DNA of 37,677 nucleotides from Hyphomonadaceae bacterium. GTDB taxonomy: Bacteria; Pseudomonadota; Alphaproteobacteria; Caulobacterales; Aquidulcibacteraceae. The position numbers and the translations under genes were made by a program. The stretch covers positions 1 through 37,677 of the forward strand of contig JACMMP010000021.1 of NCBI GenBank assembly GCA_014378995.1, read 5' to 3'. The notes under the pieces were generated by a model. The model had not been told where the DNA came from, did no database searches, and worked only from the letters and a program-made list of their open reading frames with translations. Below, piece after piece: positions 1 to 37,677 of this stretch (its first letter is position 1; each line of letters starts with the position of its first letter).

Positions 1-266
1 ACGGGCGCCGGCGGCGCGGGGCGCCAATAGCGCATGGTTACGCGCCAGGCGCCGTCGCGCCAAATCAGTTCGTACATGCCCGAGCCGTAAAGCTCCGGCA
101 CGGCCTTCTCCGCGGCATCGGGCGTGTCGAACGGCTCGGGCAATTCTTCGACGGCCAGGAATACCGGCCCACGCGCGAGCGTCGTCGCTTCGTCTTCGGT
201 GCGCGCGCGCGGCGCATCGGGCGCCCGCGCCTGTGTGAGGTTCGCCGCTAGGGGGAAAATGCTCAT
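1..266 (-). CDS. Hypothetical protein, C-terminus beyond window
   Basis: The reverse strand is open from an ATG at 266 to the window edge, giving 88 residues of a protein cut at its C-terminal side. The visible part starts MSIFPLAANL, continues through an Arg/Glu/Asp-rich stretch, and holds a segment GPVFLAVEELPEPFDTPDAA followed by YELIWRDGAWRVTMRYWRP. This looks like a small soluble cytoplasmic protein; no signal peptide or membrane segment is visible. Purine-rich sequence precedes the ATG at a suitable distance. It diverges from the protease gene at 376, with about 110 bp between them for both promoters. I do not recognise the family. The forward-strand reading over the same bases is poorer and is taken as a shadow. 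Confidence 0.6.
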   Translation of the reverse strand, partial: MSIFPLAANLTQARAPDAPRARTEDEATTLARGPVFLAVEELPEPFDTPDAAEKAVPELYGSGMYELIWRDGAWRVTMRYWRPAPPAP

Positions 267-375
267 ATGCTGGCCTTTCGGCCTTCTCCACGGCCCGCCT
301 CCGACATCGCCTTGTCATCGGGGGAGGCCAAGCTAAGACAGGTTAGTTTCAGCTAAAACGGGCGGGGAGCCAAGC

Positions 376-2385
376 ATGTCGCATCGTCGCTGGAGCTTGG
401 CTGCGCTGGTCCTCGCGCCGCTTCTGGCGCTGGGGGCGTGCGATCAGATTGGCGCCGTCCTAGATCGCGTGCGCGGCGCGCAAGCCGATGGCCCAGGCCC
501 GGCGTCGTTCAGCGATGTGCCGCTCGACGCGCGGGCGCTCGCCGGCGCGGTGCAGCCGCAGGATCAGATCGCCGCGCTGCTGGCCCCGGAGCCAGTGCTG
601 ATCGCGCCGGGGCAAATCCTAATCGGCGCGCGTGTCGAACAGGAATTGGCCGAAAGCGCCAGCGAGATGGGTCTCGCCAGCAATTTCGTGCGCTCTCTGC
701 GCGCGCAGGGCGCTGAGGCGCTTGAGCAATTGCCAGAGAACATGATCGAGGAAGTGCGCGCGCGCGCCGAGGCAGAAGCTTCGGAAGCAGCGCGCATCGC
801 TGCGCGCGATGTGCTGGGCCGGCTGGGCGTCGAGGGCGAAGTGAACGTGCGCCCAGGCGGCGTCGTCACCGTCAATCTGGCCGGCGCGGGCGCAAGCCCA
901 ACGTCGTTGCGTTACGCGCAACAAAGCGGCGAGGCCGCGGCGGCCGCGCCCGCATCCATCGAGTGGAACGATGCTGACCGCTGCCCGCGCATCGTCACGC
1001 AAGGCCAACTCGAGAACGACATCGCGCTCGCAACGCGCTGCGCCATCCAGCGGCTGCAGGCTTCGCGCCAGTTCGAGTACGCCGAGCCCAACTACATCGC
1101 CGATCCCGGCTTCACGCTGCCGCCGCGCCGCGACACGCCGCGCCCGCCGCAAACCAATCCGCAACAGCCGACGACACCAACCACACCGGCGCCGACGCAA
1201 GCGCCCGCGCGCGTTGGCGGCCCGCCGAACGATCCGCTCTTCGCGTTGCAATGGAATTATCGTCCGCGCGGCGCGGGCGAAGGCCAGTCCGCAGGCGGCG
1301 CGGGTTTTCTCAGCTTCTGGGAAGCCGCTCAGATCGGTTCGCGCCAAGTGCGCGTGGCCGTGCTCGATACCGGGCTCGATCTCACGCACCCGGACGTTAC
1401 AGCATCCGGCAACGTGGCCGCTGGCGTCGACATGATCGCCAATCCAGAGCGCGGCGGAGATAGCGACGGCGTTGACGCCGATGCGCAGGATTCCGGCGAC
1501 CGTTGCGGCGCGGCGACAGAAGATTCCTATCACGGCACCCACGTGGCCGGCACGATCGGCGCCGCGGCCACGAATGACCGCGTCGGCGTCGCCGGCGGCG
1601 CGTGGAACGTCACCATTATACCGGTGCGCGTGCTCGGCCGCTGCGGCGGCGAACTCGCCGACATCGTCTCCGGCATACGCTGGGCCGCCGGCATCGCGCC
1701 CGCGCTCAATGCGGGCGGCCAGCAGATCGTCAACCGCAATCCGGCGGACATCATCAATATGAGCCTGACCATCCAGGCGCCGTGCCCGGCGTCGATGCAG
1801 TCGGCGATCGACGCGGCCGTGGCGCGCAACGTGATCGTCGTAGCCGCCGCTGGCAACAAGGCGAACCAGGCGCGGCTCTATGCGCCGGCCAATTGCAACA
1901 ACGTGATTGTGGTGGGGGCCGCGGATGCGCGCGGCGGCGTCGCATTTTATTCGAATTTTGGGCCTGAGGTGGATTTGCTGGCGCCGGGCGGCGATGTGTT
2001 CTCCGACGCCGATGGCGATGGCCGCCCCGATGGCATCCTCTCGACCCGCGCGACGGCCTCGGGCTGCTACGATCCGCTGAACCAAAACTCCGCCGACCGC
2101 TGCTATTACTCGTTCCTGCAAGGCACATCGATGGCCGCGCCGCACGTTTCGGCAGCGCTGGCGCTGCTTGCATCACAATCGGGACTGCGTGGGCGCGCGC
2201 TGGAGGATGCGCTGTTCACGCGCGCTGTCGGCGCGCATCCGGCCGAGTTCGGGCAGATCGAGTGCGCGCGCTCGCGCAACGCAATTCCGATCAGCACGGG
2301 CGCTGCGGCTTGCGCGCGGCCGAGCGGGCGCGGCGCACTCAACCTCGAACTCGCGGCACGCACCATCGCGCCGGCCTCGCCATGA
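376..2385 (+). CDS. Subtilisin-like (S8) serine protease, lipoprotein
   Basis: This is an exported peptidase of family S8. The N-terminus is a lipoprotein signal with lipobox LGAC and Cys22 as the predicted lipidated residue. Residues ~70-242 look like a long propeptide ending in the I9-like signature FEYAEPNYI. A Pro/Thr-rich linker follows (~243-281), then the catalytic domain to residue ~665. The triad is visible: Asp331 in VLDTG, His386 in HGTHVAG, Ser585 in GTSMAAPH; oxyanion Asn494 is in AAAGN. An Asp-rich insert (~355-380) lies between the Asp and His motifs. GGGGAG lies about 8 nt before the ATG. The stop overlaps the start of the next gene (ATGA), implying translational coupling to the propeptide-like protein downstream. 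Membrane-anchored periplasmic or surface proteolysis is inferred; the substrate is unknown. Confidence 0.93.
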   Translation: MSHRRWSLAALVLAPLLALGACDQIGAVLDRVRGAQADGPGPASFSDVPLDARALAGAVQPQDQIAALLAPEPVLIAPGQILIGARVEQELAESASEMGLASNFVRSLRAQGAEALEQLPENMIEEVRARAEAEASEAARIAARDVLGRLGVEGEVNVRPGGVVTVNLAGAGASPTSLRYAQQSGEAAAAAPASIEWNDADRCPRIVTQGQLENDIALATRCAIQRLQASRQFEYAEPNYIADPGFTLPPRRDTPRPPQTNPQQPTTPTTPAPTQAPARVGGPPNDPLFALQWNYRPRGAGEGQSAGGAGFLSFWEAAQIGSRQVRVAVLDTGLDLTHPDVTASGNVAAGVDMIANPERGGDSDGVDADAQDSGDRCGAATEDSYHGTHVAGTIGAAATNDRVGVAGGAWNVTIIPVRVLGRCGGELADIVSGIRWAAGIAPALNAGGQQIVNRNPADIINMSLTIQAPCPASMQSAIDAAVARNVIVVAAAGNKANQARLYAPANCNNVIVVGAADARGGVAFYSNFGPEVDLLAPGGDVFSDADGDGRPDGILSTRATASGCYDPLNQNSADRCYYSFLQGTSMAAPHVSAALALLASQSGLRGRALEDALFTRAVGAHPAEFGQIECARSRNAIPISTGAAACARPSGRGALNLELAARTIAPASP

Positions 2386-2852
2386 ACGTCGACGCGCTGC
2401 GCACCTGGGGCATCGCGGTGAGCGGCGCGATGATCGCAACGGCGCTCGCGTTTGCGGCCCAGCCCGCAGCCGAGGCGCCGCCTGGGCCTGTCCAGCAGGA
2501 GGATACGTTCGAGACCGCGCAAGCGCCGGCGCACGCGCAGCCGCTTTCGTTTCTCGTCCGGTTCCGCGGCTCTGGCCCCATCGCACGCGCCCAGGCGCAG
2601 GCCGTGCGTGGCCAAACGGCGCAAGCGCAGCGTCAGATCGAGCTTCAGCTTCGCCGCCAGCGCGATCTGAGCGGTCTTTGTTTCGATCGCTTCACCGTCG
2701 GGGGCGCGGAGATCGTGTTGCGCACCTGCGCCGCCATCGTGGCGAGTGAGCGCGCGGCCGTGCAGCAGCGTTGGCTAACCCGGTTGCGGGCGATGCGTGC
2801 AGTCGATTATGTCGATGTCAACGCGGCGGCGAGTCAGACCGCGCCGGGCTAG
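2382..2852 (+). CDS. Small exported protein resembling a free-standing I9 subtilisin propeptide
   Basis: A 156-residue protein whose ATG overlaps the stop of the S8 protease by 4 bp. Longer upstream readings would run into the protease gene, so the overlapping ATG is chosen. Residues 1-27 look like a signal peptide or membrane anchor (hydrophobic run, then AFAAQPAAEAP). The mature part has the order expected of an I9 propeptide/inhibitor fold: a strand SFLVRF (56-61), a long Gln/Arg-rich helix (~65-95), a strand pair with two cysteines (Cys100 and Cys116, possibly disulfide-bonded), a second helix (~122-140) and a closing strand DYVDVN (142-147), which resembles the VxYVExD ending of subtilisin propeptides. 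The role as foldase or inhibitor of the neighbouring protease is inference; sequence similarity is weak and it could be an unrelated small periplasmic protein. Confidence 0.75.
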   Translation: MNVDALRTWGIAVSGAMIATALAFAAQPAAEAPPGPVQQEDTFETAQAPAHAQPLSFLVRFRGSGPIARAQAQAVRGQTAQAQRQIELQLRRQRDLSGLCFDRFTVGGAEIVLRTCAAIVASERAAVQQRWLTRLRAMRAVDYVDVNAAASQTAPG

Positions 2853-2862
2853 GAGCATTCCC

Positions 2863-3762
2863 ATGGATTCCGGCGCGCCAGTTTCGATCGGCGGGTATGA
2901 AGAACGCATCGTGCCGACCGTCGATGGCCTCACCATCTACGCGCGCGATTATCCGCCACTCCTGCCGGAGACGGGTCTGCCGGTCATCTGCCTGCACGGC
3001 CTCACCCGCAACTCGCGCGATTTTGAAGTCGTAGCGCCGCGCATCGCCGCCCTTGGCCGGCGCGTTATCGCGGCCGACATGCGCGGTCGCGGCAAGAGCG
3101 CCAACGACGCCGATCCCGCCCACTACGTGCCCGCCGTCTACGCTCAAGACGTGCTCGCGCTGATGGACAAATTACAGATCCCAAAAGCCGTGTTCATCGG
3201 TACCTCAATGGGCGGCCTGATCACGATGGTGATCGCCGCACTCGCGCCGGACCGCGTCGCCGGTTCCGTGTTGAATGACGTTGGCCCGCAGCTGAACATG
3301 GCCGGCCTCTCGCGCATAGCCGGCTATGTCGGCCACGTGCAGCCGGTCGGCTCATGGGCGGAGGCCGCGGAGGCGATCAAGGCCACCAATGGCGCTGCGT
3401 TTCCCGAGCGTGCGGACGACACGCAATTCTGGCTCGCCTTCGCCCGCCGCACCTTCCGCACCCGCGACGATGGACAGCTCGAACTGGACTACGATCCGCT
3501 CATCGCGCTTGCGTTCGCGGATTTTGACCAGAATGCGCCAGCGCCCGATCTGACGCCGATCTTCGGGGCGCTGGCGCAAAAGCCAATGCTCTCCGTCCGC
3601 GGCGCTATCTCCGATCTGTTCGACGAGGCGGTGGTTCGCAAGATGCGCGAGCTCAAACCGGATCTCGCGACGATCGCAGTCGCCAATATCGGCCACGCCC
3701 CGATGCTGGACGAGCCGGAAGCATGGGACGCGGTGCTGAGTTTCCTGGCGAAAGTGGATTGA
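2863..3762 (+). CDS. Alpha/beta-fold hydrolase
   Basis: A 299-residue cytoplasmic alpha/beta hydrolase. The ATG at 2863 is preferred over an in-frame upstream start because AGGAGC lies just before it and the upstream start would overlap the preceding gene. Visible motifs are the oxyanion strand ICLHGLTRNSRDFE, the DMRGRGKS loop, the nucleophile elbow GTSMGG with Ser115, a likely acid at Asp251 (GAISDLF), and His278 in NIGHAPMLDEP. The general layout matches esterases, lactonases and haloalkane-type hydrolases of this fold; the substrate cannot be told from sequence. It follows the protease pair by 10 bp and may be cotranscribed with it. Its stop is 3 bp from that of the convergent isomerase-like gene. 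Confidence 0.9.
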   Translation: MDSGAPVSIGGYEERIVPTVDGLTIYARDYPPLLPETGLPVICLHGLTRNSRDFEVVAPRIAALGRRVIAADMRGRGKSANDADPAHYVPAVYAQDVLALMDKLQIPKAVFIGTSMGGLITMVIAALAPDRVAGSVLNDVGPQLNMAGLSRIAGYVGHVQPVGSWAEAAEAIKATNGAAFPERADDTQFWLAFARRTFRTRDDGQLELDYDPLIALAFADFDQNAPAPDLTPIFGALAQKPMLSVRGAISDLFDEAVVRKMRELKPDLATIAVANIGHAPMLDEPEAWDAVLSFLAKVD

Positions 3763-3765
3763 GCG

Positions 3766-4689
3766 CTAAGCCGCGACCGGTGCGCGCTGCAGTCGCTCCA
3801 GCAGCGCCTTGCACGCTCTGACGCCATCGGCTTCGCTTAGCCGCTCGCCTTCGTATTCGATGCCGAGATGGCCGTGGTAATTTGCGGATTTTACGATGTT
3901 CACCAGCCGGTGGAAGTCGAGAGTCGTCTCGCTGCCTTGGGCGTCGAAGTCGAAGCACTTGGCGCTAACGGCGCGCGCCAGCGGCATCATCTGCGCAACT
4001 TCTTCGTAGCGGTCGCCTTCGGCCGGCGTGAAATTTCCCCAGTCCGGCAGCGTGCCGATGCGCGTGTGATTGGCCAGGGCGATAACGTCTCTGATCCAGG
4101 ACGCATCGCTTGAGAGGCCGTAATGGTTCTCGACAATCACATCCAGCCCGTGCGGCGCGGCCCATTCGGCCAAACCGCGTAGGCCATCGGCGACACGTTC
4201 GGCCTGCTCTTGGCGCGTGCCAGCGCTTTCCGCGCGCACGCAGATCGAGTGGCAGCCGAGGTAAGCCGCCATGTCCATCCATTTTAGATGACGGGTGACG
4301 ATGTCGCCGCGCCGCTTGGAGTCGGGATGTCCAATTGCGCCTTCATCGCTGCAAGTTATGAGGAGGCTGCGCACGCCTTCGCCATCGGCGCGTGATTTCA
4401 GCTCGCGCAGATAGGCGGCGCTTTGCACGTGCGGCGCGTAGAAGTGTCCGATGTATTCAACAGCGCCTAGCCCGAACTCGCGTCGCGCCACCAGCGGGAA
4501 ATCGAGCGCCGCCATATCGACGCCTCGCGGCGCTTCAGAAAAGCGGAGCTTGTCGCGGATGAAACGCGCGCCCTCGCGAAGCGTACGCGGCAGCCGCCGG
4601 CCGAGCAGCCGGCGATGCAATGACCATTGCGACAGCGAGATCAAGTACGGCAGCGCCTCCGCCGCGAGAGCTGTGCCCTCGGCGATCAC
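3766..4689 (-). CDS. Sugar-phosphate isomerase/epimerase-like TIM-barrel protein
   Basis: A 307-residue protein of the xylose isomerase-like TIM-barrel superfamily (AP endonuclease 2 fold). It contains ISLSQWSLHR at the first strand, IGHFYAPHV, and likely metal-site residues Glu187 (VIVENHYG), Asp216 (LPDWGNF) and Glu278 (GIEYEG) on successive strands. Members act as sugar or keto-sugar isomerases/epimerases, or on inositol-type substrates; the exact reaction is not predictable here. The start is a GTG; the frame stays open well upstream without an ATG, so the N-terminus is uncertain and no strong ribosome binding site is visible. It lies downstream of the alcohol dehydrogenase on the same strand, but a 195-bp structured gap makes cotranscription uncertain. 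No secretion signal is seen. Confidence 0.85.
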   Translation of the reverse strand: MIAEGTALAAEALPYLISLSQWSLHRRLLGRRLPRTLREGARFIRDKLRFSEAPRGVDMAALDFPLVARREFGLGAVEYIGHFYAPHVQSAAYLRELKSRADGEGVRSLLITCSDEGAIGHPDSKRRGDIVTRHLKWMDMAAYLGCHSICVRAESAGTRQEQAERVADGLRGLAEWAAPHGLDVIVENHYGLSSDASWIRDVIALANHTRIGTLPDWGNFTPAEGDRYEEVAQMMPLARAVSAKCFDFDAQGSETTLDFHRLVNIVKSANYHGHLGIEYEGERLSEADGVRACKALLERLQRAPVAA

Positions 4690-4884
4690 AACGCGCTCGG
4701 TGCGCGGCGGCGTTCGTCCTGCATTGGAGAACCTCTGTTGCAGCGCAGCTCGCCAGGGCGCAAAAACGCGCCGGACGCGATCTTTTCCCAGAGTTATGTG
4801 ACGAAAATTACCGTCACGCGCGTGAATCTCCCATCGCGGGAGCGCCGGCGCCGGCGTTCGTCTAAATGACGAGCAAAATGCCTG
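4690..4884. other. Intergenic region with three inverted repeats
   Basis: No gene is seen here. The gap holds an inverted repeat GTGACG-8 nt-CGTCAC at 4798-4817, a hairpin CTCCC-5 nt-GGGAG at 4828-4842, and a perfect 14-bp palindrome CGCCGGCGCCGGCG at 4843-4856. None is followed by a T-run, so these are not clear intrinsic terminators. They could fold in the 3' end of the alcohol dehydrogenase transcript or act on expression of the isomerase-like gene; both are guesses. Confidence 0.4.
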
Positions 4885-6015
4885 CTAAAGCGCCCGTTTG
4901 AACAGTTCTTCGTACTTGTCGCCGTCGAACGGGATGGCATTGCTCAAGGTGGCGATATCGCTGACGGCGTAGTCGCGCGTCGATGGCCAATGCGCTTCGG
5001 TGACGCCAACCGTACTCAAGCTTACAGGCAGCCCTATCCGCGCGTTCAGGTCGAGGATGTACTGCGCGAGGCTGGCGCCGGACGGCAGGCCCAACGCACG
5101 GCGTAGGCGCGCGAACTTTTCTTCGGCCGCGCCCGCTTCCGCGATCATCGCCAGTGAATGCGGCAAGATGATCGCGTTCAGCGTGCCGTGATGCAGCTTC
5201 AGCGCATGGATGCGTCCGAGCGCGTGCGAGAGGCCGTGCACGGCGCCCAGGCCCTTTGCGAACGCCAGCGCGCCTTCGAACGAGCCCATCATCATGTTCC
5301 AGCGCGCGTCGCGGTCCGAACCGTCCTGCACCGCGCGCTCGATGTATTTGCCGATACGCTCGGCGCCATCGAGGCCGATCGCTTCCGCCGGCGGATGCAC
5401 AACCGGCGTCAGCACAGCTTCGATGCAATGGGTCATCGCATCCATGCCGGTGGCGGCGGTGAGCGCGGGCGGCAGGCCCATGGTGAGTTCGGGATCGCAG
5501 ACGGCGGCGACCGGCATCAAGTGCGGCGAGACGAATGTCTCCTTCATGCCGTTGTCGAGGATCACGACCGCGCCAGGTGAAACTTCGCTGCCGGTGCCGG
5601 CTGTGGTCGGCACCGCGATCAGCGGCGGAATCTTGGTGATGAACTTCATGCCGCGCTTGGAGCCACCCAGGCGTTCGAACGGGCCTTCATGCGTGACCAT
5701 GAGGCCCATCGCCTTGGCGAGGTCCATCGAGGAGCCGCCGCCAAAGGCGATGATCCCGTCCGCGCCGGACGCCCGATAAGCTTCCGCACATTTGGCGGAG
5801 GCGCTCTCGGTGGGGTTGGCCGGCGTCTCGGTGAAAACGCCCGCTGGCGGCTCGCCCAAAGCCGCGAGCAGCGTGCCCAGCAGGCCGTTTGCCTTGAGGC
5901 CCGGATCGGTCACCACGAACGGCCGGCTGACGCCGTGCGCCTTCAGCACTTTTGGCAATTGCGCCAGCGCGCCGAAATCGAATGTGCATTGGGTCAGGTA
6001 ATTCATCTGGGCCAT
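4885..6015 (-). CDS. Iron-containing alcohol dehydrogenase
   Basis: A 376-residue group III (iron-dependent) alcohol dehydrogenase, cytoplasmic, oxidising or reducing an alcohol/aldehyde pair with NAD(P). The NAD-binding motif GGGSSMD lies at 92-98 and the family signature TTAGTGSE at ~137-144. The predicted iron ligands are Asp192, His196, His260 and His276, in MDAMTHCIEA and the GAVHGLSHALG...HHG block. The length is normal for the family. The substrate is not predictable. The gene diverges from the ABC ATPase gene with about 90 bp between them. The isomerase-like gene downstream on the same strand suggests, but does not prove, a shared sugar or sugar-alcohol pathway. Confidence 0.94.
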   Translation of the reverse strand: MAQMNYLTQCTFDFGALAQLPKVLKAHGVSRPFVVTDPGLKANGLLGTLLAALGEPPAGVFTETPANPTESASAKCAEAYRASGADGIIAFGGGSSMDLAKAMGLMVTHEGPFERLGGSKRGMKFITKIPPLIAVPTTAGTGSEVSPGAVVILDNGMKETFVSPHLMPVAAVCDPELTMGLPPALTAATGMDAMTHCIEAVLTPVVHPPAEAIGLDGAERIGKYIERAVQDGSDRDARWNMMMGSFEGALAFAKGLGAVHGLSHALGRIHALKLHHGTLNAIILPHSLAMIAEAGAAEEKFARLRRALGLPSGASLAQYILDLNARIGLPVSLSTVGVTEAHWPSTRDYAVSDIATLSNAIPFDGDKYEELFKRAL

Positions 6016-6105
6016 GGGTCGCTCCGTCGCGCGTTTGTCCCATAGCCGGAACAGGACCGCTACCGGGAATGGACATCTGAATCGCCGCCGCTAGTCTCCG
6101 CGCCC

Positions 6106-7926
6106 ATGACTGAAACCGTTCTGGAAATTTCCAATCTCGCCGTCACCTTCGACACGCCGGACGGCGAGGTGGAGGCGGTCAAGGGCGTCTCGCTGACGAT
6201 CGGCGAGGGCGAATGCCTAGGCATTGTGGGCGAGAGCGGCTCGGGCAAGAGCCAGACGTTTCTCTCCGCCTTCGGCCTTACCTCGGACAATGCCCGCGTG
6301 ACGGGCTCGGTGAAATTTCAGGGCCGCGAAGTCTTGGGCCTGCCGCGACGTGAACTCGACAAATTCCGTGGCCGGCATGTCGCCTTCGTCTTCCAGGACC
6401 CGCTGACGGCGCTGACGCCCCATCTCACCGTCGAAGGCCAGATGATCGAGGTGCTCGATCACCATTTCCAAGTGAGGGGCGAGGCCGCTCGCCAGCGCGC
6501 GATCGAATGGCTGGAACGCGTGCGCATTCCGGAGGCGGCGCGGCGCCTGTCGCAATATCCGCACGAACTTTCTGGCGGCATGCGCCAGCGCGTGATGATC
6601 GGCATGGCGATGATGGCCGAGCCTGCGCTGCTCATCGCCGACGAGCCGACCACAGCGCTGGACGCCACCGTGCAGGCCCAGGTGCTCGATCTGATCGAAG
6701 ATTTGCGCAAGGACACGAACGCAGCGGTGGCGCTGATCACGCACGATATGGGCGTCATCGCGCGGATGGCGCAACGCGTCGCCGTGATGCGCCGCGGCGA
6801 AGTGGTGGAGACCGGGACGGTCGACGATATCTACGCCTCGCCCAAAGCCGATTACACACGCATGCTGCTGAAGGCGGTGCCGCGCATCGACGGCGACCGC
6901 AACGTGGCGCTGCCGCAGCCGGGCGCCGGCGCGCCGATCCTGAAGGTGGACGATGTGCGCGTCATCTTCCCGGTCAGGATCAAGGACGGTTCGCTGTTCG
7001 GCAAAACCAAACCGTTGCGCGCGGTGGATGGTGTGAGCTTCTCGCTGCAGGCTGGTGAAACGCTCGGCATTGTCGGCGAGAGCGGCTGCGGCAAGTCCAC
7101 TTTAGCGCGCGCCGTCGTGCAGTTGCTGCCGCGCAATGCCGGGGAGGTGACGTTCCTCGGCCGCAACCTCTTGCCCAGCGAGCGCGAAGCGATCCGAAAA
7201 TCACGCCAGGATTTGCAGATCATCTTCCAGGATCCGCTCGCCAGCCTCGATCCCCGCATGACTCTCGGCGCCTCGATCGCCGAGCCGCTGCTCGCCTTTG
7301 CGCCGGAACTCAATCGTGAGCAGCGCGAAGAGCGCGTGAAGGAGATGATGCGCCAAGTCGGGCTCGATCCTGATCTGATCAACCGCTATCCGCACGAGCT
7401 TTCAGGCGGCCAGAACCAGCGCGTTGGCGTCGCGCGGGCGATGATTCTGAAGCCGAAGCTCGTCGTCTGCGATGAAGCCGTGTCGGCGCTCGACGTTTCG
7501 ATCCAAGCGCAAATCTTGCGGCTGCTGGCGGATTTGCAGCGCGAGTTCAACACCAGCTTCCTCTTCATCAGCCACGACCTAGCTGTCGTGCGCGAGATTT
7601 CGCACAACGTGCTTGTGCTCTATCTTGGGCGCGCAGTTGAGTACGGGCCGGCGGAAGTGATCCTCCGCGATCCGCGCCACCCCTACACCAGAGCGCTGCT
7701 GGCCGCGGCCCCTACGCCCGATCCTGAACTCGCGCGCAACAAACCGCGCGTGCGGCTCGTCGGCGATCTGCCTAGCCCGCTCGACACCCGCGCACCGCTG
7801 CGCTTTCTGAAATCGCGCGTGATCGATAATCCGGACGCCATCCAATACCGGCCGCAATGGATCGAGGTTGCGCCCGGTCACTTCGTCGCCGAACACGATC
7901 CCATCGAGACGATTGCCGCCGCATAG
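6106..7926 (+). CDS. Fused dual-ATPase ABC transporter protein, peptide/opine type
   Basis: A 606-residue protein holding two ABC ATPase domains of the DppD/DppF (YejF-like) type, which would energise import of peptides or similar solutes from the cytoplasmic face. Domain 1 has Walker A GESGSGKS (42-49), signature LSGGM (155-159) and Walker B LLIADE (175-180). Domain 2 has Walker A GESGCGKS (324-331), signature LSGGQ (433-437) and Walker B LVVCDE followed by AVSALD. The C-terminal region starts like the oligopeptide-transporter tail (GDLPSPLD) but lacks the cysteine-bearing CxFxxRC-type motif usually found there. Permeases and a binding protein, normally adjacent, are absent from this window, so partners must lie elsewhere or the protein works differently. 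Confidence 0.93.
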   Translation: MTETVLEISNLAVTFDTPDGEVEAVKGVSLTIGEGECLGIVGESGSGKSQTFLSAFGLTSDNARVTGSVKFQGREVLGLPRRELDKFRGRHVAFVFQDPLTALTPHLTVEGQMIEVLDHHFQVRGEAARQRAIEWLERVRIPEAARRLSQYPHELSGGMRQRVMIGMAMMAEPALLIADEPTTALDATVQAQVLDLIEDLRKDTNAAVALITHDMGVIARMAQRVAVMRRGEVVETGTVDDIYASPKADYTRMLLKAVPRIDGDRNVALPQPGAGAPILKVDDVRVIFPVRIKDGSLFGKTKPLRAVDGVSFSLQAGETLGIVGESGCGKSTLARAVVQLLPRNAGEVTFLGRNLLPSEREAIRKSRQDLQIIFQDPLASLDPRMTLGASIAEPLLAFAPELNREQREERVKEMMRQVGLDPDLINRYPHELSGGQNQRVGVARAMILKPKLVVCDEAVSALDVSIQAQILRLLADLQREFNTSFLFISHDLAVVREISHNVLVLYLGRAVEYGPAEVILRDPRHPYTRALLAAAPTPDPELARNKPRVRLVGDLPSPLDTRAPLRFLKSRVIDNPDAIQYRPQWIEVAPGHFVAEHDPIETIAAA

Positions 7927-8002
7927 GGGCCGCTGATCGCAGCGCGCTTGCATGCCGGCGCCCACGCGGTAGCTTTGCGCCGAATACGTCCTGGGGGATT
8001 AC

Positions 8003-9926
8003 ATGCGCACTTTGTTTTTGGCCGCGGCCGCGCTGGCGGCGTTGGCTGTGTCGGCATCCGCTCAAACTGCGCCGGCGCGCGAGGAGCGCGGGGCGCTTCG
8101 GGTGGAGAACGTGCCGGTGACGCCGCCCGACGTCTCCGAGCGCCTGCGCCAATACGTCAACACCCGCAGCGCCGGCTTTGCCGATTGGCTGCCGGACGGC
8201 GGCGTTCTCATCTCCACGCGCTTTGGCGATACGGTGCAGCTGCACCGCGTCGATCAGCCGATGGGCGCGCGCTCACAGCTGACATTCTTCGAGGAGCGCA
8301 TCACCGGGGCGGCGGTGAAGCCAGGCGCGAGCGATATCCTGTTCACGCGTGATGTCGGTGGCGATGAGAATTACGCGGGCTATATGCTCGAGCCCGCCAC
8401 CGGCCGCGCCCGCCAGCTCACCGAAGCGGGGACCCGCAACGAGGGCTTCATCTGGAGCGACGATGGCGAGCAGATCGCCTGGGCGTACGTTCCAAATACA
8501 GAGCCGAACTACGACATTTTCGTCGCCGATCCTGACAACGTTCAGTCGCGCCGGCGCGTGTTCGACGGCGAGGGTGCGGTCTACCCGATCGACTTTTCCG
8601 CCGATGGCTCGAAGCTTCTGCTGCAGCGTTACATCTCCATCGCCGAGAGCCATCTCTTCGTGCTTGACGTTGCCAGCAACGAACTGACGCGCATCACGCC
8701 CGATCTGACGGTGTCCTACAGCGGCGGCGAATTTACGCCGGACGGCCGCTCGATCATCACGCTCTCGGACGAGGACTCACAATTCCAACGCCTTGTCCGC
8801 ATCGATCTCGCCACCGGCGAACGCACGGTGCTGACCCCGGGGCTCAGCTGGGGCGTTGAAGGGTTCGACGTTTCGCAGGATGGGCGCACGATTGCTTATG
8901 TCGTGAACGAAGCCGGCCGTTCATCGCTGCGGTTGATGGATGCGCGCAAATCTGCGTCCGCTTCCGGCGCCGCAGTTGCCGCCGGGCATCGTCAGCGGTG
9001 TCCAATTCGATCACGAAAGCCGCCGCATCGGCTTTACGCTCAACAGCGCGACGGCGCCGGGCGATGTCTATAGTTGGGATCTGCGCCAGCGCCGGCTCAC
9101 GCGCTGGACCGCGAGCGAAACCGGCGGCATTCCGCCATCGACATTCGTCAATCCCGAGCTGATCACGTGGCGCTCGTTCGATGGCCGCGAGATTTCCGGC
9201 TTCATCTATCGTCCGCGTACGCCCGGCCCGCATCCGGTGATCATCAACATTCATGGCGGCCCGGAGAGTCAGTTCCGGCCGGGCTTTTCGTCCACCATTC
9301 AGTATTGGGTGAACGAGCTTGGCGTCGCAGTCATCGCACCGAATGTCCGCGGCTCCGATGGCTATGGCAGCGACTTTCTCGCACTCGACAACGCCGAGCT
9401 GCGGGAAGATTCCGTGCGCGACATCGGCGCGCTGCTCGATTGGGTGGAAGCCGAGAACACGCTCGATGACGAGCGCATCATCGTTTATGGCGGCTCCTAT
9501 GGCGGCTACATGGTGCTGGCTTCGATGACGCACTATAACGACCGCCTCGCCGGCGCCGTCGATATCGTCGGCATTTCCAACTTTGCGACGTTCCTTGAGA
9601 ACACGTCAGGCTATCGCCGCGATCTGCGCCGCGCCGAGTATGGCGACGAACGCGATCCGGAAATGCGCGCCGTGTTCGAACGCATATCGCCGCTCAACAG
9701 CATAAACCGCGTTAACAAGCCGATCTTCGTTATCCACGGCTACAACGACCCGCGCGTGCCGGTCTCGGAAGCGGAGCAAGTCTACGCCGCCGTGCGCCGC
9801 AATGGCGGGGAGGCGTGGCTGATGATCGCGATGAACGAAGGGCACGGCTTTTCGCGTCGCGAAAACCAGGAAGCGCAGCGTGAGGCCGAGACGCTATTTT
9901 TCCGCCGTGTGCTGAGACTGGAATAG
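8003..9926 (+). pseudogene. Exported S9 prolyl oligopeptidase, single frameshift
   Basis: Two reading frames together encode one S9 family serine peptidase of about 640 residues. The first part (8003 to ~8948) has a signal peptide MRTLFLAAAALAALAVSASA and a TolB/WD-like propeller with repeated DGxxI...D patterns. The second (from ~8949) carries the end of the propeller and the alpha/beta hydrolase domain with nucleophile GGSYGGY (Ser498 in the restored numbering), Asp582 (YNDPRVP) and His614 (EGHGFS). The join is at the AAA run 8948-8950: removing one A restores the continuous reading DARNLRPLPAPQLPPG, which fits the family. The ATG follows GGGGGA closely. Either the base is a sequencing error, or the gene is recently broken, since both halves remain otherwise intact. 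Confidence 0.88.
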
Positions 9927-9932
9927 CGTGCG

Positions 9933-10382
9933 CTAGTTGCGCAGCAGATCCTTCAGCCGCTCGCGCAGCTTAGGGGCCGCTTCGTCCAACAGATCCTTCG
10001 GAGTCGTCGCGCAGATGCGCGATTGGGTGCTTGTCGGCAGCAAATTGCGCAGCAGACCCAGCGCCCGCGGGGGCGCGGCGATCACCAAATGTTCGAACTG
10101 ATTGCGCTTGTCAGCTTCGCCGATCCGATCGGCGACACGTTTTAGGAATTTCTCTTCCTCGGCTTCGTGCAAGTTCCGGCCGTTGCCGACCGTGTGCGAG
10201 CCATGACCGAACCGGTTTGAGTCGCGCGGGCGTCCGTCTTGCGGCTCGTAAAGTTCATCCTCGCTGATTTCCATGGTCAGATCGGCTCGCTCTTCCAGCG
10301 TGGCGCCCCGGCTTTGCTCAACCAGCACGCGGGCGCGGCGCCCATCTGCAACGAGCATCCAGGCAGTTCCGTTTTCCAGCAT
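9933..10382 (-). CDS. Host attachment family protein
   Basis: A 149-residue cytoplasmic protein that resembles the family named 'required for attachment to host cells' (AtsE-like). Seen directly: an N-terminal strand TAWMLVADGRRARVLV, a charged middle with ELYEPQDGRPRDSNRFGHG, a helix EEEKFLKRVADRIGEA, then HLVIAAPPRALGLLRNLL and a C-terminal helix. This layout is typical of the family and is also reminiscent of the eRF1 domain 1/archaeal release-factor-like fold. The family name comes from a plant-associated bacterium; its biochemistry is unknown and an attachment role should not be assumed. The ATG at 10382 is chosen because GAGGAG lies just upstream; a longer reading through the ilvA region is a shadow. 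Its stop is 6 bp from the convergent peptidase stop. Confidence 0.85.
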   Translation of the reverse strand: MLENGTAWMLVADGRRARVLVEQSRGATLEERADLTMEISEDELYEPQDGRPRDSNRFGHGSHTVGNGRNLHEAEEEKFLKRVADRIGEADKRNQFEHLVIAAPPRALGLLRNLLPTSTQSRICATTPKDLLDEAAPKLRERLKDLLRN

Positions 10383-10432
10383 GTGGAGTCTCCTCGCCAG
10401 CCAACGCTGAAGCGGGAGCGCCGTTCCCAGGC

Positions 10433-11659
10433 CTAGAGGCAGCGCGCCTCGTAGCCCGCGTCGGTCAGCGCCGCGACGATCTCGCCGGTATGCTGCGCGT
10501 CGCGGGTCTCGATCTCGATGTCGAACTCGACGCCCTTGATCGGCGCGGCCAGCGTCATGCGATGATGCTCGACCTGCAAGATGTTGCCGCCGTGATCGCC
10601 GATAATGCGGCTGACGGTCGCCAGGATGCCCGGCCGGTCGTCGCCAATGAAGCGCAGCACGGCGATGCGCCCCTCGCGCACCAGTGAGCGTTCGAGCACC
10701 GAGGCAAGCAGGCGCGTATCGATGTTGCCGCCGGAAAGAATGATGCCGACTTTTTGGCCTTGGAATTTTTCGGGCGCAGCAAGCAGCGCCGCAAGCGTCG
10801 CCGCGCCGGCGCCTTCCGCGATAGTCTTTTCCGCTGTCACGTAAAGCGCAATCGCTTGCTCGAACATGGGTTCGCCGATCAACACAATCTCGTCGATCAG
10901 CGGCCGTGCGATCTCGAACGGCAGCTCGCCGACCGCTTTCACCGCGATCCCCTCGGCGATGGTCTGGCCGCTGGCTTTGCATTGTTCGCCGTTGGAACGG
11001 GAGGCGAAGGAGGGATACATCTCCGCCTCCACCCCGACGATGCGGATGCCCGGCTTCACCGCCTTAGCCGCCACCGCCATGCCGGCGATCAGCCCGCCGC
11101 CGCCGATCGGGATCACCAGAACGTCGAGGTCGGGCGCGTCTTCGAGCATTTCCAGCGCCGCGGTGCCTTGGCCCGCGATCACCCAGGCGTCGTCGAACGG
11201 GTGAACGAGCACGAGGTTCTGTGCGTCGCGCAGCTTTATCGCGTGGGCGTAAGCGTCGTCGAACGTATCGCCTTCGATCACGATCGCCGCGCCGCGCGCG
11301 CGGGTCTGCTCGACCTTCACGTTCGGCGTGCCGCGCGGCATGACGATGGTCGCCGGGATGCCCAGCGCCCGCGCATGCTGCGCGAGCGCCTGCGCATGGT
11401 TGCCGGCCGAAGCGCAGATGACGCCGCGCTTCTTTTCGCTCTCGTTCAGCTGCAGCAGGCGGTTGAGCGCGCCGCGCTCCTTGAAGGCGCCGGTGAGCTG
11501 CTGATTTTCATATTTCACCCACACATCGAGCCCGGTCGCTTTCGACAAGGCGCGCGAGTGGCGCATCGGCGTCCGCTCGATCCGGCCCGCCAGACGCGCG
11601 GCGGCGTCGCGGATAGCGTCAATCGTGACGGGGGGCGAGGAAGGGCGGCTGTCCGGCAT
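10433..11659 (-). CDS. ilvA: Threonine ammonia-lyase with C-terminal ACT domain
   Basis: A 408-residue PLP enzyme of the threonine/serine dehydratase family, converting threonine to 2-oxobutanoate and ammonia, the entry to isoleucine synthesis or threonine breakdown. The PLP lysine is Lys60 in GAFKERGA; the substrate loop SAGNHAQ lies at 84-90, and the phosphate-binding glycine loop is IPIGGGGLIAG. Residues ~330-408 form one ACT-like regulatory domain (IAVLRFIGDDRPGILATVS). The length and single ACT domain match the medium form of threonine ammonia-lyase rather than the long two-domain biosynthetic IlvA. Whether it is biosynthetic or catabolic here is open. It is separated by 50 bp from the host-attachment-family gene downstream, on the same strand, and may share a transcript. 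Confidence 0.92.
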   Translation of the reverse strand: MPDSRPSSPPVTIDAIRDAAARLAGRIERTPMRHSRALSKATGLDVWVKYENQQLTGAFKERGALNRLLQLNESEKKRGVICASAGNHAQALAQHARALGIPATIVMPRGTPNVKVEQTRARGAAIVIEGDTFDDAYAHAIKLRDAQNLVLVHPFDDAWVIAGQGTAALEMLEDAPDLDVLVIPIGGGGLIAGMAVAAKAVKPGIRIVGVEAEMYPSFASRSNGEQCKASGQTIAEGIAVKAVGELPFEIARPLIDEIVLIGEPMFEQAIALYVTAEKTIAEGAGAATLAALLAAPEKFQGQKVGIILSGGNIDTRLLASVLERSLVREGRIAVLRFIGDDRPGILATVSRIIGDHGGNILQVEHHRMTLAAPIKGVEFDIEIETRDAQHTGEIVAALTDAGYEARCL

Positions 11660-11701
11660 GGGCGCGCGGACCTTATGGGCTCACGCGCCGTGGTTCAACG
11701 C

Positions 11702-12757
11702 TCAGGCCGCGAGCGCCCGCACCAAATCCAGCTTGCGCATGGCTTTGCCGGGCAGCGCCGCTAAGCGTTTGTGCGGCAAGCGCTCGATCTGGCGACGCAA
11801 AGCGTGCTGCCCCTGGCGCAGCGCGCCTGAAACCGAGCCGCTGCTGACGACGCCCCATTCGAGGCTGCGCTGCGATGTCGAGAGCTGGCGCTTGTACTGA
11901 TAGTCGCCCGGGCCGAAATCGACTTCGCTGACGCCGTTATCGCCGGCCCAGCCAATGATGCGGCGCGCAAGCTGAACGCCGGGCGAATAGGCGTCGAAAG
12001 CGCCGTCGTGCGCGACAAGCCAGAAATGCAACACGGTGCTGCTGCGCAGGCAAAAGGCCGCCGCTGCAAGTCCGGCATCCGCCGAGAGCGTAAACAGCGC
12101 GCCGCTGAAGGAAGCGCCGCGCGCCTCAAAGCAGCGATCGAGCGTCTCGCGCACCCACGGCGTCGCCCAAATCTCGGGCTGACCGCTGCGTTTTAGCTGC
12201 TCGTTCTTCCAGCTCAGCAGCGTTTCGAAATCGGCGCGTTCGCCCGATTGCGCTTGGAAGTCCACGTGGCCGCGCTCGCGCTCGAGCTTGCGCGCTTTTT
12301 TGTCGGTCTGGCGCACGAACTCGGCGCGACGGGTGCGCAGCGCAGCTTCATAAAGCTCGCGCCCGCCGTGCGTCTCGGCAAGCCAGGAGCCTTCGCTGCC
12401 GGCAGCCTTGAAGAGGGTTTGGCCGCTGGGGGTATGGCTAAGATCAATGCGGCCCACATTGAGGGCGCGGCACAGGGCGGCCGGGGCGACGGCCAGTCCC
12501 TCCGCGCCGACGACGCCTTGATAATCGGCGATCGGCGCGCCGATGCCCATTGCGCTGAAACGTGAGAGCCGCTGGGCGCCGAAATAGCCCTCGCCGCCCT
12601 CGATGATGCAGACGCGCGCGTCTGGCCGCGCTGCGCCGACGATCTGCGCCCATTCGGGCGTCAGGTAGGGGCTCAGCGTCCCGGCGCGTTGATGCGCACG
12701 CCAGCGCGCGGCTTCGGCCGGACCCAGTTCGTTGGGGTGTATCGTTTCGAGACGCAC
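11702..12757 (-). CDS. CelD/FemAB-like acyltransferase (GNAT fold)
   Basis: A 351-residue protein from a GTG at 12757. The reading frame runs further upstream, but that part overlaps the protease gene, lacks protein-like composition and has no ATG; the GTG follows a purine-rich GAGCAAGG and gives a normal family N-terminus (ETIHPNELGPAEAARWRAHQ). Features typical of the BioF2/CelD acyltransferase family are visible: LSPYLTPEWAQIV, a charged coiled segment (DKKARKLERERG), the FETLLSWKNEQLKRSG helix, FTLSADAGLAAAAFCLRS strands, and the ending EVDFGPGDYQYKRQLS. Members transfer acyl or aminoacyl groups in envelope polysaccharide or peptidoglycan modification; the acceptor here is unknown. It starts 47 bp after the trypsin-like protease stop on the same strand. 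Confidence 0.82.
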   Translation of the reverse strand: MRLETIHPNELGPAEAARWRAHQRAGTLSPYLTPEWAQIVGAARPDARVCIIEGGEGYFGAQRLSRFSAMGIGAPIADYQGVVGAEGLAVAPAALCRALNVGRIDLSHTPSGQTLFKAAGSEGSWLAETHGGRELYEAALRTRRAEFVRQTDKKARKLERERGHVDFQAQSGERADFETLLSWKNEQLKRSGQPEIWATPWVRETLDRCFEARGASFSGALFTLSADAGLAAAAFCLRSSTVLHFWLVAHDGAFDAYSPGVQLARRIIGWAGDNGVSEVDFGPGDYQYKRQLSTSQRSLEWGVVSSGSVSGALRQGQHALRRQIERLPHKRLAALPGKAMRKLDLVRALAA

Positions 12758-12804
12758 GAAATTGCCTTGCTCTACTCGCCTGACGGGAGAAGCAAAGCTT
12801 GGGC

Positions 12805-14025
12805 CTAGCGCGGCGAGCTGTTCGCTGGCCTGCCGGTGCGGCCCGCGACGAAGTCCGCGACGTGGTCGAAAAAGGCGCCCGATCCGACGGCGATCGATTT
12901 TGCCGGACCGCCTGGATTGGACCTGAATTTGGAGTCTACGCCGACAAGGTGATAGCGGCGGCCGGATCGGATCAGGAAGCCGGAGCCCGAATCGCCCTGC
13001 GTGGTGTCGCACGCGTGAGCGAAGGCGCCGTCGTCGTAGAATTGAATTGGATGGCAATCGATGTTCGCGGAGAGCAGGTCGCCCGTGTCCCAAGAATAGC
13101 CGGCCTGCTGCAGGTTAACGTCCTGCGGCGCTGCCAGTTCGCGCCGCGTGAAACGGCGCACGGACGCATAGCCAAGCTCCTCACCCAGCGGCCGATTGAG
13201 CCGCACCAGCGCCCAGTCGTGGGCGTCAACTTCGTTCGTTTCGATAAAGCGCTGATAGTCGAACGTTGTGCTTATCAGGTAAGCGATCGATCGCGCGGTG
13301 GGTCCGCCGGCGGCTGGGGCAAACGTACCATCGGGGTGAATACCGTCTTCGCTGCTGACGCAGTGCGCAGCAGTCATGATCACGTCGCGGCTGATCAGCG
13401 TGGCCGTGCAGCGCTCGCCGATGCCGTTGGTGAAGCTGCCCATGAACCGCCACGGCGCCTGCTGCGGATCGATCCGAACGCGGTCATCGCGGCCGTAAAA
13501 ATGATCGTCGATCGTCGCCGGCCGTTCGCGGCCATGGCAATCGGAACGATCGGTGCGGGCGGCGCAGGCGCCGTTGCCCACGCCCGGCTCTTCGCAGACG
13601 CCATTGTAAGACGTGTCGCAGGAATCGTTTAGATTGCGCATCCAGATGATGGCGGCGCAATCGGTGGCGTCCGTGGCTTGTACGCATGAATCAGTGCCGA
13701 TCCTGGGCTCGTCGCATTCGCCGTCATTTGCGTACTGGCAAGAATCGTCCTCGATCCCCGCCCGCAGCCGCCGGCAATCGGAATTGTCGGTGCCGGTGCG
13801 ACACAGGCCGGTGCCGATCGTGGGTTCGTCGCATTCATTGTCATTCGCATGCTGACAGGAATCGTTGCCCCTGGGCGTGCTGGTTGATGGCGGCTTTGGT
13901 GTTTCGGTGGCGTGCAATCCGAGCCGCGGATCATCGGCGCGCCCCGAGCCATCCGGCGTTGCCGCAAAGCTGACAACCACACATGCCGCAATCGTCACAA
14001 GCGCCGCTGAGAACCGTCTCATCAT
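12805..14025 (-). CDS. Exported trypsin-like (S1) protease with three four-cysteine repeats
   Basis: A 406-residue exported protein. A signal peptide occupies about 1-22 (RRFSAALVTIAACVVVSFAA). Residues 55-84, 94-123 and 134-163 are three 30-residue repeats with cysteines at repeat positions 3, 11, 21 and 30, each starting DSC and ending with a TDxxDC block; acidic residues near the cysteines suggest calcium binding, as in LNR-like modules. The S1 domain follows, with His221 in MTAAHC, Asp270 in HDWALV and Ser346 in GDSGSG. The repeats would sit outside the cytoplasm and may bind substrate, surface or calcium; that is inference. The gene diverges from the GST gene and precedes the CelD-like gene on its strand. 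Confidence 0.9.
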   Translation of the reverse strand: MMRRFSAALVTIAACVVVSFAATPDGSGRADDPRLGLHATETPKPPSTSTPRGNDSCQHANDNECDEPTIGTGLCRTGTDNSDCRRLRAGIEDDSCQYANDGECDEPRIGTDSCVQATDATDCAAIIWMRNLNDSCDTSYNGVCEEPGVGNGACAARTDRSDCHGRERPATIDDHFYGRDDRVRIDPQQAPWRFMGSFTNGIGERCTATLISRDVIMTAAHCVSSEDGIHPDGTFAPAAGGPTARSIAYLISTTFDYQRFIETNEVDAHDWALVRLNRPLGEELGYASVRRFTRRELAAPQDVNLQQAGYSWDTGDLLSANIDCHPIQFYDDGAFAHACDTTQGDSGSGFLIRSGRRYHLVGVDSKFRSNPGGPAKSIAVGSGAFFDHVADFVAGRTGRPANSSPR

Positions 14026-14123
14026 CCCCCCATTTCATAAGAATCCTAGCCTGCGTCGCGGCGGTGGGGAAGCGGCGGCTGCGGCGGCTTGATCTCCGGG
14101 CTCCGCTCTGAAACAAGCCGGAC

Positions 14124-14795
14124 ATGGCCGCGCCCGTTCTTCATATCGGCAACAAGAATTATAGCTCCTGGTCGATGCGCCCTTGGCTGGCGCTCAAATG
14201 GGGCGGCGTTCCGTTCGAAGAACACATCATCCCGCTCGGCGGGGAGGGATACGGGCGCTCCGAGATCAAAGAAGTGCGCGCGGTTTCGCCGAGCGGGCGG
14301 GTGCCGGCGCTGCATGTCGGCGACGCGGTGATCCACGAGAGCATCGCCATCTGTGAATGGGCGGCGGAGAAAACGCCCTCGCTTTGGCCGGCCGATCCGA
14401 TTGTCCGCGCCCAGGCGCGCGCGGTGGCGGCGGAAATGCACGCGGGCTTTTTCGCGATCCGCCGGGATATGTCCTGCAACGTGCGCCGGCGTCTGGACCG
14501 TGAGCCGGATTGGCCCGCAGATACGCGGACGGATCTCGAGCGTCTGTTCGAGCTCTGGGGCGGACTGCGCGCGCGTTTCGGCGGCGACGGGCAATTTTTA
14601 TTTGGCCCGCGTTCCATTGCGGACGCGATGTTCGCGCCGGTGGCGACCCGGCTGCGGACTTACGCCGCCAAAACGCCGCAAGTCGCGCAGAGCTATTGCG
14701 CCGCAATCTTCGCTGACGCGGCGTTCCAGGACTGGGAGCGGGCTGCAGAAGCTGAGCCTTGGACGATTGAACAAACGGAAGCGCTTTACAGATGA
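14124..14795 (+). CDS. Glutathione S-transferase family protein
   Basis: A 223-residue cytoplasmic protein with the GST layout: an N-terminal thioredoxin-like domain (~1-80) and a helical C-terminal domain. The start of the fold reads HIGNKNYSSWSMRPWLALK, with Ser14/Ser15 at the usual catalytic position. GRVPALHVGDAVIHESIAIC contains the cis-Pro turn and the glutathione-contacting ES pair. Conjugation or isomerisation of an electrophile with glutathione is the family role; the substrate is unknown. The stop overlaps the FKBP lipoprotein gene by 4 bp (ATGA), so the two are probably translated together, though no shared function is obvious. Confidence 0.9.
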   Translation: MAAPVLHIGNKNYSSWSMRPWLALKWGGVPFEEHIIPLGGEGYGRSEIKEVRAVSPSGRVPALHVGDAVIHESIAICEWAAEKTPSLWPADPIVRAQARAVAAEMHAGFFAIRRDMSCNVRRRLDREPDWPADTRTDLERLFELWGGLRARFGGDGQFLFGPRSIADAMFAPVATRLRTYAAKTPQVAQSYCAAIFADAAFQDWERAAEAEPWTIEQTEALYR

Positions 14796-15322
14796 GAAGA
14801 ATGATCCTTGTTGTCGCCGTCCTTGCCGCCGCGGCCTGCAACAATGAAGGGGGCGGCGTCATGCGCGAGATCGAGCGCGCCGAACAGGAGCATGCGGAAA
14901 CCGTGGCGCGCGCATTGGATGAAATCGGCCGCGAAGTCGAAGAAGCGCCGCGGACTTTCCCGTCCGGCCTCGAACTTCAGTTTCGCCGCCGTGGGCATGA
15001 TCAATCGCTGGCGCTGCCGACGCTGAACGCGACGGTGCTGGTGCACTACGAGGGCAGTCTCGTCGATGGCGGCGAGGTGTTCGATTCTTCGTTCGCGCGC
15101 GGCGAGCCGGCGGAATTTCCGCTGCAAGCCGTGGTGCCTGGCTTCTCCGAAGCGATTGCGCAGATGCGCCCCGGCGATGAAGTGATCGCGACGTTTCCGG
15201 GTTCACTCGGCTACGGCCCCGAAGGCCGCGCGCCAATCCCGCCGAACGCTGCGCTCCGCTTCCGCATCGTGCTGCTGGCCTTCCAGGAGCCGGGCGGCGA
15301 GACGGTGGGCGATCCGGGTTGA
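14792..15322 (+). CDS. FKBP-type peptidyl-prolyl isomerase, lipoprotein
   Basis: A 176-residue envelope protein. The N-terminus is a short lipoprotein signal (MRRMILVVAVLAAAAC) with Cys16 as the predicted lipidated residue. A charged helix (~25-50) is followed by the FKBP domain (~60-168): TVLVHYEGSLVDGGEVFDSS, then VVPGFSEAIAQMRPGDEV, GYGPEGRAPIPPNAALRF. These are the conserved active-site segments, so prolyl cis-trans isomerase activity in the periplasm, aiding protein folding, is expected. The gene begins inside the GST stop and ends 4 bp before the argE GTG, so the three rightward genes form a tight run. Confidence 0.92.
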   Translation: MRRMILVVAVLAAAACNNEGGGVMREIERAEQEHAETVARALDEIGREVEEAPRTFPSGLELQFRRRGHDQSLALPTLNATVLVHYEGSLVDGGEVFDSSFARGEPAEFPLQAVVPGFSEAIAQMRPGDEVIATFPGSLGYGPEGRAPIPPNAALRFRIVLLAFQEPGGETVGDPG

Positions 15323-15326
15323 CCGC

Positions 15327-16475
15327 GTGAGCGATGTCGCGCCGACGCTCGATATTCTCGCGCGCCTGATCGCGTTCGACACCACGTCCCGCAATTCCAA
15401 TCTCGCGCTGATCGAGTGGGTGGAAGACTTTCTGCACATGCGCGGCGTTGCTTCGCGCCGCGTGATGAACGCCGATGGGACGAAAGCCAATCTCTACGCC
15501 GCGGTCGGCCCCGATGTTGCGGGCGGCGTGGTGCTGTCCGGGCATACCGATGTCGTGCCTGTCGATGGGCAGCCGTGGACGAGCGATCCGTGGGTGCTGA
15601 CCGAGCGCGGCGGCAAGCTTTATGGCCGCGGCACGGCGGACATGAAGAGCTTTGCCGCACTCGCGCTTGCGCATGTCGATCAGATGCTGGCGGCGCCGTT
15701 GCAGCGGCCGGTGATCCTGGCGTTTTCGTATGACGAGGAGATCGGCTGCCTCGGCGCGCCGTCGATGATAGCTGAACTCGCGGCGCTGGCGCACAAGCCC
15801 GCCGCGGTCATCGTCGGTGAGCCGACGATGATGAAGGTGGTCTCCGCGCATAAGGGCGTGCGTTCATTCCTGGTGGAAGTAACAGGGCGCGAGGCGCATT
15901 CCAGTTTGCCGGATGCTGGCGTCTCAGCCGTGATGGAAGCGGTGAAGCTGATGAATCTCGTTGCCGAGATCGGGCGCGAGGCGCGCACGGCGAGCCACGC
16001 GCATTTTTCCCCGCCCGGGCCGACGCTGACGATCGGCCGCGTCGAGGGCGGCACGGCGGCCAACATTCTGGCGCGCCGCTGCGAGTTCGTTTGGGATTTG
16101 CGCTGCCCCGAAGCGGCGGAGGGCGATGCGATCGAAGCGCGCTTCCGCGAAGTCGCGGAAAAGCTCGACGCCGAGATCAGGTCGCGGGCGCCGGAAGGCG
16201 GCGTGAAGGTGACGCGGCGTTCGATGACGCCGGGCTTGTCTATCGTGCGGGAGAGTGAGGCGGAGGTGTTGGCGCGGACGCTGACGGGCGACAACGATAC
16301 GCGCGCCGTTGCGTACGCGGCGGAGGCGGGGCTGTTTCAGCGCGCTGGTTTGCCGGCGGTGATCTGCGGGCCCGGCTCGATCGAACAAGCGCACCAGCCG
16401 GACGAATGGATCGAAGTTTCGCAGATTGAAGAGGGCGCCGCGTTTATGCGCCGCCTAGTGAGGCATCTGAGCTAG
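15327..16475 (+). CDS. argE: Acetylornithine deacetylase
   Basis: A 382-residue M20-family metalloamidase, most like ArgE, which removes the acetyl group from N-acetylornithine in arginine synthesis. Metal-site residues are His73 (SGHTDVVP), Asp105 (GRGTADMKSF) and the Glu137-Glu138 pair (YDEEIGC); a GEPTMMKVVSAHKG segment and a dimerisation domain in the middle follow family pattern. The start is GTG at 15327, 4 bp after the FKBP stop. Related M20 deacylases with other substrates cannot be fully excluded, but the overall motif set is typical for ArgE. Its 3' end overlaps the convergent cysQ gene by 32 bp. Confidence 0.92.
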   Translation: MSDVAPTLDILARLIAFDTTSRNSNLALIEWVEDFLHMRGVASRRVMNADGTKANLYAAVGPDVAGGVVLSGHTDVVPVDGQPWTSDPWVLTERGGKLYGRGTADMKSFAALALAHVDQMLAAPLQRPVILAFSYDEEIGCLGAPSMIAELAALAHKPAAVIVGEPTMMKVVSAHKGVRSFLVEVTGREAHSSLPDAGVSAVMEAVKLMNLVAEIGREARTASHAHFSPPGPTLTIGRVEGGTAANILARRCEFVWDLRCPEAAEGDAIEARFREVAEKLDAEIRSRAPEGGVKVTRRSMTPGLSIVRESEAEVLARTLTGDNDTRAVAYAAEAGLFQRAGLPAVICGPGSIEQAHQPDEWIEVSQIEEGAAFMRRLVRHLS

Positions 16476-17289
16476 TCACAGCGTGGCGGGCGGCCTCTTT
16501 CGCGGCGTCGTTGGCGTAAGCGATAAAGCCGCGGATGAGGAAGCGGCCGGCGCGGTCGCCATAGATAAGCGGTTCGCCGTCGAGGCGCATAATGCCGCCG
16601 CCGGCGGCGTTCAGGATCGCGTGCCCAGCGGCTGCGTCCCACTCGCTGACCTCGCCGAAACGCGGGTAAAGATCGGCCGCGCCTTCGGCGATGCGGCAGA
16701 ACTTGATCGATGAACTAGCGTGCGTGGGCGTGCCCGCGAGCGCGCCGATGAAGCCGCTGGTCTTTACGTCGCGGCCGGAATTTTCCGACGCCACGATGCG
16801 CCAGGGTTGTGTCACCGCGCTGTTGGCGACGATGGGCGCGAATGGCTTGACGATCTCCGCTGTGTGCGGATCGCAGCGCGCGGCGCGGGCGATCATCGGT
16901 TCGCCGGCGTAGAGCTCGCCGCTTGCTGGCGCGTAGACGACGCCGAACGTCGGCATGCCGTTCTCGACCAAAGCGATGTTGACAGTGAATTCGTCGCCGC
17001 CGGCGGCAAAGCCTCGGGTGCCGTCGAGCGGATCGACGCAAAAGAAACGTGCGCCGCATTCGGGAATGCGCCCCTCGGCGACGGCTTCTTCGCCGATCAT
17101 CGGAATATCGGGCGACAGCTCTTGCAGGCCCGCTTCGATGATGGCTTCAGCGCGCTGATCCGCGAGCGTGACGATTGAGCCGTCGAGCTTGGTCTGCGTC
17201 TCGAAACCCGCTTGCCGCACCGCATTGATCTCGCGGCCCGCAGCGAGCGCGAGGGCGATCAGGTCATCCAGTGCAGGGCGCCAAGTCAT
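16444..17289 (-). CDS. cysQ: 3'(2'),5'-bisphosphate nucleotidase
   Basis: A 281-residue Mg-dependent phosphatase of the inositol monophosphatase superfamily. CysQ removes the 3'-phosphate from PAP and PAPS, recycling the by-product of sulfate assimilation and sulfation. Metal-binding motifs are visible: GEEAVAEG, then CVDPLDGTRGF (the DPxDGT motif), and WDAAAGHAIL near the C-terminus. LDGSIVTLADQRAE at ~35-48 is the usual CysQ N-terminal segment. Other IMPase-type substrates are possible. The last 32 bp overlap the end of argE on the other strand. NadE lies just upstream on the same strand with a 27-bp gap. Confidence 0.9.
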   Translation of the reverse strand: MTWRPALDDLIALALAAGREINAVRQAGFETQTKLDGSIVTLADQRAEAIIEAGLQELSPDIPMIGEEAVAEGRIPECGARFFCVDPLDGTRGFAAGGDEFTVNIALVENGMPTFGVVYAPASGELYAGEPMIARAARCDPHTAEIVKPFAPIVANSAVTQPWRIVASENSGRDVKTSGFIGALAGTPTHASSSIKFCRIAEGAADLYPRFGEVSEWDAAAGHAILNAAGGGIMRLDGEPLIYGDRAGRFLIRGFIAYANDAAKEAARHAVTSSDASLGGA

Positions 17290-17316
17290 AGGCGCGATAA
17301 CGCACGGAGGCGCCCG

Positions 17317-19335
17317 CTAGTCCAGCGTATCGGGCGTGTTTTGTGCGAGTTCCGCGAGCCAGGCGGCGGCGCTGGCGTCACTCGGCATGCGCCAATCGCC
17401 GCGCGGGGAAAGCGCGCCGCCGGAGACGATCTTCGGGCCGTTCGGCAGTGCGCTGCGTTTGTACTGATTGGCGAAGAAGCGGGTGATGAAAATCTCCAAC
17501 CAGTGCTTCAACGTGGCGTAGTCGTATTTCTCGCGCCATGCGTTCCAGCTGAGATAAAGAATCTTGCTGGGCGCAAGGCCGTAGCGGGTGAGCCAGTAGA
17601 GATTGAAATCCTGCAGCTCGTAGGGTCCGATAGCGGCCTCGGTGCTTTGCACCGTTTCGCCGGGGATGAGTTCGGGGCTGATTGCGCCGGCGGCGACGCT
17701 TTCGAGCGTCTTCGATGCTTCGGCGCCGAACATCTGCGTCGCGGCGACCCAGCGGATCAGGTGCTGGATCAATGTTTTCGGCGCGCCGCCATTCACATTG
17801 TAATGGCTCATGTGATCGCCAACGCCGTACGTGCACCAGCCAAGCGCCAGCTCCGAAAGATCGCCGGTGCCGACGACGAAGCCGCCTTCGGTGTTTGCAA
17901 GCCGAAAAAGATAATCGGTGCGGAGGCCCGCTTGCACGTTTTCGTACGCGACATCGTAAACCGGCTCGCCGCGGGCGGCGGGGTGCTTCAGCTCCTCCAG
18001 CATCAACTGCGCCAACGGCGCGATAGAAACTTCGCGGGCGTCGATGCCAAGCGCTTTCATCAGCGCCCAGGCGTTTGTTTTCGTCGCTTCGCTGGTCGCA
18101 AAGCCCGGCATGGTGACGCCGACAATGTTGGTGCGCGGCAGGCCAAGAAGATCGAAGGCGCGCGCGATGACGATGAGCGCATGCGTGGAATCGAGCCCGC
18201 CGGAAACGCCGATGACGACGCGTTTGCTCTTCGTCGTCTCGATGCGCTTGGCGAGGCCCGAGACTTGGATGTTGTAGGCTTCGAAGCAGTCGCGGTCGCG
18301 CTTGGCCGGATCGTCGGGCACGAACGGGAAGCGATCGAGCGCGCGCTTCAGCGGCGTGCTCTCTTGCGGGGCGTCGAGCTTGAAGGTGATGTGTCCCCAT
18401 TTGACGAGGCGCTCTTTTTCGCGCGCAGAGGCGGCGCGAAAATTGGATAGCCGGCGCCTTTCAGCGGCAATGCGGCCAACATCGATGTCGGCGATGACGA
18501 GCTTGGGATCGCGGGCGAAGCGTTCCCCTTCAGCGATCTTCTCACCCATTTCGTAGGCGACGATCTGACCGTCCCAGGCGACGTCGGTGGTGCTTTCGCC
18601 TCGGCCCGCCGCCGCGAAGACGTAAGCGGCGACGGCGCGGCGTGATTGAGAATCGCACAGCACCGCGCGATCCTCGGCTTTGCCGATCACGATGTTGGAG
18701 GCGGAAAGATTGAACAGCACGGTGGCGCCGGACATCGCGCCATATGTGGAGGGCGGCGTGGGCGCCCAGAAGTCTTCGCAAATTTCAACATGGAACGCGA
18801 AATCGCGGTGGTCGGTTGCAGTGAAGATCACGTCTTCGCCAAAGCCCACCGTTTCGCCGCAGAGCGTGATCAAGTCTTCTTCAGTGTCGAGCGCGCTGGC
18901 GAAATGGCGCATTTCGTAAAATTCGCGGTAGTTTGGCAGGAAGGTCTTCGGAACGACGCCGAGAATTGCGCCGCGATGAATGACGATGGCGCAGTTGAAA
19001 AGCATGCCGCGCGCTCGGATCGGCGCACCGACGATCAGGACTGGAAAGAGCTTTTCGCTCTCCGCCTTCAGCCGCGCGATCTGCGCTTCCGCCGCTTCAA
19101 GCAACGCGTCCTGCAGCAGCAGATCGTCGATAGCGTAGCCGGTGACGGAAAGCTCCGGCGTCAGCAGCACAGCGGCGCGTTCGGCATCGGCCTCGCGCCA
19201 GAACTTGAGGATGGCGTCAGCGTTGCTGGCTGGATCGGCCGGCGCGACCACCGGCGCACAGGCGGCCACGCGCACGAAGCCGTGTGCGTAAAGTGAATCG
19301 AAACGCCTGCCGGAAGCTTTGCGGGGAGCCATCAA
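17317..19335 (-). CDS. nadE: Glutamine-dependent NAD(+) synthetase
   Basis: A 672-residue two-domain enzyme that makes NAD from nicotinate adenine dinucleotide, ATP and glutamine-derived ammonia. The N-terminal nitrilase-like glutaminase domain shows its triad as Glu61 (LTPELSVTGY), Lys130 (VVPKTFLPN) and Cys186 (VEICEDFW). The C-terminal synthetase domain has the PP-loop VIGVSGGLDSTHA, and later GTGDLSELALGWCTYG and the NxxxY...KSALPNGPK-like end segment (SALPNGPKI). The length is close to the well-known long-form NadE enzymes. It is cytoplasmic. It lies between the small membrane protein gene upstream and cysQ downstream, all leftward. Confidence 0.96.
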   Translation of the reverse strand: MMAPRKASGRRFDSLYAHGFVRVAACAPVVAPADPASNADAILKFWREADAERAAVLLTPELSVTGYAIDDLLLQDALLEAAEAQIARLKAESEKLFPVLIVGAPIRARGMLFNCAIVIHRGAILGVVPKTFLPNYREFYEMRHFASALDTEEDLITLCGETVGFGEDVIFTATDHRDFAFHVEICEDFWAPTPPSTYGAMSGATVLFNLSASNIVIGKAEDRAVLCDSQSRRAVAAYVFAAAGRGESTTDVAWDGQIVAYEMGEKIAEGERFARDPKLVIADIDVGRIAAERRRLSNFRAASAREKERLVKWGHITFKLDAPQESTPLKRALDRFPFVPDDPAKRDRDCFEAYNIQVSGLAKRIETTKSKRVVIGVSGGLDSTHALIVIARAFDLLGLPRTNIVGVTMPGFATSEATKTNAWALMKALGIDAREVSIAPLAQLMLEELKHPAARGEPVYDVAYENVQAGLRTDYLFRLANTEGGFVVGTGDLSELALGWCTYGVGDHMSHYNVNGGAPKTLIQHLIRWVAATQMFGAEASKTLESVAAGAISPELIPGETVQSTEAAIGPYELQDFNLYWLTRYGLAPSKILYLSWNAWREKYDYATLKHWLEIFITRFFANQYKRSALPNGPKIVSGGALSPRGDWRMPSDASAAAWLAELAQNTPDTLD

Positions 19336-19375
19336 ACGGAGCCTACCACGTTATGCTCCGGCCGACCATAATGCC

Positions 19376-19603
19376 TCAGTTCTCGTCGCGGTCGATCTCG
19401 ATGCGGTCGTCATATCCCTTGCGGGCAGAGTAGAAGACGAGCGCCATCAGGCCGCCGCCGACCGCGAGCGACAACACCGTGCCTAAGGTTAACGCGATCC
19501 AGCCATGGACGCTCATGGCGGAGGGATCCCACCTAGTCAGTGTGCCGAACAGCACGATCGCGAGCAGCACGCCTAGCGATAGCGTGAGCAGGAAGACCTT
19601 CAT
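19376..19603 (-). CDS. Small two-helix membrane protein
   Basis: A 75-residue protein with two clear hydrophobic segments: residues ~3-21 (FLLTLSLGVLLAIVLFGTL) and ~36-58 (IALTLGTVLSLAVGGGLMAL). A charged C-terminus (RKGYDDRIEIDRDEN) is likely cytoplasmic. I do not recognise a named family and no catalytic residues are evident. It lies between nadE and ydbL on the same strand with gaps of 40 and 59 bp, so it could belong to either transcript. Two membrane helices, codon use and a sound ATG favour a real gene. Confidence 0.75.
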   Translation of the reverse strand: MKVFLLTLSLGVLLAIVLFGTLTRWDPSAMSVHGWIALTLGTVLSLAVGGGLMALVFYSARKGYDDRIEIDRDEN

Positions 19604-19662
19604 GGCCAGTTATCTGGTGTCGGCGCGGCGCGCCCGCAAGCGGCCAGAACGTTGCGTTCGAG

Positions 19663-20049
19663 CTAGCTGCAAAAGCTCGGCATCGTCACCGTTTGGTTCG
19701 CGGTGCGCTGGCGCCATTGGCCGGCCTCGTCGCGATAGCGCTCGCCAACCGCAATGCGGCTCTCGAACACTTCGCAGGCCACAGCTGCCGCCATATGGTT
19801 GACCGAGACGCTGCGTTCCGTGGCGCGACGCGTATAGAGCTGGCGACGCTGGATGTTATTGGCTTCCACCCGGCCGCGCAGCGTGGCGGAGATATTGGCG
19901 CCCGGCGCAAAGCCTAGATACCCGTCAGCTTGTTCGCCGATCAGCCCCGCGGCGCGGGCCTGATTCAAGGCAGCGTCCTGCGCAATCGCCGGCGCGGCGA
20001 GCGCTAAAGTCGCAGCGGTCAAAGCGGCTATTGTAAATGCGCGGATCAT
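19663..20049 (-). CDS. ydbL: YdbL-family periplasmic protein (DUF1318)
   Basis: A 128-residue exported protein. A signal peptide covers about residues 1-23 (AATLALAAPAIAQ). The mature part has the YdbL/DUF1318 order: ALNQARAAGLIGEQADGYLG, then a helix with GRVEANNIQRRQLYTRRAT. Two cysteines near the end (VACEVFES and PSFCS) may pair. In E. coli YdbL is encoded with YdbH and YnbE and is thought to help assemble that lipid-bridging complex in the periplasm. Here the gene overlaps the ynbE-like stop by 4 bp, giving the same trio. The gene name follows context as much as sequence. Confidence 0.86.
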   Translation of the reverse strand: MIRAFTIAALTAATLALAAPAIAQDAALNQARAAGLIGEQADGYLGFAPGANISATLRGRVEANNIQRRQLYTRRATERSVSVNHMAAAVACEVFESRIAVGERYRDEAGQWRQRTANQTVTMPSFCS

Positions 20050-20252
20050 GGATTGGCGCCTCCGAACAGGTTGGTGTTGTTGTCCAGGAGTTCCTCGGCG
20101 TCGCGTTCGAGCCGGACGATCACTTCCTGGCGGATGTTGACGTTTAGATTAATCTCGATGGGCTCATCCGGGGCCTGGATCTGCACCGGGATGCAGCCGG
20201 CGATCGCGGCGGCGGCGCCCAGGCTCGGAAGCAGCAATGCTAGCATGCGCAT
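20046..20252 (-). CDS. ynbE: YnbE-family outer-membrane lipoprotein
   Basis: A 68-residue lipoprotein with signal and lipobox IAGC (Cys20). The mature part is short and contains the characteristic INLNVNIRQEVIVRLERDAEE segment, close to the YnbE pattern. In E. coli, YnbE is an outer-membrane lipoprotein that binds the C-terminus of YdbH, so that YdbH spans the periplasm. It overlaps ydbL by 4 bp and follows ydbH by 59 bp, so the three are likely one operon transcribed leftward. The small size is normal for the family. Confidence 0.88.
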   Translation of the reverse strand: MRMLALLLPSLGAAAAIAGCIPVQIQAPDEPIEINLNVNIRQEVIVRLERDAEELLDNNTNLFGGANP

Positions 20253-20311
20253 GAAAAACTCCGTGCTGCCGTCCTAGCGGGCTTGAGCTGAACGGGCTCT
20301 GAAGCGCCAAC

Positions 20312-23300
20312 TTATTCCGGCGCTGGGGCGTCCGGGTCAACCAGTTCCTCTTCGTCAACGTTCCCCTGCTGGTTGATGAGCGATCCGGGGTCGGTGATGG
20401 TGGCGGCTGTTTGCGCCAGGCGCCGGAAGGGGGCGGTGACGCGCACGTTGAAATTGAACGGCACGCCGCGAACGGTGACGCTGCCTAGCCCCGGAACTGG
20501 GGCGATAGGGCCGAGATCGACCGGCGTGCCGGTGTTGCGGCCGCTGAACTCGATGGAAGAGACCACATCGCCGTTCAGATCGCCGTCTAGCGTCAGCGAG
20601 AGCGAATCGTAGCGGAAGCTGCGGAGCGCATCGAAGGCGATGCGGGAGACGCCGGTGGCGCTCTCGCCCGCGGCGCCGGTGTAGGAGATGGTGCCGCCTT
20701 CGCCTTGCGCGCGCACGACGCCGCCTTCGATAAAAGCGCTGCGACGCGTGAGAAGGAGCGGGAAGGCGCCTTCTAGCCGCCCCGTAGCTTCCAGGTCCGG
20801 GACGTTAAGTGTCGCGAGCAAGCTTGACGCGTCGACGTCGCTCAGCCTCAACTCGAAGCGTGTCTCTTCCGATCCCAGCGTGATCGTGGTGGGCTGCATC
20901 GACAAGACGCCGGACGCAAAATCGAACTCGGCTTGCTCGATGGCGACGCGCTGCTCGTTTTGCAGTTGGAAGCGGATGCGCCCATTGGTGACGGCGACGC
21001 CTGGATTGAGCAGGCCGACGCTAAGCTGCTGGCCCGGCGGCGTTGTCAGCGCGAACAGATCGTCAAAGAGAATTTCGCCGTTGACGTTCTCGATGATTGG
21101 AATGGTGGAGGTGGCGAGCGAGACGTTGTTCAGCCGCACGCGGCCGGCGCTGGTGATCGCATCGCGCGTCCAGAGAATGTCGCCAACAATATCCGCGCTG
21201 CCGGTGACGCCCTCGACCAAGCCGCGCGTGCGTTCGGTAATGTCGTAGGGCTGCAGGTCCGGGCCGAAGGTGAGGCCGCTTGCCGTGATGCTCGCGCTGC
21301 CGGCGCCGTCGCTCATGACATGGCGCGCTACAAAGAGCGCCAGCTGGCGCCCTTGCTCGGCGAGCAGCACGCCGCCAGTTGCATCGACTACGTTGTCGCG
21401 CAGGGTGGCGTCGATTTCGACCAGCTGCAGCGGATTAAACAGCGGACGCTCGTCGTCGCTGGCGGGCCGGTTCGCCGTGAGCAAAGCCGCGCCGGCGATG
21501 ACGCGGATAACCGGTTTTCCGTCCTCGGGCGCGGCCGACCAGCCGCCGGCGATGGTGGAGACGGAACCCGGCAACGTCGGATCGGTCAGCCCGCCTTGTA
21601 CGAAGTCGCCCACGACGCGCCAGCTCTCGCCGATATAGGCGTTTGCCGTGATCCGCTGCAGGACGACGTCGAGTCTGCGATCTTCGGCCATGTCGATGCT
21701 GATCATTGGCCTGTCGGCGGCGACGGCGAGTGTGATGTCGCCGGTGCGTCCGCTAAAGCGGCCGACTACATTGGCGGCGGCAACGCGCGCTGGCTGCCGC
21801 TCGGGGCCGGCCATGCTGCCATTGAGGGCAAGGCGCTGAATTGCAAAACCGCCGGAAAGGTTCTCGGCGGCGTCCGCCGCGATCAGCGCGCCGTCCAGCG
21901 GGCACAGCGCGAGATTTCCGTCGGCGAACGAGAGCCCGGCGACGTCCAGCCCGCCCATGCGCACGGGCACGCAGGCGCCATTCGTCATCACCCGCCAGCC
22001 GTCGCCCCAACTTATGGCGAGATCCAGCGTCGGGACGAGATCGCGCACTTCGCCGTCGCCGAGCGGGCCTGTGATCCGCGCCGGCCCGCGCAGATCGACG
22101 CGGCCGCCGCCTTGCGCCGCAGTGATGGTCACACCGAGTTCGTTTGCCGCGATGCTTGCGCCATCCGCGCGCCAATCGGCTAGCGTCAGCGTGCCGTCGG
22201 CCTCGAACGGCGCCTCCGCCGATGAGGTGACCGTGTCCAACAGCAAGGATGCGCCTGGCGCGCCGCCGCCCGAAAGCTCAACGGCGACTGCGCCGGTGAG
22301 CCGCGGTCCCGGCCATTGCAGCACCAGCGCCGGCGTATCGCGGCGCAGAGGCGAAAGGCGCAGACGCGCGCCCGTTGCAGCGCGCGCCTCAGCCGGCGCG
22401 ACCACGCTGAGGCGCAGACCGCCTTCGGCCTCGTTGAGCACGATGGGCGCAGAGAGCGTGAAATTGTCGGCGGCGGCGTCAAGCGCCGCGCGGGCGTATG
22501 CGAATGTGGGGCCGACGGGCGTGCCGTTGAGCGCCGGGAAAGCGCCGCGCAGATTGGCCTGCGCATCGCCGTCCAGCGCGCTGCGGGCGAATGTCGCCAG
22601 CGCGTCACCGCTGAATTCTCCATCCTCGGATACAAAGAGGCGCCCCGACGCGGCGGGCTGGCGTGAGATGAGGCCGAACCCATCGAAACGCTCGCCGCCC
22701 AAGGTCCAGCGGGCGCGCAATTGTGCGCCGGCGCCTTCGCCGTTCGCCGTAAAGCGCGGGCGCTGCACGCGCACATCTTGCAGAGCGAGCGCAGCAGCAT
22801 CGGCCTCGGCGCGCACGCGCCAGGTTTCGAACGCCAGCGCGTCCTCACGCGTCGCGGCTTCGCCGGTGACGCCGCCGCTCAGCAGGCGCGCGTCAACGGT
22901 GGGCGTGTCCAGCGCAGCGACGCGCATAGCGGCTTCGATAGTGAAGCGGCCAAGGTCGAGCGGCGTGTGCCCAAGCACGAGGATACGCGCGCTGTCGGCG
23001 CGTGCGTCGGCCCAAAGCAGCTGCGCAGCTTCGGCGGACACGCGGAAGGCAATGCTGTCGTCGTGCGAAACTACCGAAAGTTCGGCTTTGCCGCGATCGA
23101 GCGCGTACTCTGCGCCGGGCCGCGTCGTTTCGGCGATGCGGCCGACGGCGGTGAAGTTTTCGCCGATGAGGCCGCTGGCCCGGAAGTCGCCTGTCAGTTG
23201 GCCAAACGGCGCATCAACCAGGAGTTCGCCGCCGATAATTTCGAGATTGAAGCGCGGTATGGTTGGTCGGCGACGGCCGGGGGCGCCGCCGCTGATACCG

Positions 23301-23734
23301 CTGAGGGCGCCGGCAGACACGCGCCCACCCTGGTCGAGCCGCAGCCGAAGCATGGGTTCGGTGAGACGCACCGCCGCCAGTTCGGGGCTGAGCCCGCGCC
23401 AGCGCCAGCGCGCTTCCACTGTTTCGATCGCAGCGTCGGGAGACTCTTCAGCTCCAAAGCGCAAGTTCCGTAGCGTCACCCCGTCCAGGTCGAGGCTCTC
23501 GACCTGAAAGTCCGCCTCGGCCCCGCGTTCGGACAAAGCGGCCCCGATCATGAACTCAGCAAGGGGCAGGCGTGCGAGCCATACCCCCAGCGCCACCAGA
23601 AAGGTGGACACGCCCAATGCGGCAAGAGCCGTCGCCCAACCGATAAGCATCCGGCGGGGTGTTGGCGGTTCTACAGGCGCCGAAGGTGGCGACTGGTCTT
23701 GACTTGCAACGGCCTGGTTAGACCTATGTGCCAT
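20312..23734 (-). CDS. ydbH: YdbH-family AsmA-like intermembrane lipid transport protein
   Basis: A 1140-residue envelope protein. A short cytoplasmic N-terminus is followed by one membrane helix (~29-53, GWATALAALGVSTFLVALGVWLA). The rest is periplasmic, beta-rich and repetitive, with no catalytic motifs, as in AsmA/TamB-type proteins that form a hydrophobic groove. In E. coli, YdbH acts alongside TamB and YhdP in moving phospholipids to the outer membrane and works with YnbE. The C-terminal third has IEFSGRNTGTPVDLGPIAPV and FNVRVTAPFRRLA, then an acidic tail. E. coli YdbH is shorter (under 900 residues), so this is a long member. Assignment rests on architecture and on the adjacent ynbE/ydbL genes. 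A long open frame on the opposite strand is a composition artefact. Confidence 0.88.
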   Translation of the reverse strand: MAHRSNQAVASQDQSPPSAPVEPPTPRRMLIGWATALAALGVSTFLVALGVWLARLPLAEFMIGAALSERGAEADFQVESLDLDGVTLRNLRFGAEESPDAAIETVEARWRWRGLSPELAAVRLTEPMLRLRLDQGGRVSAGALSGISGGAPGRRRPTIPRFNLEIIGGELLVDAPFGQLTGDFRASGLIGENFTAVGRIAETTRPGAEYALDRGKAELSVVSHDDSIAFRVSAEAAQLLWADARADSARILVLGHTPLDLGRFTIEAAMRVAALDTPTVDARLLSGGVTGEAATREDALAFETWRVRAEADAAALALQDVRVQRPRFTANGEGAGAQLRARWTLGGERFDGFGLISRQPAASGRLFVSEDGEFSGDALATFARSALDGDAQANLRGAFPALNGTPVGPTFAYARAALDAAADNFTLSAPIVLNEAEGGLRLSVVAPAEARAATGARLRLSPLRRDTPALVLQWPGPRLTGAVAVELSGGGAPGASLLLDTVTSSAEAPFEADGTLTLADWRADGASIAANELGVTITAAQGGGRVDLRGPARITGPLGDGEVRDLVPTLDLAISWGDGWRVMTNGACVPVRMGGLDVAGLSFADGNLALCPLDGALIAADAAENLSGGFAIQRLALNGSMAGPERQPARVAAANVVGRFSGRTGDITLAVAADRPMISIDMAEDRRLDVVLQRITANAYIGESWRVVGDFVQGGLTDPTLPGSVSTIAGGWSAAPEDGKPVIRVIAGAALLTANRPASDDERPLFNPLQLVEIDATLRDNVVDATGGVLLAEQGRQLALFVARHVMSDGAGSASITASGLTFGPDLQPYDITERTRGLVEGVTGSADIVGDILWTRDAITSAGRVRLNNVSLATSTIPIIENVNGEILFDDLFALTTPPGQQLSVGLLNPGVAVTNGRIRFQLQNEQRVAIEQAEFDFASGVLSMQPTTITLGSEETRFELRLSDVDASSLLATLNVPDLEATGRLEGAFPLLLTRRSAFIEGGVVRAQGEGGTISYTGAAGESATGVSRIAFDALRSFRYDSLSLTLDGDLNGDVVSSIEFSGRNTGTPVDLGPIAPVPGLGSVTVRGVPFNFNVRVTAPFRRLAQTAATITDPGSLINQQGNVDEEELVDPDAPAPE

Positions 23735-23870
23735 ATTCCTCGCTTGGCGTAGTCCTGGCTGGTCGAAGCGTCACAAGTGCGGCGCCCGCCAGACCCTAGG
23801 AATGGCGTCATTTCAGTTTCCGGCTGGATAACCAAACAGCTGAAAACGCTTGTCGGGCCTATGTTTTACC

Positions 23871-25259
23871 ATGGGCCGGCAGTGGAGCATGCGATTGAGG
23901 GCAGAATTCGCTCATCGCCTCATGAAGGCCGAGAGAGGTTTGGCCGCTTTCGGGGTCATGGCCGCTGCGGCCGTGATTGGGTTAACGCTCGCCTGGAACG
24001 CTGGGCTATTTTCGGGCGCTGCCGACGCTGCTGCTGCTGAAGTTGCGGCTGTGCGCGAAGAAGCCGCACGCCGGGCCGAACACTTGGCGTTTACGGAAGT
24101 TTACCTTGCCCACGAGGAGCGCGAGCTTCGCGTCGCCAGCGGCGAGACGTTGGCGGGCCTCCTCATCCGGGCCGGCGCAAGCAGCGCCGAGACCAGCGCG
24201 GCGCTCGCTTCCATCGACGACGTCTATAACCCGCGCCGGCTGCGCCCTGGTCAGCAAGTCAGCCTTTTCTTCGATCGGCGCACCGGCGCCGCCCGTTTGA
24301 CTGGCGTTGCATTCAGATCGGAGCCGGGCGCCTCAGTGACGGCCAATCGCACCACGAGCGGGGGGTTTGCCGCGCGCGAAGTGCTGATGCCGGTGACGTT
24401 CGAGATCGCGCGAATTGCCGCGCCGGTGGAAACGAGCCTTTACGCAAGCGCGCTGCAGCTGGGCGCTACCGACCGCGAGGTCGCCGCGCTTGCCGACGCG
24501 TTTGCGTATGACGTCGACTTTCAACGTGACGTGCGGCCCGGGGACGATTTCGAGATCGTCTTCGAGCGTTACTACGATGACGAGGGCAATACTGTCCGCA
24601 CCGGGAATATGCTGTTCGTCTCGTTGGAGTCGGGCCGCGGCTCGCGGGCATTCTATTCGTTCATCGCGCCGGGCGATGCGCAGCCCGACTGGTATGACGC
24701 CGACGGCAAAAGCGCGCGGCGCTTTCTCATGAAGACGCCGATCAATGGCGCGCGGCTTTCGTCGGGCTTTGGCATGCGGCGTCACCCGATCCTCGGCTTT
24801 TCGCGCATGCACCGCGGCACCGACTTCGCCGCGCCCACCGGTACGCCAATTTTGGCGGCGGGGGATGGCGCGATCGTGCGCGCTGGGCCGAACGGCTCAT
24901 ACGGCAATTACGTACGCATCCGCCACGCCAACGGCTATGAAACCTCGTACGCGCACTTGTCGCGGTTTGGGCGCGGCATGCGCGCGGGCGTTCGCGTGCG
25001 CCAGGGGCAAGTGATTGGCTATGTCGGCACCACCGGCCGGTCCACCGGCCCGCACCTCCACTACGAAGTGATGCTGCGCGGGCGGCAGATGAATCCAATG
25101 ACCTTGCGCGTCGCCAACGGGCGCAATCTCGATGGCCGCTCGCTGGAATTGTTCATGATCGAGCGCGAACGCATCGACACGCTTCGCCAGGTCCGCGCCC
25201 GAGAAACGCCAGTCGTGCATCAGGTTGCGCCGGCGAGCGGCGACGTTGGAACCCGGTAA
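23871..25259 (+). CDS. M23 family metallopeptidase (peptidoglycan hydrolase type)
   Basis: About 462 residues from the ATG at 23871; a TTG at 23850 and an ATG at 23889 are in-frame alternatives and no ribosome binding site decides between them. A membrane anchor (~22-42, GLAAFGVMAAAAVIGLTLAW) is followed by an OapA/LysM-like segment with ASGETLAGLLIRAGAS and a second domain. The C-terminal M23 peptidase domain has Zn ligands His314 and Asp318 (HRGTDF) and His397 (HLHYEV), with His362 (YAHL) and His395 as catalytic histidines; all are present, so activity is expected. The likely role is cutting peptide cross-links in peptidoglycan from the periplasmic side. It diverges from ydbH. Confidence 0.92.
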   Translation: MGRQWSMRLRAEFAHRLMKAERGLAAFGVMAAAAVIGLTLAWNAGLFSGAADAAAAEVAAVREEAARRAEHLAFTEVYLAHEERELRVASGETLAGLLIRAGASSAETSAALASIDDVYNPRRLRPGQQVSLFFDRRTGAARLTGVAFRSEPGASVTANRTTSGGFAAREVLMPVTFEIARIAAPVETSLYASALQLGATDREVAALADAFAYDVDFQRDVRPGDDFEIVFERYYDDEGNTVRTGNMLFVSLESGRGSRAFYSFIAPGDAQPDWYDADGKSARRFLMKTPINGARLSSGFGMRRHPILGFSRMHRGTDFAAPTGTPILAAGDGAIVRAGPNGSYGNYVRIRHANGYETSYAHLSRFGRGMRAGVRVRQGQVIGYVGTTGRSTGPHLHYEVMLRGRQMNPMTLRVANGRNLDGRSLELFMIERERIDTLRQVRARETPVVHQVAPASGDVGTR

Positions 25260-25280
25260 CGCTGCCCGGCAACCAAGACG

Positions 25281-25293
25281 TGTACGGTGTACA
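25281..25293. promoter_or_regulatory. Inverted repeat upstream of NarL-type regulator
   Basis: TGTAC-GGT-GTACA is a perfect 5-bp inverted repeat with a 3-bp centre in the 132-bp gap between the M23 peptidase and the response regulator gene. It could be an operator for the regulator's own promoter, or just the start of a weak hairpin in the peptidase mRNA. No factor can be assigned. Confidence 0.35.
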
Positions 25294-25391
25294 ACTCGGG
25301 TGTTGAGCCGCCGCGGAATCGGGCGCATTGTCTATCTCGAATGAGAGGTGAGGCAAGCTCTACTGGCTAGCCGCAACGAGAAACGAGAAAA

Positions 25392-26021
25392 ATGGCCATA
25401 CGCGCACTTGTCGCCGACGATCACGAGCTTTTTCGGAGCGGCCTTCGGCAATTGCTGATCGATGCGCTGGGCGCAGAAGAAGTGCGCGAAGCGGAAACGC
25501 TCGACCAAGCGATCGAGATACTGACCAACGAAGGCGCCGGCGATCTTATCCTGGTTGATCTGCGCATGCCCGGCATGTCCGGCGCCGAGGCGTTGGCCGC
25601 ATTGCGCGACGGCTTTCCAGACGCAAAGATCGCCGTTGTTTCGGCGTGGGAAGAGCGCGCTGAGATTCTGGCGGCGCTCAGCGCCGGCGTGAACGGCTAC
25701 ATTCCAAAGTCGCTGCCCGCAGCCGAAATCGCTGCTGCGATTCAATCGATAATGGACGGCAAAATTTTCGTTCCGGCGGCGATGGGCAAGCGCGAGCCCG
25801 GCGCACCGGTCGCGTCCGCGCAAACGGGGAGTGGCGAGCACAAGCTGACTGTGCGCCAGAAGGAAGTGCTGACCGAGCTTATGAAAGGGCAAGCGAGCAA
25901 GGAAATCGCGCGCACTCTCGATATCGCTGAGGGGACAGTGAAGATTCACTTGGCCGCGATCTACCGCGCCCTTGGCGTGCGCACACGCGCTGAAGCGATT
26001 GCGCGGCTGAAGTCGAACTAG
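25392..26021 (+). CDS. NarL/LuxR-type response regulator
   Basis: A 209-residue two-component response regulator. The receiver domain (~1-120) has the acidic pair Asp9-Asp10, the phosphorylation site Asp56 (LVDLRMPG), Ser/Thr position VVSAW and Lys104-region PKSLP. The C-terminal LuxR/GerE helix-turn-helix (~150-209) reads LTVRQKEVLTEL, SKEIARTLDIAEGTVKIHLAAIY. It is expected to bind DNA when phosphorylated. Its 3' end overlaps the convergent hybrid kinase gene by 4 bp, so the kinase is the obvious candidate partner. Targets cannot be seen; an inverted repeat lies about 100 bp upstream. Confidence 0.93.
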   Translation: MAIRALVADDHELFRSGLRQLLIDALGAEEVREAETLDQAIEILTNEGAGDLILVDLRMPGMSGAEALAALRDGFPDAKIAVVSAWEERAEILAALSAGVNGYIPKSLPAAEIAAAIQSIMDGKIFVPAAMGKREPGAPVASAQTGSGEHKLTVRQKEVLTELMKGQASKEIARTLDIAEGTVKIHLAAIYRALGVRTRAEAIARLKSN

Positions 26022-27766
26022 GCTTCTGTTTTACTCAATTGCGTCGCCGCAGCGGCGCTCAAATCGTTCGGATTGATCGGCTTAATCAGCCAGGCGTGGC
26101 CGGACGCCCGCAATGCCTCAAGCGTCTGCTGTTCGGTGTCCCCGGTTATCATGATCACAGGCGGCGCCGGCGCCAGGTGAGCGCGAAGACGTTCCGCAAT
26201 ATCTAACCCGCGCAACTCGCCCTCAATGCGCAGATCGAGCACGAGCAGATCAGGCTTGTAGCCTTGCTGGACGATCGCTTCGGCTTCCTCCCCATTGGCG
26301 CAGGCGCGCACGTGTGCGCCGAGATCGCGCAGCAGTCCCGCAATGGCTTCGCGTGCGAGCGCGTCGTCGTCCATCGCCAGCACCGGCACGCCGCGCAGCG
26401 CATCGGCGCCAACCGCCGGCACGGTGACAGCCGCCGGCGTTGTTGCGCGCGGCACGCGAAGAATAAAGCTGGCGCCTTCGCCCGGCACGGATTGGAGGTC
26501 GACGCTTATGTCGAGCAGCTCAGCAAGACGCCGGACGATAGTGAGTCCAAGCCCCAAGCCGTCGCTACGCGCGCCGAGCCGCTCAAACTCATTGAAGATG
26601 CGCTCTTGGTCTTCGAAGGCAATGCCGGGGCCTTCGTCGGCGATGGTGATTTCTGCGTCGCCGTTGACGGTGCGCGTGGAGACGCGGGCCGAGCCGCCGT
26701 GCTTAACCGCATTGGCGACGAGATTGGAGATTACGCGCTCAAGCAGCCTTGAATCAGTGAGCACTGAAAGCTGCGTCGGCGCGACATCGACTTTGGCGCC
26801 CGGGTGTTCAGCTGCGATTGCATCGAAGATCGGCTGCAGCGCGGAGTCCGCGATGTCCGGCTTGATTACGCCCGCCTGCAGGCGCGCCAGATCGAGCAGG
26901 CTCGCGAACATGCCGACCATGGAGTGCACTGCGCGGTCCATCTTGGTGACGATGTCGCGCGCTTCGCTGCTTTCGACACGGCGCTCAAGCGCGGTGAGAT
27001 AGAGCGTCAAGGCATGCAGGGGCTGGCGCATGTCATGACTTGCGACGGCGAGAAAGCGCGACTTGGCAATATCCGATGCGTCAGCCTTGGCGCGCGCATC
27101 TTCCGCCGCCGCGTGCGCGAGCCTCCATTGGGTGCGTTCGCGGCGGAGCGCGAACATAGCGAGGCCCGATCCAACCAAGGAAAGCAAGGCAAGCGCAACC
27201 GCGAGAATGCTGAGCTGCCCGCGTATGGCGCTTTCCGCGTCTCTCGCCCGGTCGATCCGCCCATCGAGCAGCACGAACAAGGCGGTGCTTTCTGCCCGGA
27301 ACGCCGCTTGCAAATCGTCTCGCGGTTGCCCTGGTGGGAAAACGCGTGAGCTTGCTGAAGTCTCGGCGCCCAGCGCATCGAAACGGCGCTCAAGCAAATC
27401 TTCCAATCGCGTCACCGATGCTTGCGCCTCGGCATCGGCCGCTGTGGTGATGCGCAACGTCGTCAGATGCTGGCGGGCGATAGCTTTGGCCGCATCGAAC
27501 TCGGCGAGCAGATCGCGATCTCCCGTCTCAGCGTAAAGCGCCGCGATCGCTTCAGCCTCATACCGGGCCTGCGACGCCTCAATCAGTTCGCTGCGGGCGG
27601 CGCGCACCCGCTCGACCACCGCCTCCTCGTTCCTATGATTGCGCTCCGCCGCCCACAGCAGCACGCCTAGGGTGATGACGATAAGCGAAACGGCGCCGAT
27701 AGCCGCCGTGAGGATGGTTTCGGCGCTTAGGGAACGCTTGGCTTCAGGCGCGCTCGGTCCGGTCAT
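26018..27766 (-). CDS. Hybrid sensor histidine kinase with C-terminal receiver
   Basis: A 582-residue inner-membrane kinase. TM1 (~18-40) and TM2 (~184-207) flank a ~145-residue periplasmic, mostly helical sensor that resembles a CHASE3-like bundle. The HisKA motif is SHDMRQPLHALTLYL with His244. The ATPase domain has NLVANAVKHGG (N box), DEGPGI and GLGLGLTIVRR. A receiver domain fills the C-terminus, with Asp511 in LLVLDLRIEG. Signal is likely passed His244 to Asp511 and on to a partner. The stop overlaps the convergent NarL-type regulator, and a single-domain receiver gene lies 38 bp upstream on the same strand, so a three-protein relay is plausible. Confidence 0.93.
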   Translation of the reverse strand: MTGPSAPEAKRSLSAETILTAAIGAVSLIVITLGVLLWAAERNHRNEEAVVERVRAARSELIEASQARYEAEAIAALYAETGDRDLLAEFDAAKAIARQHLTTLRITTAADAEAQASVTRLEDLLERRFDALGAETSASSRVFPPGQPRDDLQAAFRAESTALFVLLDGRIDRARDAESAIRGQLSILAVALALLSLVGSGLAMFALRRERTQWRLAHAAAEDARAKADASDIAKSRFLAVASHDMRQPLHALTLYLTALERRVESSEARDIVTKMDRAVHSMVGMFASLLDLARLQAGVIKPDIADSALQPIFDAIAAEHPGAKVDVAPTQLSVLTDSRLLERVISNLVANAVKHGGSARVSTRTVNGDAEITIADEGPGIAFEDQERIFNEFERLGARSDGLGLGLTIVRRLAELLDISVDLQSVPGEGASFILRVPRATTPAAVTVPAVGADALRGVPVLAMDDDALAREAIAGLLRDLGAHVRACANGEEAEAIVQQGYKPDLLVLDLRIEGELRGLDIAERLRAHLAPAPPVIMITGDTEQQTLEALRASGHAWLIKPINPNDLSAAAATQLSKTEA

Positions 27767-27804
27767 GTCTCCTCTTGCCGCCTGTTAATGGCGAAGCACA
27801 AGAA

Positions 27805-28173
27805 TTACCGTTGATCGAGCCAGGCCAGGATGGCCTCTGCGTGCGCCGGTTTCTGCATGAGCTTGAAGCCTGCGAGCTTGGCCGCGACCGTCGCTTGTCC
27901 GTGAAACGACCCCGACAGCACCATAATTTTGATATCCGGTGCGCGGGCGGCGATCTGCGAGGCCAGCGTCACCCCATCGACGCCGGGGCCGATGTTGAAG
28001 TCGGTGATGATGTAGCCAAAGCTCGCCATGCGCTCTGAAGGGATAGCGGCTACCATGTCGGCGTTGGGTGCGTGCGCAACTTCGGCGCCCCAATCGCGCA
28101 AAATCATACCGAGCGCCTCCGCAGACGCAGTGTCGTCTTCGATCAGTAGGATTTTGGGTTTTAGGCGCTTCAT
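27805..28173 (-). CDS. Single-domain response regulator
   Basis: A 122-residue stand-alone receiver domain without an output domain. Visible residues are Glu12-Asp13-Asp14 (LIEDD), Asp58 as phosphoacceptor (IITDFNIGPG), Ser in MVLSGSF and Lys in LMQKPAH. The loop after the phosphorylation site (NIGPGVDG) is of the type often seen in receivers that pair with hybrid kinases. It lies 38 bp before the hybrid kinase on the same strand and is probably cotranscribed. It may act as a phosphate shuttle or sink, or bind another protein directly. Overlapping palindromes sit just upstream of its ATG. Confidence 0.92.
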   Translation of the reverse strand: MKRLKPKILLIEDDTASAEALGMILRDWGAEVAHAPNADMVAAIPSERMASFGYIITDFNIGPGVDGVTLASQIAARAPDIKIMVLSGSFHGQATVAAKLAGFKLMQKPAHAEAILAWLDQR

Positions 28174-28188
28174 GGGACCTCACACAAA

Positions 28189-28235
28189 ATCACGTGATGA
28201 TCACAAAGTGCTAGAGGGCGTTGCGGCCTAGGCCG
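28189..28235. promoter_or_regulatory. Palindrome cluster upstream of the receiver gene
   Basis: Three perfect palindromic elements lie in the divergent gap: ATCACGTGAT at 28189-28198, overlapping GTGAT-G-ATCAC at 28194-28204, and the 12-bp CGGCCTAGGCCG at 28224-28235. The first two begin only 16 bp before the receiver ATG, a position suited to an operator. The factor is unknown. Confidence 0.4.
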
Positions 28236-28350
28236 GAAGCACTAGGCGACGGCATAGGCAGATTTTCGCTGATTGGTTGACCATGCGTCTAGGTCCTCGG
28301 GCAAGACTTAGGTGCAATATTCGCGCGTGGATATTCTTGTCATCGTTAAT

Positions 28351-28385
28351 GGGTCTCGAGTTTTACCTGCTCTCGAAAAGGACCC
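28351..28385 (+). promoter_or_regulatory. Hairpin enclosing the ribosome binding site of the 28389 gene
   Basis: GGGTC pairs with GACCC and, inside that, CGAG with CTCG across an 11-nt loop. The AAGGA ribosome binding site (28378-28382) lies within the 3' arm and internal loop, 6 bases before the ATG at 28389. Folding could limit translation; this is inference from base pairing only. Confidence 0.35.
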
Positions 28386-28388
28386 AGA

Positions 28389-28715
28389 ATGGATCGTCTC
28401 GCGCTTAACCTTGTTGCCGATTCCGGCGAAGATTGGATCGGCGGCGGCGGTTCGCGCGGCGAGCACGATTTCTGCTCGCGCGCCGGCGCGCTGGCGCTGA
28501 AATCCAAAATCGAAGCCTATTGGCGCGAGCGCGGTCAGCACGTGATGGTCGCTCTGCACAATGTCGGCTTTCACCCTGCCATCCGCGCGGCCCGCTTTGA
28601 TGTGCGCAGCGACATGGTCAACGGCATGCCGCGCAGCACGCAGAACGCAAAGAAAGCGCCGGCGCAAGAGGACGTGTTCGTCGATGATTTCGACGATGAT
28701 CTCGCCTTCGAATAA
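28389..28715 (+). CDS. Small hypothetical cytoplasmic protein
   Basis: A 108-residue protein of unrecognised family. The start follows AAGGA at 6 bp. It has a glycine-rich segment IGGGGSRGEHDFCSRAG near residues 17-33, a central helix LKSKIEAYWRERGQ, a hydrophobic strand HVMVALHNVGFHPAIRA, and a very acidic end DVFVDDFDDDLAFE. There is no signal peptide, membrane helix or known motif. It is followed by a strong intrinsic terminator and preceded by a possible hairpin, so it is probably a single-gene transcript that is well expressed. The glycine loop could bind a nucleotide or phosphate, but this is a guess. Confidence 0.75.
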   Translation: MDRLALNLVADSGEDWIGGGGSRGEHDFCSRAGALALKSKIEAYWRERGQHVMVALHNVGFHPAIRAARFDVRSDMVNGMPRSTQNAKKAPAQEDVFVDDFDDDLAFE

Positions 28716-28751
28716 GAGTTTTTAAGTTCGGGCCTTGGGCGGCTCTCGGTG

Positions 28752-28784
28752 AAGGGCGCGGTCGCAACACAGCGCCCTTTTCTT
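28752..28784 (+). terminator. Intrinsic terminator after the 28389 gene
   Basis: AAGGGCGC (28752-28759) pairs perfectly with GCGCCCTT (28772-28779) across a 12-nt loop, and a T-rich stretch (TTTTCTT) follows from 28778. It lies between two converging genes and ends the rightward transcript. Confidence 0.85.
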
Positions 28785-28795
28785 GTCCGGCTAGC

Positions 28796-29266
28796 TCAGC
28801 TGCTTGCGGCGTAAGCTTTCTCGCCGGGGCGGGGTTCGCGGCGTTGGATCGGCTTGAACATGCCTGAACCGGTGAGGAGCGTGCGGTCGCCGCTCCAGAT
28901 GCGCCCCCGCACGATGTAGAGATCGTCTTCACGCGAAAGCACTTCGCCCGCGCCTTCCACCCAGTCGCCCAGGCGGGCGCTGGAGAGAAAGTCGATCGTG
29001 AGGCGCACCGTCACCCAATAGGATGACGTCTCCACCGACACGATGTGCCCCCAGGCCATGTCGGCGAAACTCATCAGCATGCCGCCGTGCGCGTTCTGCA
29101 TGCCGTTCGTGTGGTGGTCCTCGACGCGGAAGCCCATCGTGTAGGCTTCGCCCGCGGCGCGCCGGTAGAGCGGGCCGATCTGACGGCCAAAGCCACGCCG
29201 CCAATCAAGCGCCGCATAGCCTTCCGGAATATCGAACGCCGCTGGCGCGGCGACATCGTCTGACAT
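28796..29266 (-). CDS. PaaI-type hotdog thioesterase
   Basis: A 156-residue hotdog-fold protein from the ATG at 29266 ([10 protein letters not shown]); an in-frame ATG at 29302 would add 12 residues without a better ribosome binding site. The fold's signature is visible as [20 protein letters not shown], the HGG-containing active-site helix of acyl-CoA thioesterases of the PaaI/YbgC type, followed by [19 protein letters not shown]. It would act on an acyl-CoA in the cytoplasm; the chain type is unknown. It lies next to the sugar transferase gene on the same strand with a 66-bp gap but a metabolic link is not evident. Confidence 0.88.
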
Positions 29267-29332
29267 GGGAGAGGGCAGTAAGGCAGTGGGGCCATAAGGC
29301 AATAGCGCTGCGCGAACGCGCTCGCTATCGCC

Positions 29333-30088
29333 TCAGCAGGCGTCTTCGGTGTTGAGCACGGCGGGGAGCGTCATCAACAAAATCCAGAACTCGCCGAGCC
29401 ATGACCATTCTTCGAGGTATTCACGGTCGTAGCGGATGCGCCGTTCATAGCCGGTGCTCGAACGTCCGCTCACTTGCCAGAGCCCGGTAATGCCGGGGCG
29501 CACAAGCAGATAATAACGGCGGTCACGGCCGTAGCGGTTGAGTTCAGCGCGCGTGATCGGGCGCGGGCCGATGACACTCATATCGCCGCGCAGCACGTTC
29601 CAGAGTTGCGGCAATTCATCCAGGCTCGTCTTGCGCAGAAAGGCGCCGACCTTGGTGATGCGCGGATCGTGGCGCAGCTTCTGGCCTTCCTGCCATTCTG
29701 CAGCGGCATGAGGATCGGTGAGCAGGATCTGCGCCAGCCGCTCTTCGCTATCCGTCGCCATGGTGCGGAATTTTAGGCACTCGAAACGCTCGCCTTGGCG
29801 CCCGACGCGCGTGTGGCGATAGAACACCGGCCCGCGGTCGGTCAGCTTAATGGCGAACGCGATACTGATGAAGGCCGGGAGCAGGAAGAGGAGGGCCAGT
29901 CCCGCAATTGCGAGATCGAAGGCGCGCTTCATGCGCCCATTGGCGGCTCTAACCTTGCGGATAAGACGACGATCGGTGATCCGATGCGCGACGCGCGATT
30001 CGGCTGCTCTAAAGCGTTCGCCCGCATTCTGCCGGCCACGAAACGGGAGACTTACAGTCGCCCCCGTTTCGATCATTTGATTGGCCAT
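29333..30088 (-). CDS. Polyprenyl-phosphate sugar-1-phosphate transferase (exopolysaccharide)
   Basis: A 251-residue bacterial sugar transferase of the monotopic phosphoglycosyl transferase type (WcaJ/HfsE C-terminal domain, PglC). It starts polysaccharide synthesis by moving a sugar-1-phosphate from a nucleotide sugar to undecaprenyl phosphate on the inner membrane. After ~50 basic residues it has the re-entrant helix ([20 protein letters not shown]), then [23 protein letters not shown], the catalytic pair Asp157-Glu158 in [15 protein letters not shown] with Arg176, and [14 protein letters not shown]. All key motifs are intact. It lacks the extra N-terminal helices of full-length WcaJ-like enzymes. 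It diverges from the beta-barrel side of the polysaccharide region. Confidence 0.94.
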
Positions 30089-30264
30089 TAGCCCACGATC
30101 CCTGCCATTTCCCTCGCTAATGGCCCGGTAAGGTTTGGCATGCGTTTATTGTGCATTGCAATCCCAGTCGCTTCTTAGGTTAGGCGCTGTCTAACAAACT
30201 TGTTCGGAACCATCGCGAGGCTAGAGTCGTTAAGGGTGGTTGTGCGCCTATTTGGCGAGTCGTT
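30089..30264. other. Divergent promoter region with inverted repeat
   Basis: This gap lies between the leftward sugar transferase and the rightward genes and is part of a 533-bp stretch whose only candidate gene is the small membrane protein at 30265. It contains GTTAG-7 nt-CTAAC, a perfect inverted repeat at 30179-30195, and a comparatively AT-rich segment. Promoters for both directions are expected here; none can be assigned precisely. Confidence 0.4.
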
Positions 30265-30489
30265 GTGGAGCAGAAATTGGGTGCACTTCGCCGCCCCCAG
30301 TCTGACATGGAGCAGCGCGCCGCGCCGGCTAGCCCCTCCGCGTCGAAGATGGACGGGCCAGCCCGGCCGCCGAGATGGCTCGTTGTCTCCGGCCTCATCG
30401 TCTACTGCTCTGTTTTTTGGGTTTTAATCTGGGCTGCGGGCTCGTTTGGCGTGGACCTCGTGCGCGCCGCCACGGCTGTCGCGCCGTAG
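30265..30489 (+). CDS. Possible small single-helix membrane protein
   Basis: A possible 74-residue protein with a Pro/Ala/Arg-rich N-terminus and one strong hydrophobic segment (WLVVSGLIVYCSVFWVLIWA). The start could be GTG at 30265 or ATG at 30307 or 30349; none has a clear ribosome binding site. The hydrophobic run and the reading direction toward the beta-barrel gene favour a real gene at the head of the polysaccharide transcript. No family is recognised and it may still be a chance reading frame. Confidence 0.4.
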   Translation: MEQKLGALRRPQSDMEQRAAPASPSASKMDGPARPPRWLVVSGLIVYCSVFWVLIWAAGSFGVDLVRAATAVAP

Positions 30490-30621
30490 AAGTTGTGGAC
30501 GCAGCGCAACACTTTCGGTCCCGGCTTTTTAACCCGCTCCTTTTAGCTTCCCTCGTTCTGACTGCCGGCGCGGCCTATATGGGCGCGCGCGGCCACCTGC
30601 CAGCCTGGGGAGAAACCCTCG

Positions 30622-31995
30622 ATGACGTCTTTGCAAAACACCGCGGGCGAGCCTGCGCAAACATTCCCGCCGCAAGCGCAAGCTGTTGCCTTTACGATGA
30701 ATTCCGCTGAACGCTCGGTCCAAAGTCGCCGAACCCGCTTGGCCAGCCAAGCGGCGTTGGCTCGTGCAGGGGGATTTGTTTTGCGCTTCCATCGCGTTTT
30801 TTCCGTATTCACCGCTTCGCTGATCGCGTTTGCGCCGCTCCACGCCGTCGCGCAGACGCCGGAGGAAAAGGTTTCGGTCCGCGAGCGTCCGCGCCCTGAG
30901 TTCGATCCGCTCGGCACCCGCCTCGGCGCATTCAACTTGAACGCTGAACTCGATCTTGGCGTCGCCAGCACCGATAACCTCTTCGCCGACGTCCCGGGCG
31001 CCGAGGTCGACGATATGATCTACACGGTGAGCCCGTGGGCGCGTCTGTCGTCGGGCTGGTCGCGCCATGCGCTTTCGGTCGAAGGCGGCGCGACATTCAA
31101 GAGCCACCAAGATTTCTCGAGCGAAGATGCCGACACGCACTTCGTGCGCGGCGTCGGCCGGCTTGATATCGGCAGCTCCACCAGCATCACCGGCACGGCC
31201 GGCTTTGCGCATGAAGTTGAGCCCCGGACGGATCCGGACGCGTCGCTGCTCGGCGACCCAGTCGAATACGACCGCACCGAAATGTCTGTCGGCGTTGCTC
31301 ACACCTTCAACCGCTTCCGCGTCGTCGCTGAAGCGGCGCACGCCGAGACCGATTTTGACGGTTTGGTCCCGAGCCTGCGCGACAACGAAGAGGACGTGTT
31401 GCGCGGCCGCATCGAAGCGGAGCTCACGCCGCGTATCGGCGCGGTCCTCCAGGCCACGGCAGATGAGCGCTCCTACGACAACGACCCGACCCTCAATTCG
31501 GAAGGTCAAACCTTGCTGGCCGGCGTCACGATCAACTTCACCGATCTCATGCTGGGTGAGTTCACCGTCGGTCAGTTCGAGCGCGACTACCAAGGTTTTG
31601 GCTCGACCGACGGCCTTGCGATTGCAGCCGAGGTCGAATGGTACATCACGCGCTTGACGACCATCACGCTCAACGTCGACCGCAACGCCGAGGATGTCGT
31701 CGGGGCCGCGACCGGACTGCCTTACGTTGAGGAACGCTACGGCGCGCGCGTTGATCACGAATTGCTGCGCAATGTCATCCTCACAGCGGCGGTCCAGGCC
31801 GGCCAACGTGAATACGATGTGGTCGATCGCAATGACGACTTCTTCTACGGCGAGATCGGCGCGGACTATCTGATGAACCGCCGTGTCGCGCTGCAAGCGC
31901 GTTACCGCCGCGACGAGGTGGAATCGTCGGGTGCGGCTGCTTATCGCGACTATGAGGTCAATACGCTGTCGGTCGGGCTCAGCCTGCGCCTCTAG
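30622..31995 (+). CDS. Outer-membrane beta-barrel protein (BBP2-like)
   Basis: Up to 457 residues. The ATG at 30622 follows GGGGAG but leaves a signal peptide (FHRVFSVFTASLIAFAPLHAVAQ) more than 50 residues in; a TTG at 30781, directly after AGGGGGA, would put that signal at the N-terminus and may be the true start. The mature part is a series of amphipathic strands with aromatic and charged residues (e.g. SVGVAHTFNRFRVVAEAAHA) and ends SVGLSLRL, as expected for a barrel with a C-terminal insertion strand. Proteins of this type occur in exopolysaccharide loci, where they may serve export or surface binding of polymer. No Wza-type export channel is seen in the window. Confidence 0.87.
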   Translation: MTSLQNTAGEPAQTFPPQAQAVAFTMNSAERSVQSRRTRLASQAALARAGGFVLRFHRVFSVFTASLIAFAPLHAVAQTPEEKVSVRERPRPEFDPLGTRLGAFNLNAELDLGVASTDNLFADVPGAEVDDMIYTVSPWARLSSGWSRHALSVEGGATFKSHQDFSSEDADTHFVRGVGRLDIGSSTSITGTAGFAHEVEPRTDPDASLLGDPVEYDRTEMSVGVAHTFNRFRVVAEAAHAETDFDGLVPSLRDNEEDVLRGRIEAELTPRIGAVLQATADERSYDNDPTLNSEGQTLLAGVTINFTDLMLGEFTVGQFERDYQGFGSTDGLAIAAEVEWYITRLTTITLNVDRNAEDVVGAATGLPYVEERYGARVDHELLRNVILTAAVQAGQREYDVVDRNDDFFYGEIGADYLMNRRVALQARYRRDEVESSGAAAYRDYEVNTLSVGLSLRL

Positions 31996-32034
31996 GCTCC
32001 GGCCGGGGAGAGGCGCTAAGCTGGGCGACCCTCA

Positions 32035-32490
32035 ATGAGCCTGGAAACGTCAATGCCCGCGGCTGCAAAGCCCAAAGCTAAACCTCCCGCCAGGGGGGCA
32101 TCAAAAAAAGGCGCCGCGCGGAAACGTGCGGCGCCTGCCGCTTCGCTGGCTGGCGCTCTCGCGGAAGCTGCGTGGGCGGAAGCCGATCTCGCTTTGGCGG
32201 AGGCGCTCGCCTACCTTGACGAAGCGCAAGGCGCTGGCGACCAGGCAGCGTACGCGGATGTGCTGGAGCTGGTGGCGCAATCGCTCTCAAGGGCGGCGCG
32301 CAAGCGTGGGCTGGCCCGGCTCGGTAAGCTTGGCGCGCGCGAGGCGTACGACGCCAATCTGCATGATCTCAATGGCGCGGGGTCCCGGCCGCCCAAAACT
32401 GTCCGGGTCGAGGCGCGCGGCGTCGCCCGCGGCGGCGACGTGTTGGTGAAAACCCGGGTAGGGCGCCTCGGCGCACCCAAGCGGCCATGA
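32035..32490 (+). CDS. Mini GrpE-like protein (putative nucleotide exchange factor)
   Basis: A 151-residue protein: a Lys/Ala/Pro-rich N-terminus (~1-35), a helical middle (~38-95, ALAEAAWAEADLALAEALAY), and a C-terminal part that follows GrpE order: LARLGKLGAREAYDANLHDL matches the GrpE pattern GxxxIxxxGxxFDPxxHE, and VRVEARGVARGGDVLVKTRVGRL matches its closing beta-domain (V...GY...RVLRxAxV). The long GrpE coiled-coil is much shortened. Its stop overlaps the Hsp70-like gene by 4 bp, so the two are translationally coupled, as expected for an ATPase and its exchange factor. An ATG at 32053 with GGAA upstream is an alternative start. Similarity is modest; the role is inferred from pattern and neighbour. 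Confidence 0.7.
   Translation: MSLETSMPAAAKPKAKPPARGASKKGAARKRAAPAASLAGALAEAAWAEADLALAEALAYLDEAQGAGDQAAYADVLELVAQSLSRAARKRGLARLGKLGAREAYDANLHDLNGAGSRPPKTVRVEARGVARGGDVLVKTRVGRLGAPKRP
32103..32135 (-). terminator. Terminator-like hairpin on the reverse strand inside the GrpE-like gene
   Basis: GGCGCCGC (32110-32117) and GCGGCGCC (32128-32135) form a perfect 8-bp stem, extended by a G-T pair and two GC pairs to 11 bp around a GAAA tetraloop. Seven A residues (32103-32109) precede it, so leftward RNA would have a strong GC stem followed by seven U. It would stop leftward antisense transcripts from the 34-kb kinase-like gene. As forward coding sequence the same bases encode the basic N-terminus. 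Confidence 0.45.
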
Positions 32491-33872
32491 CCGACTGGAC
32501 GCTCTGTATCGATTTCGGCACCGCCTATTCCAAGGCCGCGGCGGCGCCGGCAGACGCCTGGTCGCGGTTTGAGCCCAGCATGGTGCGCCCGCTTATGCTC
32601 AGCGGCCATCACCACCACGGCAATCCGTTTTTGCTCGATAGCGCGGTATTCGTCGACGAGGGCCGCGTGCTGTTTGGGCGCGCGGCCATCGCCCGCGCTG
32701 ACGCGCTGGGCGATAAAAAGCGCATGGCGCTGAAATCGTTCAAGACGCTGCTGAGCGTCAGCGATCTCGACCGGGCGCTCAACACCAACGCGCCGCTTTC
32801 GATCGATCCCCACCGCATCTTCCAGATGCGCGACCTGATCGTGCTTTACCTCGCTTTTCTGCTTGAGGCCGTCGAGCAGGCCTGCGCGGCCGACACTCTG
32901 GTGGCCGGGGCGACGCGGATGAGCCGCCGCTATGCCGCCCCCGCCTGGCGCAGCGGCGACAGCGCCGGGATGCACCAGGTGATCGTGCAACTGTTCGGCG
33001 AAGCGGAAGCGTTTCGCGCCTTGGTGGGCAAAAAGCTGATGTCGCCGGACGGGCTGCCGCTTAGCACCATTAGTTCGGCGTTGCCGAAAGCCTTGGCGAA
33101 TGCGCGCGCGATGGACATCGGCCTCATCTTCGAGGCGACGGCGGCGGCCGCCTACACGTCAGTCGGACTGGAAGACGCCGGTTCGCACTTGATCGTCGTC
33201 GATATGGGCGCAGGCACTACCGACATCGCCGCCCTGGCCCGGGTCGGCGCGCGGACGATCGAACTGCCGGAAGCGCGCGTAACGATGAAACAGGCCGGCG
33301 ATTTCATCGACCGCATCATCGCCAATCTCGTGATCGAGAACGCCTCGTGGGCGCGCAGCAAGGACGATCAGAGCGAACTCTGGAACGTGCTGATGCGCCA
33401 GATGCGCGACATCAAAGAGAGCGTGTTCGCGGATGGGCGCGCAACGCTTCGCCATCGCGGCAAGAACATTACCCTTTCGATGCGCGACATCGAACGCGAT
33501 GCTGACTTCAAGGCGTTCTACAAAAATTTAAGCGAGGCGTTCGCGCATGGGCTCATGGTCGTGCGCGGGGATGCTGTCTTGCGCGGGCAAACCGAGGTGC
33601 AGGCGATCGCCGTCGGCGGCGGCGCGGCGGCGCCGTTCATCCAGGGTTTGCTGAAGAAGAAGACGACGCGCGCCACCCCGCGCGTGGTGGCGCGGCCGGC
33701 GACGCCTGACTGGGCGCATGCGCGCGAGTTTCAGGGCAATTTAGCGCCAGTCTTTCCGCAACTCGCGATTTCTATCGGCGGCGCGCTTGCGCCGGACGAC
33801 ATGCTGGCGGCGCGCGGCGGAGTCAGTCCGGTCGCAGCCGTCCGAACCGATATTGAGGCGGCACCCGATTGA
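32487..33872 (+). CDS. Hsp70-family ATPase domain protein without substrate-binding domain
   Basis: A 461-residue member of the Hsp70/actin ATPase superfamily. Seen: phosphate-1 loop IDFGTAYSKAA (8-18), Hsp70-like EATAAAAY (216-223), phosphate-2 loop VVDMGAGTTD (237-246), QAGDFIDRIIANL (269-281, like the GGxDFD segment) and adenosine loop IAVGGGAAAPFIQG (374-387). DnaK is about 630 residues; here the chain ends about 75 residues after the adenosine loop, with no beta-sandwich substrate domain. So client binding must differ from DnaK. The start overlaps the GrpE-like gene by 4 bp. The last 50 bp overlap the convergent kinase-like gene. In this setting it may act on polysaccharide assembly proteins; that is inference. 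Confidence 0.88.
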   Translation: MTDWTLCIDFGTAYSKAAAAPADAWSRFEPSMVRPLMLSGHHHHGNPFLLDSAVFVDEGRVLFGRAAIARADALGDKKRMALKSFKTLLSVSDLDRALNTNAPLSIDPHRIFQMRDLIVLYLAFLLEAVEQACAADTLVAGATRMSRRYAAPAWRSGDSAGMHQVIVQLFGEAEAFRALVGKKLMSPDGLPLSTISSALPKALANARAMDIGLIFEATAAAAYTSVGLEDAGSHLIVVDMGAGTTDIAALARVGARTIELPEARVTMKQAGDFIDRIIANLVIENASWARSKDDQSELWNVLMRQMRDIKESVFADGRATLRHRGKNITLSMRDIERDADFKAFYKNLSEAFAHGLMVVRGDAVLRGQTEVQAIAVGGGAAAPFIQGLLKKKTTRATPRVVARPATPDWAHAREFQGNLAPVFPQLAISIGGALAPDDMLAARGGVSPVAAVRTDIEAAPD

Positions 33873-34863
33873 CCCAGACGCCGGTGGCGAGATGGGGCCG
33901 CCGCTGCAGCGACCGCATGACGCTGCGCACCGCGCCCAGCTTGGTGCGGTCCCAGCCGGCCACAAGTATGGCGCGCTCCGCCATGCCGGCGAGGACGACG
34001 CCGTCGGCGGAAGCCAGCGCCGGGGGGCAATCGAGCACCACCAGATCGTAAGCGTCGCCCAAGGCGTCGATCAGCGCAGGAAAGCCGCGCGATCCGGCCA
34101 GCGTTTTCCACGGATTGCGCATGCGCGCCGCCGGCAGGAAGTGCAGCCCGGTCTCTTCTTCCTCTGCGATGAGGTTGCGCCAGCTCTCCGGCTCGTTGCT
34201 GGCTTCGAGGACGCCTGCGTCGGCCTCGTGCTCCAGCGCCCGCGTCAGTCCGCGGCGGCGCAGATCGCAGTCGACGATGATCACGCTGCGGCCTTGCTGG
34301 GCGGCGCTCACCGCTGCGCACAGCGCCGACATCGTCGCGCCTTCCTCGGGCAAGGCGGCGATGAACGAAACCACGCGCTGATCGGCGAGCGCGCCCTGAA
34401 GATCGCGGAACGCGGTCGCGAATGGCGCGGCCGGCTGAAACGCAAGGCAGCCGACCGGGGTCCTCTTGTCGGGCGGCAATTGGCGCAGCGCATGAGGCGT
34501 CAGCTCTGGCGCCGCGCCAAACACCATGTAGCCGCGGTGTTTCCCAAAGCTGGTTATGGAGGTGATGGTGTTGCGCCCGATCTCGCGCACCAAAGCGGCG
34601 ATCAGCGCCAAGGCGACCGCCAGCGGCGCCCAGAATTGTGCTGCAACCAGCGGGCGAACTCCGCCAGAATAATCAAAGCCAATGCCGCCCGCTGCGACGG
34701 CAAGTGTAATGAGGATGACAATCAGCCATTGGCGGCGCACGCCGCGAGCCACCCGCGCCAGCGCCAGCGACTGAGCCGGCCGCCGGCCGCTGCTCTGGGC
34801 GCCTGCCGCTCCAGGCGACCGGGCATCGTCCCGCGTCAGGTCACTTGTAAGTGGTGACGTCAC
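33823..34863 (-). CDS. CpsD/BY-kinase-like membrane protein with altered Walker A
   Basis: A 346-residue protein of the polysaccharide co-polymerase/tyrosine kinase type (CpsD, HfsB-like). Two membrane helices (~46-66 and ~77-93) precede a P-loop domain. Walker A' (VIIVDCDLRRRG, Asp198 and Asp200) and Walker B (LVVLDCPPAL, Asp278) are intact, but the Walker A region reads ALPEEGATMSA: Ala176 (GCG) stands where GKT has its lysine. The C-terminus (VPPQYRFGRLRPD) has only one tyrosine instead of a tyrosine cluster. ATP hydrolysis and autokinase activity are therefore doubtful; it may regulate chain assembly by binding. The extracellular Wzz-type region is absent. It diverges from the 35155 gene, and its end overlaps the Hsp70-like gene by 50 bp. 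Confidence 0.9.
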   Translation of the reverse strand: MTSPLTSDLTRDDARSPGAAGAQSSGRRPAQSLALARVARGVRRQWLIVILITLAVAAGGIGFDYSGGVRPLVAAQFWAPLAVALALIAALVREIGRNTITSITSFGKHRGYMVFGAAPELTPHALRQLPPDKRTPVGCLAFQPAAPFATAFRDLQGALADQRVVSFIAALPEEGATMSALCAAVSAAQQGRSVIIVDCDLRRRGLTRALEHEADAGVLEASNEPESWRNLIAEEEETGLHFLPAARMRNPWKTLAGSRGFPALIDALGDAYDLVVLDCPPALASADGVVLAGMAERAILVAGWDRTKLGAVRSVMRSLQRRPHLATGVWVNRVPPQYRFGRLRPD

Positions 34864-35154
34864 AAGCTTGGCTCTCCCCGCCAGCGTAAAAAAGCTGTGC
34901 GTCTCTGCGCTGACGCTTGCTCACACGCAATCCCCGGCCCACAGCCGATGCCGAACGCATGAGTCGCCGATTTGTTTCCATGCCGGGGCATTTATCCACA
35001 AGCGGGACATGCAGTTGAGTGCGATTTCCCGCGCAGAGCGCGGTCTGTGGCGTACGAACGCCAGACCATAAATTATTGCACGTTCGGCGCTCGAAAACGT
35101 TGCACTTTTCCGTGGGATTTCTAATCTCAGGCTCCTCAAGGCTCAGGATCGTCA
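34864..35154. promoter_or_regulatory. Divergent promoter region with DnaA box and hairpin
   Basis: The 291-bp gap between the leftward kinase-like gene and the rightward sugar transferase-like gene is the AT-richest intergenic part of the window. It holds a perfect consensus DnaA box TTATCCACA at 34992-35000, a hairpin at 35042-35067 (GGTCTG-tg-GCGT pairing with ACGCCAGACC around ACGA), and TTGCAC repeated at 35076 and 35100. Short open frames across the region look non-coding. AGGA lies 6 bp before the ATG at 35155. Confidence 0.5.
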
Positions 35155-35949
35155 ATGCTCATCCAGATGCCTCGCGGGTCGCCCGACCAGCAGGTTTCGC
35201 AGAACGCGGAAACAAGCAACGCCTTCGAAGCAGCGCTTCGGCGCGACTTAGCGAGCGCGCCTCTCGTTTCCTACGACGCAATGCTCGGCGGCTGGCCTAA
35301 GCGCGTCGTCGATCTCACGCTCACGCTGCTCGCGTCGCCTATATGGCTCGTGCTGATGCTCTCCACCGCGCTCGTATCGAAGCTGCGGCATCCGGCGCCG
35401 GTCTTCCTGGCGCAGGAACGCGTCGGTTATGGCGGCCGTATCTTCAAAAGCTTCAAGCTGCGCATTGCGCTGCCGTCAGCAAAGATCGAACGTCTGCACC
35501 TTGCCGGGGCGCCTGAAGAACCGCCTGCGAATGATTTGACCGCCATCGCCGGCAATGCGGAGGGGCCGCAGGCGAAGTGGCGCCGCGCGCTTGAGCGTCT
35601 GCCGCAATTGTTCAACGTGATCGCCGGCGACATGGCGCTGGTCGGTCCGACGCCGCTGTCGGGCGACCAACTCGAGCCGTTGAAGACCGCCAAGCGCTAT
35701 TATCTGAGCGCCCGTCCGGGCGTCGTCAGCGTCAGCCCCATCGCGGATGCGGATGAAGAAGAGGCGAGTCAGTACAAAGTCTACGCGCTCTCTTGGTCGC
35801 TGATGACCGATGCGTTGCTGCTTTGGGACGCGCTGCGTTCGCTGCGCGACCGCGGCGAACTCTGGAGGCCGAGCTTCAAAATCGCCCGCGCACGCGCAAA
35901 AGCGGCGAGCGAGCGTCCCGTCGTCGTCCGTCGCCGCAGCGGAACGTGA
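35155..35949 (+). CDS. Degenerate phosphoglycosyl transferase-like protein
   Basis: A 264-residue relative of bacterial sugar transferases. It keeps the overall order: basic PKRVVDLTLTLLASPIWLVLML re-entrant helix (~48-70), PVFLAQERVGYGGRIFKSFK (82-101), LPQLFNVIAGDMALVGPTP (149-167) and YYLSARPGV. Key residues are changed: the catalytic Asp-Glu pair of SLDELPQL is Glu147-Arg148, GPRP is GPTP (Thr166), the KFRTM motif reads KLRIA, and the TGLWQVSGR block is missing. Normal transferase activity is unlikely. It may be a regulatory or scaffold pseudoenzyme for polysaccharide initiation, working with the intact paralogue at 29333-30088. It leads the rightward transcript with two glycosyltransferases. 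Confidence 0.88.
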   Translation: MLIQMPRGSPDQQVSQNAETSNAFEAALRRDLASAPLVSYDAMLGGWPKRVVDLTLTLLASPIWLVLMLSTALVSKLRHPAPVFLAQERVGYGGRIFKSFKLRIALPSAKIERLHLAGAPEEPPANDLTAIAGNAEGPQAKWRRALERLPQLFNVIAGDMALVGPTPLSGDQLEPLKTAKRYYLSARPGVVSVSPIADADEEEASQYKVYALSWSLMTDALLLWDALRSLRDRGELWRPSFKIARARAKAASERPVVVRRRSGT

Positions 35950-36023
35950 AACGCTTCCAAACGGCGTGATTCTCGCGCAAATCCTGCAATGGAACCCGTC
36001 TCGGGTTCCCAGGACGCGCGCGC

Positions 36024-37151
36024 TTGGCTGAACTAATCTTCTTCGGGCACGACGCCCACGACCCGGCCGTGCAACGCCGGATCAAGGCGTTCGAGCAGAC
36101 CGGCGTTTCCGTCCGTGCGTTCACCATGCGCCGCGGGCCTGCGTTCAACGCCCCTTGGATCAACATCGATCTCGGGGAAACTCGCGACGCCGACTTCACC
36201 CAGCGCATCGGCGCTCTGATTCAGGCCCAGCCGGTGCTGCGCGCTCGGCGCGATGCGCTGAAGCGGGCCGAACTCTACTACGCCCGCAATCTGGACATGC
36301 TGGCGCTCGCGCACTGGGCCCGGCGCATGAGCGGCTCAACGGCCAAGCTGATTTACGAATGCCTCGACGTTCACCGCTTCATGACGCGCACCGATGCGCT
36401 TGGCGCGACAATGCGCGGCGTCGAACGACATTTGTTGGCCGATGTCGAACTGGTCGTCGTGAGCTCGCCCGCCTTCGTGCAAGAATATTTTGACGCCCGC
36501 CATCCTGGACGTGTGCGTTCGGTGCTGGTCGAGAACAGATTGCCGCCGGGCTTCCACTATGGGCCGCGCCCGATCGAACCGCCGCCGCGCACTGGCCCGA
36601 TCCGCATCGGCTGGTTCGGCAATCTGCGCTGCCGGCGCAGCTTTGGCCTGCTGCTCGACTTGGCCGAGCGGTTTCCCGATAGGATCGAGCTGTCCTTCCG
36701 CGGCGCCCCGGCGCGCACCGAGATCGATGATTTCGAAGCGCGGATCGCGGACCTGGCCAATGTCTCGTTCGGGGGGCGCTATTCCTGGCCGGAGGGGCTG
36801 GCGCGCATCTACGCGGCCGTCGATCTCGTCTGGGCCGGCGATTTCCACGATCCTGGCGCCAACTCGAAGTGGCTGTTGCCTAACCGGCTCTACGAAGGCG
36901 GCTATTATTGCGCGCCGCCGATCGCGCCAGCGGATAGCGAAACCGGCCGCTGGATTGAAGCGCAGGGCGCAGGCTTCACCCTTGCCGAGCCGCTCGAAGA
37001 AACATTGCCCGCTTTCATCGCCAGCCTAGATCGGGCGCGCATATCAGACGTGCGCGCCCAACTTGCCGCCGCGCCGGAAAGCACATTCGTCCAGCCTAAG
37101 GATGAATTGAAAGATTTGCTCGCTGCGGCGCTGGCGGGGCGCGCGCCGTGA
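36024..37151 (+). CDS. Exopolysaccharide glycosyltransferase (GT-B, ExoL-like)
   Basis: A 375-residue glycosyltransferase likely of the GT-B/GT4 type. The N-terminal half starts ELIFFGHDAHDPAVQRRIKA, recalling ExoL-type enzymes of succinoglycan synthesis, and continues LIYECLDVHRFM and ELVVVSSPAF. The C-terminal half has IRIGWFGNLRCRRSF and the donor-site-like region DLVWAGDFHDPGANSKWLLPNRLYEGGYY. It would add one sugar to the lipid-linked repeat unit at the inner membrane, cytoplasmic side; donor and acceptor are unknown. The start is TTG at 36024, with AGGA about 9 bp upstream. Its stop overlaps the next glycosyltransferase start by 4 bp (GTGA), so they are translationally coupled. Confidence 0.85.
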   Translation: MAELIFFGHDAHDPAVQRRIKAFEQTGVSVRAFTMRRGPAFNAPWINIDLGETRDADFTQRIGALIQAQPVLRARRDALKRAELYYARNLDMLALAHWARRMSGSTAKLIYECLDVHRFMTRTDALGATMRGVERHLLADVELVVVSSPAFVQEYFDARHPGRVRSVLVENRLPPGFHYGPRPIEPPPRTGPIRIGWFGNLRCRRSFGLLLDLAERFPDRIELSFRGAPARTEIDDFEARIADLANVSFGGRYSWPEGLARIYAAVDLVWAGDFHDPGANSKWLLPNRLYEGGYYCAPPIAPADSETGRWIEAQGAGFTLAEPLEETLPAFIASLDRARISDVRAQLAAAPESTFVQPKDELKDLLAAALAGRAP

Positions 37152-37677
37152 GCAAGCCGGTGCTGCTTATGCTGCTGACGCGCCATCCCTACGCGGAAAA
37201 CAGCGGCCGCGCTTCGATGCTGCGCCAGCGTATCGAACAAGCAAGGCTGCGCTTCGAGCCGCGCATCGTCGTCTTCGGCGCGCCTGCGCACGATGCGAGC
37301 GACAACGGGCTCGAGTTTTTGCCGCTGGCGGCGCCGGCCTCGATCGCGCTCAACGCTGTGCGGCTTTCGCGACTGCCGCTGCAGTCCTGGCTCTACCACA
37401 GCGCCGCCGCGCGCGCGCGCGTCGCGCAGGTGGCTGCCGAGGCCAACGCCGCCGCCATCTACGTCGATATGCTCCGCCTCGCGCCGCTTGCGGCGGACGC
37501 CAATCCAAATCTGGCGCGCATCATCGATTATGACGATCTCCTGTCGGTCCGTTATGAGCAAGCGGCCGCGAAAGACTATGAGGTGATGGGCTTCCTGACC
37601 CGCCGCGTCGGGCCGCTGGCTGGCGTCGCGCGCGCGTTTGCGCGCCCGCTGCTGCAGGCGGAATCGCGGCGCTGCGC
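37148..37677 (+). CDS. Glycosyltransferase, C-terminus beyond window
   Basis: The frame is open from a GTG at 37148 to the window edge (176 residues). The start VLLMLLTRHPYAENSGRASM is typical of GT-B glycosyltransferases that read PYPPxxGxxxR at the first loop, and IIDYDDLLSVRYEQAA resembles the DxxDxxSxRY segment of sugar transferases in exopolysaccharide systems (GT4-like). The acceptor half is visible; the donor-binding half is beyond the edge. It overlaps the ExoL-like gene by 4 bp and would act in the same polymer pathway. Confidence 0.85.
   Translation, partial: MSKPVLLMLLTRHPYAENSGRASMLRQRIEQARLRFEPRIVVFGAPAHDASDNGLEFLPLAAPASIALNAVRLSRLPLQSWLYHSAAARARVAQVAAEANAAAIYVDMLRLAPLAADANPNLARIIDYDDLLSVRYEQAAAKDYEVMGFLTRRVGPLAGVARAFARPLLQAESRRC

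Follow-up and report, generated by a model that had tools for sequence, protein, structure and literature searches.

A client-domain-free Hsp70-type ATPase with a GrpE-like small protein and a stand-alone BY pseudokinase: a candidate regulatory trio in Hyphomonadaceae

The Hsp70 cycle is driven by a nucleotide-binding domain (NBD) that hydrolyses ATP and by GrpE, a factor serving Hsp70s that speeds the release of ADP. Hsp70 systems that control polysaccharide have been described in Myxococcus (StkA/SglK; PMC4319316) and in Nostoc, where DnaK1 works with DnaJ3 and a single GrpE (PMC9239167). Conflict loci centred on GAP1-N2 have been reported to contain, beside Hsp70 and GrpE, a second Hsp70 gene "sans its peptide-binding domain" (Kaur et al. 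2020, PMC7159879). On the side of polysaccharide export, EcpK (Myxococcus) and HfsB (Caulobacter) are BY pseudokinases proposed to be PCP-2 scaffolds that act by binding (PMC12004946). Finally, the PADLOC collection lists a candidate defence system, PDC-M61A/B, whose relatives are found in BREX and Hma loci; the main text of a BREX survey (PMC12839542) does not mention GrpE, Hsp70, DnaK, chaperones or actin-like proteins.

The locus described here lies on a contig of a Hyphomonadaceae bacterium (GCA_014378995.1, JACMMP010000021.1), and the whole stretch of 37,677 nucleotides that was analysed is called the window. It contains a gene for a small protein (SP) followed by a gene for an Hsp70-like ATPase, within a group of polysaccharide genes (Table 1). 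Both ORFs lie where the preliminary description had put them and have ATGA in common, and the outer-membrane barrel that it had placed upstream is a BBP2_2 protein. The lack of a J-protein, also part of that description, agrees with the scan of window proteins (part of the ORFs), which matched no J-domain. The canonical dnaK and grpE of the same genome are located on a different contig (C71), and the window also carries histidine kinase (HK) and response regulator (RR) genes at 25.4-28.2 kb. Those neighbours in the window that were compared with Pfam and NCBIfam include no defence gene; the comparison with PADLOC covered the SP and the ATPase. In the closest relative (G008), 10 proteins of the locus were scanned, two of them having no match, and the 25 kb beyond the corresponding genes encode a sugar oxidoreductase, an ABC-2/Wzt exporter, a glycosyltransferase, a polysaccharide deacetylase, an acyltransferase, a GH16 enzyme and a full-length Wzc.

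Table 1. Positions of the SP/ATPase pair and of the neighbouring features in the window.
Feature	Position	Strand	Remarks
Phosphoglycosyl transferase (WbaP-like)	29333..30088	-	Divergent from the barrel gene; Pfam/NCBIfam
BBP2_2 outer-membrane beta-barrel	30622..31995	+	Directly upstream of the pair; Pfam E 2.7e-76
Opening of the SP ORF	32035	+	151 aa; the start at 32053 (145 aa) is favoured by relatives
Small protein (SP), predicted GrpE-like	32053..32490	+	Basic K/A/P-rich tail, two helices (29-59, 64-84) and beta domain (88-138), as residues of the model
ATGA stop/start overlap coupling the SP and ATPase genes	32487..32490	+	ATGA or GTGA in 28/29 loci
Hsp70-type nucleotide-binding domain (NBD), 461 aa	32487..33872	+	Without substrate-binding domain
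Predicted stand-alone BY pseudokinase	33823..34863	-	Convergent; shares 50 bp at its 3' end with the ATPase gene
Phosphoglycosyl transferase (Bac_transf)	35155..35949	+	Pfam/NCBIfam
Conserved polysaccharide-locus protein	36024..37151	+	No match in Pfam or NCBIfam; resembles a glycosyltransferase on visual inspection only
Second conserved locus protein	37148..37675	+	Start only; the contig end cuts the gene

The ATPase is an Hsp70-type NBD without substrate-binding domain (SBD), in agreement with the earlier reading of an Hsp70 ATPase domain lacking its client domain. As a single sequence it passes the Pfam cut-off for HSP70 by little (E 7.5e-5, 21.6 bits vs 20.6) and stays under that for MreB (E 1.2e-5, 24.8 vs 27). 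The profile of its family (40 sequences) leads to Hsp70 structures, with E 7.7e-19 for Hsc70, and when the template-free model (pLDDT 86.7) was used in a fold search, the 50 PDB matches listed were all Hsp70 chains, with modest TM-scores (0.48-0.57 by query length). An MreB-type filament was thus rejected as the best reading, since MreB is the best match for the single sequence only and both the family profile and the fold point to Hsp70. Residues D9, K86, E216, D239, T244 and D246 are invariant in 40/40 aligned sequences; from the alignment with the genome's own DnaK, we take them to be D8, K70, E171, D194, T199 and D201 of DnaK. The chain stops after the NBD, its last 15 residues (447-461) being of low confidence in the model, and both the linker and the SBD are absent. 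The search of plasmids with the ATPase gave no match.

The nature of the SP is less evident from direct searches. The window SP has no match to GrpE in single-sequence searches (the Pfam gathering score is not reached), the SP profile finds no GrpE among PDB sequences, and PF01025 is touched by one of the 21 members of the SP alignment, at E 0.2; therefore, profile-profile and fold comparisons were used. In hhalign, the SP alignment (21 sequences) was matched to 40 GrpE proteins of the phylum at 87.6% with a score of 42.6, vs at most 22.7 when the SP columns were shuffled (150 times), at most 17.7 when the GrpE columns were shuffled (100 times) and 13.3 with the reversed alignment. The GrpE sequences come from 40 of 50 loci, and in the other 10 a motif filter for the FDPxxH region gave no ORF, so the GrpE alignment is partly motif-chosen; the fold search does not depend on this alignment. 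The AlphaFold model of the SP (own family, template-free; pLDDT 78.8) starts with a disordered tail, followed by helices of 31 and 21 residues and seven short strands, and the long N-terminal coiled-coil helix of GrpE is missing. GrpE chains make up the nine best PDB matches of this model (E from 2.0e-4 to 6.0e-3), and the tenth has an E of 1.4; TM-scores are modest (0.36-0.52 by query length) and the rmsd is 5.3-7.4 Å. Judged by the hhalign score with its shuffle controls and by the modelled fold, the SP is GrpE-like in its helical part and beta domain, which bears out the shortened GrpE-like partner proposed from the letters alone. Most SPs carry a basic tail.

Compared with the DnaK-DnaJ-GrpE machine, the pair shares the Hsp70 NBD fold, the catalytic residues and a GrpE-like partner, but it has no SBD, no linked DnaJ was seen and the SP is short, without the long helix. 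StkA/SglK and the Nostoc DnaK1, by contrast, are DnaK homologues, and the available parts of those papers do not describe them as SBD-less (PMC4319316, PMC9239167). The likeness to the GAP1-N2 loci lies in an SBD-less Hsp70 near GrpE; these loci differ, as far as the accessible text goes, in being GTPase-centred, mostly from actinobacteria and firmicutes, and in having DnaJ or TPR fusions (PMC7159879).

The ATPase family is present in 32 of the 61 genomes searched, namely all 30 of the genus, one of a sister genus and, weakly, one further genome. The SP-linked form is found in 28 of the 30 genus genomes, the other two being 83% and 57% complete. The SP gene directly precedes the ATPase gene in all 29 loci (28 of the genus and one of the sister genus), with an ATGA or GTGA overlap in every locus except one. 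Such constancy of pair and overlap argues against chance ORFs. Relative to the two nearest relatives, differences are about 2 to 3.5 times as frequent at third codon positions as at first or second ones. When whole genomes were searched for the SP, each of 13 genomes had one clear copy, with three weak extra matches (E 0.014-0.25) in two of them. The matches from named collections bear the names of uncultured Hyphomonadaceae, Caulobacterales and Alphaproteobacteria, among others. The genus also contains ATPase paralogues without SP, 22 of which were taken from a larger number; three of these were left out of alignment A2 and of the tree (L046, which is broken, and L045 and L054, taken as near-copies). 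In the ATPase tree (53 rows) the SP-linked forms are spread across the family, so the pairing with the SP is probably old and would have been lost in the paralogues; the deep order is unsure, with long branches.

The association with polysaccharide genes is supported within the genus, where a BBP2 barrel lies within 6.5 kb in 25/29 loci and a BY-kinase-like gene is found in 27/29. The supposition that the pair follows polysaccharide loci in other genomes holds in this part; beyond it, six SP-bearing loci of family f2 have no polysaccharide marker, and distant relatives are found in defence loci. A setting away from polysaccharide genes, which the preliminary description had named as counting against its view, is thus seen in part. 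In the first count of the 29 loci the label "Wzc" comprised stand-alone and full-length proteins, and the figure of 27/29 is the count of stand-alone ones from a later tally.

The stand-alone protein of the window, encoded convergently to the ATPase, matches BY-kinase models (eps_transp_fam, 1e-19), and the preliminary description had called it a kinase-like co-polymerase. This name should be amended: two TM-like segments are indicated by hydrophobicity, no Wzz match was found, the Tyr-rich tail of Wzc is missing, and, with the Walker A'- and B-like motifs kept, the Walker-A lysine is replaced (EGATM, vs GKT in BY kinases). Given the two TM-like segments, the unmatched Wzz and the missing lysine, the product is predicted to be a membrane-anchored stand-alone tyrosine (BY) pseudokinase. 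The full-length Wzc proteins of the 29 loci read EGKTT in 20/20 cases. At the Walker-A site the 27 stand-alone copies show GA in 23 cases, and the other four are GAG, GAG, GTT and one broken copy (L069). Thus the lysine is present in none of the 26 intact stand-alone copies, and in none of those of three further genomes (G887, G799 and G922; loci L254, L111/L257 and L115/L258). EcpK and HfsB resemble it in having a BY-kinase fold without catalytic residues and in belonging to polysaccharide pathways; they differ in that the available text on them makes no mention of an Hsp70/GrpE pair (PMC12004946), and in that window-type loci have a full-length Wzc with the kinase P-loop.

In family f1 the pseudokinase flanks 30 of 33 SP/ATPase pairs, and it does so in three gene arrangements: convergent in the genus (g1) and in G887, whose locus repeats the layout of the window; on the same strand upstream in the sister genus (g2); and divergent in G799 and G922. 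The three pairs without it are L110 (at a contig end), L074 (in G012, whose contig has other genes there) and L250. In the two divergent loci, L111 (taken to be L257) and L115 (taken to be L258), the pseudokinases are 34% and 33% identical to that of the window and read DVGATT and REGASS, again without the lysine. BLAST with 13 window proteins found no other polysaccharide gene in L257 and L258, and the five neighbours scanned there are a PEP carboxykinase, a dehydrogenase, a histidine kinase, a succinate dehydrogenase and a reductase. The basic-tail pair of f1 keeps its pseudokinase even without any other recognised polysaccharide gene. On the other hand, no stand-alone pseudokinase was found beside SP-less ATPase genes (0/32: 22 in the genus and 10 among 20 order loci), and the pairs whose SP has a different N-terminus (G824 and the six f2 loci) have neither pseudokinase nor polysaccharide marker, so an ATPase/GrpE-like pair can exist without the pseudokinase. 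Since the pseudokinase accompanies 30/33 pairs in three arrangements, twice with no other polysaccharide gene, it looks as if the trio, more than the polysaccharide locus, is the conserved unit. Its retention despite rearrangement is better evidence of joint function than kept gene order. In G799 and G922 no PCP-2 gene could be recognised around the trio, so polysaccharide output may not be general. No paper on a trio of SP, ATPase and pseudokinase was recognised by title or abstract.

Calling the pair undescribed, as the preliminary description suggested, would go too far. The window ATPase matches PADLOC PDC-M61B with E 1.7e-56 over residues 3-433, and PDC-M61A is matched by 7 of the 21 SPs (best 3.1e-7), the window SP not being among them. 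To our knowledge, the PDC-M61 candidate has not been the subject of any experimental test. The two systems share the match over the NBD, the gene order and, for those 7 SPs, the match to M61A; they differ in that M61A extends about 340 residues, and M61B about 120, further at the N-terminus, the window SP having little beyond the C-terminal GrpE-like domain, and in that the hosts scanned are BREX/Hma loci, in which no pseudokinase was found. In hhalign, the C-terminus of M61A aligns with the SP at 76%, or 94% with distant SPs added, and the whole of M61A against GrpE gives no match (0.2%). Likewise, f2-type SPs alone reach 11.8% against GrpE and 96.7% against the SP. The GrpE-likeness of M61A and of the f2-type SPs is therefore argued through their match to the SP. 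In family f2, 6 of the 9 loci taken carry an SP with another N-terminus, without pseudokinase or polysaccharide marker; a winged helix suspected there by eye received no support from Pfam. Among 20 loci of the order, 10 have an SP; the other 10 lack it, and 6 of these carry one or more polysaccharide markers, weak in one case. A census of PDC-M61B at E 1e-15 found it in 1/385 genomes of the class and 1/398 of the phylum, each being the window's own, and in 48/398 of the order. Among the loci with scanned neighbours, relatives of the pair lie beside HmaB/HmaC (L119), a TIR-like protein (L120), BrxL (L124) and, in L117, BrxL with a PglZ-domain protein; a pair of more distant kinship adjoins a DrmD-like helicase (L126). 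The window has polysaccharide neighbours, as relatives do, and does not show the defence-locus setting of PDC-M61. The pair is thus catalogued in PADLOC, though not explained, and SBD-less Hsp70s beside GrpE are reported from GAP1-N2 conflict loci (PMC7159879); what is added here is the trio with the pseudokinase.

The likeliest overall explanation is an Hsp70-type regulatory ATPase made up of three parts, to which we assign a probability of roughly 0.45. The SBD-less Hsp70 domain would bind and hydrolyse ATP, while the mini-GrpE, its synthesis tied to that of the ATPase by translational coupling, would release ADP and reset the ATPase; from what is known of the family, these ATPase and exchange activities are very probable. 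Because the client domain is missing, the output would lie in the NBD, in whether it carries ATP or ADP. The BY pseudokinase next to the pair, a P-loop scaffold anchored in the membrane, would be the receiver, and the genomic association makes it a probable partner of the pair; it is a natural candidate because EcpK and HfsB are proposed, in the text available, to support PCP-2 proteins by binding (PMC12004946). The pseudokinase might then hand the signal to the co-polymerase (the full-length Wzc), gating polymerisation or export through the barrel. Control of polysaccharide as the output, suggested likewise by genomic association, is favoured by us to a slight degree. The cohesion of the trio across several related bacteria points to an ATP-driven switch that can be reused, and not to a machine for folding proteins.

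The main rival regards the pair as a phage-defence or surveillance module of the PDC-M61 kind placed beside a surface-polysaccharide locus, the ATPase state triggering a response to infection, perhaps via a change of capsule. The PDC-M61 matches of the window ATPase and of a third of the SPs (the window SP apart), the relatives beside Hma, BrxL, PglZ-domain and DrmD-like genes, and the SBD-less Hsp70 with GrpE in the conflict loci of Kaur et al. (PMC7159879, as far as its text is available) all speak for it; however, the family is stable in the lineage of the window (30/30 genus genomes, 28 with the SP-linked form), the scanned neighbours include no defence gene, and PDC-M61 is a candidate label, so that we consider this reading unlikely. 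Somewhat less likely again is a dedicated assembly or holding factor, in which NBD and SP serve one envelope protein (barrel, Wzc or glycosyltransferase) and contact it via the NBD or the basic SP tail. The position of the pair after the barrel gene in most loci and the basic tail of most SPs would fit such a role, but the SBD is missing and the pair is kept where the barrel was not found (L068, L073, L074, L106, L257 and L258).

Little credit is given to an actin-like filament (MreB/MamK-type) that places the polysaccharide machine at the cell pole with its assembly modulated by the SP: the best single-sequence matches are indeed MreB/MamK models and an actin-like ATPase, but the family profile and fold search lead to Hsp70 and the partner is GrpE-like. 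The least probable alternative is a regulator acting via two-component signalling, for which the link with polysaccharide would be secondary; it draws on the HK and RR genes of the window and on 10 of the 22 SP-less genus paralogues, which lie 62-224 nt downstream of a histidine kinase gene, but the tree includes eight of these ten, all within a single SP-less clade with 11 members, and the SP-linked forms keep the pseudokinase instead.

Beyond the three-part regulatory ATPase, a broader and rather doubtful proposal can be formulated, in which there would be a general class of SBD-less Hsp70 switches recharged by a GrpE-like beta domain, the N-terminal extension selecting the output: the basic tail with the BY pseudokinase for polysaccharide export, a long extension for BREX/Hma defence (PDC-M61), and another N-terminus in f2. 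In the trio, the Hsp70 cycle would replace tyrosine phosphorylation as the clock for assembly and disassembly of the co-polymerase.

If the three-part ATPase works as proposed, the ATPase/exchange-factor cycle of Hsp70 would be detachable from protein folding and could serve as a switch in signalling, and a nucleotide-driven controller would be at hand for stand-alone BY pseudokinases in polysaccharide loci. A testable biochemistry is also suggested for PDC-M61, since its B protein is homologous to the Hsp70-type NBD of the window and the last domain of its A protein aligns with the GrpE-like SP.

In the genus, a histidine kinase gene is located 62-224 nt upstream, on the same strand, in 10 of the 22 examined ATPase paralogues devoid of the GrpE-like small protein (L041, L044, L045, L047, L048, L052, L053, L054, L055 and L057), and the histidine kinase is a putative second kind of partner for the ATPase family at these ten paralogues. 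Two paralogues without the small protein border, on both sides, a second polysaccharide locus in L042, which contains Poly_export proteins, a BBP2-like barrel, a full-length Wzc-like protein and Wzy_C, as well as two transglutaminase-like cysteine proteases. Another paralogue, in L046, is split into two overlapping frames and is therefore probably a decayed gene. Regarding other genes of the window, relatives of the YdbH-like protein are present in some loci of neighbouring genomes.

Features located in the window and in related loci
Feature	Location	Strand	E-value
ATPase paralogue 1 without small protein	L042 (G020) 3739-5109		
ATPase paralogue 2 without small protein	L042 (G020) 14143-15510		
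Split ATPase paralogue	L046 (G029) 5292-6684		
YdbH-like intermembrane phospholipid transport protein, 1140 aa	window 20312-23734	-	1.2e-76
Host_attach / baeRF family 12 domain protein	window 9936-10982	-	

In family f2 (another family of the order) and in genome G824, a different N-terminal region is joined to C-terminal domains resembling the small protein (L259-L262, L265, L266 and L250), and the chromosomal settings of these proteins are unrelated. The C-terminal domain of the PDC-M61A-like proteins, encoded upstream of the ATPase in L117-L120, L122, L124 and L125, also aligns with the GrpE-like small protein; this alignment would suggest a mechanism for the phage-defence candidate PDC-M61.
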